A program made the translations under genes and the position numbers. Under the pieces are notes generated by a model. It was not told the DNA's origin. It worked only from the letters and a program-made list of their open reading frames with translations, and made no database searches. A stretch of DNA of 64,000 bases from Mesorhizobium sp. M3A.F.Ca.ET.080.04.2.1 (GTDB lineage: Bacteria > Pseudomonadota > Alphaproteobacteria > Rhizobiales > Rhizobiaceae), in NCBI RefSeq assembly GCF_003952525.1, contig NZ_CP034451.1, forward strand, positions 4,564,501 through 4,628,500, written 5' to 3'. Position 1 is the stretch's first letter. Each line of letters starts with the position of its first letter. Below, one piece after another: positions 1 to 64,000 of the stretch.

Positions 1-879
1 CCCGATATCGTCATTGTCGAAGCGTTTCCATTTGGACGCCGGCAGATGCATTTCGAACTCTTGCCGCTGATCGAGGCCATCGACGCGACGTTGCCCAAGC
101 CGCTGCTGGCGACGTCCGTCCGTGATATCCTTCAGGACCGCGTCAAGCCGGGCCGAAACGAGGAAACGGTCGATCTCATCAACAGGCATTTCGACCTTGT
201 CATGGTCCACGGCGATCCGGCTTTCGCAACCATCGACAGGACGTTTCCACTGGCTGGGGCGATCAGGGCCGAGGTTGCCTACACAGGGCTCGTTGCTGCG
301 CCGCCACCGTCCGCGGCCTCCGAGCGCTTCGACGTCCTGGTGTCGGTTGGCGGCGGGGCTGCGGGGAAAAGCCTTGTCACGTCCACCATCGCGGCGGCGC
401 ACAATGCCAACAATGCCTGGAAATGGTGTTTGATCACCGGCCCAAACCTGCCGAAAGACGAGTTTGACGTGATCGCGCGCAATGCCACGCCGGGTCTGTC
501 CATCTTCCGCTTCCGCGCCGATTTCGCCAGCCTGCTGACCGGCGCCCGCCTGTCAGTCTCGCAGGCGGGCTACAACACCGTTTGCGATATCCTGCGCGCC
601 GGTTGTCGCTCCCTGCTCGTTCCGTTTGCAGCCGGCGCCGAAACCGAACAGACGGTTCGCGCGCTGATGCTTGAAGAACTCGGTCTTGCAACCGTGCTGA
701 TGGAAAAGGATCTGACGCCTGAAGGTTTGGCCCAAACGATCGCACAGGCGCTTCTGGGACCTGCGCCAGCCGCGCATCGCCTCGACCTGGAAGGCGGGCC
801 TCGTTCGGCGCAAATCCTGCGCGAGCAATATCGAAGATGGTCCCGGAAGGAGGGGCTTGGTTTCGGAAAAGTTCAGTGA
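1..879 (+). CDS. Predicted glycosyltransferase (COG4671-like), 5' end outside window
   Basis: The reading frame is open from base 1, so the gene begins upstream of the window; the first in-window Met (base 46) is internal. The visible 292 residues form the C-terminal part of a GT-B glycosyltransferase resembling the GT28/MurG-like family and COG4671 'predicted glycosyl transferase'. A glycine-rich turn (SVGGGAAGK) opens the nucleotide-sugar-binding half, and the donor-site signature SQAGYNT is followed by a hydrophobic strand ending in VPF, as in MurG-type enzymes. It probably transfers a sugar from a nucleotide donor to an envelope or exopolysaccharide acceptor. The substrate cannot be read from the sequence. 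A deacetylase, a GT4 enzyme and a sugar dehydrogenase within 10 kb support a polysaccharide role. Confidence 0.8.
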   Translation, partial: PDIVIVEAFPFGRRQMHFELLPLIEAIDATLPKPLLATSVRDILQDRVKPGRNEETVDLINRHFDLVMVHGDPAFATIDRTFPLAGAIRAEVAYTGLVAAPPPSAASERFDVLVSVGGGAAGKSLVTSTIAAAHNANNAWKWCLITGPNLPKDEFDVIARNATPGLSIFRFRADFASLLTGARLSVSQAGYNTVCDILRAGCRSLLVPFAAGAETEQTVRALMLEELGLATVLMEKDLTPEGLAQTIAQALLGPAPAAHRLDLEGGPRSAQILREQYRRWSRKEGLGFGKVQ

Positions 880-950
880 TCGCGACAAGGTGTTAGCGCG
901 CGTCGCGGTCTGGTGAGATTCATGCGGCGCGCTTCAACTCCTTGTCTTCA

Positions 951-1005
951 CGCATGTCGTTGTCTCAGGACCGCGCACACTTCTGAGCGACATGCATTAA
1001 TGCAT
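951..1005. repeat. Rhizobial-type intergenic palindrome, copy 1
   Basis: The 8-base arms GCATGTCG (952-959) and CGACATGC (988-995) bound a 28-base centre containing CCGCGCACACTTCTGAG. It overlaps a perfect 14-base palindrome, ATGCATTAATGCAT (992-1005), which runs into the stop codon of the methyltransferase on the minus strand. A second copy with the same arms and a similar centre lies at 21884-21930. The element sits between two converging genes, so the hairpin may help end transcription from either side. Its assignment to a dispersed rhizobial repeat family is from memory and unchecked. Confidence 0.65.
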
Positions 1006-1679
1006 CAAACGGCTCCAATCAGCATGAAGCGCGTATAATTCTTTGTCGGCAGTTCGCCGGAAAACCGCACCTCCCGTAGCGCCGCCATTGCTTCGAAGGC
1101 TGCAAGCGAAGCGACGCAGTTGATGTGCGTCGGCTCGCTGAAATAGTCGTTCGATTGCAGCAGCACATTCGTGCCCTGCGGAAGCAGGGCAAGCCAGGCA
1201 CGCAGATCGGCTATGTGTTCGCAGCTGGTATTGACTGCCAGGTCGGGCCGTCCGGTCGCATAATCGAGCGCGTACATGTCGGCCGTCAGCGCCTGGAACC
1301 GGTCGCCGGCTTCCCGGTTGAGGGTCCGGGCGACCGGAGCGACTTCGGGATCGATGTCGATGCTATCGATCGCCGCGATGTCGAAGCGGGTGTCGTTGAA
1401 AAGCATTGCCGGCAATACGCCGTACCATCCACCCAGAACCCATATGCGCCCGAACCGGCCGCCGCAACTGTCGAACAGCCCGTCGAGCGCCCACATCTTG
1501 CAGGCGACCTGCTTGTGGTTGAAGGCGTTGGCGATGTCGGCCTGCGGGTGCTTGGCGATGACGCGCGCCAGTCCTGCCACGAGAGGGCAGCTGACATAGG
1601 CAGCAATTCCACGCGTGAGGTCCAAGGCTTGCTCGTGCCAGTCCATGCCGGCATTGCGTGGTTGCGCGACATCCATCAT
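1005..1679 (-). CDS. Class I SAM-dependent methyltransferase-like protein
   Basis: A protein of 224 residues if it starts at the paired ATGs at 1679/1676. The frame stays open up to 2081, but the upstream 134 residues are rich in Arg and Ala and look non-coding, so the shorter form is preferred; neither ATG has a strong ribosome-binding site. A Rossmann motif-I-like turn (WVLGGWYGVLP) is followed by an acidic strand end (SIDIDPEVAPVA), as in SAM-binding folds. A later NTSCEHI segment sits where motif IV is expected. The gene is transcribed towards the partial glycosyltransferase. The acceptor substrate is unknown; a role in modifying a surface glycan or small metabolite is only inferred from the neighbours. 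Confidence 0.6.
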   Translation of the reverse strand: MMDVAQPRNAGMDWHEQALDLTRGIAAYVSCPLVAGLARVIAKHPQADIANAFNHKQVACKMWALDGLFDSCGGRFGRIWVLGGWYGVLPAMLFNDTRFDIAAIDSIDIDPEVAPVARTLNREAGDRFQALTADMYALDYATGRPDLAVNTSCEHIADLRAWLALLPQGTNVLLQSNDYFSEPTHINCVASLAAFEAMAALREVRFSGELPTKNYTRFMLIGAV

Positions 1680-2050
1680 ATTCGTCTTGTATGTTGGGAT
1701 TTCGGGCGGCACAACGCAATCTTGCCCTCGCGCGAGGCTGTTTGATTTCGCGGACGTGATTTTGCGGCAAGTCGCTTCGCCATTGCCCGTGCGGGAGAGA
1801 GCCTGTTGCGTCTGTCCGGACCATTGGCGTCCATCCGCCGGCACCAGCCGCGCAGCCGCGGCCCCGTGCCGCCCGGCTATTCGCCCAAACCTCGCGGAAG
1901 CCGCGGACCGTTTGGCCAGCCGATGACTTCGCTGATCAACGATACCCATGTCGCTGTCGTCGACCATGCGCCGGATCTTGTCGGCGGCGACGCGGAAATT
2001 GCCGATAGGCCATTCGCGGACAGCTGCTTTTACACCCGGCAACCTTCCAA
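1680..2050. other. Intergenic region upstream of the ABC-like gene
   Basis: About 370 bases between two divergent genes. Frames are open on both strands, but composition and lack of recognisable motifs give no support for a gene. It presumably carries promoters for the methyltransferase (minus) and the ABC-like protein (plus). I see no operator, terminator or convincing sigma-70 element. Confidence 0.4.
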
Positions 2051-4786
2051 ATGAAGGATCCACGGTCGCATATGGAACCAAGCCTAGCCCGCTATATCTG
2101 GACGCACACCAAAAAGCAGCAGGTCTGGATATTGATGATCGTCCTGCTTTCGATGATCCCGTATTTCATATCCTTCGACCTGCCGAAGCTGATCGTCAAC
2201 GGCCCAATTCAGGGCAAGGGCTTCGAGCAGCCGGGCGCGACCCAGGCATTCATGAGGCTACACTATGACCTGCCGTTGGTTGGAGAGGTCCAGTTCTTCT
2301 CCGGTTTTCAGCTCGACCGCACGCAGACGCTGTTTGCCCTGAGCGTTGTGTTCCTCTTGCTGGTCGTCATCAACGGCCTGTTCAAACTCTACATCAACAC
2401 CTACAAGGGCCGGCTCGGCGAACGCATGCTCCGGCGCATCCGCTTCGATCTGGTCGATCGTGTGCTGCGGTTTCCGCCGATTTACTTCAAACGGGTGAAA
2501 TCCGCCGAAGTGGCGACCATGGTGAAGGACGAGGTGGAGCCGCTGGGCGGCTTCATCGGCGATGCCTTCCTGCAGCCGGTGCTGCTCGGCGGCCAGGCGC
2601 TGACGGCCATGCTGTTCATCATGGTCCAGAACGTCTGGCTCGGGATGATAGCGGGCGTGATCGTTGTGATTCAGATCGTGCTCATCCCGCGAATGCGGCG
2701 GCGGCTGATCGTGCTGGGGCGCGAACGGCAGCTGACGGCGCGCGCGCTCTCGGGCCGGGTTGGGGAAATCGTCGACGGCATCGGCGCGGTTCACGTCCAC
2801 GATACTTCAAATTACGAACGCGCCGACATTGCTGCCCGGCTCGGGCTCATCTTCAAGATCCGCTTCGATCTTTACCAGTGGAAATTCATGGTAAAGTTCC
2901 TCAACAATTTTCTCGCGCAGGTCACGCCCTTTTTATTCTACATGATCGGCGGCTACCTGGTCATCCAGGGGCGGCTGGACGTCGGCCAGCTCGTGGCCGT
3001 GATCAGCGCCTACAAGGACCTGCCCGGACCGATGAAGGAACTGATCGACTGGGATCAGGCCCGGCAGGACGTCCAAGTCAAATATCAGCAGGTCGTTGAA
3101 CAATTCACCGTCGAGGATCTCATCGCGCCGACAATTGGGGCATTGACGATCGACGCTCCCGCTCCGATGACCAACCCCCTGTCGGCGATCAATCTGTCCA
3201 TCGCAGACGATGGCGGTGCAATGCTCCTCGACCGTATCTCCCTCCAGGTCAAGCCGGGTGAGACGGTGGCGCTGGTCAGTACCGGAACGGGTGGAGCGGA
3301 GGCGCTTGCAGAAGCCTTCGCGCGGCTGAGCTGGCCGGACAGCGGAAAGGTCGCTTCGGGCGCCGACGACCTGCTTGAACTCCCCGAAGCGGTGACCGGC
3401 CGGCGCATGTCCTATGCCTCATCCGACGTTTTCCTGTTCCATGCAAGCCTGCGCGATAATCTGCTCTACGGGTTGAAGCATGCGCCGCTCAAACCGGTGT
3501 CGTATGACGGTTCTGCGGCAGACCAGCACCGCTGGAACATGCACGAGGCGCGCCGGTCGGGTAATCCGGATATCGACATCAACAGCGACTGGATCGACTA
3601 TGCTGCCGCCGGCGCCACCGGCCAGCAGGACCTCTTTGAAGCGGTGCGCCGGGTGCTCGACGCGGTTGTTCTGTCGCGCGACATTCTGGATCTTGGCTTG
3701 CGCTCATCGGCTGACCTCACGCGTCACACGGAACTCGCCAGCCGGATCGTCGAACTGCGTACGGCACTGCGAACCCGGCTGGAACAGGAAGGGCTGAGCG
3801 GACTGGTGGTTCCTTTCGAACCGGGTGCCTACAACAAGGAAGCAAGCATCGGCCAAAACCTGCTCTTCGGTGCTGCCGCCGGCCCGGAACTGGCCGACAA
3901 GGCTCTAGCGGGCAATTCCTATTTCGCTTCTGTGCTGAGGGAAGCCGGCCTCGATCGCATCCTCTACGAAATGGGCATGGAGATCGCAGAACAGGCGATC
4001 GAGTTGTTCGCCGACTTGCCGCCCGATCATCACTTCTTCCAGCAGCTCGCCTTCATGAGCGCCGAGGAGATACCCGCCTACGAAAGCTTGCTGCAACGGC
4101 TCAAGAACCGCCCCTACGAGGCGGTCTCGGAGAGCGACCGTGCCATGATCGTCACCTTGAGCTTTGCCTATATCGAGCCCCGGCATCGATTCGGCCTGCT
4201 GAGCGACGAGCTGATGAGCAAGATCGTCGCTGCACGCAACCGGTTCTATGAGAACCTGCCGCCCGAGCTGCAAAATGCGATCGAACGGTACGATCCCGAC
4301 AAATACATTGCCGCGGCCACCGTCATGGATAACGTCCTGTTCGGGCGCGTGGGCAACAACCATCCCGACGCGCCGGACCGCATACGCTCCATCGTCTATG
4401 ACATTCTTGACGAACTGGGGCTTTATTCCGAACTTCTGGATGTCGGCCTGGACTTCAACGTCGGCGCCGGCGGCAGGCGGCTGACCGCTGGACAGCGACA
4501 GAAGCTCGATGTTGCCCGGGCCCTGCTCAAGCGTCCTGATTTTCTCATTCTCAACCGGCCGCTGTCGGCGCTCGACCAGCGTGTGCAGGACAAGGTGCTG
4601 CGGAACGTGCTCGAGGAAGCCAGGTGCGACGGCCATTCGCCGGCAATCGTGTGGGTCGTGACGAATCCGGCAATGGGGATGATGTTCGATCGCGTTATCG
4701 TCTTCGACTCGGGCCAATTGGTGGAAGACGGAACGCACGAGACACTTTTGGCAGGGAAGAGTATCTTCAAGGAACTGCTGTCGTAG
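2051..4786 (+). CDS. ABC-exporter-like membrane protein with degenerate, expanded nucleotide-binding domain
   Basis: 911 residues from 2051 (or 904 from the in-frame ATG at 2072). Residues about 15-360 form a type-I ABC exporter transmembrane domain. The following NBD-like region is strongly altered. The Walker A position (about residue 409) reads STGTGGAEA and lacks the P-loop Lys and Ser/Thr. The Q-loop Gln is replaced in YASSDVFLF. The signature is LTAGQRQ (about 811). Walker B reads FLILNRPLSALD, with Asn and Arg where Asp and Glu are expected. The H-loop His is Asn (VVTNPAM). Some 340 residues separate the Q-loop-like and signature segments, against roughly 80 in ordinary NBDs. That insert holds three related NLLYG/NLLFG/NVLFG stretches. 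ATP hydrolysis is therefore unlikely. The next two genes encode a cyclic-nucleotide-binding protein and an MBL hydrolase on the same strand. Confidence 0.85.
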   Translation: MKDPRSHMEPSLARYIWTHTKKQQVWILMIVLLSMIPYFISFDLPKLIVNGPIQGKGFEQPGATQAFMRLHYDLPLVGEVQFFSGFQLDRTQTLFALSVVFLLLVVINGLFKLYINTYKGRLGERMLRRIRFDLVDRVLRFPPIYFKRVKSAEVATMVKDEVEPLGGFIGDAFLQPVLLGGQALTAMLFIMVQNVWLGMIAGVIVVIQIVLIPRMRRRLIVLGRERQLTARALSGRVGEIVDGIGAVHVHDTSNYERADIAARLGLIFKIRFDLYQWKFMVKFLNNFLAQVTPFLFYMIGGYLVIQGRLDVGQLVAVISAYKDLPGPMKELIDWDQARQDVQVKYQQVVEQFTVEDLIAPTIGALTIDAPAPMTNPLSAINLSIADDGGAMLLDRISLQVKPGETVALVSTGTGGAEALAEAFARLSWPDSGKVASGADDLLELPEAVTGRRMSYASSDVFLFHASLRDNLLYGLKHAPLKPVSYDGSAADQHRWNMHEARRSGNPDIDINSDWIDYAAAGATGQQDLFEAVRRVLDAVVLSRDILDLGLRSSADLTRHTELASRIVELRTALRTRLEQEGLSGLVVPFEPGAYNKEASIGQNLLFGAAAGPELADKALAGNSYFASVLREAGLDRILYEMGMEIAEQAIELFADLPPDHHFFQQLAFMSAEEIPAYESLLQRLKNRPYEAVSESDRAMIVTLSFAYIEPRHRFGLLSDELMSKIVAARNRFYENLPPELQNAIERYDPDKYIAAATVMDNVLFGRVGNNHPDAPDRIRSIVYDILDELGLYSELLDVGLDFNVGAGGRRLTAGQRQKLDVARALLKRPDFLILNRPLSALDQRVQDKVLRNVLEEARCDGHSPAIVWVVTNPAMGMMFDRVIVFDSGQLVEDGTHETLLAGKSIFKELLS

Positions 4787-5083
4787 AAGCAACGGTCATT
4801 CGGATGCGAAAATTCTGCCGCTGGGAATTTGCTGCAAGATCAAGGAATTCGGCGAAAAGCGCAGCGGGACCACATCTGCGCCGAAAACCCGAAGGATTTT
4901 GCGCAAATCACCCGGCTCTCCGCGTTGCCGGCTGGCGGACGCCCATTTTGTCGGGCCGCTGGCTCGACTGCGGGCTCGCCATCTTTCGCATGGTTCGACC
5001 CGCCATTGCGGAAACAGAATTCACTCTGTCTGGGCGTCGGTTGCTCTCATCTGGCAAACGCGAATTTGAGAAGGGTTGCGACA

Positions 5084-5530
5084 ATGCTGCTCAAGGATGA
5101 AGTTGGAATGCTGCAGCGCGTTCCCTTGTTCTCCGGCATCGAAGCGACAAAGCTCAAGCTGCTTGCATTTACGTCCGATCGGGTGAGCTACAGCGCCGGC
5201 CAAATCCTTTTCCGGCAGGGCGACGAGGGAGACGCCGCCTATGTTATCCTTTCAGGCACGGCGGATATTCTGGTCGATTCCGATAGCGGACCAATAAAAG
5301 TTGCAGAACTGGCGCCGAATTCGATTGTTGGCGAGATCGCGATATTGTGCAACAGCTCCCGCACTGCGACCGTCAGGGCGGCAAGTCCGCTGGAAGCCTT
5401 GAAAATCAACAAGGATCATTTCCTGAGGCTTATGAAGGAGTTCCCGGAGATGACCATCGAGATATTGCGGGTTCTTGCCGATCGGCTAAGCCATACGACC
5501 GCGGATCTGATCGACGCACGAAACGCCTAG
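5084..5530 (+). CDS. Stand-alone cyclic-nucleotide-binding (CAP_ED) domain protein
   Basis: 148 residues; the ATG at 5084 is preceded by GAGAAGGG at good spacing. Almost the whole protein is one CRP-type beta-barrel domain. It has the expected FRQGDEGDAAYVILSG strand-turn segment and a phosphate-binding cassette GEIAIL...SRTATVRA, with the Glu that contacts the ribose and the Arg that contacts the cyclic phosphate. No HTH follows, so it is not a CRP-type transcription factor. It is more likely a soluble cNMP-sensing subunit or adaptor. It lies between the degenerate ABC protein and the MBL hydrolase, with nucleotide cyclases a few kb downstream. Confidence 0.85.
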   Translation: MLLKDEVGMLQRVPLFSGIEATKLKLLAFTSDRVSYSAGQILFRQGDEGDAAYVILSGTADILVDSDSGPIKVAELAPNSIVGEIAILCNSSRTATVRAASPLEALKINKDHFLRLMKEFPEMTIEILRVLADRLSHTTADLIDARNA

Positions 5531-5568
5531 CAGCAGTTTGTTTGGCTACGACGGGCCGAAGGAGCAGC

Positions 5569-6414
5569 ATGGATTTCCTGGTCAGGTTTTGGGGCGTGCG
5601 CGGCAGCATCTCGGTATCGGGACCAGAATTCGCTCGCTACGGCGGCAATACAATCTGCATTGAGATGCGATGCGGCAAGCATACGCTTCTGTTCGACGCG
5701 GGCTCTGGACTACGGCCTGCCGGGAGAGCGCTTCGGGCGTCAGGCGTGACCGATTTCGATCTGCTTTTCACCCATTGCCACTACGATCACATTATCGGGC
5801 TGCCGGCTTTTGCGCCGATCTATGACCGCAGCGTTAAGGTTGCGCTTTGGTCCGGGCATCTTGCAGGGCGCATGACGACCCGGCAGATGATCGATGAGTT
5901 CATGCGGCCGCCATGGTTCCCGGTGAAACTGGATATCTGCAAGGCAAGGCTCGACTGTCACGATTTTGCTTCCGGAGACGTGCTTCGGCCGCGCGAGGGG
6001 GTTGTGGTGCGAACCGCCAGCCTTCTTCATCCGGGCGGCTGCATAGGCTACCGGGTCGAATGGGGCGGACGCGTCGTGGCGGTGATCACGGATACTGAGC
6101 ACGAGCCGGGCAAACTCGACCAGGCGGTGCTCGGCTTGATCGAAGATGCCGACCTCGTCATTTACGATTGCACCTACACCGAGGAGGAAATGGAACATCG
6201 CCGCGGCAACGGGCACTCGACATGGCAACAGGGCGTCAAGCTCTGTGAGGCTGCCGGTGCGCGGGGGCTTGCGCTGTTTCACCACGATCCGGCACGCACC
6301 GATGAGGAACTGGACGCGATGGAGAAACTGGCCAAAGACAGGTTTGCCGGCGCCTTTGCCGCGCGGGACGGCCAGACGCTCACGTTTCCAGTTTCATTGC
6401 ACAAGAAGCGCTGA
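5569..6414 (+). CDS. MBL-fold metallo-hydrolase (RNase Z/PhnP-like superfamily)
   Basis: 281 residues; ATG at 5569 has AAGGAG five bases upstream and lies 38 bases after the preceding stop, consistent with co-transcription. The N-terminal strand VRFWGVRGSI and YGGNT are typical of this MBL subfamily. The metal motif is THCHYDH (HxHxDH), with later metal or phosphate ligands suggested by the TASLLHPGG, TDTEH and FHHDP segments. Relatives hydrolyse phosphodiesters, including cyclic nucleotides and RNA 3' ends. Beside a cNMP-binding protein and cyclases, a cyclic-nucleotide phosphodiesterase role is an attractive but unproven guess. Downstream genes run on the other strand. Confidence 0.85.
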   Translation: MDFLVRFWGVRGSISVSGPEFARYGGNTICIEMRCGKHTLLFDAGSGLRPAGRALRASGVTDFDLLFTHCHYDHIIGLPAFAPIYDRSVKVALWSGHLAGRMTTRQMIDEFMRPPWFPVKLDICKARLDCHDFASGDVLRPREGVVVRTASLLHPGGCIGYRVEWGGRVVAVITDTEHEPGKLDQAVLGLIEDADLVIYDCTYTEEEMEHRRGNGHSTWQQGVKLCEAAGARGLALFHHDPARTDEELDAMEKLAKDRFAGAFAARDGQTLTFPVSLHKKR

Positions 6415-6430
6415 GTTATTTTGCTCTATC

Positions 6431-6486
6431 TTGTTGTTTGACGCGGTTCCGGACAGAAAACCGCTCACATTTTTCCTGGATTTGCT
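6431..6486. repeat. Intergenic repeat of rhizobial type between convergent genes
   Basis: The segment contains ACGCGGTTCCGGACAG, AAAACCGCT and TTTTTCCTGGATTTGCT in the order I associate with a very common rhizobial intergenic repeat. It lies in the 3' region shared by the MBL gene (plus) and the polysaccharide deacetylase (minus), whose stop it overlaps. Complementary short blocks (GCGGTT / AACCGC) could form a small hairpin. Family membership is from memory. Confidence 0.5.
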
Positions 6487-7241
6487 GTACCGGCGCTGCG
6501 CCCGATCAATGCCCTGATCGGAAGCCAGGCGCAGGCTTCGGTCTGTGCGGCGACTGTGAACAGCCGTTCGAGGAAAAGCCAGGCCGATTCATCATGTACG
6601 AGATGGTGGGTGAGCAGGCCGACCGGTTCGCCACCGTCGAACGCATGCTGCAATTGCGCAACGATGGCCTGAACCAATAGGCCATGATCGCGACAGCCGC
6701 GCGTGCCATGCCAATCCATGATGTCGACATTGCTGTTGACGACCGCCACTGAAGCCGGCTTCGACGGACCAAAGGCGGATAACGCCGCAAATCCTATCGA
6801 TCCAAGCTCGGATACCAGGCCGGGGTCGATCCTGTTCCAGGGCGGCACCAGCATCGGAACGGCACGAGCGCCGTGCAGCCCGCTTACGCGCGACAGCCCG
6901 CGAGCCAGCTCATCGAGCACCGCCTCGCGCGGCCGATGCCGGCCGAGCTCCTGCTTTTTCTGGCCCTCGGGCGCATGATTCCGATGCGCCCAGCCGTGGA
7001 TGGCGACCGTGACATGCGGCGCCTCGTCGAGCCGGACGACAAGCTTCTCATCGGTCAGCGCCGGAATGACGGCCAGAGTGAGCGCAACCGCGAATTCACG
7101 GGTGAGGTCCAGCAGCCGATCAAGCGCAGGCGTCGGATCCACGGCGTCATCGTCGCGCAGCCAGAACTCCGCCTTACGGTCCGCCCGTTGCCAGCGCGCC
7201 AGTTCTTCCACCAAGGGCTGCCAGATCTGATCGGATGTCAT
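6465..7241 (-). CDS. Polysaccharide deacetylase (NodB-like fold)
   Basis: 258 residues. The WLRDDDAV segment carries the catalytic/metal Asp pair of carbohydrate esterase family 4-like deacetylases. AIHGWAHRNH supplies the HxxxxH metal ligands, and VPPWNRID matches the substrate-groove motif 3. No signal peptide is visible, so it probably acts in the cytoplasm on a lipid-linked or nucleotide-linked sugar, or is a divergent member. Its start overlaps the stop of the upstream GT4 gene by four bases (ATGA), indicating translational coupling and a shared substrate pathway. The C-terminus enters the intergenic repeat. Confidence 0.85.
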   Translation of the reverse strand: MTSDQIWQPLVEELARWQRADRKAEFWLRDDDAVDPTPALDRLLDLTREFAVALTLAVIPALTDEKLVVRLDEAPHVTVAIHGWAHRNHAPEGQKKQELGRHRPREAVLDELARGLSRVSGLHGARAVPMLVPPWNRIDPGLVSELGSIGFAALSAFGPSKPASVAVVNSNVDIMDWHGTRGCRDHGLLVQAIVAQLQHAFDGGEPVGLLTHHLVHDESAWLFLERLFTVAAQTEACAWLPIRALIGRSAGTANPGKM

Positions 7242-8326
7242 GCAACGGGGATCTTCGCAAGAAGTTCGGCCAGACGCGCCGCTGCAGTATCGAGGGATCG
7301 TTCTTCGAGGATGAAACGTCTGGCTTCGCCGGACATGAGCGCCCTTTCGTCGTCACGGACCAGAAGCCTTTCAATGGCAGAACTGAACGCCGCCACATCG
7401 CCCGGCGGGGTGAGAAGCCCGGTCTGGCCATCCCGCACCACCTCCGGAACGCCGGCGATGTCCTGAGCCACCACTGGAAGGCCGGCGGCCTGTGCTTCAA
7501 GATAGGCAAGGCCATAGGCCTCGCCACAACCCGGCCAGACGTAAATTCCTCCATTGTAGAGGACATCCGGCACGGCGGCCGGCTCGATCGCGCCAAGCCA
7601 TTCGACACGGTCGGCGGGCAAGCCGGCGAACTGCGCTTTGACCTCGTCTCGGGCAGGGCCGTCCCCGACGACCGACATGGTCCAGGGCAGGTGGCGGATC
7701 GGACCGAGCGCTTGCGCCAGCATGCGATAGCTTTCGACTTTGTCGCCCGGGCGCATCATGGCAATGGTGACCAGGCGTGTCGGACAAGTGCTTGCCGGTG
7801 TTTCCCGGAATAGCGATGTGTCGATGAAGGGCGAAAGCATGCCGAAAGCGGCGTCGGGAATCGCGTCGATCAGTCCCCGACGGTCCCTCTGCGTGAAGCA
7901 GATGTTCAGCGCTGCCCGTTCGACGGCTCCCACCACCAACGCTTGCGCCTCGGCCCACAAACCGGTGCTGCGCCGCCTCGAATAGGAGGCTTCCGCAGTC
8001 ACGTAGGGGAGGGCAAAGGCCGAAGCCAGCTCAGGGCCGATCAGGTCGGGCGCCTTGTAATAGGGATGATAGGAGAACCAGAGATCGGGCTTGCCGTCAC
8101 GATCCCAAAGCTCTGTCAGCCGCGCGACTTCCTCTCGGGCCTCGGCCTTGAGCGCATCGAAACTTTTCGAGTCCGGTTCGCGTAGATAAAAACGCAATTC
8201 GGATGCCAGTTCGACGCGATGTCCTTCATGCTCCAGCGCCTTGACCAGCATCCGTGCCATCTGGCGGTCGCCGGAGGCAACGGCATGATTGGGCGACTTT
8301 AGCGGCGCGTAGAAGGCAATTCGCAT
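7238..8326 (-). CDS. Glycosyltransferase family 4 (GT-B)
   Basis: 362 residues, full length for a GT4 enzyme. The N-terminus MRIAFYAPLKSP is the first Rossmann strand. The C-terminal half carries VVGDGPARDE, the nucleotide-binding GCGEAYGLAYLEAQAAG segment with the E-x7-E-type donor motif, and LPVVAQDIAGVPEVV. It should transfer a hexose from a nucleotide sugar onto an acceptor glycan in the cytoplasm. It is coupled by a four-base overlap to the polysaccharide deacetylase, so transfer followed by N-deacetylation of the same sugar is a reasonable reading. It is transcribed divergently from the DUF3095 gene. Confidence 0.9.
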   Translation of the reverse strand: MRIAFYAPLKSPNHAVASGDRQMARMLVKALEHEGHRVELASELRFYLREPDSKSFDALKAEAREEVARLTELWDRDGKPDLWFSYHPYYKAPDLIGPELASAFALPYVTAEASYSRRRSTGLWAEAQALVVGAVERAALNICFTQRDRRGLIDAIPDAAFGMLSPFIDTSLFRETPASTCPTRLVTIAMMRPGDKVESYRMLAQALGPIRHLPWTMSVVGDGPARDEVKAQFAGLPADRVEWLGAIEPAAVPDVLYNGGIYVWPGCGEAYGLAYLEAQAAGLPVVAQDIAGVPEVVRDGQTGLLTPPGDVAAFSSAIERLLVRDDERALMSGEARRFILEERSLDTAAARLAELLAKIPVA

Positions 8327-8413
8327 CGCTGGACCCTATCATTGGAAAGCCTGTGCAAGTCAATTTGGAAGCATGATCGACTTTCACCATCAAGCAGTGG
8401 AATGTGCTATCTG

Positions 8414-9580
8414 ATGCTCATGGGAACAGCTGCGGCGTCCGACCCGTTTGTCGCTTCTTTGCCGGTCTTCGCAAAATTCGAAAGCGTTGCCGATATCGAC
8501 AACTATCGGCCTCTCCCCGATGGTTGGGCGCTGGCCACCGCCGATATCGTCGGCTCGACCAAGGCGATCGAGGCCGGGCGTTATAAAACCGTCAACATGG
8601 CTGGCGCCAGCGTCATTTCGGCGTTGCTCAACGCGCTGGGTCGGCAAGATCTTCCCTTTGTCTTCGGCGGCGACGGCGCGCTCGTGGCGTTTCCCGGCTC
8701 GGCGCTGGAGATCACCAGCAAGGCGCTGGCGGCTGTCCAGAGATGGGCGGCGGACGAACTGGACCTGACCTTGCGTGCCGCAATCGTGCCGATAGCGGAT
8801 ATAAGAGCGCAAGGGCTCGACGTTCGCGTGGCGAGGTTCCAAGCCTCCGAAGCGGTTTTCTATGCCATGTTCGCCGGCGGTGGCGGCAGTTGGGCGGAGG
8901 CCCAGATGAAAGCGGGGCGCTACCGCATCGGTCCTGCGCCGGCCGACGCGCGGCCGGATCTGACCGGTCTCTCGTGCCGCTGGAGCCCGATCGACGCCCG
9001 GCATGGCGAAATCGTCTCGATCATAGCCGTACCGGGTGCCTCGCGCGATTTGCGCGGTTTTCAGGTCCTGACTTCCGACATCATCGGCCTTGCCGGCGGA
9101 CAGGAACGCGGTGGCCATCCGGTGCCGGCCGATGGGCCGGCCTACAGTTTTTCGCCCGCCGGCCTCGATCTGGAGGCGCGGGCCGTCGCGCCGGCGGGAC
9201 GGCGGTGGCTGTCGAAGCTGTGGATACTGTTCCTGCTGTCGCTTGCGGCTGTCACCGATCGGTATGGCTGGACGATCGGCCGTTTCGATCCAAGGATCTA
9301 CAAACGCGACGTGGCCAGCAATTCGGATTTCCGGAAGTTCGACGACGGCTTGAAGATGACCATCGACGTGGACGCGGATGTGTTGCAACGGATCGAGAAC
9401 CGGCTGAAACAGGCGGAAGAGGCGGGCATTTGCAGCTATGGCCTGCACCGCCAGCAATCGGCCTTGATGACCTGTCTCGTCGCCTCGCCGCTGCAGCGCG
9501 ACCACGTTCATTTCATCGATGGCGCCGCTGGCGGCTACGCGATGGCTGCCGCGAGCCTGAAGGCGAAGGTGTCGGTCTGA
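8414..9580 (+). CDS. DUF3095 protein, nucleotide-cyclase-like
   Basis: About 388 residues from the ATG at 8414 (alternatives at 8402 and 8420; none has a clear ribosome-binding site). The protein matches the DUF3095 family as I recall it: an N-terminal ATADIVGSTKAIEAGRYK motif and FVFGGDGALVAFPG. These mirror the two metal-binding Asp loops of class III nucleotide cyclases, though the rest diverges. A hydrophobic segment (LWILFLLSLAAV) occurs near residue 275. The enzymatic activity of the family is not established to my knowledge. It sits head to head with the GT4/deacetylase pair and 45 bases upstream of a sugar-nucleotide dehydrogenase, in a region full of cyclases. Confidence 0.8.
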   Translation: MLMGTAAASDPFVASLPVFAKFESVADIDNYRPLPDGWALATADIVGSTKAIEAGRYKTVNMAGASVISALLNALGRQDLPFVFGGDGALVAFPGSALEITSKALAAVQRWAADELDLTLRAAIVPIADIRAQGLDVRVARFQASEAVFYAMFAGGGGSWAEAQMKAGRYRIGPAPADARPDLTGLSCRWSPIDARHGEIVSIIAVPGASRDLRGFQVLTSDIIGLAGGQERGGHPVPADGPAYSFSPAGLDLEARAVAPAGRRWLSKLWILFLLSLAAVTDRYGWTIGRFDPRIYKRDVASNSDFRKFDDGLKMTIDVDADVLQRIENRLKQAEEAGICSYGLHRQQSALMTCLVASPLQRDHVHFIDGAAGGYAMAAASLKAKVSV

Positions 9581-9625
9581 CGGCTTGCGGAGGTGCATTT
9601 TCCGCAATATGCCTCGAGGTCTTGG

Positions 9626-10987
9626 GTGACGGAAGGCAGATTTTTGGACGCCTCACAATCGATATATGACCGTCTTCTGAAGCGGATTTCGACGCGCGCC
9701 GCGCAAGTCGGCGTGATCGGACTGGGCTATGTCGGGTTGCCGCTTGCGGTTGCGATCGCACGCGCCGGCTTCCCGGTTTACGGCTTCGACATCGAAGCCC
9801 AGAAGGTCGAGAGCCTGAACAACGGCCAATCCTACATTGAGGCTGTGACGTCGACAGCCCTTGCCGGCCAGGTGGCGAGCGGACGGTTCCGCGCCACTGC
9901 GGATTTTGCCGAACTGGCCGTCTGCGATGTCGTCATCATCTGCGTTCCGACACCGCTGACGAAAAACCGTGAACCGGACCTCTCCTTTGTCAGGAACACG
10001 GCAGGCACCATCGCGAAGCATCTGCTTCCCGGCCAACTGATCGTGCTGGAATCGACCACCTATCCCGGCACCACCGACGACGTGATCAAGCCCATACTGG
10101 AAGAAACCGGCTTGCAGTCGAAGAAAGATTTCTACCTCGGCTTCTCGCCCGAACGCGAGGATCCCGGCAACCGCAGCTTTGAAGTCGCGACGATCCCCAA
10201 GGTCGTGGCAGGCGACGGCATTGAAGCGGCAACGCTGGTGCAGGCTTTCTACCAGGGCGTGGTCGAGACCGTCGTTCCGGTTACCAGCACGGCGACAGCC
10301 GAAGCCGTCAAGCTGACGGAAAACATCTTCCGCTCGGTCAATATAGCCCTGGTCAACGAGTTGAAGGTCGTGCTCGGCGCGATGGGCATCGACATCTGGG
10401 AGGTTATCGAGGCGGCAAAGAGCAAGCCCTTCGGCTACATGCCTTTCTATCCCGGCCCCGGTCTTGGCGGGCACTGCGTTCCGATCGATCCCTTCTACCT
10501 GACGTGGAAGGCGCGCGAATACGAACTGCCGACCCGCTTCATCGAACTGGCGGCAGAGATCAACACGGCTATGCCGCGTCATGTGGTCGATGAACTGGCG
10601 AAAGCGCTGGATCGGCGTTGCGGCAAGGCACTCAGCCGCTCGCGAATTCTCATCATCGGGCTCGCCTACAAGAAGAACGTGCCCGACATCCGGGAAAGTC
10701 CTTCATTACGGCTCATTGAGCTCATCGAGGAATGGGGCGGCAGGGCAGAATTCCACGATCCGCATGTTGCCGAGATACCGACCACACGGGAGCATATGGC
10801 GCTCAAGGGGCGCCGCTCGATCGAATTGACCGAGGCCGCCTTGAAGGATTTCGATGCTGTCGTCGTGGCAACCGACCACGACGCGATCGACTATCAGGCG
10901 ATCGCTGATCACGCTCTTCTGGTCGTCGACACACGCAATGTTTTTGGTCGCCTCGGGCTGGCCCGAGACACGGTGGTGAAGGCCTGA
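9626..10987 (+). CDS. Nucleotide sugar dehydrogenase (UDP-GlcNAc/UDP-Glc 6-dehydrogenase family)
   Basis: Start taken as GTG at 9626, with GAGGT five bases upstream; an in-frame GTG at 9593 is an alternative. 453 residues. The Rossmann motif VGVIGLGYVGLPLA is followed by the catalytic Thr/Glu region and the catalytic Cys in GPGLGGHCVPIDPFY. The C-terminal domain begins near IIGLAYKKNVPDIRESP. This pattern is closest to the WbpA/TuaD-type enzymes that oxidise a UDP-sugar C6 alcohol to a uronic acid with two NAD+. It probably supplies an acidic sugar for the polysaccharide made by the neighbouring transferases. It runs in the same direction as the DUF3095 gene and the next cyclase. Confidence 0.9.
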   Translation: MTEGRFLDASQSIYDRLLKRISTRAAQVGVIGLGYVGLPLAVAIARAGFPVYGFDIEAQKVESLNNGQSYIEAVTSTALAGQVASGRFRATADFAELAVCDVVIICVPTPLTKNREPDLSFVRNTAGTIAKHLLPGQLIVLESTTYPGTTDDVIKPILEETGLQSKKDFYLGFSPEREDPGNRSFEVATIPKVVAGDGIEAATLVQAFYQGVVETVVPVTSTATAEAVKLTENIFRSVNIALVNELKVVLGAMGIDIWEVIEAAKSKPFGYMPFYPGPGLGGHCVPIDPFYLTWKAREYELPTRFIELAAEINTAMPRHVVDELAKALDRRCGKALSRSRILIIGLAYKKNVPDIRESPSLRLIELIEEWGGRAEFHDPHVAEIPTTREHMALKGRRSIELTEAALKDFDAVVVATDHDAIDYQAIADHALLVVDTRNVFGRLGLARDTVVKA

Positions 10988-11251
10988 GGCGTGTGAGCCG
11001 GCGAATCTTTCACCCGCTGTCAGGATCGTGGTTGCATTCCGCCGACGGGCTCAACACATAATGCCCCGGAAGGTAGAAGCAGTTGCGCCTGCTCCTTGCC
11101 TGCAAGGACAGCGTTCGAGAAATTCTTCGCCGGCTTTGCAGCTGAAGCCGGCTTCATTGACTTCGAGGGTCCTGTATCTAAGTCGTTGGCGAACTGTTTT
11201 ATGGACGGATCAAACGATAATGGCTCCGTCTTCGACGGGTTTCGAGATCGC

Positions 11252-12592
11252 ATGAGCACAGCGCAAGCAGAGATTTCCACCATTCTCATGGACAAGGTTG
11301 CCGATTGGCTGACCCAATCGGCGCTGGCGGGCAACGACCTGGAAACGTTGGTAAAGGGCTTTTGCGAACGGCTAGCTGCTGCCGGCCTGCCGCTGAAGCG
11401 GGTGCATCTGAGCTTTTCGATGCTTCATCCGCTTTATGACGCGCTTGGCTTCACCTGGCTTCGCGGCCATGGCATGGAAGTGGAAGGCTTCCGCAATAAG
11501 GGCGGCGTGCCGTCCGACAGGTTCCTGACCAGTCCATACTTCCATCTGCTCAGCAACAAGCTCGACCATCTGCGGCGCCGGTTGGACACGTCCGTGCCGT
11601 CGGAGTTTCCTGTTTTCGATGAACTCAGGCTTATGGGCATCACCGACTACATGGCTTTCGTCCATCCCTTCGGCGGCAGCACCAGTCAGGGCATGATGGG
11701 CTCCTGGTCCACCGACAGCGCCGCAGGCTTCAGCGACAGCATGATTTCGGCGCTGCTGCGCATCCAGAACCATCTCGCTATCGCAACCAAGATGGCGGTG
11801 CTCACCAAGCTCGCCGACAACATGATGACCACCTATCTCGGCGGCGACGCCGGCAGGCGCGTGCTTGACGGCCAGATCAAGCGCGGCGAGGGCGATACCA
11901 TCCGGGCCGCACTGGTCATGGCCGATATGCGCGGGTCGTCAAGGCTCGCCGAAACCTCCGGCCGCGAAATCTATATCGACACGCTGAACCAGTTTTTCGA
12001 CGCCGTAGCTGCACCGTTCAATCGCAATGGCGGGCAGATCATGAGTTTCATAGGTGATGGCTTTATTGCGGTCTATCCTTGCGAAAGGCACCGCTCGCAG
12101 TCCGAGATCGCCTGCCAAGCTGCTCTTGCAGCAGCGCACAAGGCCACGGCGCGCGTGATGGATCTCAATTTGCATAGAAAAGAAAAGGGACTGTCGGAGA
12201 TAAAGTTTGGCATCGGCCTGCATGTCGGCAATGTGATGTTCGGCAATGTCGGGCTTACCGACCGGCTGACATTCTCCGTCTTCGGCGCGGCTGTGAACGA
12301 GGTCCAGCGCCTCCAGATCTTCACTAAGAAATATCCTCACAGCGTCCTGGCCAGCGAACACTTCGCCAGCTATTGCGGCGCCAGCAAATGGCTGACGCTC
12401 GGCAAGGAAGAACTGCCCGGCATCAAGCAGAAGCTGACGGTGCTTTCACCCGATCTCTCGGGTGCTCTCGCAGTCGATGAAGACGCTGCGCTGGAGCCGA
12501 TTTACGGCCGGAGATCGGACGCCGAGCAGGTCATGCTGCTTCATCGCGATACCGCGCGGCTGTCGGCAGGTGACCCCAGAAAGCTCCAGTAA
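11252..12592 (+). CDS. Class III adenylate/guanylate cyclase with N-terminal regulatory domain
   Basis: 446 residues from ATG 11252; in-frame starts at 11201 and 11096 are possible. The N-terminal half (about 1-200) lacks transmembrane segments and resembles the cytosolic sensor region often placed before bacterial cyclases. The catalytic domain has the first metal Asp in MADMRGSS (about D225), the second in FIGDGF (about D269), and the transition-state Asn/Arg pair in GAAVNEVQRLQ. The catalytic set looks complete. It lies 264 bases after the sugar dehydrogenase and 140 bases before the peptide importer, on the same strand. Confidence 0.85.
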   Translation: MSTAQAEISTILMDKVADWLTQSALAGNDLETLVKGFCERLAAAGLPLKRVHLSFSMLHPLYDALGFTWLRGHGMEVEGFRNKGGVPSDRFLTSPYFHLLSNKLDHLRRRLDTSVPSEFPVFDELRLMGITDYMAFVHPFGGSTSQGMMGSWSTDSAAGFSDSMISALLRIQNHLAIATKMAVLTKLADNMMTTYLGGDAGRRVLDGQIKRGEGDTIRAALVMADMRGSSRLAETSGREIYIDTLNQFFDAVAAPFNRNGGQIMSFIGDGFIAVYPCERHRSQSEIACQAALAAAHKATARVMDLNLHRKEKGLSEIKFGIGLHVGNVMFGNVGLTDRLTFSVFGAAVNEVQRLQIFTKKYPHSVLASEHFASYCGASKWLTLGKEELPGIKQKLTVLSPDLSGALAVDEDAALEPIYGRRSDAEQVMLLHRDTARLSAGDPRKLQ

Positions 12593-12732
12593 ACTGGCAA
12601 ACCTGGTCCGAATGGCTCCAAAGCCAGTCCGGTTGCCGGTTCCGCCTCAGGCGACCGCTTCGAATCCAAGTTGCTCTAGGCTGGCAATGCGTTAGTCTCA
12701 CCTCGGACCTGCCAGAGTGGGGCTGGTGTGGA

Positions 12733-14628
12733 ATGAATTCGGGTGTTGATCTGCTGCGGATCGAGGATGTTGGCATCTCCTTTGCCATCATCGGGGGACC
12801 GTTGCATGCCGTCAGGCGCGCAAACCTTCGCGTCCTGCCCGGCAAGGTTACCGCGCTTGTGGGCGAGTCCGGCTCCGGAAAATCGGTTCTCAGCCAGGCA
12901 GTGATGGGCATTTTGCCGGCATCAGCCCATGTTCGCGGCCGTATCCTGTTTTCCGATCCTGAACGGCCCGGCACGACGCAGGATATACTGAAGATGCCGC
13001 GCGATGGACCCGAGATACGGGCGTTTAGAGGCAGCCGCATCGGCAAGATCTTTCAGGAGCCGATGACATCGCTGTCGCCGCTGCACACGATCGGCAACCA
13101 GGTCAGCGAGTCCTTGCAGATTCATACACCCATGTCTCGGGCGGAGCGCAAGGCACGGACCGAGGAAATGCTCGGCCTTGTCGGCTTTCCCAATCCCAAG
13201 CGCGCCTATGACATGTATCCCTTTGAGCTTTCGGGAGGATTGCGTCAGCGCGCAATGATCGCGATGGCGCTTATCTGCCGGCCCGCCCTGTTGATCGCCG
13301 ACGAGCCGACGACGGCATTGGACGTCACCATCCAGGCGCAGATCCTGCAATTGCTGCGCGGGCTTCAGACCAAGCTCAATATGGCGATGCTGCTGATCAC
13401 CCACGACCTCGGCGTGGTCGCCAATGTCGCCGACGAGGTGGTGGTCATGTACCATGGCGAGATCATGGAAGCGGGACCTGTCGAGGCGATATTCCGCCGG
13501 CCAGGTCACCCTTACCTGAAGGGCCTGATGGCGGCCGTTCCGCATTTCGACCTGAAGCCGGGCGAACGGCTAAAGGCGCTCCGCGAGGTGCCGGTGAATG
13601 TCGGGAACCTGCTCGGCAAGCAAACGGCACCGGCATCGACGGGGCCGGACGACATCCTGCTGTCGGTCAGGGATCTGAAAAAGGTCTTCACCATCCGCAA
13701 GTCCGGATGGTTCGGCGGCGATCATCAAACCTCCGTGCGTGCCGTGGACGGCGTGAGCTTCGATATCAGGCGGGGTGAGTGCCTGGGCCTGGTCGGCGAA
13801 AGCGGTTCCGGCAAGACCACTGTCAGCAAAATCCTCATGCGGGCTGTCACCCCAAGCGGCGGCTCTGTGACCTTCAACGGTCGCGACGGACCGATCGACG
13901 TCTTGGCAGGCGAGGGAGACACCCTGCGCATGCTGCGCGCCAAAATCCAGATGGTCTTCCAAGATCCGGTTTCGTCGCTTTCGCCTCGCATGACGGTGGA
14001 GAACATCTTGAGCGAGCCGCTGGAAATCCATCAACGTGGCGATGCCGCGTCCCGGCTGGCCACGGTCAAAAGCCTGATGCAGGCAATCGGACTCGATCCG
14101 CGCTTTATCAAGCGCTATCCGCACAGTTTCTCCGGCGGGCAGCGTCAGCGTATCGGCATCGCACGCGCCTTGGCGCTGGGACCCGAACTGCTGATCTGCG
14201 ACGAGCCGGTTTCGGCGCTCGATGTCTCTGTCCAGGCGCAGATCCTGAACCTTCTGAAAGACCTGCAGAAGGAATTGGGCCTGACCTACCTGTTCATATC
14301 CCACAATCTCGCGGTGGTGGACTACATGGCTGACCGCATCGCGGTCATGTGCGGCGGGCGTATCGTCGAGCTTGCCCCGCGCGAAATTCTGCTCAGGAAA
14401 CCGATCCACCCCTACACGCGCTCACTGGTCGCCGCAGTACCCTTCCCGGATCTCGACCGGCCGATGGATTTCAAGACGCTGAAGCTCAGCGGCGCTTCCG
14501 ACACCAGCGCATGGGGACCGCAATTCCGGGACGAGGGCGACGCGGATACGCTGTCACCCCTCGATCTTGGCGGCGGCCACCTCGTGCTGGCTCGACGTTC
14601 GGCCAATGTCAGCGAGCTACGCCATTGA
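12733..14628 (+). CDS. yejF: Peptide ABC transporter ATP-binding protein with two fused NBDs
   Basis: 631 residues with two complete ABC ATPase domains in one chain, as in YejF/GsiA. NBD1 has [16 protein letters not shown] and [12 protein letters not shown]2 has [17 protein letters not shown] and CDEPVSALD. Each is followed by the oligopeptide C-terminal extension (HPYLKGL and HPYTRSL). It energises uptake of peptides or peptide-like compounds. Its stop codon overlaps the TTG start of the binding-protein gene. The set 12733-18702 is a complete importer operon in the order ATPase, binding protein, permease, permease. The symbol reflects architecture; the substrate is not known. Confidence 0.85.
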
Positions 14629-16523
14629 TCAGCCGGCGCACAGTCCTTGGGCTGATGGCTTCGGCATTTCTGCCGGGCACGTTGCGCGCCGGCGATCTGG
14701 AACCGGAATTTCTTCAGGCGCAGTTGAAGGCCAAGGCGCTGCCGGCACTCGCCGAACGCCTGCCCAAGAGCCCGCGCGCGTTGAATCTCGCTGCGATGGG
14801 CCGGCAGCCCGGCCAGTATGGCGGCACGCTGCGCACGATCATCGGCAGCCAGAAAGATATCCGGATGATGACCATCTACGGGTATGCTCGCCTGGTCGGC
14901 TACGACGAAAAGCTCAACATGCAACCCGACATTCTCGAAAGCTTCGACGTCGCGGATGATCGCATCTTCACTTTCAAGATCCGGGAAGGACATAAATGGT
15001 CTGACGGCAGCCTGCTGACGCCTGAGGATTTTCGCTATTGCTGGGAAGATGTCTGGCTGAACGATGAGCTTTCGCAAGGCGGGCTCGCTCCGGCCTTGCT
15101 GGCGGACGGCAAGGCGCCCCGCTTCGAGATCGTCGATCCGCTGACGGTCCGCTATAGTTGGGATGCGCCCAATCCCGACTTCCTGCCCAAGCTCGCTGCT
15201 GCTTCGCCGCTGTCGCTTGTTCTGCCGGCCGCCTATCTCAAGCAGTTCCACAAGAAGTACCAGGATCCATTCCGGCTCGCCGGCCTGATGAAGGAGAACC
15301 GGGCCCAGAAATGGACGCTCCTGCATATCCGCATGTCGCGTCAGTATCGCCCGGAAAACCCGGATCTGCCGACGCTCGATCCCTGGCAGAACCGGACCAA
15401 GCCGCCGGCCGAGCAGTTCATCTTCGAGCGGAACCCGTTCTTTCATCGGATAGACGAGAACGGGCGGCAACTGCCCTATGTTGACCGGATCGTATTGAAT
15501 GTGAGCTCGTCGGCGATCATTTCCGCCAAGACCGGTGCGGGCGAGAGCGACCTGCAATGCATGGGAATCGACTTTTCCGATTACGCCTTCCTGAAGGACG
15601 CGGAGAAGCGCTACCCGGTGAAGATGCATCTGTGGAAACGCACACAGGGTTCGCGGCTGGCGCTGCTGCCCAATCTGAATTGTGCCGACCAGGTGTGGCG
15701 TGGCCTTCTTCGCGACGTGCGGGTGCGCCGCGCACTTTCGCTCGCTGTGAACAGGCGCGAGATCAATTTGGCCGTGTTCTACGGATTGGCGCAGGAAAGT
15801 GCCGATACGGTCCTGCCGGAGAGCCCGCTCTACCGGCCGGAATTCGCGAAAGCCTGGGTCGCCCACGATCCTGACCAAGCCAATGCCCTGCTCGACGAGG
15901 TCGGGCTCCAGGCGCGTGACGATGACGGCCTGCGGATACTTCCCGATGGACGCCCGGCGCAGATCCTGGTGGAAACGGCCGGCGAAAGCACGCTGGAAAC
16001 CGACGCGCTTGAACTCATTACCGATCACTGGCGCAAGATCGGCATCGCGCTGTTCATCCGCACTTCCCAGCGCGACATCTTCCGCAGCCGCGCGCTTGGC
16101 GGCCAGATCATGATGTCGATGTGGTCGGGCATCGACAATGGCGTGGCGACCGCAGACATGAACCCGTACCAGCTGGCCCCCACCATGGACGACCAGCTGC
16201 AATGGCCGCTCTGGGGTGCTCACTACTTGTCTCACGGCACGCTCGGCGAGGCGCCCGATCTTCCGCCTGTGGTCGAGCTGATGGCTTTGCTCAAACGCTG
16301 GAACGCGTCGACCGAACCCACCGAGCGCGCCGAAATCTGGAATTCAATGCTGTCGATCTACACCGATCAGGTGTTTTCGATCGGCACGGTCAACGGAACA
16401 TATCAGCCGGTTCTGGCATCCGCGCGGCTGCGCAATCTGCCTGACAAGGCGCTCTACGGCTACGACCCGACCGCCTATTTCGGTGTCTACATGCCGGATA
16501 CATTCTGGCTTGGAGAGTCCTGA
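14625..16523 (+). CDS. yejA: Extracellular solute-binding protein family 5 (YejA-like), Tat-type signal
   Basis: 632 residues if translation starts at TTG 14625, which overlaps the ATPase stop in a TTGA arrangement. The frame is open upstream inside the ATPase gene, so longer starts are artefacts. The N-terminus SRRTVLGLMASAFLPG is a twin-arginine-like signal with hydrophobic core, and cleavage is likely after LRAG. The body has the family-5 features GGTLRT, YARLVGYDE, FKIREGHKWSDG and LTPEDFRYCWEDV. It captures peptides in the periplasm for the permeases that follow two bases downstream. An ATG at 14655 would destroy the signal sequence and is rejected. Confidence 0.85.
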   Translation: MISRRTVLGLMASAFLPGTLRAGDLEPEFLQAQLKAKALPALAERLPKSPRALNLAAMGRQPGQYGGTLRTIIGSQKDIRMMTIYGYARLVGYDEKLNMQPDILESFDVADDRIFTFKIREGHKWSDGSLLTPEDFRYCWEDVWLNDELSQGGLAPALLADGKAPRFEIVDPLTVRYSWDAPNPDFLPKLAAASPLSLVLPAAYLKQFHKKYQDPFRLAGLMKENRAQKWTLLHIRMSRQYRPENPDLPTLDPWQNRTKPPAEQFIFERNPFFHRIDENGRQLPYVDRIVLNVSSSAIISAKTGAGESDLQCMGIDFSDYAFLKDAEKRYPVKMHLWKRTQGSRLALLPNLNCADQVWRGLLRDVRVRRALSLAVNRREINLAVFYGLAQESADTVLPESPLYRPEFAKAWVAHDPDQANALLDEVGLQARDDDGLRILPDGRPAQILVETAGESTLETDALELITDHWRKIGIALFIRTSQRDIFRSRALGGQIMMSMWSGIDNGVATADMNPYQLAPTMDDQLQWPLWGAHYLSHGTLGEAPDLPPVVELMALLKRWNASTEPTERAEIWNSMLSIYTDQVFSIGTVNGTYQPVLASARLRNLPDKALYGYDPTAYFGVYMPDTFWLGES

Positions 16524-16525
16524 GC

Positions 16526-17524
16526 GTGCTGCGATATATTGTCTGGCGCATCGCCGTGATGGTTCCAACGCTGCTGATCATATCGGCACTGGTGTTCACG
16601 ATCATCGAACTTCCCCCAGGCGACTATTTCGACAGCTATGTTGCCGAGCTTCGGGCTCAGGGCGAAGCGGTCGACTCCGATCGCATCGAGATGATGCGCA
16701 AGGACTATGGTTTCGACAAGCCGCCGGTCATCCGCTACTTCTACTGGGTCGGCGGGATGCTGCACGGCGATTTCGGCTATTCCTTCGAATATGAGCTGCC
16801 GGTTCGCGACGTCGTCGGGGACCGAATGTGGCTGACCGTGCTGGTTTCCTTCGTCACGATCGTCTTCACCTGGCTCATCGCCTTTCCAATCGGCATGTAC
16901 TCGGCCACGCATCAATACAGCTGGGGCGATTACGGCCTGACCTTCTTGGGTCTTCTTGGCCTTGCCATCCCGAATTTCATGCTGGCGCTGATCCTGATGT
17001 ATTTCGCCAACATCTGGTTCGGCACGTCCATCGGCCATCTCATGGACCAGCAATATCTCGGCGAGCCGATGAGCTGGGCCAAGGTGAAATCGATCCTCGC
17101 CCATCTCTGGATCCCGGTCCTGATCATCGGCACCGGGGGCACGGCAAGCATGATCCGGCGGCTGCGCGCCAATCTGCTCGATGAGCTTCACAAGCAATAT
17201 GTCGTGACCGCGCGCGCAAAAGGCCTTCATCCCTTCAAGGCGCTGGTCAAATATCCGCTGCGCATGGCGCTCAATTTCTTTATTTCAGACATCGGCTCCA
17301 TCCTGCCGGCCATCATCTCCGGTGCCGAAATCACGGCGATCGTGCTGTCTTTGGAAACGACCGGTCCGATGCTGATCAAGGCGCTGCAAAGCCAGGACAT
17401 GTATCTGGCAGGGTCGTTTCTGATGTTCCTGGCCTTTCTGACGGTCATCGGCGTCCTGATATCCGACCTGGCGCTGGCGCTGCTTGATCCGCGAATTCGT
17501 TTGCAGGGCGGCAGCACCAAATGA
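16526..17524 (+). CDS. yejB: Peptide ABC transporter permease (YejB-like)
   Basis: 332 residues from GTG 16526, two bases after the binding-protein stop. The N-terminal membrane segment YIVWRIAVMVPTLLIISALV is the standard DppB-type start. Later helices surround the cytoplasmic EAA-like loop LHKQYVVTARAKGLHPFKALVKYPLR, where the Gly contacts the ATPase. About six transmembrane segments are visible. It overlaps the next permease gene by four bases (ATGA), so the two are coupled in translation. Confidence 0.9.
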   Translation: MLRYIVWRIAVMVPTLLIISALVFTIIELPPGDYFDSYVAELRAQGEAVDSDRIEMMRKDYGFDKPPVIRYFYWVGGMLHGDFGYSFEYELPVRDVVGDRMWLTVLVSFVTIVFTWLIAFPIGMYSATHQYSWGDYGLTFLGLLGLAIPNFMLALILMYFANIWFGTSIGHLMDQQYLGEPMSWAKVKSILAHLWIPVLIIGTGGTASMIRRLRANLLDELHKQYVVTARAKGLHPFKALVKYPLRMALNFFISDIGSILPAIISGAEITAIVLSLETTGPMLIKALQSQDMYLAGSFLMFLAFLTVIGVLISDLALALLDPRIRLQGGSTK

Positions 17525-18702
17525 ACACGCAATCGCCGCTGCCCGCTCCGGGTGCTCCACTGCAACACTATGTTTCCATCGCGCCCTTCGACCTCCAGTC
17601 GGTCGAGGCGATGACGCCTGAGCAGTCGAAGGTCTTCCAGGCGTCGCAGTTGCGGCTGATGTGGTGGAAATTCCGGCGCCACCGGCTTGCCCTCATATCC
17701 GGCATATTTCTGGCAGCGCTTTATTTCGGGATACTGATCTGCGAGTTCCTGGCGCCCTACAATCTGCATACGCGCAACATGGACTACATCTATTCGCCGC
17801 CGCAGCGGGTGCACCTGTTCCACAACGGCCAGTTCGTCGGGCCGTTCGTCTACGGCCGCCAGATGACGCTGGACATGGAGACGCTCAAGCGGAACTACAT
17901 CGAGAAACAGGATGACGTTCAGCGGATCCGTTTCTTCTGCAAGGGCGACAGTTACCGGTTCTGGGGCCTCATCGAAGGTGACAGGCATCTTGTCTGCCCT
18001 GCCGAAAACGGCCAGCTCTTTCTGGCCGGCACCGACAGGCTGGGACGCGATGTGTTTTCGCGCATCATCTATGGCGCACGCATTTCATTGACGATCGGCC
18101 TCGTCGGGATCGCTTTCAGCTTCCTGCTCGGCATAGTCATCGGCGGACTGGCCGGCTATCACGGCGGTATCTTCGACCTGATCGTCCAACGGGTAATCGA
18201 AGTTCTGCAATCGATCCCCAGCATTCCGCTATGGCTGGCTCTGGCGGCGATCATGCCGATGACCTGGAGCCCGATCCTGATCTATTTCGGCATCACCGTC
18301 ATCCTCGGGCTGCTCGACTGGACCGGACTGGCGCGCGCCGTGCGTTCAAAGCTTCTGGCCTTGCGCGAGGAGGATTACGTTCTGGCCGCGCAATTGATGG
18401 GCGCCAGCAGCAGCCGCATCATCCGCCGGCACCTCATTCCCGGTTTCATGTCGCATCTGATCGCGACGGCGACGATCTCCATACCCGGCATGATCCTGGG
18501 CGAGACGGCGCTGAGCTTTCTTGGCCTCGGCCTGAGGGCGCCGATAACCAGTTGGGGCATCCTGCTGACCGAGGCGCGCAGCGTCAGCGTGATCGCGTTC
18601 TATCCATGGCTGCTTTTGCCGATCCTGCCCGTCATTCTCGTCATCCTGGCGTTCAACTTCCTCGGCGACGGCTTGCGGGATGCCGCAGATCCCTACAAGT
18701 GA
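17521..18702 (+). CDS. yejE: Peptide ABC transporter permease (YejE-like)
   Basis: 393 residues, longer than DppC-type permeases because of a loop between the first helix (about 60-80) and the core (from about 170), as in YejE. The DRLGRDVFSRIIYGAR segment marks the family core. The EAA loop reads LREEDYVLAAQLMGASSSRIIRRHLIP, and GETALSFLGLGL follows, both typical. It closes the importer operon; about 200 bases without a recognisable terminator precede the next gene. Confidence 0.9.
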   Translation: MNTQSPLPAPGAPLQHYVSIAPFDLQSVEAMTPEQSKVFQASQLRLMWWKFRRHRLALISGIFLAALYFGILICEFLAPYNLHTRNMDYIYSPPQRVHLFHNGQFVGPFVYGRQMTLDMETLKRNYIEKQDDVQRIRFFCKGDSYRFWGLIEGDRHLVCPAENGQLFLAGTDRLGRDVFSRIIYGARISLTIGLVGIAFSFLLGIVIGGLAGYHGGIFDLIVQRVIEVLQSIPSIPLWLALAAIMPMTWSPILIYFGITVILGLLDWTGLARAVRSKLLALREEDYVLAAQLMGASSSRIIRRHLIPGFMSHLIATATISIPGMILGETALSFLGLGLRAPITSWGILLTEARSVSVIAFYPWLLLPILPVILVILAFNFLGDGLRDAADPYK

Positions 18703-18904
18703 GGTCGCAAATCCGGCGCGCCGTCGACCGACTGCACCCAAGATGATCCTTGTCGGCAGCCTGTTCGGTCGTTGCAGTCTTCATCGTTCGCCTCTATGCG
18801 GCGAGCTCGATCGGTGTAATACGACGTCTCGGGCATCGCCCCGTGAGCCCTTCTCGTCGCGGGTATTGCCGTCTCTTGAGCTGGTTCAGGACATGTGATC
18901 GCAT

Positions 18905-19384
18905 ATGAGTCGCCTCGACAGTTTCATCCGCAGGATGACGGCACAGCGCGATATTCTCGATCATATCTGCGCCGAGGTGGCACAAATGGAGGGGCCGGTG
19001 ATCGAACTCGGCCTCGGCAATGGGCGGACGTTCCACCATCTGCGCGAGCGCCTGCCCGGACGCCGGATCGTGGCGTTCGACCGCGCACTGGCCGCACACG
19101 CCAGCTCGATTCCCGAAGCTGAAAACCTCGTGCTCGGCGAAATACGCGAGACTGCGAGCAGGTTCATCGGTATCGACGCCGCTCTTGTTCATGCCGACAT
19201 CGGTACCGGCTATGAAGATCGCGATGCGGTGACTGCTACCTGGCTTCCCGATCTGATCGCGCGCCTGCTTCGCGTCGGCGGCATCGCGGTCAGCGGCACG
19301 CCGATCGATCACCCGCGCTTGCAACGCATCCCTCCGCCGCCCTCGGTGCCCGCCGATCGTTATTTTATCTGCAGGCGGGTGTGA
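18905..19384 (+). CDS. Small class I SAM-dependent methyltransferase
   Basis: 159 residues. The SAM-binding motif I is PVIELGLGNGRTFHHL, followed by an acidic residue after the second strand (IVAFDRAL) and a hydrophobic strand LRVGGIAVSG. It resembles the short family I recall as PF12692 (predicted SAM methyltransferase). The final segment DRYFICRRV is short and basic. No partner or substrate can be read. It converges on the DUF5939 cyclase with 21 bases between stops. Confidence 0.75.
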   Translation: MSRLDSFIRRMTAQRDILDHICAEVAQMEGPVIELGLGNGRTFHHLRERLPGRRIVAFDRALAAHASSIPEAENLVLGEIRETASRFIGIDAALVHADIGTGYEDRDAVTATWLPDLIARLLRVGGIAVSGTPIDHPRLQRIPPPPSVPADRYFICRRV

Positions 19385-19405
19385 GAGGCCGAGACGGCCA
19401 AGCCC

Positions 19406-20824
19406 TCAGGGGATCCTGTATACTGCTATCTCTCGCTCAATGCCGCGCAACGAGACCTCGTGGGGCACGGGCGTCAGCGCATTCCTGTGCAACAGATCGG
19501 CGGTGAGATTGTCGTCGACCACCGCACTAGTGGCGAAGATCGCCTGCGCTTTGGCAAGGTTCTGGACGCGCGAAGCAATGTTGACCGTCTGGCCGAAATA
19601 GTCCTGCCGCTCGTTCATAGACACGGCGATGCAGGGGCCGGTATGGACGCCGATCTTGAGCAGCAGGTCCTCGCGCCCGCTCTTGTCGTTGAGCGCACGC
19701 ATGGCATCGCGCATCCTCAGAGCCGCAGCAACCGCACGATCGGGCGTCGCGAAGGTCGCCATCACCGCATCACCGATCGTCTTCACCACCGCGCCCGACT
19801 CCGCCGCGACGATCTCGTGCAGAACCTGGAAATGCGCGCGCACGAGATCGAAGGCCGAAAGGTCGCCCACCCGCTCGTAAAGCGCGGTCGATCCGCGCAG
19901 GTCGGTGAACAGGAAGCTCAGGCTGGTGATCTTCAGGCGCTGGTTGATGTCGACCGTATCCGTGCGATAGAGATCGCGGAACGTCTGGTTGGTGAGCAGG
20001 CGCTTGGCGGTCAGAAAGGGCCGGCGTTTGCGCAGAAGATCATGCAATGCCTCGCCGGCGATAAAGACCGCCGGCAGCACGCGGGTGTCGGTCCTGTTTT
20101 CCAGAGAAATGCGCAACGGGCCAGGCTGCATCTCCAGCGTCTGGCTCTGGACATGGTCGCGGTCGAAGACCAAAGAGAGGCTTCGCCGCTCCTTTGTCGG
20201 TTCGCCCTTCACGTCGATGAACTGCACTGAATGGGTGACCGGCTCGAAGACAATGATGAATTCGGACGGAAGCTGCACGGTCAGAACCGCCCTTTCACCG
20301 GGCGCAAGCTCGATATCGTCCAGCGAGAACGCTTCCATGGTTTTGGCGAAATCCTCATCCGCCGGCAGATCGACGCCGGACGCCCAGTAGATCTGGCGAA
20401 AATATTCCACCAACGGCAGTTCGTGTGGGTTGTGGGCGGCAATCCTGCGCATGCGGGGACTGACGGTGAAAGTCACCTCGACCATCTCGTCGAGGGTCGG
20501 CGAGTAGCCCTGGGAGCACAGCGCGCAGGTGTATTCGTCCTTCTGCAGGGTTTTCAGCGTGGCGTTGGTGTCGAGCACGCCCCCACAGCCGGGGCATAGA
20601 ACATTCCAGGAAATGTCGAAGATGCCCACCCGCGCCGCATGGAGAAAGGCGCCTATGGTGCGCTCCTCGTCGAGGCCATGCTTGCCGGCGAAGGCAGGCG
20701 CATTGATGCGGCACAGTTCGCGGTCCTCGCCTTCCGCGATGGTTTGCTTGATCGCGTCGATTGCCAGTGGATCGACATCAGTCGATTGCCGCAGAAGCGA
20801 GAACAGATCCTGAGCTTCGTTCAT
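19406..20824 (-). CDS. Class III adenylate cyclase with N-terminal DUF5939 domain
   Basis: 472 residues from ATG 20824. The N-terminal region (about 1-270) matches DUF5939: INAPAFAGKH, FLHAARVGIFDISW, then a CPGC...CALC pair of CxxC motifs that may bind zinc. The cyclase domain follows, with metal Asp residues in FLFTDLRGST and TIGDAVM, the substrate-lysine position in VVKTIGD, and the NIASR Asn/Arg pair in GQTVNIASRVQ. All catalytic positions look present. The paralogue at 37163-38579 has the same design and, after correction, the same length. It is divergent from the membrane protein at 21027. Confidence 0.88.
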   Translation of the reverse strand: MNEAQDLFSLLRQSTDVDPLAIDAIKQTIAEGEDRELCRINAPAFAGKHGLDEERTIGAFLHAARVGIFDISWNVLCPGCGGVLDTNATLKTLQKDEYTCALCSQGYSPTLDEMVEVTFTVSPRMRRIAAHNPHELPLVEYFRQIYWASGVDLPADEDFAKTMEAFSLDDIELAPGERAVLTVQLPSEFIIVFEPVTHSVQFIDVKGEPTKERRSLSLVFDRDHVQSQTLEMQPGPLRISLENRTDTRVLPAVFIAGEALHDLLRKRRPFLTAKRLLTNQTFRDLYRTDTVDINQRLKITSLSFLFTDLRGSTALYERVGDLSAFDLVRAHFQVLHEIVAAESGAVVKTIGDAVMATFATPDRAVAAALRMRDAMRALNDKSGREDLLLKIGVHTGPCIAVSMNERQDYFGQTVNIASRVQNLAKAQAIFATSAVVDDNLTADLLHRNALTPVPHEVSLRGIEREIAVYRIP

Positions 20825-21026
20825 CGTGCAGGCTCCGGAAAATGCGCCTCGTGACGTGTTGACCGGACCGCTTCCTTGGTCCGAGTGCTGCATTTTACTT
20901 CGAAACGGACCGCGCGGCCATTCGATAGATAAACCTGGTGATAATCCAATTTCCATTCGGCCGATTTTCACCGGCCACAAGCGGCACTATGATGTCCTTG
21001 GGCATTCATCTTTGGGACTCTCTCCC

Positions 21027-21872
21027 ATGCCGACATCGAACAACCCGCCATTTCCCGCGGCGCTGCGCCTTTTCTCTGCGGCCGTGATCATCGTCCTGAT
21101 CATAGGCGCGGGCCTGTTTTTCGCGCCTGTGCTGGTGAAGCCGCGGTGGCCCTGGGCCGTCACCCCATTCAACGCCCGCTTCCTGGGCGGCTTCTACACC
21201 GCCGAAATGGTCGTGATGGCGGCGCTGCTGTTCTGGAATCGCTGGTCGCCCGGCAGGCTCGTGCTCGTCATGGCGTTCATATTCACCGTCATCGTCTCGT
21301 TGGCTTCGTTCATCAATCTGGGCTATTTCAACTTCGAGCGCAAAGCGCCCTGGCTCTGGTTCTTGGTCTATCTTGGTTCGGTCGCGGTATCCGGGTGGTT
21401 CCTGTGGCGGGCCAGGGGCCGTCCTTCTGCAAAGGGCGTGGCTCTAACCCCCGCATTGCGCAGCTACATGCCGGTGGAATGGGCGGTCCTTGGGGTCTAT
21501 GGCGTCGGGCTGTTGCTGTTTCCCCTGCTATTCAGCAGCATCTGGCCATGGCCGATCGATGTCTTCCACGCCCAAGTCTACAGCGCCATCTTCCTTGCCG
21601 GCGCGGGCGGCGTATATCTTGTCTGGCGAAGCGCCCCGCGCGAGGAATTGCTGGTGCTCGGCTTGGCGCAGGTGCTGGTTGGCCTGTTTGCCATTCTTGG
21701 CCTCGTCATCACCGACGCTGCGGTGCACCGGATCGACTGGAGGGCGGCCCGGACATTGTGCTGGCTCGCCCTTTTCGGCTGGATCGGCATCAGCGGTGTC
21801 TTCAAACTCGTTGCCGCCTCCCGGTATTTCAAAGCGCGTCGCGCTGAAACGGATCCAGGCGATACGCTTTAG
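21027..21872 (+). CDS. Multi-pass membrane protein of unknown function
   Basis: 281 residues from ATG 21027; the frame is open further upstream but that part overlaps the cyclase promoter region. I count about eight hydrophobic segments (for example LFSAAVIIVLIIGAGLFF, MVVMAALLFW, LVLVMAFIFTVIVSLASFI, LLVLGLAQVLVGLFAILGLV). Loops are short and there are no recognisable catalytic motifs. The family is not recognised. It is divergently transcribed from the DUF5939 cyclase, leaving 202 bases for both promoters. Confidence 0.7.
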   Translation: MPTSNNPPFPAALRLFSAAVIIVLIIGAGLFFAPVLVKPRWPWAVTPFNARFLGGFYTAEMVVMAALLFWNRWSPGRLVLVMAFIFTVIVSLASFINLGYFNFERKAPWLWFLVYLGSVAVSGWFLWRARGRPSAKGVALTPALRSYMPVEWAVLGVYGVGLLLFPLLFSSIWPWPIDVFHAQVYSAIFLAGAGGVYLVWRSAPREELLVLGLAQVLVGLFAILGLVITDAAVHRIDWRAARTLCWLALFGWIGISGVFKLVAASRYFKARRAETDPGDTL

Positions 21873-21883
21873 GGCTTTATTTT

Positions 21884-21930
21884 ATGCATGTCGCTTTCGC
21901 AAAACCGCTGCACACTTTTGCGCGACATGC
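21884..21930. repeat. Rhizobial-type intergenic palindrome, copy 2
   Basis: Arms GCATGTCGC (21886-21894) and GCGACATGC (21922-21930) enclose TTTCGCAAAACCGCTGCACACTTTT-like sequence. It matches copy 1 at 951-995 in both arms and in the CCGC...GCACACTT core. It sits 11 bases after the stop of the membrane protein and could serve as a terminator hairpin. Confidence 0.7.
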
Positions 21931-22026
21931 AGTAGCTCGCAATCGGCGTCGCAGGTTGGAGAGTCGGCTGGATTTTCAGGGGACGTCCGGTCATCGTGCC
22001 GGGCCGATTGCTAAGGCCGAAACGCC

Positions 22027-22551
22027 ATGACCAGCACCACTTCGTCCTTCTCCGAGAAGATCCAGCCGCAGCTCCGGCCCGTCCGGCCAGGCGATGCTGA
22101 GGCGCTTTGCGCCATCTTCAACATGCCGGGGTTCCGCTGGGGCACGCTAAGGATGCCCTTCGAAAGGGTCGAGCAGGTGGAACGGCGCATCGCCAAGTCC
22201 GGCCAGGAGACCACCTGGATCGTTGCGGAATTGGACGGCAAGGTCGTCGGTCATGGCAGCCTGATCGTGCAGGATTCGCCTCGCCGTTCTCATATCGGCG
22301 AGATCAATATCGGCCTTGACGACAGCTTTGTCGGCAAGGGCATCGGCTCTGCCATCCTTGGCGCGCTGCTTGACGTGGCCGACAACTGGCGCGCCCTGAA
22401 GCGGGTCGAATTGACCGTCTATGCCGACAACAAACCGGCCATCCGTCTCTACACAAGCCACGGCTTCGAAATCGAAGGCCGGCATGTGAAGGCCGGTTTC
22501 ACCGACGGACAGTACCACGACCTCCTGAGCATGGCCCGGCTGCGATTCTGA
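22027..22551 (+). CDS. GNAT family N-acetyltransferase
   Basis: 174 residues. The acetyl-CoA pyrophosphate loop lies in the VGKGIGSAILGALLD segment (R/Q-x-x-G-x-G/A type), preceded by the strand HIGEINIGLDDSF. The C-terminal part (ELTVYADNKPAIRLYTSHGFEIEGR) is the standard end of RimJ/YhhY-like acetyltransferases. The acceptor amine is unknown. It lies 74 bases upstream of the unrecognised 461-residue protein on the same strand. Confidence 0.88.
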   Translation: MTSTTSSFSEKIQPQLRPVRPGDAEALCAIFNMPGFRWGTLRMPFERVEQVERRIAKSGQETTWIVAELDGKVVGHGSLIVQDSPRRSHIGEINIGLDDSFVGKGIGSAILGALLDVADNWRALKRVELTVYADNKPAIRLYTSHGFEIEGRHVKAGFTDGQYHDLLSMARLRF

Positions 22552-22625
22552 AGATGCGCTGTTTGGCCTTAACTCTCTAGCCAACCTAACAATTCATGCG
22601 GAGACGGCGAACAGGAATGGGACCA

Positions 22626-24011
22626 ATGACGGCCGGTGTTGACCCAAGCCGAACGCCTCCGGCGGAAATTCTGGCGGTGCTGTCGCTGCTCTGCCCGGAA
22701 GTCGCGTGTGATATCGAGCAGAACTGGAATGCAGCGGTTTCCGACTATGCCCGCCATCTGTGGCGACCGGTGGCGAGGCCTGCATCGGGCCCGGCGATCG
22801 CTGCCCGCTCGATTGTGCGCGAAGTTCTGCATCAGCGCCTTGGTGTGATCATGCAGCCCGAACAGATCGGCAAGGCCCTCGAAGAGTTCGAGCACAGACC
22901 GGTGGTTCAGTCCGGACTGCACTGCCTGCTTCTGATGGACCGGATCACCTTCGATGCGCTCCTGCTTGCTTGGCTCGGCGCGGTCGAAAACGGGCTGTCG
23001 GCCTTCATCTGCTTCATGGGAACGACGATGACCATGGAGACAATTGGCCGGGAGGGGCCGGGCTGGCTCGATGTCGGCGACGACAAGGTCAACCTGTTTG
23101 GCATGGCGCGCCACAAACTGTGCCGCAAAAGCGCGTGCGTGGCCGGGCCCGTCGCCCTCAACAGGCGCGCGCTGGAAGCGGTGGGCGATGAAACGGATAC
23201 CAGCCGCTGGCTCGGCACCCTGCTTGCCAGCCAGGACAGGGTGTTTGGAACCGCCGCCGACGCGCTGACAGCCCTCAACGAAGATCTGGTCGCCCGTTGG
23301 GACTGTTCCGGCACGGCCCTGCCGGTTTTCATCGATGATCGGCTCGCCGCGGCTGCCATGGCTCGGCATCTGGAATATGAAGGGAGCCTTCTATCCAGGC
23401 TGCTCTTTGAGCCCGCAAGGCGCCAGCGTCTCGAACATGCCCTGCAAGAGGCCGCATCGAGCCCTTTCGGCAGGTTCCTGCCCAACTCCACGGCCTATTT
23501 CTGGGGCATCCGCGAGGAGCGCGTGCGCAAGCTCGTGCTCGAGAACGGACGACTGATCGAGCCTGACAGACCGCATGGTCTTTCCGTCCCGTTCGAGCGG
23601 ACGCATCTCAAGCAGGGGCTGCTGGACGGCGTGCTGCTGCCGAATTTGTTCCTGATGTTCCTCGTTCTGGCCATATTGCCGCGCGTGCGGGTTGTGGGCG
23701 GGCTGAGACAGATTGGCTATATGGCGCTTTTCCACTCGATCCTGCTGGCTGGGCTAGACGAGAACGCGCCGGATGAGCGCGATCTGATTGCAGAGCTGCA
23801 GGTTCGGGAAAGTGCCTGGGGCATGCGGGTCATCGACGAAAAGATCTCGGTCCGCGAACAGCTTGCCGGCCTGCCGGAAAGGGCAGTCTTCCCGGAACTA
23901 CTGCGGCAATATCGCTTGCGGACATTTGCCGAGACGACCGACGACCTGAGACTGGTGCGCGAAGACGCCCGATGGCGCAAGCTCGGCCGGGCAGAGATCA
24001 AGGCAACCTGA
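22626..24011 (+). CDS. Hypothetical protein, about 461 residues
   Basis: I do not recognise this protein. Start chosen at ATG 22626 because CAGGA lies about ten bases upstream; 22617 and 22596 are in frame. It is mostly predicted-helical and without signal peptide. One hydrophobic stretch near the C-terminal third (LLPNLFLMFLVLAILPRVRVVGGL) could be a membrane-associated helix. An internal VNLFGMARHKLC and VFIDDRLAAAAMARHLEYEG are the most distinctive segments. Composition matches the neighbours, so it looks like a real, expressed gene. It is convergent with the TPR cyclase. Confidence 0.7.
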   Translation: MTAGVDPSRTPPAEILAVLSLLCPEVACDIEQNWNAAVSDYARHLWRPVARPASGPAIAARSIVREVLHQRLGVIMQPEQIGKALEEFEHRPVVQSGLHCLLLMDRITFDALLLAWLGAVENGLSAFICFMGTTMTMETIGREGPGWLDVGDDKVNLFGMARHKLCRKSACVAGPVALNRRALEAVGDETDTSRWLGTLLASQDRVFGTAADALTALNEDLVARWDCSGTALPVFIDDRLAAAAMARHLEYEGSLLSRLLFEPARRQRLEHALQEAASSPFGRFLPNSTAYFWGIREERVRKLVLENGRLIEPDRPHGLSVPFERTHLKQGLLDGVLLPNLFLMFLVLAILPRVRVVGGLRQIGYMALFHSILLAGLDENAPDERDLIAELQVRESAWGMRVIDEKISVREQLAGLPERAVFPELLRQYRLRTFAETTDDLRLVREDARWRKLGRAEIKAT

Positions 24012-24065
24012 CTCTCGCTTCGGGCCTTGTTGGTGGCTCCGGTTCAGACCTGACATGGCCTCACT

Positions 24066-25835
24066 TCATTGTACGACACCGGCCTTGCGCAGCCCGTCTA
24101 CCACGCGTTCGAAATCGGCAGGGTATTTGTAGGGCAAGACTTTGCGACGGTATTCCAGCGAATAGTCGGGGTTGAGGCGAAGCACCTCCTGCCATGCCGC
24201 GCGGGCCTCGGCGAAACGGCCCAGGTGGCCGTAGGTGGCGGCCAGAAGCGCGCGCGAGACGTCGGTGACAGCGTTGCGAGCCAGCCGTTGCATCAAGAGG
24301 TCAACGGCCTCTTCGTACCTTCCCAGTTGAAACAAGGCCAAAGCCTGGAAGTGCAGAAGCACATCCGGGAAGTATGGATTCAAGCTCTTCCCCCGGGCGA
24401 AACTTTCCAGGGCCTCTTCGGATCTGCCCGAATAGTGCAGCGCCTCGCCGAGAATGACGTACCCTTCGGCGAAGTTCGGATTGAGGACTATCGCGCGCTC
24501 GGCCTCGCTGATGGCCTCATCGTGCCGTCGTGTGTACAGCTTGACGATACCCAGCGCCCAGTGCGCCCAGGGATCGCTGCCATCCAGCGCTACCGCCTGT
24601 GTTGCGGCCTGTTCCGCTTGCGCCATCGATTCCGGCGGCGACGCACTCCACCGGTTCAAGTAATCGAGTGCGTGCGTGAGGGCGAGGAAAGCGTGGGCAG
24701 AGGCAAATTTCGGGTCCAGTTCGATGGCACGTTGCAAGAGGTCTCGGGCTGCGACATTCGTTTCTTCCGTCAGCCGGTGCCACAGCTCCCGGCCACGCAG
24801 GAAACAATCATACGCCTGCGTGTTGCGCGACTGCTCGGGCGCCCGCCGCTGAAGGTCACCCTCGGCCAGATTGAGCGCCAGCGCACCGACGATCTGCTGC
24901 GTCACGTCGTCCTGCACGGCGAATATGTCGGTCAGGTCGCGATCGAACCGCTCCGCCCAAATATGCCCGCCGGAGGTTGCATCGATGAGCTGCGCGGTGA
25001 TGCGCACCCTGTTCCCCGATTTCCGTACGCTGCCCTCAAGCACATACCGCACGCCGAGCTTCCTGCCCACCTCCTGCACCTGGACGTTCTGGCCCTTGAA
25101 GGTGAACGACGAATTGCGTGCGATGACGAAGAGCTGCGACAGTTTGGACAGCGCGGTGATGATGTCTTCGGAGATGCCGTCGGCGAAGTAGTCCTGTTCG
25201 ATGTCACCGCTCATGTTGGCGAACGGCAGAACGGCGATCGACAGCTCCGGGGGCGCTGCCGTGGCTGGCCGGCTCGTCACGGTTTCCGATGTTGCGGCCC
25301 TGGTCGCAGCGCTGCCGACTTGCAGCGAGTAGACCCGAATCGGCTCGGCGATGTTCTTGAGCTGCGTGCTGCCGAGATCGCTGACGGAGAGGTCGAGCCT
25401 CGCCTTCACCTGGCGATAGGCGTCCTCGGATAGGCAAATGGCGCCGGGCGCTGCGACGCCCTCCAAACGCGAGGCGATGTTGACGCCGTCGCCCATCAGG
25501 TCGCCGTCGCTCTCTTCGACCACATCCCCCAAATGGATACCGATCCTGAACTCGATGCGGCGGTCGTGCGGCACGCCGGCATTGCGCTCAACCATGCCAT
25601 TCTGAATCTCGACCGCGCAGCGCACGGCATCCACCACACTGCGAAACTCGACCAGCGCTCCATCCCCGGTGCGCTTGATCACCCGCCCGTTGTGCACTGC
25701 GATGATCGGATCGATCAGGTCGCTGCGCAATGCCCGCAGCCTCGCCAAGGTACGATCTTCGTCCGCGCTCGCGAGCCGGCTGTATCCGACCACATCCGCA
25801 GCCAGGATTGCGGCTAGCTTCCGATTCTCGCTCAT
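24066..25835 (-). CDS. Class III adenylate cyclase with TolB-like and TPR domains
   Basis: 589 residues from ATG 25835, preceded by GGGAG at eight bases. Residues about 1-170 are the cyclase domain: AILAADVVGYSRL and KRTGDGALVEF hold the metal Asp residues, and MGDGVNIASRLE the Asn/Arg pair. Residues about 210-330 match the region common in CyaA-type TPR cyclases (SIAVLPFANMSGDIEQDYFADGI, YVLEGSVRK). The rest is a run of TPR repeats (for example AILNPNFAEGYVILGEALHYSG). This architecture is abundant in Mesorhizobium and Bradyrhizobium. The TPR part probably senses a protein partner. It is head to head with the next cyclase. Confidence 0.9.
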   Translation of the reverse strand: MSENRKLAAILAADVVGYSRLASADEDRTLARLRALRSDLIDPIIAVHNGRVIKRTGDGALVEFRSVVDAVRCAVEIQNGMVERNAGVPHDRRIEFRIGIHLGDVVEESDGDLMGDGVNIASRLEGVAAPGAICLSEDAYRQVKARLDLSVSDLGSTQLKNIAEPIRVYSLQVGSAATRAATSETVTSRPATAAPPELSIAVLPFANMSGDIEQDYFADGISEDIITALSKLSQLFVIARNSSFTFKGQNVQVQEVGRKLGVRYVLEGSVRKSGNRVRITAQLIDATSGGHIWAERFDRDLTDIFAVQDDVTQQIVGALALNLAEGDLQRRAPEQSRNTQAYDCFLRGRELWHRLTEETNVAARDLLQRAIELDPKFASAHAFLALTHALDYLNRWSASPPESMAQAEQAATQAVALDGSDPWAHWALGIVKLYTRRHDEAISEAERAIVLNPNFAEGYVILGEALHYSGRSEEALESFARGKSLNPYFPDVLLHFQALALFQLGRYEEAVDLLMQRLARNAVTDVSRALLAATYGHLGRFAEARAAWQEVLRLNPDYSLEYRRKVLPYKYPADFERVVDGLRKAGVVQ

Positions 25836-26075
25836 CGGTCCATCTCCCAATCTCCACGATAGCAGGAGACGCAAGGTAAGAGGGAACTTTCGCAAACGAC
25901 GGCCGCGCAACAGCGGGAATCGGCAGGGTTTTGCCACCAGACCACACTGGCGCTCGATTGCCACTTGCGCTGCCGCTTGCTGGTCGACCGCTATCGGTTC
26001 ATCCTTGGGTGAACGCTCGGCCGTGAAGTGCGTAGCGAGGTCACGCCGTCATGGCCCCTAGTGAGGTCTTGTTCG

Positions 26076-29000
26076 ATGGACTGCTCAGGCTGCGGTTTCG
26101 AGGTTGAATCCGGTTACGCTTTCTGTCCGAAGTGTGGCAGGCGTCAGCCCGTGCCATGCGCAAGTTGCGGCTACCTGTGTGCACCTGATTTCGAGTTCTG
26201 CCCGAAATGTGGGGCAAGCATCGGTGCGCCCGCAAAAGCCGTCGAACGGCCTGCTCCGACACCAAGCCGGACCATCGTGCCGCCGTCCCGTACTCCGTCG
26301 CTGCTTCCCAACATCGAAGGCGACAGGCCGCATCCCGACTCCGACGCCGATCGCCGGACGGTGACGGTCCTGTTCGCTGACCTTTGCGGCTTCACGACAC
26401 TCAGCGAGCAACTCGACCCAGAGGTGATGCAGGCGCTGCAGAACGAGCTGTTCAAGGAATTGACGGCGGCTGTGCGAAACTTCGGCGGTTTCGTCGACAA
26501 ATTCATCGGCGATGCGCTGCTCGCTTTGTTCGGTGCGCCGGTTGCCCATGAGGACGATCCGGAACGTGCGCTTCGCGCCGCACTCGACATGATGGCGCGA
26601 ACGGCGCGGCTCGGCGAAAGCGCCCCCCACTCCGGCTCGCCTCTGCTGCTGCACATCGGCATAAACACTGGTCCGGTCGTCACCGGCGGATTGGGCATCG
26701 GCACCGCCAAATCCTATTCGGTGACCGGCGATACAGTGAATACGGCGCAACGCCTGCAATCGCTGGCCGCACCGGGTGAGGTGCTGGTGGGCGAGCTCAC
26801 CCACAGGCTGACCCGGCATGCCTTCTCATATGAGCCGCTGGGCGATGTCGTGCTTCGCGGCAAGGCCGGAAGTGTGCTCGTCCATCGGCTGGATGCACCA
26901 CTTGCGGCGCCGCGTGCAGCGCGTGGGCTCGAGGCGCTCGGCCTCAGCGCGCCGATCATAGGTCGTGGTGCGGAGCTCCACAGAATGCTGGCGAGCCTCG
27001 ACCAGGCGTGCGGCGGCTCGGCCCAGCTTGTGCGCCTCGTCGGAGAAGCCGGTATCGGGAAATCGCGGCTGGTGAAGGAGTTCATCGCCCGCGTCGGCGA
27101 CGAGGATCGTTTTCGCAACGTCGCCGTGCGGCAGGCCACGTGCTCACCGCTGGGCGAACAATCATTTGGCGCGCTGGGCGCCGTGGTGCGCAGCGCTGCC
27201 GGGATGATGCAAAGCGACAATGGGGATGAAATGCGGGCGAAGCTCGCAGGCTTGCTCACCGAACTCGGCCTGCAGGACGAGGAGGCGAAGCGGCTCATGC
27301 CTTTGCTCTACCATGTGCTTGGCCTTGGCGACCCCGATGCCACCTTGCAGCATGTCGAGCCCGAGCAGTTGCGGCGGCAAATTCTCTACGCAGTCCGCAC
27401 GATCATCGAACGGCGGCTTGCGTTGTCGCCGCTGTTGATCGTCGTCGAAGATCTGCACTGGGCCGATGCTGTGTCGCTCGAGGCACTACGCTTCGTGATG
27501 GACAGGCTGGAACGCACGCGGTTGATGTTGCTGGTGACGCATCGTCCGGCGCCGGACAACGACCAGCTCGACTCAAGTCGGGTCAGTCACACAGCACTCA
27601 GGCTTTCGCCGCTCAACAGCGATGACGGACGCAGACTGCTGGCGGCGGTTTTCGGCGAGGGTTGGGTAAACTCGGCAGGAGAGCTTGTCGACCAGATCCT
27701 CGAGCGCGCCGGCGGCAACCCGCTTTTCGTAGAGGAGATCGTTCGCGGCCTTATCGATCGCGGTGTGCTGATGCGCGAAGGCCATCGATGGCGGACCGTG
27801 GCAGGCGAAGTCGCAACCGGCATTCCCGCCACCATCCAGGCAATGTTGCTTGCCCGTGTCGACCGGCTGCCCCAAGAGGTGCGCCGGCTGGCCCAGGAAG
27901 CCGCGGTGATCGGCCCGCGCTTCGACGCGACCCTTCTGAAATCCGTGACGGCCGATCCCGGCCGCCTGGAAGCCGGCTGCGAACTGCTTTGCGACGCGGA
28001 AATCATCGAGGAGGTTGCCGGATCAGGCTCGATCTCGTCGCAAAGCTACCGCTTTACGCAGACGTTGCTGCAGGACGTGATCTACCAGAATCTGCTCCTG
28101 CAGCGCCGGACCGACATTCATGGGCGGGTGGGAGCTGCCTTGGAGCGACTGTGCGGCGACAAGCCGGAACGGCTCGAGGATTTGACCGTGCTCGGTCACC
28201 ATTTCGCGCAAAGCGCCGAGCGCGAGAAAGGCGCGCAGTACTTGCAGGCGGCGGGCGATCGCGCTCGCATGATATACGCCAACGACGACGCCCTTCGTTT
28301 CTACGAGCGGGCGCTGACTGCGCTGGGCACGATCGGGCAAACACCGCTCAAATTGGCTGTTGCAGAGCGCATTGCCGATCTGAGCGGCCCGGCGGGCCGC
28401 CGCGAGGTCGCGCACCAGCACTACGAAACGGTGCTGCAGGCATATCGCGAGTCAGGCGATCGTGTCGCTTCGGCGCGCGTTTTGCGTAAGATCGGTCGGC
28501 TGCTCTGGGACGTCGGCAAGCGGGAGAACGCAGAATCCCGCTATGCTGAAGCGGCAGCGCTCCTCGATGGAGCGGATGCCCCGATCGAGCAGGCGCATCT
28601 GTGGCAGGAGCGCGGCCGACACGCGTGCCGGAGCGGAGATCACGCTCTTGCGGCCACATGGGCAGACGCGGCGCTGGACAGCGTGCGCACTCTGACAACG
28701 GAGCATGTCTCGGAGGGAGGGCGAGAAGCCACTCTCGTGACCGCCGAGGCACTCAACACCAAGGCTGTTGCGCTGGCGCGGCTCGGGCGTAACCTTGAAG
28801 CGGTGCGTCAGGTGGAGCGTAGCATCGAATTGGCCGAAGCCGCCGGTCTGCTGGGCGCCGCCTGCCGCGGCTACACCAATCTCGGCGTGCTTTACACGAC
28901 CATCAATCCGGCGAAGGCGATCGAGGTCTGCCGGCGCGGTCTTGAAGTGGCGCGTCGTATTGGTGATTCCGGGTTCCAGGCCCGCCTCCTCGCCAATCTG

Positions 29001-29372
29001 GCGGTCGCTTGTTGTACTTTCACGGATCGCTGTCCAACGGAGGGCGTGCCTGCTGCCGAGAAAGCCATCGAGATCGACAAGGCGCTCGACCAGCGCGAGC
29101 ATCTGCCGGTGCCGTTGATCGTGCTGGGGCAGATCCACCAGTGCAGCGGCCGTCCGGAACTGGCGGTTGGCTTGTTCGAGGAAGCACTGGACGTAGCCCG
29201 CGAAACGGACGAACCCCAACTGCTGTTTCCGTGCTATGATGGTCTCGCAACGCTTAATCTCGACCTCGACAACCTGGTCGAGGCCGAGCGATATTTTTCC
29301 CTGGCGCAGGGCATATGCGCCCAGCACGGGCTCGACCCGGAAACGCTTGTGGTGCTGCCTTTTCTCGACTAG
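26076..29372 (+). CDS. Zinc-ribbon/class III cyclase/AAA ATPase/TPR regulatory protein
   Basis: 1098 residues from ATG 26076, with GAGG about ten bases upstream. Residues 1-50 contain four CxxC pairs (CSGC, CPKC, CASC, CPKC), a double zinc ribbon. The cyclase domain follows: LFADLCGFT, FIGDALLALFG and GDTVNTAQRLQ carry the catalytic set. From about residue 290 there is an AAA_16-type ATPase (Walker A GEAGIGKSRL; Walker B LLIVVEDLHWAD), then about 450 residues of TPR-like helices. Such fusions are thought to be signal-integrating cyclases with STAND-like ATPase control. The peroxiredoxin-like gene starts 18 bases after its stop, so the two are probably co-transcribed. Confidence 0.9.
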   Translation: MDCSGCGFEVESGYAFCPKCGRRQPVPCASCGYLCAPDFEFCPKCGASIGAPAKAVERPAPTPSRTIVPPSRTPSLLPNIEGDRPHPDSDADRRTVTVLFADLCGFTTLSEQLDPEVMQALQNELFKELTAAVRNFGGFVDKFIGDALLALFGAPVAHEDDPERALRAALDMMARTARLGESAPHSGSPLLLHIGINTGPVVTGGLGIGTAKSYSVTGDTVNTAQRLQSLAAPGEVLVGELTHRLTRHAFSYEPLGDVVLRGKAGSVLVHRLDAPLAAPRAARGLEALGLSAPIIGRGAELHRMLASLDQACGGSAQLVRLVGEAGIGKSRLVKEFIARVGDEDRFRNVAVRQATCSPLGEQSFGALGAVVRSAAGMMQSDNGDEMRAKLAGLLTELGLQDEEAKRLMPLLYHVLGLGDPDATLQHVEPEQLRRQILYAVRTIIERRLALSPLLIVVEDLHWADAVSLEALRFVMDRLERTRLMLLVTHRPAPDNDQLDSSRVSHTALRLSPLNSDDGRRLLAAVFGEGWVNSAGELVDQILERAGGNPLFVEEIVRGLIDRGVLMREGHRWRTVAGEVATGIPATIQAMLLARVDRLPQEVRRLAQEAAVIGPRFDATLLKSVTADPGRLEAGCELLCDAEIIEEVAGSGSISSQSYRFTQTLLQDVIYQNLLLQRRTDIHGRVGAALERLCGDKPERLEDLTVLGHHFAQSAEREKGAQYLQAAGDRARMIYANDDALRFYERALTALGTIGQTPLKLAVAERIADLSGPAGRREVAHQHYETVLQAYRESGDRVASARVLRKIGRLLWDVGKRENAESRYAEAAALLDGADAPIEQAHLWQERGRHACRSGDHALAATWADAALDSVRTLTTEHVSEGGREATLVTAEALNTKAVALARLGRNLEAVRQVERSIELAEAAGLLGAACRGYTNLGVLYTTINPAKAIEVCRRGLEVARRIGDSGFQARLLANLAVACCTFTDRCPTEGVPAAEKAIEIDKALDQREHLPVPLIVLGQIHQCSGRPELAVGLFEEALDVARETDEPQLLFPCYDGLATLNLDLDNLVEAERYFSLAQGICAQHGLDPETLVVLPFLD

Positions 29373-29390
29373 CCGGGCGGGAGGTTGAAA

Positions 29391-30071
29391 ATGTCGCCGC
29401 GTAGTGACTTGGTACCGCTTCAACCGGGTGATCGTGCGCCCAACGTGGTACTCGACGCTATCACACAGGAAGGCAAGATCGCCCTCGACGACTTTCGCGG
29501 ACAAAAGCCGGTGCTGGTCGGCCTTTTTCGAGGTCTGCATTGCGCGTTTTGCCGGCGCCATATCGCAGCCCAGGCACGGCTTGATCCGGAGCTGCGCGAA
29601 AAGGGCGTGGGGAGCTTGACCGTTGTCAACACGCCGATCGAGCGGGCACGTCTCTATTTCCGCTATCACCCGATGCCGAATCTGCTTGCGGCCTCCGACC
29701 CTGAACGCGCATCGCATCGGGCCTTTGGACTGCCTAATCTCGAATTCACCCAAGATGAGACGGAGTGGCCGTACAAGGTGTCGATGGCGGCGGCAAAGGA
29801 GATGCGGGTCGACGTACCAGGCGAGTTGCCCGGCCCAATGGATCCTTTTTCGGCCAGCAAATTCCTCGATAAGAAGGATCATTACGAAGTCACCGAAGCC
29901 GACGAGCAGATGATGGCAACCGGACATGGCCAACTGATCGGCCAATTCCTGCTCGACCGGCAGGGGGTCGTCCGCTGGAGCTTCACCGAGGTTCCAGAAG
30001 GTGGGCGATACATGTTCGGGGTGCCAAACCCGCAGGAGCTGATGTCAGCCGTGTCGCAAGTCGCCCAATAG
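29391..30071 (+). CDS. Peroxiredoxin-like (AhpC/TSA) protein with CxxC motif
   Basis: 226 residues from ATG 29391, with GGGAGG at six bases. The thioredoxin-fold start VLDAITQEGKIALDDFRG is followed by GLHCAFCRRH, which places a CxxC pair at the peroxidatic-Cys position. The usual PxxxTxxC context is not present, so it may be a thiol oxidoreductase rather than a true peroxidase. The last part (FLLDRQGVVRWSF) is typical of the AhpC/TSA family. Its tight spacing behind the zinc-ribbon cyclase suggests a redox link to that regulator, which is only an inference. Confidence 0.8.
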   Translation: MSPRSDLVPLQPGDRAPNVVLDAITQEGKIALDDFRGQKPVLVGLFRGLHCAFCRRHIAAQARLDPELREKGVGSLTVVNTPIERARLYFRYHPMPNLLAASDPERASHRAFGLPNLEFTQDETEWPYKVSMAAAKEMRVDVPGELPGPMDPFSASKFLDKKDHYEVTEADEQMMATGHGQLIGQFLLDRQGVVRWSFTEVPEGGRYMFGVPNPQELMSAVSQVAQ

Positions 30072-30132
30072 ACTGGCAAACAAGGTCAAGGGCGGCATGC
30101 TCATGGCAGCACGTAGGGTGCTGACAAGTTCA

Positions 30133-33057
30133 TCATTCGAGCACAGCCTCGACACGGGCAACGAAGTCATCGAGCGAGCGATCCCCGCGAACCTCGATGC
30201 GCGGAAGGTCGATGGGATCGCAATCGAGATCCGCCGGCCCATGTCTGCCGCCGAAGCCGATCCGATACCCGCACTCCTTGGCCAGCCGGCCAAGCCGTCG
30301 GTCGGTCACAGAGAAGGGTGCCGCGAACGCCGTGGTCGGCCGACCGGTCCACCGTTCGATGAACATACGAGAGCGCAGGAGCTCGGCGGCCAAGTCAGAG
30401 CTCGACAGACCATCGATCGCGCGATGCGTGGCCAGATGGCTTCCGAAGAACGCACCTTCGCCGGCGAGGCGTCGCACCGTCGCGGCGTTCATTAGCTGCG
30501 TCGGCGGACCGCTGTCGGCGTCCCAGCGCGCACTTTCACCCACCAAGTCCGTGACCAGGAACACTTCGGCGGTCAGGTCGTTCCTGCGCAAGATCGGCCA
30601 GGCGTGGTCGGCAAAGTTCTGGAAGCCGTCATCGAAGGTGATGACCACTGGGCGGCCGACGAAAGGCCGACGGTTGGCGATGAACCATTCCAGCTGCTCG
30701 GACGCAATCGCGTGAAAGCCATTGGCGCGCAGCCATCGCATCTGGCTGTCGAATGCGGCGGGCGTGAGCCGAAAACGGGCGAGGGCTGCCGGACCTTCAT
30801 CGGAGACGCCGTGATACATGAGAACCGGGATACGCTGCCGCCGCTCGCTACGTGCGACGTCGCGGCGCAAGGCCCGCGCTCCGCCCCAGACGATATTTCG
30901 CGCGATCCCAACACCGATGGGCGCACAGATTGGCAGATTCTCAATTACCGGTTCCGCCGCTAGCTCGTCTGCTGACAGGCGCCGGAAACGGTCAATGCGA
31001 TAGAGTTCGGTCTGGATCGAATGCTCGAGGACGAGGCCTTCGGTCATCGCCAACGTTTCCGAGATCGCTTGTGCACCGAATGTGTTCCAGTCGAAGCCCG
31101 TCCTTTCAACATTGTCACGGAGCACGAATGCGTGGGCACTGATGAAACTGCCGCCAGGCGCCAAAGCCTCGACAAATTTCCTGGCGATGCGCCGCAACTC
31201 GGCCAGATCATCCAGGTAGTAGAGCACTTCCGAACAGACGATCAGATCCATCTCACCCGGAAGCGTGTCCGCAGAGAAATCCAGCACCCCGAACTCAACA
31301 TTCGGCTGATCGCTGCAGCGCGCTCGCGCCCGCCCGATGGCTACGCTGGAGATGTCGGTTGCGGTCAAATGGCCCACTCGCGGCGCCAGCTGCCGCGTGA
31401 AGTGGCCCTCCGCGCAGGCCAACTCGAGCGCCCGTGCGATGCGACCAGCAGGCAGAATTTCGAGCTGGCGCTCATATTTTTCCTGCTCATAAGACGAACC
31501 GTAGTTCCAGGGGTCCTCCGTCGCGAAATAGCGGTTCCAGAACGACGTGCGGTCGTTGTCGCGCCCCTGCGCGGCCCGTGGACGGCGCGGCGCTGGAAGA
31601 GGCTCTGAAATTTCGGCGCTCGACCGGACCAGTCGCTGCGCTTCGGCGGCCAATCGCGCGAGCTTGCCGAAGTGGCTGTCCCGATCAGACCCGGATTCCG
31701 CCATGGACATCGGTGGCTTGCTCGCAAGGATGTTCGACTTGTCGGCACCGGCGCGCCTTTGAGATGCGAGCCGCTCAGGAGGCACGAGATCCATGGCCAG
31801 CTCCATCCAATGGCGCCTTGTCACTTTCCCGAGCGCGCCGAACTGCACGCGAGCCTCGATCTGGCTGTCCAACATCAGATGGGCATAGATCTGATCGATT
31901 CCTTCCGGCAGCTCGATCGAGGTCGGATTTCGAGCATCGACGCGGATCCCGAGTGTCCGCGCCAGTCTGCGCGGCGCGGCGAGATCGTCGAAGTCGAGAA
32001 GCATTTGATCAAGCTGATACTCGACGCGGCGAGCCGCTACAGGATCGTCCCAGATCCTGCCGAGTTCGACGATCAACTCGGTGAGGGGGCCACCGAACCT
32101 GTCCCACCCGGCGGCCAACTGCGCCGGCGCCGATTGGGTGCTTGCCATAAGGCCATCGAAGACCACCTTGGCGATCTCGCGCGCCCACTTACGTCCTGCT
32201 GGGAGCGCGCGCAGGGCTTGTGGGCTGAAGCGGGAGCCGCGCCCCCAGTCCGAGGCGGCGTTCCACAGCGCGAACCACGCGAGTGCCTCGGAAGCGGTGC
32301 CGTTCGCATCATTGGCCCCATTGGCGTGAGCCGGTGCTGGGTGTTTGACCCTCGGATCAGGAGAAAAGCCGCGGGCGATCACGATCTCCGCATCGACCAG
32401 CATCTGCGTGGAATTGCGGCTGAGCGCGTTGGGGCTGGCTCGACAGAAAGCGAGCGGCTCGTCGACCATCACCCAAGGTTTGCCGAGACGTGCGAGGCGT
32501 TGCCACAGATCCCAGTCCTCGCAGGTGCGCAGCGACACATCGAAACCGCCAAGCTCGACAATTTTCTTCCGATCCACCAGCAGCGCGTGAATGGGGGTGG
32601 CGCATCTGCGGGCGAATGTCTCGAAGGGCTGGACCGCAACCTGCGTTGCGCTGCTCGAAGGGGTGAGTTCGCCATCGGGCAGCACGCGCCGAGAACCGCA
32701 ATAGGCGGCTACTGCATCGGGGGCGGTTTGCAGTGCCGCCAGCATTTTGGCAAGGAAGCTGGGATCCACCCAATCGTGCGCGTCCAGAAACATGAGCCAT
32801 TGGCCGCGCGCTGTCGAAATCCCGGTATTGCGCGCGCCGGCGGCGCCATGCGCGCAAGAACTCAACGTCCGAAATCGGGCATCGCGCTCCAGATAACCGG
32901 CGATGATCTTGGCGGTTCGGTCAGTGGAGGCGTCGTCGACGATGATCGCCTCCCAATCCACCAATTCCTGATCGAGAAGGCAATCGAGCGCGCGCGCCAG
33001 CGTTGCTTCGGCGTTGTGCGCAGGAACCACGATCGAAACCAAGGGATTATGCGCCAC
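30133..33057 (-). CDS. Trifunctional fusion: GT2 glycosyltransferase / NodS-like methyltransferase / NodB-like deacetylase
   Basis: 974 residues with three recognisable enzymes. Residues about 5-230 are a GT-A family 2 transferase (VSIVVPAHNAEATLARALDCL; IIVDDASTD; MFLDAHDWVDP in the DxD position). Residues about 230-440 are helical and unassigned. Residues about 504-690 are a SAM methyltransferase with the NodS-like opening FWNRYFATEDPWNYG, motif I ALELACAEGHFT and VCSEVLYYL. Residues about 740-974 are a CE4 deacetylase (VLMYHGVSDE, ITFDDGF, SHLATHR). No signal peptide or membrane span is visible, so it probably acts in the cytoplasm. It lies alone between the peroxiredoxin-like gene (convergent) and the sensor cyclase (285 bases upstream, same strand). 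Confidence 0.9.
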   Translation of the reverse strand: MAHNPLVSIVVPAHNAEATLARALDCLLDQELVDWEAIIVDDASTDRTAKIIAGYLERDARFRTLSSCAHGAAGARNTGISTARGQWLMFLDAHDWVDPSFLAKMLAALQTAPDAVAAYCGSRRVLPDGELTPSSSATQVAVQPFETFARRCATPIHALLVDRKKIVELGGFDVSLRTCEDWDLWQRLARLGKPWVMVDEPLAFCRASPNALSRNSTQMLVDAEIVIARGFSPDPRVKHPAPAHANGANDANGTASEALAWFALWNAASDWGRGSRFSPQALRALPAGRKWAREIAKVVFDGLMASTQSAPAQLAAGWDRFGGPLTELIVELGRIWDDPVAARRVEYQLDQMLLDFDDLAAPRRLARTLGIRVDARNPTSIELPEGIDQIYAHLMLDSQIEARVQFGALGKVTRRHWMELAMDLVPPERLASQRRAGADKSNILASKPPMSMAESGSDRDSHFGKLARLAAEAQRLVRSSAEISEPLPAPRRPRAAQGRDNDRTSFWNRYFATEDPWNYGSSYEQEKYERQLEILPAGRIARALELACAEGHFTRQLAPRVGHLTATDISSVAIGRARARCSDQPNVEFGVLDFSADTLPGEMDLIVCSEVLYYLDDLAELRRIARKFVEALAPGGSFISAHAFVLRDNVERTGFDWNTFGAQAISETLAMTEGLVLEHSIQTELYRIDRFRRLSADELAAEPVIENLPICAPIGVGIARNIVWGGARALRRDVARSERRQRIPVLMYHGVSDEGPAALARFRLTPAAFDSQMRWLRANGFHAIASEQLEWFIANRRPFVGRPVVITFDDGFQNFADHAWPILRRNDLTAEVFLVTDLVGESARWDADSGPPTQLMNAATVRRLAGEGAFFGSHLATHRAIDGLSSSDLAAELLRSRMFIERWTGRPTTAFAAPFSVTDRRLGRLAKECGYRIGFGGRHGPADLDCDPIDLPRIEVRGDRSLDDFVARVEAVLE

Positions 33058-33342
33058 GCCGTCTCACCCGCGCCCGGTCCGTGGTAGAACAAAAGCAGCC
33101 ATAAAGAGACCATTGGGAAAGTGGCGGCGTGCGACCACCGGCGTTTTTCGGCAAGTTCAGCATGCCATTCATATCCGTCACGGTCATCCATTGCCAACAA
33201 GGAAGGCGCACCGGACATGGAATGAATGTTGAACCATTCTAATCGCGAGCGTGCTGCGGCCTTCGCATCGACAGTGCCAATAAGCGGCGTCCAACCTCCT
33301 ACTCCTTGCCTCCTTTGGGAAGGGGTCGTGGTGAGCCAAGCC

Positions 33343-35877
33343 CTACTGTCCGGGCTTGTGAGAAAGCCGATCCAGCGCATCTCGAAGCGCAGTGGCGGCA
33401 CCGCTGCGTTCGTCGGCGGACATCAGGTCCGGCTCAAGTTCCAGCCTGAAGTGAGGCTGCTCGGTCCGAACAGCGCGACAAGCGCCCGCTAGATTGGCCT
33501 TCAGATCAATGACGCGGTAAGTGGCGACGGGATAGGCGATCCCCTTGACCTGGACGTGCCCCATCTCCTCACATTCGATCGTGTCTTTCACTTGCGCAAA
33601 CGTCTCGTAGGAAATGAGGATGGCTCCCGGTGCCGCCTCCTGTTCCAGGCGCGAGGCGAGATTCACGGCGCCGCCGATTATCGTGTAGTCCATCCGGTCT
33701 TCGCTGCCGAAGTTGCCGACGGTGCAGTAGTCGGTATGGATGCCGATGCGGCAGCGCAGCGGTGTTTCGATCCCCATGTCCCGCCAGACTTCGGTAAGCT
33801 CGCTGATCCGCTTTTGCATGGCAAGCGCCATCTGTACACAAGCCAGCGCATCCTCCTTGACGCCGCGCGTCTCAGGGTCGCCGAAAAACATCAGGATCGC
33901 GTCGCCGACGTATTTGTCGATCGTGGCACCATGATCCGATGCGATTTTCGACATTTCCGTCAGGTAGTGATTGAGGAGCTGGGTAAGGTCCTCGGACTCC
34001 ATCTTGTCGGTGGTCTCGGTAAAGCCGGCGATGTCGGAGAAGCATATGGTCAGCTTCTTGCGCTGGCTGGCGATTCTAACGTCCTGGCGCCCGGTGAATA
34101 TCGAGCTGTACACTTGGGGCGCCAGATATTTGGCCAGCTTGCTGGAAAGCGCCTCCAGGGCCGTGGACTTCTCGGCAAGGTTCTCCTCCCTTTGCTTCAG
34201 CTCGGTGATGTCCGAATAGACGGCGACCGTGCCGCCGGCGCTGATCCGCCGCTCGCTTATCATGATCCATCGTCCGTCGCCCCGCCGCTGCACCCATGGT
34301 TCGCCAGGGTTGCGGTGCCGCCGCAGGCGCTCGGCAACCCACTCATCGACCCGCCCCTCGGCATCCCTGATGTAGCCACGCTCGGCGGATCGGCGAATGA
34401 TCTCCTCGAATGCCGTGCCAGGGGTTAGCTCGGCCTCCAGACCGGCATATAGCAGTTCTCGGTAGCGGCTGTTGCTAAGGACCAGCCGGTCCTCTCTGTC
34501 ATAGAGAGCGAAACCTTCGGAAATGCTTTCGATGGCATCGACTAGCCGCTGACGCGCTTCTGCGACGTCGCGCAGGTTCTTTTCCTCCACCTCGACAGCG
34601 GTATCCCGGAAGAGCCTCAGCGCCTCAGCCATACGCCCGATTTCGTCGCTGCCCGCGGCCGGCAGCCGCGCGCGAAGATCGCCGCCCGCGATCGCGAGCA
34701 TGCCCTGGCTCACGGCTCCCAGACGGGCGAGAAGGCTGCGGTCGACATAGAACCAGACGACCAAAACCGAGCTCAATAAGCTGAGAAAGGCGGAGCCGAG
34801 GACAACACCAGTGCCGTAGCGCTGGACGAGCGCGGCTTCGCGACCGGAGGCAGCTATCTCGCGGTCCGCAGCTGCGACAAGACGGTCGACGGCAGTGGTG
34901 AGACTGCGCGACAGCCGATTGTTTTCGGCCAGAAGCTTTTCGCCCTGCTCGAGGACCGCAAGCTCCTCCTCCCGTGCCTTCGGAATGCTGTTCTCACCAT
35001 CGGTCAGTGCCTTGAACTCGTCCACCCGCTGCCGGAAACGGGTCTGCAGCTTTTTGTCGATCTCCGAGGAGGCCGCTTCCAGAGCGGCAAGCGAGCGGCG
35101 CAGCGGAAACAGGATCAACGCCAGGTCGCCCGGCGTGGGCGCGGTCGCGGCTTTCACCAGCGCGTCGTTGACTGCCGAGATATCGAGCAGCGCCTTCTGC
35201 TGGGGGATGTAAGCCGCAATCGCCTGGACCATGTCGGCCGTTGCCGCTGCGCGTCTATCGGGCGACAGTGACGTATCGGCGGCGATCGCCCGCCATTGCG
35301 GGAGCCTGGAATCCATCACCAAGATGCCGGTGGCAAGAAGGCGATGGCTTCCGGTCGTCGTCGCGGCGAGGCGGTTCAGGAGTTCCTCCTTGCGGGCGAC
35401 CACGTCGAGCCGGGCGACAACCAGAGAGTCGAGCTCCTTCAGGTTGCGCCTCAGAACAACCGCGGCCTCCTCGATCTCAGCCAAAGGCACAGTGCCCAGC
35501 GTGGCATCCCTAAGCTCGGTGCGCAGGGCCTCGAGGCGAGACATCTCGAGCGCCACGGCAGCCGAGACCTCGCTGTGCTGAGCCCTGCTTGTCGCCGCCA
35601 GCACCGATGGCGCGGCAGCAGCCACCCGTTCGGCCTGGCGCGACAGCTGGAGGGAGGCCAGCGCCGACGGCACCCGATCCGTGGTAATTCGGTCGACGAC
35701 CTCGCCGACTTGGAGGAAGGCATACAGAGCGGCAGCGGTTGCCAGCACCGCAAGGGCGCTGATCCCGAAGAAGGCGAGCAACAGTCGACCGCGTATGCCG
35801 AGGCGTTCAAGCATCGCGGTCAGTCGGAACAATCCAGCCACACTGGTCTGCATCAGACTAGACGTCTCAGACGGCAC
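33343..35877 (-). CDS. Membrane sensor cyclase: TorS-like periplasmic domain, HAMP, PAS, class III cyclase
   Basis: 844 residues. A first membrane helix (about 30-55, [21 protein letters not shown]) precedes a long helical periplasmic region, as in TorS-type sensors. A second helix ([21 protein letters not shown]) leads into a HAMP domain ([31 protein letters not shown]), a PAS domain ([20 protein letters not shown]) and a short coiled coil. The cyclase carries [21 protein letters not shown] and [11 protein letters not shown], so the catalytic Asp and Asn/Arg residues are present. It lies 18 bases after the stop of the LivK-type binding-protein gene, forming an operon in which a periplasmic protein probably feeds the sensor domain. 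Confidence 0.9.
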
Positions 35878-35895
35878 GCCGGCGTTCGGCGAACC

Positions 35896-36990
35896 TTATT
35901 CAACCGGCACGTACTCCCCGCCCCGCCAGACGTACCAAACCCAGCTCTGCTTCGTGAGGTCGCCCTTGTCGTCGAAATCGATCCGGCCAATGATGGTGTC
36001 GAATTGCTGTTCGTGCAGTGTCGCTATGACCGCCTTTGGCTCCAGCGAACCTGCCTTCGCGACCGCCTGGGCCCAGACCTGGACCGCGCAGTAGCTCAAC
36101 AGCGTATAGCCCGCGGGCTCGAAGTTCTCGGCACGGAACTGCTGCACGATCGCGGCCGCGCCGGCATTTCGCCGCGGGTCCGCCGAGAAGGTGAACAGGG
36201 TTCCCTCCGCTGCTGAGCCTGCGATCAGGGCGAATTCCTCGGTAGCCAAGGCATCCCCCGATATGAGCTGAACCGTGTAGCCACGGTCGTGTGCAGCGCG
36301 AGCGATCAGCGCAACGTCGGCATGATACCCACCAACGTACAAGGCTGAGACGCCGGCGGTCTGCAACGCAGCCACCTCGGCTGAATAGTCATCCTTCCCG
36401 GGCGTGTATGCGTCGTAGACAGCTTCGGTCACGCCCCGTTTGTTCAGCTGCTTCCTGGTCTCGTCGGCGAGACCCTTCCCATAGGTCGAATTGTCGTGAA
36501 GGATTGCAATCTTCTTGTCGGCCCAGTGATCGGCAAGGTAGTTGCCGGCGATGAGACCCTGCGCGTCGTCGCGGCCAATCGTGCGGAAGACATTGGCACG
36601 GCCCTGTTCGGTCAGCTGCGGATTGGTCGAGCCTGGGGATATCTCGACGACGCCCGCCTCCTCGTACACTTTTGATGCGGGGATCGAGGCCCCGGAGCAA
36701 TAATGCCCGACGACGAACACCACCCCGTCAGCCACCAGCTTCTTGGCGGCCGCGACCGCTTGCTCGGCATCGCAGAAATCGTCGACCGAGATGAGCCTCA
36801 CCTTCTGGCCGAGCACACCGCCCGCCGCATTGACGTCGGCGACCGCCATCTCCGCGCCGCGCTGTCCCTGCTCGCCGATCCAGGCCAGCCGTCCTGTCAT
36901 CGCGGACGAGACCCCGATCAGCACTTCAGCCCGCGCGGAACTTAACACGGCCGCCAGAACTACGATCGCTAGGGCGATGATCCGGTGCAT
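35896..36990 (-). CDS. Periplasmic branched-chain-amino-acid-type (LivK) binding protein
   Basis: 364 residues from ATG 36990 (371 from ATG 37011). The signal peptide MHRIIALAIVVLAAVLSSARA is clear, with cleavage after ARA. The mature protein is a type-I periplasmic binding fold (VLIGVSSAMTGRLAWIGEQGQRGAEMAV; GHYCSGASIPASKVYEEAG; KKIAILHDNSTYGKGLADETRK). No permease or ATPase gene of a Liv transporter is nearby. It is the first gene of a two-gene operon with the membrane cyclase. The binding protein may therefore act as a receptor subunit rather than in uptake, as TorT does for TorS. Confidence 0.9.
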   Translation of the reverse strand: MHRIIALAIVVLAAVLSSARAEVLIGVSSAMTGRLAWIGEQGQRGAEMAVADVNAAGGVLGQKVRLISVDDFCDAEQAVAAAKKLVADGVVFVVGHYCSGASIPASKVYEEAGVVEISPGSTNPQLTEQGRANVFRTIGRDDAQGLIAGNYLADHWADKKIAILHDNSTYGKGLADETRKQLNKRGVTEAVYDAYTPGKDDYSAEVAALQTAGVSALYVGGYHADVALIARAAHDRGYTVQLISGDALATEEFALIAGSAAEGTLFTFSADPRRNAGAAAIVQQFRAENFEPAGYTLLSYCAVQVWAQAVAKAGSLEPKAVIATLHEQQFDTIIGRIDFDDKGDLTKQSWVWYVWRGGEYVPVE

Positions 36991-37162
36991 GCTTGCACCC
37001 CCTGTGGACATTAGCTTACGCTAATCCCGTCAGACCCGACAGCCCCTTCGGCAAGCGCGAGTTTCTCGGAGGTTGTTACTTTCAATTGGCGAAGCGATCC
37101 TCATGGACGCCATAAGAGGGACGGTTCAAGGCAGCGCAAATTGGAGTTGGCACGCAATCGGT

Positions 37163-38579
37163 CTATTTCGGCATGATGCGATAGACGGTTGCATCGCCCT
37201 CCACGCCTCGAAGAGGCGCGTCGAAAGACACGACACGATGGCCGGCAAGCATTTCGCTAACCCCGGGCGCGGAATGGAGCGCCTCGGAAATGCAGACCTG
37301 CCCGGCCTCTGCCAGGGATTGCACGCGCGCGGCGACATTTACGGTCTGGCCGAAATAGTCGAGGTTGTCGTTGAGCGTCACGGCGATCGACGGGCCACAA
37401 TGGGCACCGATCTTGAGGATGATGCCCGGCCCGTCATGCTCGTCATTGAAGCGATCGATTTCTTCAAAGATGTGGAGTGCTGCCGAGATCGCATCCGACG
37501 GCTGCGAGAACGCAGCCATCACCGCATCCCCAATCGTCTTGACCACCGCTCCGGAATGTTGCCGAACCGCCGCGTTGACCAGAGCAAAATGCTCGCGGAC
37601 CAAAGCATAGGCGTTGAGGTCGCCCAGGCGCTCATACATGGCGGTCGACCCCTTGAGGTCCGTGAAGAGGAACGTGATCTGCCGGATGCCTAGTCCTTCC
37701 TTCTCGTCGACACGTTCGGATCGGAAGAGCTGGCGGAAGGTTTGCCGCGCAAGCAGCGCTCCACCGGAAACATAAGGGTCGAAATCGAGCGCCGGCTTGT
37801 TAGTGAGCGCGACAAGCTCGGGCGGCCAGTTGATGAGAAGCAACGAACCTCGCACCGGCCCTTTATTCGATACCTCAACGACAATCGGACCAGGCGGCAC
37901 AGCGGGCAATGCCGGCAAGAAGCGTTTGCCGTCATAATCGACCTTCAGAAGTGTCGGCGCCAGCACCGGCTCGCCTGATATCGGCACAGCGAATGCGGCC
38001 TGCGTCTGCACGTTGACGCCCGCAAGGGCGCCCGGTCCTAGCTCGGCGCGGAGCACTGTGGTGGTGCCGGGCGGCAGAAACGTCATGCCGCGAACCAGGC
38101 CGCGCAGAACGTCAAGAAAGCGAATATTTTGCCCCGGCAGCCGCCCGTCATGCCCGAAGTGGAGCTTCCAGTGAAAATCCTCGACAGGGAGCGTCTCGGG
38201 ATTGTGGTGGGGCAGGCGCCGCAACTTCGGCGATACGGAGAAGGTGACCTCGATGAAGTCGTCGAGGCTGGTGTCGCCCGAGACGTCGCACAGGCCGCAG
38301 ACGTAGTGCGTCTTCAGCGTGCGCAGGGCGCCGAAACTGTCGAGCACCATCCCGGACTGGGGACAGAGCACATCCCAGCTCATGTCGAACAAGCCACAGC
38401 GGGCGGCATGAAGGAAGAGGTCGATTGCCTCAGGCTCGGCGATTGCGCGATCGCGTGCGAACGACAGGGGTTAACGCGATAGAGTGAGTGGTCGTCGGCG
38501 CTCCTGATCAGCGTCTCGAATTTCGAGATCAGCGTGGCTCCAGCCGGCTGCCCTGGTCATTTGCTTCGAGGACGATCAT
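37163..38579 (-). CDS. Class III adenylate cyclase with DUF5939 domain, 5' part frameshifted
   Basis: The uninterrupted part (to TTG 38392, 409 residues) has the DUF5939 zinc-like CxxC remnant (YVCGLC; the first pair is reduced to CPQS) and a complete cyclase domain (FLFTDLKGST, TIGDAVMAAF, GQTVNVAARVQ). Upstream, LSFARDRAIAEPEAIDLF continues in frame to a TAA at 38473. The preceding residues LYRVNP lie in another frame, one missing C away, and align with CRINAPAF of the paralogue at 19406. A second one-base loss near 38536 reconnects to ATG 38579 (MIVLEAND). Restoring both bases gives 472 residues, exactly the paralogue's length. It is either a recent pseudogene or a sequencing artefact. Confidence 0.8.
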
Positions 38580-38777
38580 CGTCGACTGCCGTCACGCCGG
38601 ATCCTCAAGCTTGCCTCGCGACAGCCTACTAAAAAACCCGCGCGATGCGAATGGATTGCATTCCTTGTCGTACGACAGAGCGTTCAAATGCTGTGCGGTC
38701 ATCAATTAACGCGCCTTTAAACCGCCGCATCTACTCTGCACCCGAGCGCCATCGGCACCGGATATCAAGAAAAGCGC

Positions 38778-41022
38778 ATGGCGAACCGCAGAGACAGTCG
38801 CATCGAACCGAGCTCGAGGGTTCGCCACGGGCGAATTCCTCCGACGGTTTTCGGTGAGCGAGGAGGATCGCGTCGTGCGGGCAATCGCAAATCCGCTGCG
38901 GGCGCAGGTCCGCCAAGGCGAAATCGCGGCGCGGCCGCGATCGGAACCGCCGCGGTCTGGTTTCCATTTTCGCCCGCCTGCTCTACTGGTGCTTCGTGTT
39001 CTGCATCTGGGGCGGCATCGCTGCAGCCGGCATCGTCGTTTACTACGGCGCCAAGATGCCGGCGGCCACGACATGGTCGATTCCCGACCGCGCGCCCAAC
39101 ATCAAGATCGTTTCGGTCGATGGCGAGCTGATCGCCAATCGCGGCATGAGTGGCGGCGAGGCGGTCGGGCTGAATGAGATGTCGCCCTATATCCCCGAGG
39201 CTGTCGTCGCCATCGAGGACCGCCGCTTCTATTCGCATTTCGGCATCGATCCGATCGGCCTGTCGCGCGCCATGGTGACGAACGTCCTCGGCGGGCATTT
39301 CGCGCAGGGCGGATCGACACTGACGCAGCAACTGGCCAAGAACCTGTTCCTGACGCCGGACCGCACGCTGGAGCGCAAGGTGCAGGAGGTGCTCCTGGCG
39401 CTGTGGCTGGAGCACAAGCACAGCAAGGACCAGATCCTCGAAATGTACCTGAATCGGGTCTATTTCGGCTCCGGCGCCTATGGCGTCGAAGCGGCTTCGC
39501 GGCGCTATTTCGGCAAGAGCGCGCGCGATGTGACGCTGTCCGAGGCGGCGCTTCTCGCCGGCCTGCTCAAGGCGCCGTCGCGTCTGTCGCCGGCGCGCGA
39601 TCCGAAGGCGGCCGAAGAGCGCGCGCAGCTCGTGCTCGCCGCCATGCGCCAGGAGGGCAAGATCGGCGACAAGGAATACAAGATGGCGCTGACGCGCCGG
39701 CGACGCGCGCGCCTTCCTACTGGACCGGCTCGGAGAACTATGTCGCCGACACGGTCATGGAGGAACTGCCCGACCTGATCGGCGACGTGCGCGGCGACAT
39801 CGTCATCGATACGACCGTCGACCTGACGCTGCAGAAGCTCGCCGAACAGTCGATCCGCCGGCTGATCGACGAAAGCGGCAAGAAGCTCAACGTCACGCAA
39901 GGCGCGCTGGTCTCGATCGACGACTCCGGCGCGGTGCGGGCCATGGTCGGCGGCTACGACTATTCGACCAGCCAGTTCGACCGCGCCTCGGAGGCGCGCC
40001 GCCAGCCTGGCTCGGCCTTCAAGCCGTTCGTCTACATGGCGGCGCTGGAAGCCGGCCGCACGCCGGACAGCGTACGCAACGACGCCCCGATCAAAATCGG
40101 CAAATGGACGCCCGAGAATTACGGCGGCAAGTATTATGGCAAGGTCACACTTGCAACCGCGCTGGCCAAGTCACTGAACTCGGTGGCTGCGCAGCTCACG
40201 ATGGAGGTCGGCCCCGATGCGGTGGTCGAGGCGGCACATCGCATGGGCATCCAGTCGGACCTGCAGTCGAACACCTCGATTGCCCTCGGCACTTCGGAAG
40301 TGACGCCGCTCGAACTGACGGCGGCCTACGTGCCTTTCGCCAATGGCGGCTACAAGCCTGACATCTATTTCATCCGCCGGATCACGACCGGCGACGGCAA
40401 GGTGCTTTACGACAACAATGGCGGCGGCGCTCCCCGCGTCATCAAGGCCGATGTCGTCGGAATGATGAATTCGATGATGACCGGCACGGTCGAGATCGGC
40501 ACCGCCAAGAAGGCGGCGTTCAACTGGCCGTCGGCCGGCAAGACCGGCACCAGCCAGAATTCGCGCGACGCCTGGTTCGTCGGCTACACGGCGAACCTCA
40601 CCACGGGCGTTTGGTTCGGCAATGACGACGGCAGCCCGATGAAGAAGGTCACCGGCGGCGCGCTGCCGGCGCAGGCCTGGCACGAATTCATGGTGGCGGC
40701 GCATGAAGGCGTGCCGGTGAGGCCGCTGCCGGGCACCTGGAAATCGACGCCCTCCCAGACGATCGTGCCCGACGAGATCCCGTCGGCGGACGCTTCGCAG
40801 CCGCCGCCGGCACCCCCGGCGCCGGTTGGCCAGTCGACGCCTGTCGCCAAGGCTCAGGTGCGGCAGGCACGGCCGGCGCAAACCGTCGACGCCGACGGCT
40901 TCGACATGCCGGGCGACGGCGGCACCACCGCCTCGGTCGGACATCCGGTGCCGCCGGGTGACGTCGGCGGCCCGACCAAGAAGCGGAATACCTCGATCCT
41001 CGACATCCTCAGCGGCGGTTAG
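38778..41022 (+). pseudogene. mrcA: Penicillin-binding protein 1A (mrcA-like), five apparent one-base deletions
   Basis: The coding content is that of a class A PBP. There is an N-terminal basic tail, a membrane helix (YWCFVFCIWGGIAAAGIVVYYG), a transglycosylase domain (AIEDRRFYSHFGID, GGSTLTQQLAKN) and a transpeptidase domain with SAFK (serine nucleophile), SLN and KTGTS motifs. The reading frame moves from frame 3 to 2, 1, 3, 2 and 1 in order, near 38814, 38854, 38880, 38920 and 39702. Each step is explained by one missing base (T, G, G, C, C). Adding five bases gives 749 residues, divisible cleanly by three. No stop codon occurs within the correct frame. As written only fragments are translatable. 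PBP1A polymerises and cross-links peptidoglycan at the inner membrane. Confidence 0.85.
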
Positions 41023-41086
41023 AGCGCACTTCGCCTCTCGCCATGGCGGGCGCCTTCGGCTACATGTCCGGCCGGAGACCAAGCCC

Positions 41087-41836
41087 ATGGCAGAGACCGA
41101 TACCAGAAAAACCATCGTGCTAACCGGCGCCAGCCGCGGCATCGGCCATGCGACGGTGAAACGCTTCTCACGCGAGGGCTGGCGGGTCATCACCTGCTCG
41201 CGCCAGGCCTTTGCCGAGGATTGTCCGTGGCCGGCCGGTCCGGAGGACCACATCAAGGTCGATCTCGCCGACCAGGAGGATGTCGGCATCGCGGTGTCGG
41301 AAATCCGCCACCGGCTGGAGGCGCATGGCGGGCAATTGCATGCGCTGGTCAACAATGCGGGCATCTCGCCCAAGCTCGGCGATGGCAGGCGCATGAACTC
41401 GATCGAGACGCCGATGCATGTCTGGCGCGACGTGTTCCAGGTCAATTTCTTCGCGCCGATCATGCTGGCCAGGGGCCTGTTCAAGGAACTGGCGGCGGCA
41501 AAGGGCTCGATCGTCAACGTCACCTCGATCGCCGGCAGCCGGGTGCATCCATTCGCCGGCACGGCCTATGCAACGTCGAAGGCAGCACTCGGCTCGCTGA
41601 CACGCGAGATGGCGCACGATTTTGGACCGCACGGCATCCGCGTCAACGCGATCGCGCCGGGCGAGATCGACACGGCGATCTTGTCGCCAGGCACCGACAA
41701 GATCGTCGAGACGATCCCGATGCGGCGCCTCGGCGCCACCTCGGAAGTGGCCGACATCATCTTCTTCCTGTGCTCGGGCCAGGCGTCCTACGTGACCGGC
41801 TCGGAAATCCACATCAATGGCGGCCAGCACGTTTGA
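41087..41836 (+). CDS. Short-chain dehydrogenase/reductase (SDR)
   Basis: 249 residues from ATG 41087. The classical SDR pattern is complete: TGASRGIG cofactor loop, NNAG strand, Ser in VTSIAGS, catalytic YATSK (YxxxK), and the C-terminal GSEIHINGGQ. It should oxidise or reduce a secondary alcohol or ketone with NAD(P). The substrate is unknown. It starts 64 bases after the PBP1A stop and converges on the quinone-reductase-like gene with 25 bases between stops. Confidence 0.92.
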   Translation: MAETDTRKTIVLTGASRGIGHATVKRFSREGWRVITCSRQAFAEDCPWPAGPEDHIKVDLADQEDVGIAVSEIRHRLEAHGGQLHALVNNAGISPKLGDGRRMNSIETPMHVWRDVFQVNFFAPIMLARGLFKELAAAKGSIVNVTSIAGSRVHPFAGTAYATSKAALGSLTREMAHDFGPHGIRVNAIAPGEIDTAILSPGTDKIVETIPMRRLGATSEVADIIFFLCSGQASYVTGSEIHINGGQHV

Positions 41837-41861
41837 GCGCCTGACTTCAGACTAACGATTG

Positions 41862-42782
41862 CTATTCGGTTATCGTGAGAACAGCCTTGCCGCTGATGCT
41901 GCGCTGTCGCAATGCGTCCAGGGCTCGGGCGATTTCTGTCCACGGGACGGTCAAGGCTATACGGGTTTCCAACCGGCCGGCCGCGACCAAGGCGAGCAGC
42001 GAGGCAATGTCCGCGCCAATGCCTGAACCGGACGTGTAGTAGGCGAAAGTCTGAAGCCTCGCCCCCTCGTGACCCGGAACGAACTGGCGGAATCCGACAG
42101 GGGTGAGTTCGCCGCTGCTCGACCCGAACATGACGATGGTTCCGCCAGGTGCGATGCGTTGGATCGCATCAGCGAGGCTTTTGCCCCCGACTGACTCGGT
42201 GATCAGCGAAAACGACCCCTCAGCCAGCTCGATCGACTCGACAATTCGCTCGGCTCCCAGCGCGCGGAGGTCCTCCTCGTGCCGGGAGGCGGCGACTGCG
42301 GTCACGAACGCGCCCTGCTGATGGGCGATCTGGATCTGGAAACGACCGACCGCACCGCTTGCACCGGTGATCAGGACCTTTTGGCCGGCCAGATCACCAC
42401 CATGGCGCAACGTCCTCAGCGCCGTGGTGCCCGCCACCGGGAGCGTCGCTGCGGAGGCGAAGCTGACGGCATCCGGCAGGACGGCGAGACGGTCGGTTGA
42501 AACGGCGACACGTTCGGCCCAACCGGCCTCGTCGACCAAAGCCGCAACCCTGGTGCCCACGTCCGGCCCGGAGCCATCGGCTGCAGCGCGTTCGACAATT
42601 CCAACGACGTCCTGGCCGGGTATGAAGCCGTTTGGCCGGATGGCGAGCAGTCGCAGTTCGCCCCGATTCAACGAGGTTGCGCGGACCGAGACAAGCGCCT
42701 CGTTCGCCAAGGGCCGAGGCTCCTCGACCTCGGAGAGCCTCAGGCCGGTAGCGCAGTCGGGAGACGTCACGAGGGCGAGCAT
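41862..42782 (-). CDS. Zinc-independent MDR family NAD(P)H:quinone oxidoreductase-like protein
   Basis: 306 residues, the length of quinone oxidoreductase-like MDR enzymes. GroES-like N-terminus (VRATSLNRGELRLL; GQDVVGIVERAA), then a nucleotide-binding VLITGASGAVGRFQIQIAHQQG. The zinc-ligand pattern of true alcohol dehydrogenases is absent. It is divergent from an AraC-type regulator across 136 bases; such pairs are usually regulator and target. Confidence 0.88.
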   Translation of the reverse strand: MLALVTSPDCATGLRLSEVEEPRPLANEALVSVRATSLNRGELRLLAIRPNGFIPGQDVVGIVERAAADGSGPDVGTRVAALVDEAGWAERVAVSTDRLAVLPDAVSFASAATLPVAGTTALRTLRHGGDLAGQKVLITGASGAVGRFQIQIAHQQGAFVTAVAASRHEEDLRALGAERIVESIELAEGSFSLITESVGGKSLADAIQRIAPGGTIVMFGSSSGELTPVGFRQFVPGHEGARLQTFAYYTSGSGIGADIASLLALVAAGRLETRIALTVPWTEIARALDALRQRSISGKAVLTITE

Positions 42783-42918
42783 TGGGTCGTATCTCCTGGC
42801 TGGTTTGGGAGCGTCAAGGCGATCGACTGTTGCCCGCCACCCACAAACTGGAGCCTATCGACTTCCTTGGCTGAAGAATTTAGCTATCATGGCATCTGAT
42901 CGCTAAAAGCCATCAATC

Positions 42919-43725
42919 ATGAGACAGCCTCTTCGCTGGCCCTGGCCGGATTTCGATGTCGACGACGTGCTCGCCCCGGCGATTGCGGTGCGCGTCGATG
43001 TTACCGAGACGCGGGCCGAGGTGCCCGAGCACTGGCACCGAAAAGGGCAACTCGTCTTCGCCCTCGGTGGCGGCGTCACCTGCCGCGTTCCCAGCGGGTT
43101 CTGGATGGTGCCGCCGCATTGCGGGGTGTGGATTCCGAGCCGCATGGAGCACAGCAACGTCGCGACCGCCAATGCCCGGATCTTCTTCGTCTACATCGAG
43201 CCGGGCGCTGCCGATCTGCCGGACCGATGCTGCACGCTTTCGATCTCGCCGCTGCTGCGCGAACTGATCATCGAACTGTCGGATTGCGCGCCGGACGAAG
43301 CGAGGTGCGGGTTCCTGGGAAGGATTCTGCTGGCCGAACTGCCGCTTATGCCGGTTCAGCAATTGCACCTGCCGATGTCAGCCGAGCCGCGGCTGCGTCG
43401 GATCGCCGACGCCTTGGCGGACGACCCTGCCGACCGCAGCACACTGGCGGAATGGGCCAACCGCGTTGCGCTCAGCGAAAGCAGTCTCGCCCGCCTCGTG
43501 CTGAAGGAGACAGGGCTGAGCTTCGGGCGCTGGCGCCAGCAACTGCATCTGATCGTCGCGCTGCGGGAACTCTCCGCCGGCGCAAGCGTGCAGCAGGTTT
43601 CAGGCGATCTCGGCTACGAATCCGTCACCGCCTTCATCACCATGTTCAAGAAGGCGTTGGGTAAGCCACCAGCGAGATACCTCAGCGACATCGCGCAGAA
43701 CGGTGGTTCAGCGTTCGTTGCTTGA
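42919..43725 (+). CDS. AraC family transcriptional regulator
   Basis: 268 residues. The N-terminal cupin-like sensor domain (PEHWHRKGQLVFALGGGV; WMVPPHCGVWIPSRMEH) is typical of AraC regulators related to NimR/YdiP. The C-terminal part has two HTH units (LAEWANRVALSESSLARLVLKETG; VQQVSGDLGYESVTAFITMFKKALGKPP). It probably controls the divergent oxidoreductase gene. Confidence 0.92.
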   Translation: MRQPLRWPWPDFDVDDVLAPAIAVRVDVTETRAEVPEHWHRKGQLVFALGGGVTCRVPSGFWMVPPHCGVWIPSRMEHSNVATANARIFFVYIEPGAADLPDRCCTLSISPLLRELIIELSDCAPDEARCGFLGRILLAELPLMPVQQLHLPMSAEPRLRRIADALADDPADRSTLAEWANRVALSESSLARLVLKETGLSFGRWRQQLHLIVALRELSAGASVQQVSGDLGYESVTAFITMFKKALGKPPARYLSDIAQNGGSAFVA

Positions 43726-43752
43726 TCCGCTTGGTTTGGGCGCGAACGCGCC

Positions 43753-45555
43753 TCAAGCAGGCTGAGGCTTGACGTCCAAAGCACGCTCGGTCGATTGAGG
43801 GGCGTTATTGTGGGTCACCACCTCGACGATGCCGCGCGCGATCTCGCGTTCGCCCATGATCACGGTGTCGGCGCCGAGCCGTTTCAGATGCTCGACCTCG
43901 GCATCGGAGTGGGCGCGCGCAATGATGTTTATCGCGGGATTGGCGGCGCGGGCCCGAAGCACGATCTGACCAGCCTCGAAGGCGTTGGGAATGGCAAGGA
44001 TCAGCCGTTTCGCAGCTTCGGGATTGGCGGCTGAAAAGACCTCCGCATTGGCGGCGTTGCCGGCGACGGTTTCGACCCCTTCGGCTTCCAGCTTCGCCAG
44101 CGTCTTGTCGGCATCCTCGACCACCAGGAAGGGCAGGGCGGCTTCCTTCAGCGCGGCACCGACGAGGCTGCCGACGCGGCCATAGCCGACCAGGATGCAA
44201 TGGCCGGCGAGCGCCGTCCGTGGAGGCGCGCTGTCCTCATTCTGTGGCACTGCCGCCACCGATGCCAGTTGCCCGGGCTCGGTCGCCGGACCGATCGGCT
44301 TCACGTCCTCAGGCGCGGCGGCCTTGCCGGCGCGCGTTTCCAGCCATGGTTTCATCCGGTCGACGATCAAGAACATCAGCGGGTTGAGCAGGATCGACAG
44401 GATCGCGCCGGCCAGAACGAGGTCACGGCCCTGCTCGGGCAAGAGCTTCAGCCCGACGCCGAGATCGGCCAGAATGAAGGAGAACTCGCCGATCTGGGCG
44501 AGGCTCGCCGAGATCATCAACGCCGTCGCGATCGGATAGCGGAAGGCAATGACGATGACGAAGGCGGCAAGCGACTTGCCGATGACGACGATGGCGAGCG
44601 TGGCCAGGATGGGCAGACCGTTGTCGAGCAGGCTGAGAGGGTCGAACAGCATGCCGACCGAGACGAAGAACAGCACGGAAAAGGCGTCGCGCAGCGGCAG
44701 TGATTCTTCAGCGGCTCGGTGGCTGAGCTCGGATTCGCTCATGATCATGCCGGCGAAGAAGGCGCCAAGCGCCAGCGACACGCCGAACAGCTTTGCCGCG
44801 CCGAAGGCGACGCCGAGCGCGATGGCGAGCACCGACAGCCGGAACAGCTCGCGCGAGCCGGTATGGGCGACATAGTGCAGGATCCATGGGATCACCCTGC
44901 GACCGACCACCAGCATGACGACGACGAAGGCGGCGACCTTGGCGAACGTCACGCCGACGACGCCCCATATGCCGTAGCTGGCTGGCAGCGAGAACAGGCT
45001 TGAATGGTCGTCGACGGGCGGCTGGCCACCCAGCACACCGGCCAGCGCCGGCAGGAGCACCAGCGCCAGCACCATCGCGAGGTCCTCGACGATCAGCCAG
45101 CCGACGGCAATGCGGCCGCGCTCGGTCTCGATCATCCGCCGCTCCTGCATGGCCCGAAGCAGCACGACGGTCGAGGCGACGGATAGCGCAAGGCCGAAGA
45201 CCAGGCCGGCGCCCAGCGACCAGCCGAGCAACCCCGCGAGGCCGACGCCGAGCAGCGTGGCAAAGCCGATCTGCACGACAGCGCCCGGAATGGCGATCGC
45301 GCGAACCGACAGGAGGTCCTTCAGCGAGAAATGCAGGCCGACGCCGAACATCAGAAGGATGACGCCGATCTCGGCAAGCTCGTTGGCGAGGCTGGCGTCG
45401 GCGACGAAGCCCGGCGTGTGCGGCCCGACCAGGACACCGGCTACAAGATAGCCGACCAGCGGCGGGATACGGAAACGGTTGGCCAATGCGCCGAAGACGA
45501 AGGCAAGCCCCAGACCGGCAACGATGGTGGCGATGAGGGGCGTGTCATGCGGCAT
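43753..45555 (-). CDS. ybaL: CPA2 family K+/H+ antiporter with RCK domain (KefB/YbaL-like)
   Basis: 600 residues. About 12 membrane segments fill residues 5-400, starting with the CPA2 signature FRIPPLVGYLVAGVLVGPHTPG and containing LSVASTVVLLRAMQERR and GWLIVEDLAMVL. The C-terminal TrkA-N (RCK) domain begins at HCILVGYGRVGSLVG and ends near residue 580, binding nucleotide to gate transport. It exports K+ or another cation in exchange for H+. The gene is convergent with the AraC regulator (27 bases between stops). Confidence 0.92.
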   Translation of the reverse strand: MPHDTPLIATIVAGLGLAFVFGALANRFRIPPLVGYLVAGVLVGPHTPGFVADASLANELAEIGVILLMFGVGLHFSLKDLLSVRAIAIPGAVVQIGFATLLGVGLAGLLGWSLGAGLVFGLALSVASTVVLLRAMQERRMIETERGRIAVGWLIVEDLAMVLALVLLPALAGVLGGQPPVDDHSSLFSLPASYGIWGVVGVTFAKVAAFVVVMLVVGRRVIPWILHYVAHTGSRELFRLSVLAIALGVAFGAAKLFGVSLALGAFFAGMIMSESELSHRAAEESLPLRDAFSVLFFVSVGMLFDPLSLLDNGLPILATLAIVVIGKSLAAFVIVIAFRYPIATALMISASLAQIGEFSFILADLGVGLKLLPEQGRDLVLAGAILSILLNPLMFLIVDRMKPWLETRAGKAAAPEDVKPIGPATEPGQLASVAAVPQNEDSAPPRTALAGHCILVGYGRVGSLVGAALKEAALPFLVVEDADKTLAKLEAEGVETVAGNAANAEVFSAANPEAAKRLILAIPNAFEAGQIVLRARAANPAINIIARAHSDAEVEHLKRLGADTVIMGEREIARGIVEVVTHNNAPQSTERALDVKPQPA

Positions 45556-45749
45556 CGTCTATTAGGCGGTCTTTCGAGGGCGCAACGCTGAGAAGGCGCC
45601 CGCGAGCGCGCGCCTTTCGCAATATGACGGGGAGTGAGGCGATGATGCAACCGCCGCCGCATGGAAATCAGCGCTAGCGGCGCCGGCGCAACACCCGCGT
45701 CAGGCGGGCTAATGTTCCGATCTGGTGGTGAGTCCTTCCGCCAGTCGGC

Positions 45750-46196
45750 TCAAGCTGCCCGAAGCAGGTCCTCGATGTCTGGGATCGTGTGATTGGTCAG
45801 GGTCTTGGGGATTTCCGCCTGCACCTTGCCGCTGACTTCCTTGTGCAGCTTCTGCCGCATCTCGCCAAGCACCTGCGGCGGCGCGATCAGCACGATTTCC
45901 TCGAACTCGCCCCGATGCGCGAGCTTGTACAGCCGCTCGGCAATATCGTCGGCAAAACGCTCCTTGCCGAGACGATGCCAATCGGTGTCTTCAACCGCGC
46001 TGCGGTGAACGGTGGGGCCATCACTGTAGCGGCCCGGCCTGTCGGTGCCTTGCTCTCGGGTAGCGGGGTTCTCCTGCTCCATTTCCTGCACCACCTCCAG
46101 GTTCGGAAATTTGGCATCACCCTCGTTGCGGAGGAAAAGCGCCTTCTCGCCGTCGGCGACGATAACCCAAAGACCGTGTTTCAGCTTGATGCTCAT
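45750..46196 (-). CDS. Host attachment family protein (PF10116-like)
   Basis: 148 residues from ATG 46196, preceded by AGGAGGAAG at five bases, an unusually strong site. The pattern WVIVADGEKALFLRNEGD followed by GRYSDG and a helical ELYKLAHRGEFEEIVLIAPPQVLGEMR segment is that of proteins named host attachment protein after an Agrobacterium gene; they share the eRF1/BaeRF-type fold. The biochemical function is not established. The gene stands alone and is divergent from cysG. Confidence 0.85.
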   Translation of the reverse strand: MSIKLKHGLWVIVADGEKALFLRNEGDAKFPNLEVVQEMEQENPATREQGTDRPGRYSDGPTVHRSAVEDTDWHRLGKERFADDIAERLYKLAHRGEFEEIVLIAPPQVLGEMRQKLHKEVSGKVQAEIPKTLTNHTIPDIEDLLRAA

Positions 46197-46620
46197 GGGG
46201 CTTCCTCCTGTTGCCGGGTGTGCCAATCGAGCCTTGAACAGGGCTCAAGGCATGGGATGGGTCGTTAGCCAAACGTGTCGCCAAGCGTGATTGTTCCAGA
46301 CGAACAGACGACCAGATCGCCTGCTCCAACCGGCAGCAGCATGGCGCCCAGCGGGGCACCGTTTTTAATCCACTAAGCTAGTAGAATTTGAGAAAACTAT
46401 TTTGCCGCTTGCGCGGGCCGAGCGCTAAAAATTGCGATCTATCGAGGTGGCTGTCTCGATTGGCCGACCGCTCGCAGTGTCGAAATAGAAATTTTTTCTC
46501 TTGCCTTTCGCGGTTGCGAAAAAGCGATTGCCTGCTCCGAAGGCGCGCGCGAGTGGGTGCCTTCTGGTTTTTGGCGGGCTCGCATAAAACTGCCAGACTG
46601 TTATCGTATTGCTCATCGCC
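46197..46620. other. Intergenic region upstream of the sulfate assimilation operon
   Basis: About 420 bases between the divergent host-attachment gene and cysG. The part 46370-46530 is AT-rich compared with the surroundings (AAATTTTTTCTCTT near 46489). It contains a short inverted repeat, ATCGAG-N8-CTCGAT, around 46442-46461. It should contain the promoter and any sulfur-responsive operator of the cys operon. I cannot assign a known riboswitch or CysB-type site, and frames open here on the minus strand look non-coding. Confidence 0.45.
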
Positions 46621-48084
46621 ATGTCGCAAGCCAACGCCAAGCTCAACGCCTTCCCCGTCTTCGTGCGGGTCGACGGCGAAGCCGTGGCCATCGTGGGCAA
46701 TGGCGGGGAGGCGCTTGCCAAGGCTCGTCTGCTTGCGCAGTCGAGCGCGGTGCTGCGCATCATCGCCGACAATGCGGATGCGGATCTGCTTGGCTTTATC
46801 TCGTCCAATGGCGCCATCCATGTCGAGGCCGCCTATGATGCCGCGCATCTGGAAGGCGCGGCCTTGGTGTTTGCCGCCAGCGGCGACGAGGAACTTGACC
46901 GTCGTGTCGCCGAGGACGCGCGCCGGTTGGGCATTCCGGTCAATGCGGTAGACCGGCCGGAATTCTGCGATTTCTTCACGCCTGCGCTGGTCAATCGCGC
47001 GCCGGTCGCTATCGCCATCGGCACCGAGGGCGCCGGACCGGTTCTGGCGCAGATGCTGCGCGTGCAAATCGATCGCATGCTGTCACCGTCGCTCGGTCGG
47101 CTGGCAGCCTTGGCAGCTTCGTTCCGCGCAGCGGCCGAGAGGCTGCCGAAGGGCAATCGCCGTCGTCGCTTCTGGGCCGATTTCTTCGCCGGTGCCCCGG
47201 CCAAGGCCGTCGAAGCCGGAGAACTTGTCGAAGCGCATGACGCGGCGCTCGATCTTCTGGTTTCCGACGCGCCGGCCAAAGGCCACATCGCGCTGGTCGG
47301 CGCCGGTCCGGGCGCCGAGGACCTTCTGACGCTGCGCGCCCACCGCCTGCTGATGGAAGCCGATGCGATCGTGTTTGACGCGCTGGTGCCCGAGGCGATC
47401 GTGGGGATGGGACGCCGCGATGCCGAGCGCCTGCCGGTCGGCAAGCGCAAGGGCTGCCATTCCAAGAGCCAGGCAGAAATCAACGCGCTGCTCATCGAAC
47501 TCGGCCGCGCTGGCAAGCGCGTGGTGCGGCTGAAGTCCGGCGATCCGCTGGTGTTCGGCCGGGCCGGCGAGGAAATGGCCGCACTCCGCGAGGCTGGCGT
47601 CGCCTACGAGGTGGTTCCGGGCGTCACCGCCGCCTTTGCCGCGGCTGCGGATTTCGAGCTGCCGCTGACGCTGCGCGGCGTGACGTCGTCAATGGTGTTC
47701 ACCACCGGGCACGACCTCAAGGGCAACTCGTTGCCCGACTGGGCAAAGCTCGCCATCTCCGGTGCCACCGTCGCCGTCTACATGGGCCGCTCGGTGGCGG
47801 CCGAAGTCGCCGGCCGGCTGATCGAAGCCGGGCTGTCGCCGGACACGGCTGTTGCCGTCGTCGAGAACGCCAGCCTCGGCAACCGCCGACGTTTCCACGG
47901 CACGCTGGCCGATCTGCCGTCCCTGGAAGCGCGCGCCGACCTCACCGGCCCGGTCATGACGATCATTGGCGACGCCGTTGCCGGCGCCAATTTCGAACGA
48001 TCCGAGCCGCTCGCGGCGCGCAAGCATGATGATTTCGGGCATCAAGATGCGGCCGGCGTTACGGCCGAAGGAGTTGAGCAATGA
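46621..48084 (+). CDS. cysG: Siroheme synthase (uroporphyrinogen-III methyltransferase / precorrin-2 dehydrogenase / ferrochelatase)
   Basis: 487 residues from ATG 46621; the in-frame TTG at 46609 is less likely. The N-terminal third (VRVDGEAVAIVGNGGEALAKARLL) is the NAD-dependent precorrin-2 dehydrogenase/ferrochelatase. The C-terminal part from about 220 (LVGAGPGAEDLLTLRAHRLL, VVRLKSGDPLVFGRAGEE) is the SAM-dependent methyltransferase. It makes siroheme for the sulfite reductase encoded two genes on. Its stop overlaps the DUF2849 start by four bases (ATGA). Confidence 0.95.
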   Translation: MSQANAKLNAFPVFVRVDGEAVAIVGNGGEALAKARLLAQSSAVLRIIADNADADLLGFISSNGAIHVEAAYDAAHLEGAALVFAASGDEELDRRVAEDARRLGIPVNAVDRPEFCDFFTPALVNRAPVAIAIGTEGAGPVLAQMLRVQIDRMLSPSLGRLAALAASFRAAAERLPKGNRRRRFWADFFAGAPAKAVEAGELVEAHDAALDLLVSDAPAKGHIALVGAGPGAEDLLTLRAHRLLMEADAIVFDALVPEAIVGMGRRDAERLPVGKRKGCHSKSQAEINALLIELGRAGKRVVRLKSGDPLVFGRAGEEMAALREAGVAYEVVPGVTAAFAAAADFELPLTLRGVTSSMVFTTGHDLKGNSLPDWAKLAISGATVAVYMGRSVAAEVAGRLIEAGLSPDTAVAVVENASLGNRRRFHGTLADLPSLEARADLTGPVMTIIGDAVAGANFERSEPLAARKHDDFGHQDAAGVTAEGVEQ

Positions 48085-48386
48085 AGGTTCTGACCGCGAA
48101 CAGGCTCTCCGACGGCATCGCCGTCTGGTACGCCGATGGCGGCTGGGCGGAGAGCGTCGGCCACGCCGATCTCGCCCATGACAAGGCGGCGGAAGACCGG
48201 CTGGAGGCGATCGGGGCCGCGGCTTCCGCCAACAATGAGGTGGTCGACGTCAACCTGATCGACGTCGCCGTGGTCGACGGCTTGGTCGAGCCGGTGCGGC
48301 TGCGCGAGAAGATCCGCGCCGCAGGCCCGACCATTCGCACCGATCTCGGCAAGCAGGCCGCTCCGGCTGTGGCCCGGGTGGCTTAG
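48081..48386 (+). CDS. DUF2849 domain protein of the sulfite reduction operon
   Basis: 101 residues, ATGA-coupled to cysG and 43 bases before cysI. The sequence (VLTANRLSDGIAVWYADGGWAESV; VVDVNLIDVAVVDGLVEPVRLREKIRAAGPTIR) matches the small DUF2849 family found almost only in alphaproteobacterial cys operons. Its role is unknown. Its position suggests help with siroheme insertion or sulfite reductase assembly. Confidence 0.9.
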   Translation: MKVLTANRLSDGIAVWYADGGWAESVGHADLAHDKAAEDRLEAIGAAASANNEVVDVNLIDVAVVDGLVEPVRLREKIRAAGPTIRTDLGKQAAPAVARVA

Positions 48387-48429
48387 GCATCAAGAAGACA
48401 GCGGGCGGACGCGCCCTGAAAGACGAAGA

Positions 48430-50100
48430 ATGTACCGTTACGACGAGTTCGACCACGATTTCGTTCAGGCCCGCGTCGCCGAGTTCAGCGACCAGGTCCA
48501 GCGCCGGCTGTCCGGCGAGATCACCGAGGACCAGTTCCGGCCGCTGCGGCTGATGAACGGCGTCTATCTGCAGCTGCACGCCTATATGCTGCGCATCGCA
48601 GTGCCCTACGGCACGCTGAACAGCCGGCAGTTGCGCATGCTCGGCCATATCGCCCGCAAATACGACAAGGGCTACGGCCACTTCACCACGCGCCAGAACA
48701 TCCAGTTCAATTGGCCGGCGCTGTCGGACATTCCCGCGATCCTCGCCGATCTGGCCAGCGTGGAGATGCATGCCATCCAAACCAGCGGCAACTGCATCCG
48801 CAACGTCACCGCAGACCATTTCGCCGGCGCTGCGGCCGACGAGGTCGCCGATCCGCGCCCCTATGCGGAAATCCTGCGGCAATGGTCGTCGGTGCATCCG
48901 GAATTCTCCTTCCTGCCGCGCAAGTTCAAGATCGCCGTGACCGGGGCCGAGCGCGACCGGGCCGCCATCCAGACCCATGACATCGGCTTGCATTTGAAGA
49001 AGAACGCTGCCGGCGAGCTCGGCTTCGCGGTCTATGTCGGCGGCGGCCAGGGCCGCACGCCGATGGTGGCGAGAAAAATCCGTGACTTCCTGCCGGAAGC
49101 CGACCTCTTGTCCTACTGCACGGCGATCCTGCGCGTGTACAATCTCTATGGCCGTCGCGACAACAAGTACAAGGCGCGCATCAAGATCCTCGTTCACGAG
49201 ACCGGCGTCGAGGAGATCACTCGCCAGGTCGAGGCCGAATGGCTGGCACTGAAGGACGACGAGCTGAAGCTGCCGGAAGCCGACATCCAGGCGATCAACG
49301 CCTATTTCGCGCCGCCGGCGCTGCCCGACCGGTCGGAAGGCGATGCGGCGGCAAAGCAGGCGCGGCTGGATTCCAAGAGCTTCTCCGAATGGCTCGACCA
49401 GAATGTCGTCACCCATCGCCATCCCGACTATGCGGCGGTGACCATCTCGCTCAAGGGCATCGGCGAGGTGCCCGGCGACGCGACCGACAGCCAGATGGAA
49501 GCGGTTGCCGACATCGCCGAGAAGTATGCTTTCGACGAGCTGCGCGTCAGCCACGAGCAGAACCTGATCCTGCCGCATGTGGCGCGCGCCGACCTCAAGG
49601 CCGTCTATGACGCGTTGGTCGAGATCGGCCTGGCGACGGCCAACTCCAACCTGATCAGCGATATCATCTCCTGCCCGGGCCTCGATTACTGCGCGCTGGC
49701 GACGGCGCGCTCCATTCCGGTCGCGCAGGAAATTTCGCTGCGCTTCGCCTCGCTGGAGCGCCAGCGCGAGATCGGCGAACTGAAGCTGAAGATTTCCGGC
49801 TGCATCAACGCCTGCGGCCACCACCATGTCGGCCACATCGGCATTCTCGGCGTCGAGAAAAAGGGCTCCGAGCTCTATCAGGTGACCCTCGGCGGCTCGG
49901 CCGACGAGAACACCTCCGTCGGCGAGATCATCGGCCGCGGCTTCTCCTCGGATGAGATCACCGATGCCATCGAGCAGATCGTCGATACCTATCTCGGCCT
50001 TCGGCTCAGTCCCAGTGAACGTTTTATCGACGCCTACCGCAGAGTCGGTCCCGCGCCGTTCAAGGAGGCGCTCTATGCTGGCGAAACCAAGGCCGCTTGA
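48430..50100 (+). CDS. cysI: Sulfite reductase hemoprotein (nitrite/sulfite reductase family)
   Basis: 556 residues. Two ferredoxin-like half-domains and the siroheme/4Fe-4S ligands are visible: Cys415 and Cys421 in SCPGLDYC, Cys458 and Cys462 in CINACGHHH. The N-terminal part has the TTRQNIQFNWP siroheme-contact motif. It reduces sulfite to sulfide with six electrons, probably from ferredoxin, since no CysJ flavoprotein gene is present. cysH begins inside its 3' end (overlap of 26 bases). Confidence 0.95.
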   Translation: MYRYDEFDHDFVQARVAEFSDQVQRRLSGEITEDQFRPLRLMNGVYLQLHAYMLRIAVPYGTLNSRQLRMLGHIARKYDKGYGHFTTRQNIQFNWPALSDIPAILADLASVEMHAIQTSGNCIRNVTADHFAGAAADEVADPRPYAEILRQWSSVHPEFSFLPRKFKIAVTGAERDRAAIQTHDIGLHLKKNAAGELGFAVYVGGGQGRTPMVARKIRDFLPEADLLSYCTAILRVYNLYGRRDNKYKARIKILVHETGVEEITRQVEAEWLALKDDELKLPEADIQAINAYFAPPALPDRSEGDAAAKQARLDSKSFSEWLDQNVVTHRHPDYAAVTISLKGIGEVPGDATDSQMEAVADIAEKYAFDELRVSHEQNLILPHVARADLKAVYDALVEIGLATANSNLISDIISCPGLDYCALATARSIPVAQEISLRFASLERQREIGELKLKISGCINACGHHHVGHIGILGVEKKGSELYQVTLGGSADENTSVGEIIGRGFSSDEITDAIEQIVDTYLGLRLSPSERFIDAYRRVGPAPFKEALYAGETKAA

Positions 50101-50836
50101 CCGGACCGGCGCCGTGGAGGCCGGCGTTGCCGCGGAGGCGGCAGGGCTTGATGCTCTCCATGGCCACCTGAAGCCGATCGAGATCATAGAACGATCGGCG
50201 CGCGAGTTCCGCGGCGCAATCGCCGCCGTCTCGTCCTTCGGCGCCGACTCGGCCGTCCTGCTGCACATGATTTCCGAGATCGACCGTTCGCTGCCGGTGA
50301 TCTTCCTCGACACCGGCAAGCATTTCGAGGAGACGCTCGGCTATCGCGATGCGCTGGTCGCCGATTTCGGCCTGACCGACATCAGGGTGATCAAGCCGGA
50401 GGAGGCCGCCATCGAGCGCGTCGATCCAACGGGCAGGCTGCATGAGACCGACACCGATTCCTGCTGCAACGTACGCAAGGTCGAGCCGCTGGCGCGCGGT
50501 GTCGAGCCATTCCGCGCCTGGTTCACCGGGCGCAAGCGCTTCCAGGCCTCGACGCGGGCAGCACTCCCGGCTTTCGAGGCGGTCGGGTCGCGCATCCGCA
50601 TCAACCCGCTAGCGCATTGGACGACCGCCGATCAGGCCGACTACATGCGCGCGCATGCGCTGCGCGAGAATCCGCTGGTTGCCTACGGCTATCTGTCGAT
50701 CGGTTGCTTCCCGTGCACGCAGCCGGTGCAGCCGGGCGAGGATGCGCGCAGCGGCCGCTGGGCCGGTCACGCCAAGACCGAGTGCGGTATTCACCTGTCG
50801 GGGCTGGAGAAGTCGCTGACCGACGCATCACTTTAA
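50075..50836 (+). CDS. cysH: Adenylyl-sulfate (APS) reductase, 4Fe-4S type
   Basis: 253 residues from ATG 50075, with AAGGAGG upstream inside cysI. The SSFGADSAVLLHM loop is the PP-motif that binds the nucleotide. Cys pairs in DSCCNVRKVEPL (about 130-131) and GCFPCTQPV are the 4Fe-4S ligands of APS reductases, and the nucleophilic Cys lies in KTECGIH. Cluster cysteines indicate APS rather than PAPS as substrate. It reduces APS to sulfite, which the preceding gene product takes to sulfide. Confidence 0.93.
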   Translation: MLAKPRPLDRTGAVEAGVAAEAAGLDALHGHLKPIEIIERSAREFRGAIAAVSSFGADSAVLLHMISEIDRSLPVIFLDTGKHFEETLGYRDALVADFGLTDIRVIKPEEAAIERVDPTGRLHETDTDSCCNVRKVEPLARGVEPFRAWFTGRKRFQASTRAALPAFEAVGSRIRINPLAHWTTADQADYMRAHALRENPLVAYGYLSIGCFPCTQPVQPGEDARSGRWAGHAKTECGIHLSGLEKSLTDASL

Positions 50837-50856
50837 GGATGTACCGCTCTTCAGGT

Positions 50857-50888
50857 GAAGGCCGGCCAAACGGTAGCCTCCGGCCTTC
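50857..50888 (+). terminator. Possible stem-loop after cysH
   Basis: The 9-base arms GAAGGCCGG (50857-50865) and CCGGCCTTC (50880-50888) enclose 14 bases, about 20 bases after the cysH stop. No U-tract follows, so an intrinsic terminator is doubtful. The next gene (DUF934) may still be reached by read-through. Confidence 0.4.
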
Positions 50889-51061
50889 GTCGGCCGAAGC
50901 ACCTGATGAGTGGCGTGGCAGTTGAATTTAGGCTACGGCCGGCGTAGGCGGGTGCTAACGCACTTCAAGCACGCTCCGGGTTCTCGCCAGCCACCATTTT
51001 CGACTCGGCCTGACCTGAATAGCGACATATCCTTGGGATCTTTAGGGCTTTGGGAATTTTG

Positions 51062-51595
51062 ATGACTGGATCGATGGCAGCGGAAACCCGCCTCTGGACC
51101 CCGGAGGGTTTTCGCGAAGATGAGTGGACCCATGCGGAAAGCGCGGAGGCGCTTGCCGGCAATGGCCGCTTCATCCTGCCGCTGCAGGCTTTTCTTGGCT
51201 TGGACCCGGAGGTTCGCAAGTCGGCCAGGGAACGCATTGGCGTGCTGCTGCAGCCCGGCGATGAACTCGAGAAGATAACCGGCCTGCTCGATCAGTTGTC
51301 GCTGGTGGCGCTGGCCTTTCCGGCGTTCAATGACGGCCGCTCCTTCTCCAAGGGCGAATTGCTGCGCAGCCGGCATCACTTCGAGGGCGCGGTCCGCGCC
51401 ACCGGCCAGGTGCTGGTCGACCAATTGCCGCATATGCTGCGGCTCGGTTTCGACGAGTTCGAAGTCTCCAATCCGGTGCTCCTGAAGCGGCTGGAGGAAG
51501 GGCGCATCGGCGGGCTGCCGGTCTACTATCAGCCGGCCGTGGAGCGGGAGGCCAAGGGGCCGAAATATTCCTGGCGGCGCAAGCGCAGCGGCTGA
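51062..51595 (+). CDS. DUF934 protein of the sulfate assimilation cluster
   Basis: 177 residues from ATG 51062 with GGGA upstream; the frame's earlier TTG at 51050 is rejected. The segments FREDEWTH, ILPLQAF and the C-terminal LPVYYQP followed by the basic YSWRRKRSG match the DUF934/COG3749 family that accompanies cysI-cysH in alpha- and beta-proteobacteria. Function is not established; it probably assists sulfite reduction. It is separated from cysH by 225 bases. Confidence 0.88.
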   Translation: MTGSMAAETRLWTPEGFREDEWTHAESAEALAGNGRFILPLQAFLGLDPEVRKSARERIGVLLQPGDELEKITGLLDQLSLVALAFPAFNDGRSFSKGELLRSRHHFEGAVRATGQVLVDQLPHMLRLGFDEFEVSNPVLLKRLEEGRIGGLPVYYQPAVEREAKGPKYSWRRKRSG

Positions 51596-51598
51596 CCC

Positions 51599-51796
51599 TC
51601 CAGCATATCAGAGCCCGCGCCGATACGATCTACCACCCTGCAGGCACCTGCAAGATGGGGATCGACGACGGTGGTCGACCCCGGTCTCAGGATTCACGGT
51701 CTGGAAGGCTTGCGGCGTGGTGGATGCTTCGGCGGCAACACCCACGCGACCACGATCACCGAGAAAGCGGCGGACATGATCCGGGCGGCAGCCTGA
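51599..51796 (+). pseudogene. Decayed C-terminal fragment of a GMC oxidoreductase
   Basis: Translation in two frames yields RADTIYHPAGTCKMG, then VVDPGLRIHGLEGLR, then GGNTHATTITEKAADMIRAAA and a stop. These are the ordered C-terminal motifs of glucose-methanol-choline oxidoreductases (HPxGTCKMG; VVDxxLRVxGxxxLRVVDAS; GGNTNAPTxMIAEKAADMI). The catalytic HPAGT survives but the VVDAS part is lost and the flavin-binding N-terminus is absent. The remnant begins three bases after the DUF934 stop, so a deletion probably joined them. Confidence 0.75.
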
Positions 51797-51870
51797 GCTT
51801 CTCTTGCCGCTTGGTCGGACCAGACGCTTCCATTTTCGCGTGGGCATGGCGAGTTCCTGATCTCGGCGGC

Positions 51871-51897
51871 GTGGTCTAAACCATCTGGTCAGACCAC
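51871..51897. promoter_or_regulatory. Inverted repeat resembling a GntR/FadR-subfamily operator
   Basis: GTGGTCT (51871-51877) and AGACCAC (51891-51897) are exact inverted repeats 13 bases apart. The inner part TGGTCAGACCA (51886-51896) is a compact palindrome like the TGGTnnnACCA core of FadR-subfamily GntR operators. It lies about 100 bases upstream of the PfpI-like gene and just after the GMC remnant. No GntR gene is in the window. Confidence 0.45.
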
Positions 51898-51994
51898 TTG
51901 TGCGATTCGTGCTTCCCCTTTCGGCTTCCTGCCCTTAGGATAGGTCGAATATTTCGCACCTCGAAATAAATAACCAGCACAGGGAGGAAAAAGC

Positions 51995-52615
51995 ATGGCC
52001 GGCAAGAGGATATTGATGCTCGTTGGCGAGTTCAGCGAGGAATATGAAATTTTCGTCTTTGAGCAGGCCATGCACGCGGTGGGCCACACCGTCCATGTCG
52101 TGTGCCCTGACAAAAAGGCCGGTGATGTGCTGAAGACCTCGCTGCATGACTTCGAAGGTCATCAGACCTATACCGAAAAGCTCGGCCACGACTACATACT
52201 CAACAAGACCTTCGCCGAGGTGAACCCGGCCGACTACGACGCCGTTTACGCGGCAGGCGGCCGCGGGCCGGAATATATCCGCATCGACAAGCGGGTTCAG
52301 GCGCTGGTCAGGCACTTTCACGAGACAGGCAAGCCGATCTTCACCATCTGCCATGGCGTGCAGATTCTGATCGCAGTCGACGGCGTGGTGCGCGGCAGGG
52401 AAGTCGCGGCGCTGCATTATTGCGAGCCGGAGGTGACGCTTGCCGGTGGCATCTATATCGACGTTGCGCCGACCGGCGCCCATGTCGACGGCAATCTGGT
52501 CTCGGCCAAGGGCTGGCCCGGTCTCGCCGCCTTCATGCGCGAATGCCTGAAGGTGCTGGGCACCGAGATCCAGCATGGCGAGAAACTGATGCGCGACGAG
52601 CGTAAGGCCGCCTGA
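51995..52615 (+). CDS. DJ-1/PfpI family protein
   Basis: 206 residues, with GGGAGGAAAAAGC upstream of the ATG at 51995. The fold start RILMLVGEFSEEYEI includes the conserved acidic position of the class I glutamine amidotransferase-like group. The nucleophile elbow ICHGVQIL contains the Cys. VYAAGGRGPEYIR supplies the oxyanion-side glycine loop. Relatives act as glyoxalases, deglycases or chaperones; which applies cannot be told. No neighbours in the same operon. Confidence 0.9.
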   Translation: MAGKRILMLVGEFSEEYEIFVFEQAMHAVGHTVHVVCPDKKAGDVLKTSLHDFEGHQTYTEKLGHDYILNKTFAEVNPADYDAVYAAGGRGPEYIRIDKRVQALVRHFHETGKPIFTICHGVQILIAVDGVVRGREVAALHYCEPEVTLAGGIYIDVAPTGAHVDGNLVSAKGWPGLAAFMRECLKVLGTEIQHGEKLMRDERKAA

Positions 52616-52678
52616 AGCGTTCTGCCGGGACCCTCAGCGGGGTTGGAGGCAAGGCAAGGTGCCAATGGCGGCGCGCAG

Positions 52679-52882
52679 TTATTGGCGTTGCCCGCCGCGA
52701 GCGCTCCTTGCCTCGATCTTGTCCAGGCGATCGAGCAGGTCGCTGAACTGCCTCGGCGTGTCCTTCTCAAGCCGAAATGGAGGCAGCGTACGCAGGAAGC
52801 GCTTGGTCGCCTCGCTCCCCAACTGCCGCCTTATGTCGGCGGCGAGCCCGGCTCGCCTGTCACCGTTCTTGCCGGTCATGGT
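52679..52882 (-). CDS. Small hypothetical protein, 67 residues
   Basis: Start taken at ATG 52882 with AGGA about nine bases upstream; the frame extends to 52969. The sequence (TGKNGDRRAGLAADIRRQLG; a central LRTLPPFRLEKDTP; ending LLDRLDKIEARS) is amphipathic and charged, and the LLDRLD ending is vaguely like NepR-type anti-sigma factors. That resemblance is too weak to name it. It is convergent with the PfpI gene and divergent from grpE. Confidence 0.5.
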   Translation of the reverse strand, partial: TMTGKNGDRRAGLAADIRRQLGSEATKRFLRTLPPFRLEKDTPRQFSDLLDRLDKIEARSARGGQRQ

Positions 52883-53027
52883 CCAAAATCCTGTGTCGGC
52901 TTCGAAACTCCTGCAGCCCGGCAATGGTTCCCGCACCAAGTCGTGATCGCAAGCAGAGCCGGGCATCACGGTAAAATTTGAATTAATATCGAAGCGCCCC
53001 AGACCTATGCGCGAGGCGGCTTGCCCC

Positions 53028-53055
53028 TTGATTTTTGGCCCTCAAACCTCGATAT
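53028..53055 (+). promoter_or_regulatory. Possible RpoH (sigma-32) promoter of grpE
   Basis: CTTGAT (53028-53033) followed after 14 bases by CTCGATAT (53048-53055) resembles the alphaproteobacterial heat-shock pattern CTTGAA...CNNNAT. It lies about 40 bases before the grpE start. No CIRCE element is visible. The match is loose. Confidence 0.35.
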
Positions 53056-53095
53056 CGGGCGCAAATCCAGACCAATCCGAATGATGGGAAACGCG

Positions 53096-53728
53096 ATGAG
53101 CGACCAGGCAAAAGACGAACGCGCGCCCGAGGACATCGAAGCCGCCCAGGCTTCCGGCGAACGTGCGGAAGGCGGCGTCGACGGCGACTACGAAGCGCTT
53201 GTGCGGCTGCTGAAGGAAAACGAGGAGTTGAAGGACCGTGCGCTGCGCGTCGCGGCCGAAATGGAGAATCTGCGCCGCCGGACCGCGCGCGACGTGCACG
53301 ATGCGCGCACCTATGCGGTGGCCAATTTCGCCCGCGACATGCTGTCGGTCTCGGACAATCTGCGCCGCGCCCTGGACGCCATTCCGGCCGAGACGAAGGC
53401 AGGCGGCGATGCCGGCTTCAAGGCCCTGATCGAGGGCGTCGATCTCACCGAGCGCGCCATGCTGTCGGCGCTGGAACGCCATGGCGTGAAGAAGCTCGCG
53501 CCTGAAGGCGAGAAGTTCGACCCCAACTTCCACCAGGCTATGTTCGAGGTGCCCAACCCCGACGTCCCGGCCGGAACGGTGGTCCAGGTGGTGCAGCCCG
53601 GATACTCGATCGGCGAGCGCGTGCTGAGGCCCGCGATGGTTGGTGTTTCCAAAGGGGGTCCGAAGGCGGCGGCCGAGGCACCGGTCGAGCCGGGGCCGGT
53701 GAACGAGCAGGCCGAGAAGGATGCGTAG
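53096..53728 (+). CDS. grpE: Nucleotide exchange factor GrpE
   Basis: 210 residues from ATG 53096, with GGGA upstream. An acidic N-terminal tail (1-40) and a long coiled coil ([30 protein letters not shown]) are followed by the beta-domain motif [42 protein letters not shown]. It releases ADP from DnaK during protein refolding. dnaK and hrcA are not in the window. The Pro/Ala/Glu-rich tail is usual for rhizobial GrpE. Confidence 0.96.
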
Positions 53729-53730
53729 TT

Positions 53731-53829
53731 AGGGAATAAGGCAGTAGGCAGTAGGGGATAAGGGGTCGTATCAATCGCTCGGCTTCGTGTTATTCATACT
53801 CCACCCCATTGCCTTACTCCCTACTGCCT
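53731..53829. repeat. Heptamer-like tandem repeats forming an imperfect hairpin, copy A
   Basis: The left arm (53731-53757) repeats AGTAGGC/AGTAGGG-like heptamers (GGCAGTA GGCAGTA GGGG). The right arm (53804-53829) carries CCTTACTCCCTACTGCCTA, its near reverse complement. About 45 bases separate them. The left arm begins just after the grpE stop; the right arm ends at the start codon of the TRIC gene, so the element occupies the whole intergenic space and leaves no normal ribosome-binding site. Confidence 0.75.
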
Positions 53830-54468
53830 ATGCCCTTGAATCCCATCGACCTCCTCGATTATGCCGGCGTCGCGGTGTTTGCGGCGACGGGCGCGCTTGC
53901 CGCCTCGCGCAAGCAGCTCGACATAATCGGCTTCCTGTTCCTGGCGAGCGTCACCGGCATAGGCGGCGGCACGCTGCGCGACGTCATCCTCAACCTGCCG
54001 GTGTTCTGGGTCGGCAATCGCGACTATGTGCTGATCTGCGCCGTGGTGGCGGTGTTCGTCTTCTTCAGCGCCCATCTGGTCGAGTCCCGCTACAAGCTCC
54101 TGCTCTGGCTCGACGCCATCGGGCTCGCCGCCTATGCGGTGATGGGAGCGGCAAAAGGCCTGGCGATCACCGGCTCGCCCGTCGTCTCGGTCATCACCGG
54201 CGTGCTTACCGCGACGTTCGGCGGCATAGCGCGCGACCTGCTCGCCGGCGAGCCTTCGGTGCTGCTCCGGCCCGAAATCTATGTGACGGCGGCCCTTGCC
54301 GGCGCGGCGCTCTTCACGCTGTGTGACCTTGCCGGCCTGCCGACGCTGCCATCCAGCCTGCTCGGCTTCGCGGCGGCTTTCGTGGTCCGCGGCGGCGCGC
54401 TCAAATTCGGCTGGTCGTTTCCGGCTTATAAGAGCCGGCCGGGCCGGCGGCCGGAAGATATTCCCTGA
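53830..54468 (+). CDS. Trimeric intracellular cation (TRIC) channel family protein
   Basis: 212 residues from ATG 53830; an in-frame TTG at 53809 is inside the repeat. The UPF0126/YadS architecture shows two related halves of three helices, each with the glycine-rich kink: SVTGIGGGTLRDV and TFGGIARDLLAGE. A seventh helix follows. TRIC proteins conduct K+ across membranes as trimers. The basic tail KSRPGRRPEDIP is cytosolic. Confidence 0.92.
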   Translation: MPLNPIDLLDYAGVAVFAATGALAASRKQLDIIGFLFLASVTGIGGGTLRDVILNLPVFWVGNRDYVLICAVVAVFVFFSAHLVESRYKLLLWLDAIGLAAYAVMGAAKGLAITGSPVVSVITGVLTATFGGIARDLLAGEPSVLLRPEIYVTAALAGAALFTLCDLAGLPTLPSSLLGFAAAFVVRGGALKFGWSFPAYKSRPGRRPEDIP

Positions 54469-54474
54469 GTGGTG

Positions 54475-54540
54475 GTGAATAGTGAATAGTGAATAGTGAA
54501 TAGTGAGGTATTGAATACCATTCACCATTCACCATTCACC
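54475..54540. repeat. Heptamer tandem repeats forming a hairpin, copy B
   Basis: Four perfect copies of GTGAATA (54475-54502) and, after a 15-base loop, three copies of CCATTCA (54518-54538). The two units are reverse complements except for one position per heptamer, giving a 25-base stem with regular mismatches. It fills the gap between the convergent TRIC and olsB genes and probably acts as a bidirectional terminator. Confidence 0.85.
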
Positions 54541-54545
54541 TGCAA

Positions 54546-55433
54546 TCACGCAGCGAAGCGCTGCCCTTCACCGCCATAATAGTTGACGTAACGGGCGCCG
54601 ATCTCCTTGACCGGCATGACCACGAAGATGTCGACGGTCGAGAATTCTTGGTCGATGACGCAGCCGTCGCCGATGCGGGCGCCGACGCGCAGATAACCCT
54701 TGACCAGCGGCGGCATGGCGGCGATCGCCGCCTTGGCATTGACCGCCTCGATCGGCATCAGGTCCATCGAACAGTAGCGGCCTGCCACCGCCCGGACATC
54801 CCAGGCGGAGTCTGTGCGGCAGTGATGGGCAAGGTAGGTGAGCGCTTCGGCATGGGCAGCGGGTACGGTGCCGTGGAAGGAGGCGCAGCCTGTCATGACG
54901 CCAATGCCATAGTGCTTGATATAGGCCCAGATCCCTTGCCAGAGCGCCTCGATGGTGCGCTTGGAGCGGTATTCCGGGAGGACACAGGAGCGGCCGAGCT
55001 CGAGGAAGCGCTGGCCTGGATGACGCGCGATCAGCTTGGTCAGCTCGAACTCGCCTTCGGAGTAGAACCCCCCCGCAGCCGTCGCGATCTCCTGCCGCAG
55101 CAAGCGATAGGTGCCGACGATGCGGCGATGCTCGGGCCCGGGAAGCGACGTGTCCACAACCAGGAGGTGGTCACAGAGCGGGTCGAAGCGGTCGGCGTCG
55201 CGCCGGTTCTGCGCCTGGAACAAGTCCATCCTGGCGCCCAGTTCGTCATAGAACACCCGGTAGCGGACTTCCTGGGCAGCGGCGATTTCGGCTGCGTTGC
55301 GGGCGAGCCGCACTTCGAGGTTGCCAATGCGGCCCAGCGGTGCCCCAGTTGCGACGGCATCGGCGGTCCGGGCGGTGAGCAGGGCACCGTTGGTGTTCGG
55401 CCGAGTGTCACATTCCGGCATGACTGTGTGCAC
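54546..55433 (-). CDS. olsB: L-ornithine N(alpha)-acyltransferase (ornithine lipid synthesis)
   Basis: 295 residues from GTG 55433, with AAGGAG eight bases upstream. The acyltransferase core is GNAT-like: LEVRLARNAAEIAAAQEVRYRVFYDE, then CDHLLVVD, FELTKLIARHPGQRFLELGRSCV and the acyl-ACP-binding region YRSKRTIEALWQGIWAYIKHY. This matches OlsB, which transfers a 3-hydroxyacyl chain from ACP to ornithine. olsA is not adjacent. A Pho-box-like site lies 52 bases upstream, fitting the known induction of olsB by phosphate starvation in rhizobia. Confidence 0.88.
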   Translation of the reverse strand: MHTVMPECDTRPNTNGALLTARTADAVATGAPLGRIGNLEVRLARNAAEIAAAQEVRYRVFYDELGARMDLFQAQNRRDADRFDPLCDHLLVVDTSLPGPEHRRIVGTYRLLRQEIATAAGGFYSEGEFELTKLIARHPGQRFLELGRSCVLPEYRSKRTIEALWQGIWAYIKHYGIGVMTGCASFHGTVPAAHAEALTYLAHHCRTDSAWDVRAVAGRYCSMDLMPIEAVNAKAAIAAMPPLVKGYLRVGARIGDGCVIDQEFSTVDIFVVMPVKEIGARYVNYYGGEGQRFAA

Positions 55434-55484
55434 GAGTGATTCTCCTTCGAGCCATCCCTCTTGGCACGGGGATACGGTGTAGGT

Positions 55485-55502
55485 GCAACAGGATTGTGAC
55501 AG
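55485..55502 (-). promoter_or_regulatory. Pho-box-like site upstream of olsB
   Basis: Read on the minus strand the 18 bases are CTGTCAC AATC CTGTTGC: two heptamers with CTGT starts 11 bases apart, as required for PhoB dimers binding the same helix face. The first heptamer matches six of seven consensus positions (CTGTCAT) and the second keeps CTGT. Distance to the GTG start is 52 bases. Confidence 0.65.
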
Positions 55503-55616
55503 TACCGTGATACGGCGATCCGGGCAATACTTCGCCGGCTGGCGAATACGCTCAACCGGCTATCTTGAAGTCCCGAAAGCCAAGCAATCCAAGGTTTTCG
55601 GGGCCCGAAAATTTCG

Positions 55617-57899
55617 TCACGCCGCAACCTGGCCCTCGACGGCCTGGACGAGCGCGTCGGGATCGAGCGGCTTGGTGACGAAGCCGCTGGCGCCGTGCGC
55701 GAGCACGGCGTGGCGGGTCTTTTCCTGACTGTCGGCTGAAAGCACCATGATGGGGATCGGCGGCACGGCCGTCGCTTCCTCGTGGCGGCGGATGGCGGCA
55801 ATCGCGTCCAGTCCGTCCATCACCGGCATGTGCAGGTCCATCAGCACCACGTCGAAACGATGCTTGAGCCCGGCATCGGTGACGGCCTCGACGGCCGCCT
55901 TGCCGTTGCCGACGATCTTGACGCGATGCCCCGCCTTGAGAAGCGTGGCTCGGGCCAGCATGGCATTGATGTCGTTGTCTTCGGCAATGAGCACCGACAG
56001 CCCCTGATCGCGCCTGCGCGCCGCAGAGGCGCCGCGCGGCTGCGGTTGCGGCTCGGCAAGAACGGGCACATGGCTGGTCAAGAGCATGCGCAGCAGCGTC
56101 TCGCCTCGGACCGGCCTGGCCAGGAAGGTGGAGTAGCCGTTGGCGCGGAGCTCCCCGAGCAACCCGCGGTCGGTGGGTGCGATCAGCGTGACGGCTTCGC
56201 AAGCGGCAAAGCCGCTCTGGCGCAGCTGCCTGAGCAGGCGCCCATCGCTGTTCTCGATCGTCGCATCGACCAGCAGCACGTTGCAATCGGCGGCGAAGGA
56301 CGCGGCCCGCGCTGGCGTCGCGGCAATGTTCACCATGCCGCCGTGGGCGCGAATTGTGCGAGCGATGGCATCGGCCTCGACGGCATTCTTGGATACGATC
56401 ACTGCATGCCAGCCGGAGAGTATGTTCTGTCTGTTCTGCGGCGGCTCGGTTGCGGCAGTCGCGGGCAGCTCGAAAATGAATTCCGACCCCTCGCCGAGCC
56501 GGCTCGACACCGAAATCGAGCCGCCCATGGCGCTGACGAGACGCTTGGATATGGCGAGCCCGAGGCCGGCGCCGCCATGCACCCTGGTCGAGGTGCCGTC
56601 GGACTGCTCGAACTCCTCGAAGATGCGCTCCATGTCCTCCTCGCGCAGGCCGGGGCCGGTATCGGAGACCGTGAAGCAGATGCGGTCGGTCGTTTCGGTG
56701 CGGGCACGCGCCACGGTGAGCAGCACGCCGCCGGCATCGGTGAACTTGACGGCATTGCCGATCAGGTTGAGCAAGACCTGACGCACCCTGCCCGGATCGG
56801 CGGTGATCATCTGCGGCACGTCGGGTTCGACATAGCATCCCAGCCCGATGTTCTTGGCAAAGGCCTTCGCCGCGAGCAGCTCGATGATGTTGTCGGCGAT
56901 CTCGCGCAGCGAGGTCGGTTGAGGCTCCGGGTCGAAGCGGCCGGCCTCGATCTTGGAATAATCGAGCAGGTCCTCGATCAGGGCAAGCAGCGCGCTCGCC
57001 GAGGTGGAGACGGCACCGACATAGGTGCGCTGCTCGGGCGACAGATCGGTGTCGGCAAGCAGCTTCGCCATGCCCATGATGCCGTTCATCGGGGTGCGGA
57101 TCTCGTGGCTGACGGTGGCGAGGAAGCGCGACTTGGCCTGGCTGGCATATTCGGCGCGTTCGCGGGCGGTGATCAGCGACGATTCCGCCCGCTTGCGGGC
57201 GGTGATGTCGCGGGCGATCGCCCGGTGCGACACGGCGCCCGTGTCCTTGTCGCGCACCGAAAGCTCGATCCAGGAGAACCAGCGCGGCCCGTTCGGCGTG
57301 CGGATCGCGACGTCGGTTGAACTAAGACATTCATGGTCAGAAAACGCCGCGTCGGGCACGATGCCGACATCGATGCCGAGGTCGGACAAGGTCTTTCCGG
57401 CGAGATCGCGCTGATCAACGTTGACGAGCGAGGCGAAGACCTTGTTGGCGTAGACGACATGACCGTCGCGGTCGCGGTGAACAACGAGGTCGCCGAGCGC
57501 GTCGATGAGGCCGCGAAAACGTTCCTCGCTCTCCTGCATCTCCCACATGCGGTCGGCGAGCGTCTCGATCTCAGCGCGGCTGCGGGCCGCGGTCTCGTCG
57601 AGCAGCGCCGCTGTACGGCGCTCCATGCGCCGGTTGCGCAAATGCATGGCGAGGCCGGCAAGTCCAGTCGCCAGCAGGCCGAGGGTGATGAAGAACGGCG
57701 CTCCCGTCAAATGGACCAGACCGGCCAGCACGGCGATGGCCACGACAATCAGGAAGGGCAGGCCTTCGCGGTTGCCCGCCGGCAGTTCGGGTGCCAGCGG
57801 GGGCGCGACGACAAGCTGCCGCTTCGGCGCTTCGGCGCCGCCCAGCCTGTCGATACCCGTGGCGTTGCTGCCCTGCCTGGTGCCGGAGTCCGCGATCAT
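55617..57899 (-). CDS. Hybrid sensor histidine kinase/response regulator with PAS domain
   Basis: 760 residues from ATG 57899, with AAGGTGG at five bases (GTG 57908 is an alternative). Two membrane helices (about 48-90) leave little periplasmic sequence. A coiled coil and a PAS domain ([26 protein letters not shown]) precede HisKA ([19 protein letters not shown], phospho-His) and HATPase ([29 protein letters not shown]). Then comes a degenerate receiver ([10 protein letters not shown]) and an intact C-terminal receiver ([20 protein letters not shown] with phospho-Asp). The output partner is not adjacent. It lies upstream of olsB but separated by the Pho-box region. Confidence 0.92.
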
Positions 57900-58005
57900 G
57901 CGGACCACCTTGCCAGCCAGAGATTATGGAAGGTTGCGGCGGACCGTTCGAATTTTAGCAATCACGCGGATTTTGGAACCAGATCCGGCTGAACACAGCC
58001 GGTGG

Positions 58006-58995
58006 TTACATGTCCACCACCACGCGACCCCTGATCTTCCCGTCCAGGATGTCGTGCGCGGCGCCGATGATACCGTCGAAGCCGATCGTCCGCGACAGGG
58101 CAGACAGTTTCTTGAGGTCGAGATCGTTGCCGATGCGGCGCCAGGCCTCGAGGCGGACCGCCTTCGGCGCCATGACGGAATCGATGCCGAGCAATGACAC
58201 CCCGCGCAGGATGAAAGGGGCCACGCTCCCCGGCAGGTCCATGCCGCCGGCCAGTCCGCAAGCGGCGATCGCGCCGCCATAGGACGTCATGGAAAGCGCG
58301 TTGGCCAGGGTGTGGCTGCCAACCGAGTCGATGCCGCCGGCCCAGCGTTCCTTGGCAAGGGGCTTTGCCGGCTGGCCGAGCTCGTCACGCGAGATCACCT
58401 CGGCCGCGCCGAGGTCCATCAGATAAGAGCTCTCGGCACTGCGTCCGGTGGAAGCGATCACATGGTAGCCGAGAGTCGACAGGATGGAGATCGCGACCGA
58501 GCCGACGCCGCCGGCGGCGCCTGTCACCACGACCGGTCCGCGGTCCGGCACGATGCCGTGCCGCTCGAGCGCCATGACCGCGAGCATCGCGGTGTAGCCG
58601 GCCGTGCCGACGGCCATCGCATCGTGCGGACTGATGCCATCGGGAAGCGGCACCAGCCAGTCGCCCTTGATCCGGGCGCGCCCGGCATAGGCGCCGAAAT
58701 GCGTCTCGCCGACGCCCCAGCCGTTGAGGATCACCTTGTTCCCCTTGCGCCAGTCGGCGTGCGAAGAGGCAATGACGGTGCCGGCGAAGTCGATGCCCGG
58801 CACCAGCGGCCAGCGGCGCACGACCGGGGCCTTGCCGGTGATGGCGAGCCCATCCTTGTAGTTGACCGTCGTCGCCTCGACGGCGACCGTGACATCGCCC
58901 TCCATCAGTTCGGCTTCGGTCATATCGACGATTTCGACCGACTGCTTTTTCTCGGCGTCGCGCGAGACGAGGATGGCTTTGAAGGTGTCGGGCAC
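58006..58995 (-). CDS. acuI: Acrylyl-CoA reductase (NADPH) / MDR oxidoreductase
   Basis: 329 residues from GTG 58995, with GAGGAG seven bases upstream; the open frame continues upstream without coding character and overlaps lspA. Typical AcuI features: VNYKDGLAITGKAP, LVPGIDFAGTV, and the cofactor loop VVTGAAGGVGSVAISILS followed by ASTGR for NADPH. The C-terminal DSVGSHTLANALS is usual. It reduces acryloyl-CoA to propionyl-CoA or related short enoyl-CoA compounds, which detoxifies acrylate. Confidence 0.9.
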   Translation of the reverse strand: MPDTFKAILVSRDAEKKQSVEIVDMTEAELMEGDVTVAVEATTVNYKDGLAITGKAPVVRRWPLVPGIDFAGTVIASSHADWRKGNKVILNGWGVGETHFGAYAGRARIKGDWLVPLPDGISPHDAMAVGTAGYTAMLAVMALERHGIVPDRGPVVVTGAAGGVGSVAISILSTLGYHVIASTGRSAESSYLMDLGAAEVISRDELGQPAKPLAKERWAGGIDSVGSHTLANALSMTSYGGAIAACGLAGGMDLPGSVAPFILRGVSLLGIDSVMAPKAVRLEAWRRIGNDLDLKKLSALSRTIGFDGIIGAAHDILDGKIRGRVVVDM

Positions 58996-59051
58996 TTTTG
59001 TCTCCTCGGTTCTGGCAATTGGATCGACTTTGCGGCGGTGGCCGCATGAGG

Positions 59052-59540
59052 TCAATTGCCCGGGTCCTGGGGCCTGGCCTCGCGCCGCCAGCCGATCAGC
59101 TCGTCCAGGACGACCAGCGCCGCGCCCACCGAAATGAAGGCGTCGGCCAGGTTGAACACCGCGAAGGACCAGACGGGCGTGTGGAACAGGATGTAGTCGA
59201 TGACATGGCCGTAGATGGCGCGATCGATCAGGTTGCCCAGCGCGCCACCGACGATCAGGGCAAAGCCGATGCGGGAAACGATGTGGCCGGCGGGCGTCCG
59301 CGCGGCGAGATAGAGCACGAAGGCGACGACCAATGCGGCGATGATCACCAGGCCGGTGTCGCCGAAGGAGGGGAACATCGAGAAGGCAATGCCGATATTG
59401 TAGGTGCGGAACAGCGCCAGGAACGGCAGAAGATCCACCTTGTCCTCGAAGGCAAGGCCGTTCTCGACCAGCTGCTTGACCCACTGATCGAGCGCGATTG
59501 CCGCGATCACCAGCAGCGCATAGGGAGACCAGGATTTCAC
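59052..59540 (-). CDS. lspA: Lipoprotein signal peptidase (signal peptidase II)
   Basis: 162 residues with four membrane segments. Conserved blocks are TYNIGIAFS, GNLIDRAIYGHVIDYI and FAVFNLADAFISVG; the catalytic Asp pair lies in the last two. It removes signal peptides from diacylglyceryl prolipoproteins in the inner membrane. It lies 16 bases after the upstream TrmH-type gene stop and 56 bases before acuI, all on the minus strand. Confidence 0.96.
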   Translation of the reverse strand: MKSWSPYALLVIAAIALDQWVKQLVENGLAFEDKVDLLPFLALFRTYNIGIAFSMFPSFGDTGLVIIAALVVAFVLYLAARTPAGHIVSRIGFALIVGGALGNLIDRAIYGHVIDYILFHTPVWSFAVFNLADAFISVGAALVVLDELIGWRREARPQDPGN

Positions 59541-59556
59541 GATTTAGCCGTCCTTA

Positions 59557-60396
59557 TCACTCGAGTTTCAAGGCGCCGCGACGGATCTCGAACAGCATGA
59601 CCCCGGTGGCCACTGCCAGGTTGAGCGAATCGGCGCGGCCGGCCTGAGGGATCCTGAGCAGCCTGTCGCAGCTTTCGGCAAGCGCGTCCGGCAGGCCCTG
59701 CTGCTCGTTGCCCATCAAGAGCAATGTAGGACCTCGGGAAAAATCGACCGAACGGTAGTCCACCGCGCCCTTCAGATGCGTGCCCGCGACCAGGCCAGGA
59801 AAATCGCGCCGCCAGGCGAGAAAAGCGTCCTGCGTCGCCTTGGCGACAGGCACGGCAAAGACCGAGCCCATGGTGGCTCGCACCGTCTCCAGTGAAAAAG
59901 GATCGGTGGTGTCGCCGACCAGGATCACGCCCCTGGCGCCGACGGCATCGACCGTACGGATAACGGTGCCGAGGTTGCCGGGATCGCGAACGCGGTCGAG
60001 CGCGACCCATACGTCGCCATCTTTGGCGCGGATCTCCTTCAGCGGCATGAACTGCTGTGCGAAGACCCCGACCACCATCTGCGGGTTGTCGCGGCGAGTG
60101 ATCGCCGCCAGCACCTTTTCCGAGACTTCGAGCACGGTGCCGCCGGCGGCGACCGTGCGTGCGGCAACCTTTTCTATCGCGGCATTGCCGCGCCCTGCCT
60201 TGGCGAAGACCAGCGTCCTGATCGACCAGCCGAGATCAAGCGCGTCGATGACCAGTTTCAAGCCCTCGGCCAGGAAAGCGTTCTGCTGGTCGCGGAATTT
60301 CTTCAGCGCCAGAGCCTTGATGTCCTTGACCAGCGGGTTGGCGAGGCTGGTCACTTCCTTCACCTGCCCTGGTGCCCCTGCATGACGTTCGTGCAT
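59557..60396 (-). CDS. TrmH/SpoU family RNA 2'-O-methyltransferase
   Basis: 279 residues. N-terminal substrate-binding domain (LVKDIKALALKKFRDQQNAFLAEGLKLV) and SPOUT catalytic domain with motif 1 DRVRDPGNLGTVIRT, motif 2 LLMGNEQQGL and motif 3 IPQAGRADSLNLAVATGVMLFE. It probably 2'-O-methylates rRNA or tRNA using SAM. The start ATG shares its last base with the preceding gene's stop region (60396), showing tight coupling with the rRNA methyltransferase upstream. Confidence 0.92.
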   Translation of the reverse strand: MHERHAGAPGQVKEVTSLANPLVKDIKALALKKFRDQQNAFLAEGLKLVIDALDLGWSIRTLVFAKAGRGNAAIEKVAARTVAAGGTVLEVSEKVLAAITRRDNPQMVVGVFAQQFMPLKEIRAKDGDVWVALDRVRDPGNLGTVIRTVDAVGARGVILVGDTTDPFSLETVRATMGSVFAVPVAKATQDAFLAWRRDFPGLVAGTHLKGAVDYRSVDFSRGPTLLLMGNEQQGLPDALAESCDRLLRIPQAGRADSLNLAVATGVMLFEIRRGALKLE

Positions 60397-61472
60397 CAGG
60401 CCACCCAGCGCGAGAACAGCGAGGTCGACAGCGCGCGGCCGGCGGACTTCTCGCGGATGATCAGCTCACCGGATTCGACCGTGCCGCCCATCCCGGCGAA
60501 GGTATCGCGCATCAAGGCATGGATGGCGAAGAAGGAGGCGCGGATCGAATAGGCGGTCAGCACCACGGCGAGCGGCTTCGGCGTCAGGATCGAGCGGCAG
60601 AGGTCGGTCAATCCCGGCAGGTCCTCGAACAACTGCCAGACCTCGCCCTTGGGGCCGCGGCCATAGGCTGGCGGGTCGAAGAGAACGATATCGTAGCGGC
60701 TGCCGCGGCGCTCCTCGCGCTCGGCGAACTTCACCGCGTCCTCGACAATCCAGCGGATCGGCTTGTTGCCGAGGCCGGCCATCTCCTGGTTCTCGCGCGC
60801 CCAGCCGATCGCTTTCTTCGAGGCATCGACATGGGTGACCTCGGCGCCGGCGCGCGCAGCCACCAGCGAGGCGAGGCCGGTATAGCCAAAGAGGTTCAGC
60901 ACCTTGACCGGCCGTTTCGCGGCGGCGATCAGCCCGGCCATGTGGTCCCAATGCGAGGCCTGCTCGGGAAATACTCCGACATGACGGAAGGAGGTGAAGC
61001 GGCCGAGATAATCGATGCCATCATGCTTCATCGGCCAGGTCTCGCCGAGCGGCGTTTTCGGAAAACGCCAGCGGCCGATGCCTTCCTCGTCGGTATCGCC
61101 GGTGAAGATGGCGTCGGCACGCTGCCATTCCTTGGCGGAAAGCGCGGGCTGCCAGATCGCCTGGCCTTCCGGGCGCACGATGCGGTAGGGGCCGTATTGT
61201 TCCAGTTTCTCGCCGGCGCCGCTGTCCAGCAGCGCATAGTCGGCATTGGGAGCGACCTCGAGTATCAGCGGCAGGCGCTCGGCCGGCAGCACGCCCTCGC
61301 GGCGCGCGAGCACTCGCGGCGAGGGCTCTGCCTCAAGCCGATCAGCCAATCTTGTCGCGGGGCGCTCGCCAGTCTTGGGCTGTTTCCGTGCCGGCGCGAT
61401 GGACTCGCGCCGGTCCGGCGGCTCCGTCCTGGCGGGGCGGCTGTCGCGGCGTTTGTCGCGAAAGGATTTCAA
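60396..61472 (-). CDS. Class I SAM-dependent rRNA methyltransferase (COG1092-like)
   Basis: About 358 residues if it starts at TTG 61472 (GGAG ten bases upstream); ATG 61538 is an alternative. A basic Pro-rich N-tail precedes a beta-rich domain (LILEVAPNADYALLDSGAGEKLEQYGPYRIVRP). The Rossmann domain has VLNLFGYTGLASLVAARAGAEVTHVDAS (motif I) and YDIVLFDPPAYGRGPKGE (motif IV, DPPxY). The RlmI-type family methylates 23S rRNA cytosine. The N-terminal PUA domain of RlmI is not evident. Confidence 0.88.
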   Translation of the reverse strand: MKSFRDKRRDSRPARTEPPDRRESIAPARKQPKTGERPATRLADRLEAEPSPRVLARREGVLPAERLPLILEVAPNADYALLDSGAGEKLEQYGPYRIVRPEGQAIWQPALSAKEWQRADAIFTGDTDEEGIGRWRFPKTPLGETWPMKHDGIDYLGRFTSFRHVGVFPEQASHWDHMAGLIAAAKRPVKVLNLFGYTGLASLVAARAGAEVTHVDASKKAIGWARENQEMAGLGNKPIRWIVEDAVKFAEREERRGSRYDIVLFDPPAYGRGPKGEVWQLFEDLPGLTDLCRSILTPKPLAVVLTAYSIRASFFAIHALMRDTFAGMGGTVESGELIIREKSAGRALSTSLFSRWVA

Positions 61473-61557
61473 GAACGGGCATCTCCGGCGGTCCGGCCCG
61501 CTTCTGCCACAGCTCAACCTGTCGGCGCAACAAACCATGCGACATGGCTGGAAGCTT

Positions 61558-62043
61558 TCATCCGTGCCGCATCGTGAGCAGGCCGAGACAAAGCGAAACG
61601 AACCCGACGGCCTTCGCCGCCGTGACAACCATATGTCCGGTTTCCCAGCGCAGCCGGATGGCTTCGAAATTGTCGGGGATCGGGCCAGGCGCCCAGGTCG
61701 CAAGAACGTCGTTGGCGGGCTTCACAAGCATGAACCAGAGGGCCAGCGAGAGCGCATAGAGGAGGGTGGCGGCAATCACCAGCCAAAATGCGCGAGGCTC
61801 ATCGCGCAGCATCCAGGCCAGCAGGGCCGGACAGGCGATCGCGGCCATATCGAGCGGCGCACCGACGAGCAGAAAGAGCTGGAACTGCGCATTGAAGACT
61901 GTCGTTTCCCGCCAGAGTTCCGGCGACCATCTCGTCAACCGGGGCAGCGATTCCAGGACATGGGCAAAGGATGGCCCCAGACTGAGAGCTGCAACCGTGG
62001 CTGTAAGCACCGACCAGAAGAACAGAAATCCGCGCATCTCCAT
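61558..62043 (-). CDS. DUF1772-like small membrane protein
   Basis: 161 residues from ATG 62043; the upstream extension to 62196 overlaps the divergent regulator and is rejected. Four hydrophobic helices are visible (FLFFWSVLTATVAALSLG; FLLVGAPLDMAAIACPALLAWM; FWLVIAATLLYALSLALWFML; MVVTAAKAVGFVSLCLGLL). The SPELWRETTVFNAQFQLF and RWETGH segments are typical of the DUF1772 family. Function unknown. It lies 85 bases before the methyltransferase start. Confidence 0.65.
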   Translation of the reverse strand: MEMRGFLFFWSVLTATVAALSLGPSFAHVLESLPRLTRWSPELWRETTVFNAQFQLFLLVGAPLDMAAIACPALLAWMLRDEPRAFWLVIAATLLYALSLALWFMLVKPANDVLATWAPGPIPDNFEAIRLRWETGHMVVTAAKAVGFVSLCLGLLTMRHG

Positions 62044-62145
62044 CGTGGGCACAACCGCGCTCGGCGGCAGGTGTTCCAATATTAGCAAATAGCTTGTCGC
62101 ACTAACCACCGCAGTCCTATCGTCCGGCCATTCCGGATGGAAAAG

Positions 62146-62837
62146 ATGTCCCGCTCCCAACGCCTGCTCGACCTGGTCCAGATCCTGCGCCGCCACCGCC
62201 GGCCGGTGAGCGGCCGCATGCTTGCCGGCGAGATGGAAATCTCGATCCGCACGGTTTATCGCGAATCGCGACGCTGCAGGGGCAGGGAGCGCCGATCGAA
62301 GGCGAGGCGGGGCTAGGCTACGTGCTGAAGCCCGGCTTCATGCTGCCGCCGCTGATGTTCACGGACGAGGAGATCGAGGCCATCGTGCTTGGCTCGCGCT
62401 GGGTCGCCAGGCAGCCGGACAAGCGGCTTGCGGCTGCGGCGACCGACGCGCTGGCCAAGATCGCGGCCGTGCTGCCCGACGATCTGCGTGACAATCTCGA
62501 CGCCACGACGCTGCTGGTCGGCCCGCCCGCTGGAGGCGCCGAGGCCATCGATCTTGGCGTCGTGCGCGAGGCGATCCGCAGAGAGCGCAAACTCGGCTTT
62601 CGCTATCGTGACGCCGGCGGCGCGGCGTCGCAGCGCATGGTCTGGCCGTTCGCGCTCGGATTCTTCGACAAGGTGCGGGTGATGGCTGCGTGGTGCGAGA
62701 CGCGCCAGGACTTCCGGCATTTCCGCGCCGACCGTATGTCCAATCTGACAGCCACCGACATCCGCTATCCGCGCCGCCGCCAGGCAATGCTCAAGGAATG
62801 GCGGAGGACGATCGACAAACCGGATAACAAAGTTTAG
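62146..62837 (+). pseudogene. YafY-like HTH/WYL transcriptional regulator with one apparent base deletion
   Basis: The first part (SRSQRLLDLVQILRRHRRPVSG...EISIRTVYR) is an HTH domain in frame 1. The rest (LKPGFMLPPLMFTDEEIEAIVLG, AIRRERKLGFRYRDAGG, WPFALGFFDKVRVMAAWCE) is the WYL domain in frame 3. At 62264/62265 one base is missing: adding a C gives RDIATLQGQGAPIEGEAGLGYVL and a 230-residue protein of normal family length. WYL regulators usually sense ligands or nucleic acid. The VOC protein follows 107 bases later, a common pairing. Confidence 0.82.
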
Positions 62838-62944
62838 CCGGGTCGCGAGGCCTGAACGCCTCTGCTCGTTGATCGCTGCTGCCAGAATCTGACAGCATCG
62901 TATTCTAAGGTCACCAAGGTCGAAACACCCCTTGGAGATCACAC

Positions 62945-63313
62945 ATGAATACGCCCAACTTCGTCATCCTCTATGTCGACAGCCCCGAGCGGAGCGGTGC
63001 GTTTTACGCCTCGCTGCTCGGACGCGCGCCGGTCGAGGCCTCGCCGACCTTCGTGATGTTCGTGCTCGACAAGGGTTTCAAGCTTGGGCTCTGGTCGCGC
63101 CACGCCGTGGAGCCGGCGGCGGCTGCCGCAGGCGGAGGCGGTGAACTCGTGCTTGCAGTCGAGAATGCGGATGCTGTCGATGCCATGCATGCCGATTGGA
63201 CCGGGCGCGGCCTGAAGATGCTGCAGGCGCCGGTGGATCTGGATTTCGGCCGCACATTCGTCGCGCTCGATCCCGACGGGCATCGGCTGCGGGTGTACTG
63301 GCCGTTCGAGTAG
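62945..63313 (+). CDS. VOC (glyoxalase/bleomycin resistance) family protein
   Basis: 122 residues with two beta-alpha-beta-beta-beta units. The N-terminal NFVILYVDSPERSGAFYASLLG and the C-terminal FVALDPDGHRLRVYWPF carry the metal- or substrate-facing residues of the fold. Usual roles are glyoxalase-like isomerisation, ring-cleavage or antibiotic binding. It follows the YafY-type regulator and its stop codon lies in the tandem-repeat element. Confidence 0.88.
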   Translation: MNTPNFVILYVDSPERSGAFYASLLGRAPVEASPTFVMFVLDKGFKLGLWSRHAVEPAAAAAGGGGELVLAVENADAVDAMHADWTGRGLKMLQAPVDLDFGRTFVALDPDGHRLRVYWPFE

Positions 63314-63360
63314 GGGAGTAGGGGAGTAGGCATTGAGTTTCCTTACTCCCCTACTCCCTT
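63311..63360. repeat. Octamer tandem repeats forming a hairpin, copy C
   Basis: Two and a half copies of TAGGGGAG (63311-63330), then a short loop and the reverse-complementary CCTTACTCCCCTACTCCCTT (63341-63360). The element supplies the TAG stop of the VOC gene and, on the other strand, the last residues GVGE and TAA stop of the ornithine cyclodeaminase gene. Confidence 0.8.
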
Positions 63361-64000
63361 AGCTTTGAGCGCCTTGTAGACGGCGATGCCGGCGGCGAGG
63401 TCTTCGAGCGCCGCCCCGACCGACTTGAACAGCGTGATCTCGCCGTCGCTCTGCCGGCCCTGTTTCTCGCCGCGCGCCAATTCATGCAGGTCGGCGATGA
63501 TCGCCTCAGGCTTCAGGACACCGGAAACCAAGGGCTGGACGATGTCGCCGGCTTCCTTGGTGGCGCCGGCGCGGGTGTCGACATAAACGCGGGCGCGCGA
63601 AATGGCGTCGTCATCGCTTTCGCGCATGGTCGGCGTGAAACCGCCCACCAAGTCGACATGGGTGCCCGGCTTCAGCAGCGCGCCCTTGATCAGGGGCTCG
63701 CTGGTGATGGTGGCCGACGAGACGATATCGGCTTCGCCAAGCTCGTCGGCGAGGTCGCCGCCAGCGCTTGCGGCAAGCCCCTCGGCGCGCAGGGCGGCCG
63801 CCACCTTCTCGGCATTGGCCGGCGTGCGGTTCCAGATCCGGATGGAACTGATCGGTCGCACCGCCGAATGCGCCTTGGCGAGAAAGGGCGACAACGCTCC
63901 GGCGCCGACCACCAGCAGCCTGGAAGCATCCTTGCGGGCAAGATAGGAGGCGGCGAGCGCCGAGGCGCAGGCGGTGCGCCATTGCGTCAGCCGCTGGCCG
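63343..64000 (-). CDS. Ornithine cyclodeaminase / mu-crystallin family protein, 5' end outside window
   Basis: The frame is open to the window edge, so the gene begins beyond base 64000; the apparent start at 63912 is internal. The visible residues include QWRTACASALAASYLA and the cofactor loop LLVVGAGALSPFLAKAHSAV, then IRIWNRTPANAEKVAAAL. The later part (DIVSSATITSEPLI; HVDLVGGFTP; YVDTRAGATKEAGDI) is family-typical. Members include ornithine cyclodeaminase and pyrroline-2-carboxylate reductase; the exact reaction cannot be told. The C-terminus is encoded in the tandem repeat. Confidence 0.85.
   Translation of the reverse strand, partial: GQRLTQWRTACASALAASYLARKDASRLLVVGAGALSPFLAKAHSAVRPISSIRIWNRTPANAEKVAAALRAEGLAASAGGDLADELGEADIVSSATITSEPLIKGALLKPGTHVDLVGGFTPTMRESDDDAISRARVYVDTRAGATKEAGDIVQPLVSGVLKPEAIIADLHELARGEKQGRQSDGEITLFKSVGAALEDLAAGIAVYKALKAKGVGE

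Follow-up and report, generated by a model that had tools for sequence, protein, structure and literature searches.

A degenerate ABC exporter paired with a cyclic-nucleotide-binding protein: a candidate signal-gated switch in alphaproteobacterial glycan clusters

The window, i.e., the whole stretch of DNA that was analyzed, comprises 64,000 nt of Mesorhizobium sp. M3A.F.Ca.ET.080.04.2.1 (NZ_CP034451.1:4,564,501-4,628,500, forward strand). Near its left end lies the C-terminal part of a MurG-like GT28-type glycosyltransferase, GT28a (46..879, plus strand; Pfam Glyco_tran_28_C, E 7.5e-16), whose full ORF of 396 aa (L052:14190-15380) starts ~310 bases before the window. The next cluster member (1005..1661, minus strand) has no Pfam match and is named class I SAM-dependent methyltransferase after an annotated relative; this type is present in 32 of the 80 named loci (the best 80 of 571 confirmed). 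Three plus-strand genes follow: a pseudo-ABC protein (2051..4786; ABC_membrane and an ABC_tran remnant in Pfam), a stand-alone cyclic-nucleotide-binding protein of 148 aa (CNB; 5084..5530; PF00027, E 1.1e-22) and an MBL-fold metallo-hydrolase of the Lactamase_B_2 family (MBL; 5569..6414; PF12706, E 9.9e-19). On the minus strand are a polysaccharide-deacetylase-like protein (DAC; 6465..7241) and the glycosyltransferase GT4a (7238..8326; PF13692, E 1.3e-27). The plus strand resumes with a DUF3095 protein (8414..9580; PF11294, 432 bits), a nucleotide-sugar (UDP-glucose/GDP-mannose type) dehydrogenase, UDPG_MGDP_dh (about 9593..10987; TIGR03026, 436 bits, cut-off 189.8), a probable class III nucleotide cyclase with a Guanylate_cyc match and an unassigned N-terminal half (11252..12592; PF00211, E 4.2e-8, 33.4 bits, cut-off 21.9), and a Yej/Opp-type importer operon encoding a two-domain ATPase, a binding protein and two permeases (12733..18702; names from an annotated relative), a frequent cluster member in relatives. 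The five genes singled out in the first-pass annotation (cyclase, DUF3095, cNMP-binding, MBL and ABC) are thus confirmed as ORFs and as families; its "polysaccharide deacetylase" is a genuine ORF whose name comes from annotated relatives, with no Pfam or NCBIfam match at E 0.001.

The pseudo-ABC gene more likely starts at 2072 than at 2051, because M8 hardly varies and the close relatives have 904 aa. The protein joins an exporter-type membrane domain (~residues 8-340) to a degenerate nucleotide-binding domain (NBD; 370-911). It has the ABC-exporter fold by descent, with matches over the curated cut-offs (ABC_membrane, 65 bits, cut-off 28; ABC_tran, 37.8 bits, cut-off 25), and PDB exporters match it at E down to 4e-69. 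The NBD is inactivated, as had been claimed from the window alone: Walker A reads STGTGGAEAL and lacks the Lys, Walker B reads FLILNRPLSALD, with Asp replaced by Asn and Glu by Arg, and the H-loop, VVTNP, lacks the His. Among 156 ABC sequences (the window protein plus 155), Walker A is canonical in one, the Walker B Asp and Glu are present in three and the H-loop His in 16; none combines all three and none has an LSGGQ signature, unlike active ABC exporters. Residual nucleotide binding is possible in some lineages because the Walker A column Lys is retained in 32/156 sequences and two sequences keep two of the three motifs. Conservation is stronger in the membrane half than in the motor half (1.31 and 1.95 bits, respectively).

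Within the NBD, the helical subdomain is present three times. The copies share the motif N-L-L-Y/F-G, found from residue 464 (3440..3472), residue 597 (3839..3871) and residue 755 (4313..4345), all on the plus strand; repeat 1 matches repeat 2 at E 8.8e-7, and repeat 2 matches repeat 3 at E 7.5e-12. Copy 3 occupies the canonical position before the signature and belongs to the canonical NBD half by phmmer. The assignment of repeats 1 and 2 rests on the repeat-versus-repeat comparison, because sequence searches of the PDB with each of them singly gave nothing significant. The pseudo-ABC protein shares its membrane domain and overall NBD layout with MsbA/PglK/ABCB-type exporters but differs from them in its degenerate Walker A, Walker B, H-loop and signature, its two extra helical-subdomain copies and its near-obligate CNB partner. 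CFTR and SUR are ABC folds that no longer pump and have turned into a channel or a regulator, still binding ATP; in the pseudo-ABC protein, by contrast, nucleotide binding has seemingly moved to the separate CNB protein. Its sole PADLOC match, mad3, is weak (2.7e-7).

In the 148-aa CNB protein cNMP_binding is the only Pfam domain. No C-terminal HTH DNA-binding domain was found, and a CRP/FNR transcription factor was therefore rejected; the "Crp/Fnr regulator" label on the S. meliloti relatives finds no support in this domain content. The phosphate-binding motif G-E...R-[ST]-A is conserved: G in 155/155, E in 149/155 and R in 155/155 sequences. Regulatory domains of PKG and PKA rank among the top PDB matches of the CNB profile. 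SthK is also among the matches, and there a CNB controls a membrane protein, as is proposed here, although SthK is an ion channel that carries the CNB in the same chain and has no ABC fold.

The dead ABC protein and the CNB are a widely conserved unit. Their genes adjoin on one strand, or are fused, in 154 of the 155 loci examined: 17/17 loci from other families of the order, 80/80 named loci (set B, the best 80 of 571 confirmed, which include many close relatives) and 57/58 class loci (set C; L231 has ABC without CNB). Set C consists of 60 stretches picked from 132 positive genomes, long frames first, with two stretches each from three genomes; two stretches with a membrane-domain paralog alone were left out of the count of 58. 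Because the loci share descent, these counts are not independent events. Fourteen loci are single-frame ABC-CNB fusions, which a quick tree places in one group along with a single unfused row, and some of them add a degenerate GGDEF domain; the 12 fusions among the 58 class loci overstate the fusion share, long frames having been put first. The dead ABC protein occurs in 132 of 385 sampled genomes of the class, a few of these being partial matches. Weak CNB matches (30-35% identity) in four genus and four order genomes that lack ABC were kept out of the ortholog count.

Most ABC-CNB loci are flanked by glycan genes; L178, L181-L183 and L189-L191 are examples of loci that have none in the examined stretch, and in L243 the interval from ABC to MBL is free of them. 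The glycan cluster of the window has a counterpart in Sinorhizobium meliloti, smb21252-smb21271, the phazolicin-protecting polysaccharide (PPP) cluster (Travin et al., 2023; PMC10128002). Each of the 16 queried cluster genes of the window genome has a match in the PPP cluster, with 42-83% identity over the main stretch, and by content the two clusters are the same; in S. meliloti (locus tags counted from the anchors 21252, 21265 and 21272) the MBL-DAC-GT4 set stands apart, ~20 kb from ABC-CNB. The first-pass annotation knew of no described system of this composition. The orthologous region is in fact in print, but the passages of PMC10128002 deal with it as a set of polysaccharide genes and leave the ABC, CNB and MBL parts undescribed; they report nine genes for the PPP screen, and both PPP genes and cyaA appear in the phazolicin Tn-seq. 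The Clr targets that the passages of PMC5498481 name belong to the adjacent nodP2-smb21248 cluster and fall outside 21252-21271. Tags of the region also figure in passages of PMC10315480 and PMC11387232; they are absent from the passages of PMC5539429, and a search for them in PMC7268258 and PMC5929573 found none. No description of the dead ABC protein was found in the open-access literature searched. The NCBIfam GPMC system was considered and rejected: it gave weak GT4 matches alone (7.1e-11, 5.6e-10) and none for MBL or CNB, and none of the five papers listed contains the term GPMC.

The proposed linkage of the ABC, CNB and MBL families across genomes is strongly borne out, by the ABC-CNB pairing above and by the co-occurrence of MBL with ABC: MBL is present in 37/37 genus genomes with ABC vs 0/24 without, in 12/17 vs 1/23 in the order and in 121/132 vs 59/253 in the class (genomes irrespective of size). 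Across the 61 genus genomes ABC, CNB, MBL and the cyclase are present or absent together; the class has exceptions of both kinds, eleven ABC-positive genomes without MBL and the 59 MBL-positive genomes without ABC. Proximity is less constant: MBL lies inside the examined ABC stretch in 8/17 order, 41/80 named (best 80 of 571) and 1/58 class loci. In the class it often lies 14-24 kb away, in most cases across the glycan cluster from ABC (located in at least 107 of the 121 double-positive genomes), beside a Methyltransf_24 protein in 5/5 cases tested and with an OmpR-type regulator nearby in 2/2 tested.

The HxHxDH motif of MBL and its further His/Asp positions, which we take to be metal ligands, are invariant in an 11-row alignment. 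Its substrate is harder to read. If MBL is the eraser, it would hydrolyze a cyclic nucleotide; alternatively, it may act on a glycan, a lipid-linked intermediate or RNA and be tied to the glycan cluster, a possibility that in our estimate falls somewhat short of an even chance. The far-side location fits the alternative, as does the profile: the best solved relative is RNase Z (Ribonuclease Z, best score 74.7 bits, below equivalog cut-offs of 252 bits and above), and MBL scores under all phosphodiesterase cut-offs, with 43.5 bits (cut-off 400) against the cyclic-nucleotide-degrading phosphodiesterase NF041851. That match nonetheless has E 2.4e-11, and a weak resemblance to Apyc1, which degrades cNMPs (E 0.0023), also speaks for an eraser. 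Gene neighborhoods point both ways. Among 16 genomes hand-picked from the 59 that have MBL and no ABC, six have a CNB or cyclase no more than 10 kb from MBL, two of them with a tandem-CNB protein (the expectation of 1.6 in this analysis is a rough guess), and none of the 16 stretches showed a glycan cluster, although L261 has a single GT4-like frame; both observations count against a role tied to glycan. On the other side, no CNB or cyclase was seen in the other 10 stretches. Neither was found in the 4/4 stretches around the distant MBL of ABC-positive genomes (L266-L269), and no fusion to CNB or cyclase occurs among the 120 MBL relatives listed (precomputed domains). One locus, L256, sets MBL, a GAF-PAS-cyclase and a transporter-HEAT-CNB protein in a row, so that MBL, a cyclase and a CNB-bearing membrane protein stand side by side as they do here, but its membrane domain is of TLC/MFS rather than ABC type.

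The window cyclase, aligned to solved cyclases and judged by eye, retains what we take to be the metal Asp and the Asn/Arg; the residues presumed to recognize the base (Lys/Asp) are replaced. A cyclase lies near ABC in 7/17 order, 35/80 named (best 80 of 571) and 9/58 class loci. Cyclases were present in 72/72 genomes searched for them, so some cyclase proximity is expected. For the suggested kinship of DUF3095 with cyclases, hhalign against a cyclase profile built from only 6 rows gave E 0.054 and a probability of 1%, and a sequence search of the PDB with DUF3095 found nothing. Co-directional runs with all five families exist, e.g., MBL-CYC-DUF3095-CYC-ABC-CNB in L119, L127 and L132, and the module genes run in differing order. 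The writer-reader-eraser-output circuit proposed in the first-pass annotation is thus partly supported: linkage and five-family runs speak for it, whereas the less constant presence of MBL and cyclase near ABC, the low phosphodiesterase score of MBL and the doubtful cyclase kinship of DUF3095 speak against the full version.

Our best reading, in which confidence and doubt are evenly balanced, is a pseudo-ABC switch that is gated by a cyclic nucleotide and acts on glycan assembly or export. These features suggest a previously unstudied switch in which a signalling molecule replaces ATP. Its core would be a two-part membrane device, the pseudo-ABC protein and its dedicated 148-aa reader. The 904-911-aa protein descends from an ABC exporter that lost its ATPase and triplicated its helical subdomain. 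The class III cyclase, as the writer, would produce a cyclic mononucleotide; CNB would bind it and, through the contact that we infer for the unfused pair, press on or release the pseudo-NBDs. The membrane domain would then switch state without ATP hydrolysis and gate the assembly or the export of the glycan that the neighboring GT28, GT4 and deacetylase enzymes produce, presumably the PPP polysaccharide in S. meliloti, and MBL may reset the system by hydrolyzing the nucleotide. A bolder version, which we consider distinctly doubtful, makes the rebuilt exporter an ATP-independent, cNMP-gated conduit or flippase for a lipid-linked glycan, with the triplicated helical subdomain as a docking surface, CNB in place of ATP as the gating ligand, and the cyclase and MBL writing and erasing.

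The pseudo-ABC protein could instead be a scaffold for glycosyltransferases or a passive flippase that CNB merely stabilizes, with the cyclases and MBL as separate tenants of the island. The prevalence of glycan genes around ABC-CNB, the ubiquity of cyclases and the eleven ABC-positive genomes without MBL are all compatible with such a scaffold. Yet the invariant phosphate-binding Arg and Gly of CNB would be unexpected in a purely structural partner, and both the MBL co-occurrence in 121/132 genomes and the runs of module genes in differing order speak against unrelated tenants; we consider this explanation unlikely.

A Pycsar-like anti-phage system, a pyrimidine cyclase with a CNB-bearing membrane effector, is very improbable. 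Pycsar (PycC with PycTM or PycTIR) has a class III cyclase and a CNB effector in common with the window, the outline of a membrane protein plus CNB recalls PycTM, and the best PADLOC models are PycC (8.8e-19, cyclase) and PycTIR (6.1e-17, CNB). These matches, however, are only as strong as generic domain similarity would give; neither a TIR nor a PycTM effector was found, and the neighbors of the PycC match are ABC and MBL. In many families of the class the unit belongs to a glycan cluster and is not a sporadic island; there is no defence context, and an eraser would be odd in a defence system. Coincidental clustering in a genome this rich in cyclases (16 class III cyclase matches, of which 15 exceed the cut-off, beside 13 CNB domains) is scarcely credible in view of the linkage over 155 loci, which already refutes it for the ABC-CNB pairing, the joint presence or absence of the four families in the genus, and the six cyclases in the 64-kb window vs 0.17 expected (computed with rounded genome sizes).

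Should the cyclic-nucleotide-gated switch hold, a protein carried by about a third of the sampled class genomes would give bacterial cAMP or cGMP a non-transcriptional output, provide a regulatory ABC fold in bacteria and offer a clue to why rhizobia retain so many cyclases. Control of the surface polysaccharide that shields S. meliloti from an antimicrobial peptide would become directly testable.

In the window, Pfam places all five gene families of the first-pass annotation on the forward strand: an ABC-type membrane protein (2051-4786), a 148-residue cyclic-nucleotide-binding (CNB) protein (5084-5530), an MBL hydrolase (5569-6414), a DUF3095 protein (8414-9580) and a class III cyclase (11252-12592). 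Judged by sequence, the ABC-CNB pair looks like an ABC exporter with a cyclic nucleotide in place of ATP as the control ligand. The strongest facts for such a ligand exchange are the phosphate-binding residues kept in the CNB protein, the lost motor of the ABC protein and the existence of fusions between the two.

The ABC protein retains an exporter-type membrane domain, with five to six hydrophobic peaks within residues 30-315 and none beyond, and its motor half is degenerate. Translation probably starts at 2072, since almost every sequence keeps M8 and the close relatives have 904 residues. Across 156 aligned ABC sequences (the window and 155 loci), canonical Walker A is present in one, the Walker B Asp and Glu in three and the H-loop His in 16; none of the 156 has the LSGGQ signature, none combines Walker A, Walker B and the His, and two keep two of these three motifs. 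A Lys occupies the Walker A column in 32 of the 156, just one of which has the canonical motif. Among 240 database relatives, seven have canonical Walker A and none matches the strict Walker B pattern. The membrane half is better conserved than the motor half (mean entropy 1.31 vs 1.95 bits; columns at least 95% identical, 56/333 vs 25/542).

Within the degenerate half, some 300 residues accommodate two extra copies of the helical subdomain. Profile comparison matches three blocks, with centres at residues 464, 597 and 755, to one another (E 8.8e-7, 8.6e-10 and 7.5e-12, values of single comparisons over 34-54 columns rather than of a database search). Block 3 with the remainder of the protein matches the NBD of canonical exporters over its second half; blocks 1 and 2, searched singly against the PDB, gave no match. 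Frames of 863-1016 aa that match the repeat region only (model positions ~516-876) occur in four genomes (G383, G599, G606, G717), and paralogs that match the membrane domain only were seen at L196:7618-8556 and L235:8135-9061. The pseudo-ABC protein seems to be scarce outside this class: of 398 genomes sampled across the phylum, 32 gave a match, 31 of them from this class, and the sole match elsewhere covers the membrane part only.

A same-strand CNB gene adjoins the ABC gene, or the two are fused in one frame, in 17/17 loci from the order's other families, in 80/80 named loci (the best 80 of 571) and in 57/58 hand-picked class loci, the exception being a full-length pseudo-ABC gene with no CNB gene in its 19-kb stretch (L231). 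The 14 single-frame fusions form one group with one unfused row on a quick tree that has two label changes overall, so a single origin may be possible. Among the matches listed, at least 20 of 120 database relatives of one fusion, P0149 and P0226 among them, exceed 1150 aa and have a precomputed GGDEF domain; in the two tested, Pfam confirms this domain at the C-terminus. The GG[DE][EQ]F motif was found in none of the 20 GGDEF-bearing fusions above 1150 aa. The phosphate-binding residues of the CNB protein are kept (Gly 155/155, Glu 149/155, Arg 155/155), and the residue after the Arg is Thr in 142/155; Thr at the corresponding site of PKA and PKG is compatible with both cAMP and cGMP. Relatives in S. 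meliloti are annotated as Crp/Fnr regulators; Pfam detects no DNA-binding domain in the CNB protein of the window.

The MBL and cyclase genes follow the pair less closely. Phyletic counts, all taken on genomes related by descent, place full-length ABC, CNB, MBL and the 11252-type cyclase in the same 37 of 61 genus genomes (G000-G060; identities at least 88% for CNB, 86% for MBL and 87% for the cyclase), and all four are missing from the other 24, bar CNB proteins of only 30-32% identity in four of these. This pattern may reflect one block gained or lost together. The 64-kb window belongs to a genome that is a single 6.17-Mb contig, and among named relatives the closest that share the block are Mesorhizobium; in Mesorhizobium sp. 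WSM1497 the block is plasmid-borne. Among the remaining 40 order genomes, ABC occurs in 17 and CNB in those same 17; MBL is found in 12/17 ABC-positive vs 1/23 ABC-negative genomes (Fisher p 1.2e-5), in some of the former on a different contig from ABC. With all genome sizes pooled, 385 class genomes comprise 132 with ABC, 180 with MBL and 121 with both (odds ratio 36, p 8.6e-41). For 107 of the genomes with both, the matches listed give the position of MBL, and in 43 of these it is no more than 30 kb from ABC, mostly at 14-24 kb. Cyclases are enriched near ABC yet inconstant, since they occur in 7/17 order loci (0.8 expected), 9/58 class loci (2.8 expected) and 35/80 named loci (the best 80 of 571); the 11252-type cyclase, where an order genome has it, is mostly distant from ABC or on another contig. 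In the window itself, six class III cyclase domains fall within 27 kb between 11252 and 38392 (11252, 19406, 24066, 26028, 33343 and 37163); the whole genome has 16 matches, and 0.17 are expected per 64 kb.

Of the named loci (the best 80 of 571 confirmed), all five families are present in 25, and ABC, CNB, MBL and a cyclase together in 32, most of them Mesorhizobium. A few have the genes in one co-directional run: MBL-CYC-DUF3095-CYC-ABC-CNB (L119, L127 and L132; in L127, gaps of 21, 57, 3, 151 and 24 bases between open frames, stop to stop), MBL-CYC-CYC-ABC-CNB (L116), ABC-CNB-CYC-MBL (L128, L131), ABC-CNB-MBL-CYC (L134) and DUF3095-ABC-CNB-MBL-CYC-CYC (L136), where CYC is a cyclase. The same gene content in different orders argues for selected linkage.

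The surroundings of MBL in genomes lacking ABC support, at the level of gene neighbourhood, a cyclic-nucleotide role for this family, because 6 of 16 stretches hand-picked from 59 have a CNB or cyclase gene within 10 kb. A tandem-CNB gene with a PKA-regulatory-subunit-like layout is divergent from MBL at a distance of 82 bases in L251 (9591-11369) and recurs, also divergent, in L252, where the MBL open frame overruns it; a cyclase lies 85 bases downstream of MBL in L254; GAF-GAF-PAS-cyclases are nearby in L255 and L256; and L261 has a short CNB-like frame. In L256 (9643-16901), MBL is followed by the GAF-GAF-PAS-cyclase and then by a TLC/MFS-type transporter that has HEAT repeats and carries a CNB at its C-terminus. 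Neither CNB nor cyclase was found in the other 10 of the 16 stretches, nor in four of four around distant MBL genes of ABC-positive genomes (L266-L269). The MBL sequence passes none of the PDE cut-offs; among solved structures its profile comes closest to RNases Z, and the match to Apyc1 has an E-value of 0.0023.

Glycan genes accompany the pair in many loci. The common class order, compiled from 12 loci fetched for it with individual genes called in part of them, is MBL, Methyltransf_24, (cyclase), Yej/Opp-type importer, deacetylase-like, GT28a, GT4a, GT4b, GT28b, ABC and CNB, the GTs being glycosyltransferases; the cyclase is present in 4/12, and a Methyltransf_24 protein lies beside MBL in 5/5 class loci tested. 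The importer, encoded at 12733-18702 on the forward strand of the window, is a frequent neighbour of glycan genes in relatives. Rhizobium etli plasmid p42e carries MBL, deacetylase, GT4, two cyclases, DUF3095 and sugar dehydrogenase within about 13 kb. In L243, no glycan genes were seen between ABC and MBL. For several ABC-CNB pairs, in particular fused ones, the fetched stretch shows no glycan genes; the pair is therefore the more conserved unit.

All 16 cluster genes queried have a match on S. meliloti pSymB. Tags were assigned by counting back from SM_b21272, a LacI-type regulator in PMC11387232, through an unbroken series of 21 tags in the annotated strain RCAM1750, which gives 21270 for CNB, 21269 for ABC, 21265 for GT28b, 21259 for the cyclase, 21257 for DUF3095, 21256 for MBL and 21252 for GT4. 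PMC10128002 names 21265 and 21252 as glycosyltransferases; past 21252 the count is off by two, judged by the sulfotransferase, which is SMb21249 in PMC5498481. The pSymB records of strains 1021 (L144) and 2011 (L142) differ by two gaps and zero mismatches over 28 kb; the matches to the pseudo-ABC and to the cyclase are each split over two frames in the former and lie in a single frame in the latter, which is either a sequencing error or a real difference.

According to PMC10128002, nine genes between smb21252 and smb21271 are required for an uncharacterised surface polysaccharide, named the phazolicin-protecting polysaccharide (PPP), and for phazolicin fitness; the paper also notes that cAMP reportedly controls genes with a potential role and that cyaA insertions were depleted. 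The Clr targets named in the passages covered of PMC5498481 are located in the nodP2-smb21248 cluster, which neighbours the PPP cluster. Under Myxococcus predation, seven of these nine genes are upregulated (PMC10315480).

The first-pass annotation had proposed a circuit of writer (cyclase), reader (CNB), eraser (MBL) and output (dead ABC) controlling the polysaccharide genes. Its gene association is well supported and the circuit is plausible in outline, with biochemical steps that stay putative. In the most economical mechanism, the cyclic-nucleotide-controlled pair would gate glycan assembly or export.
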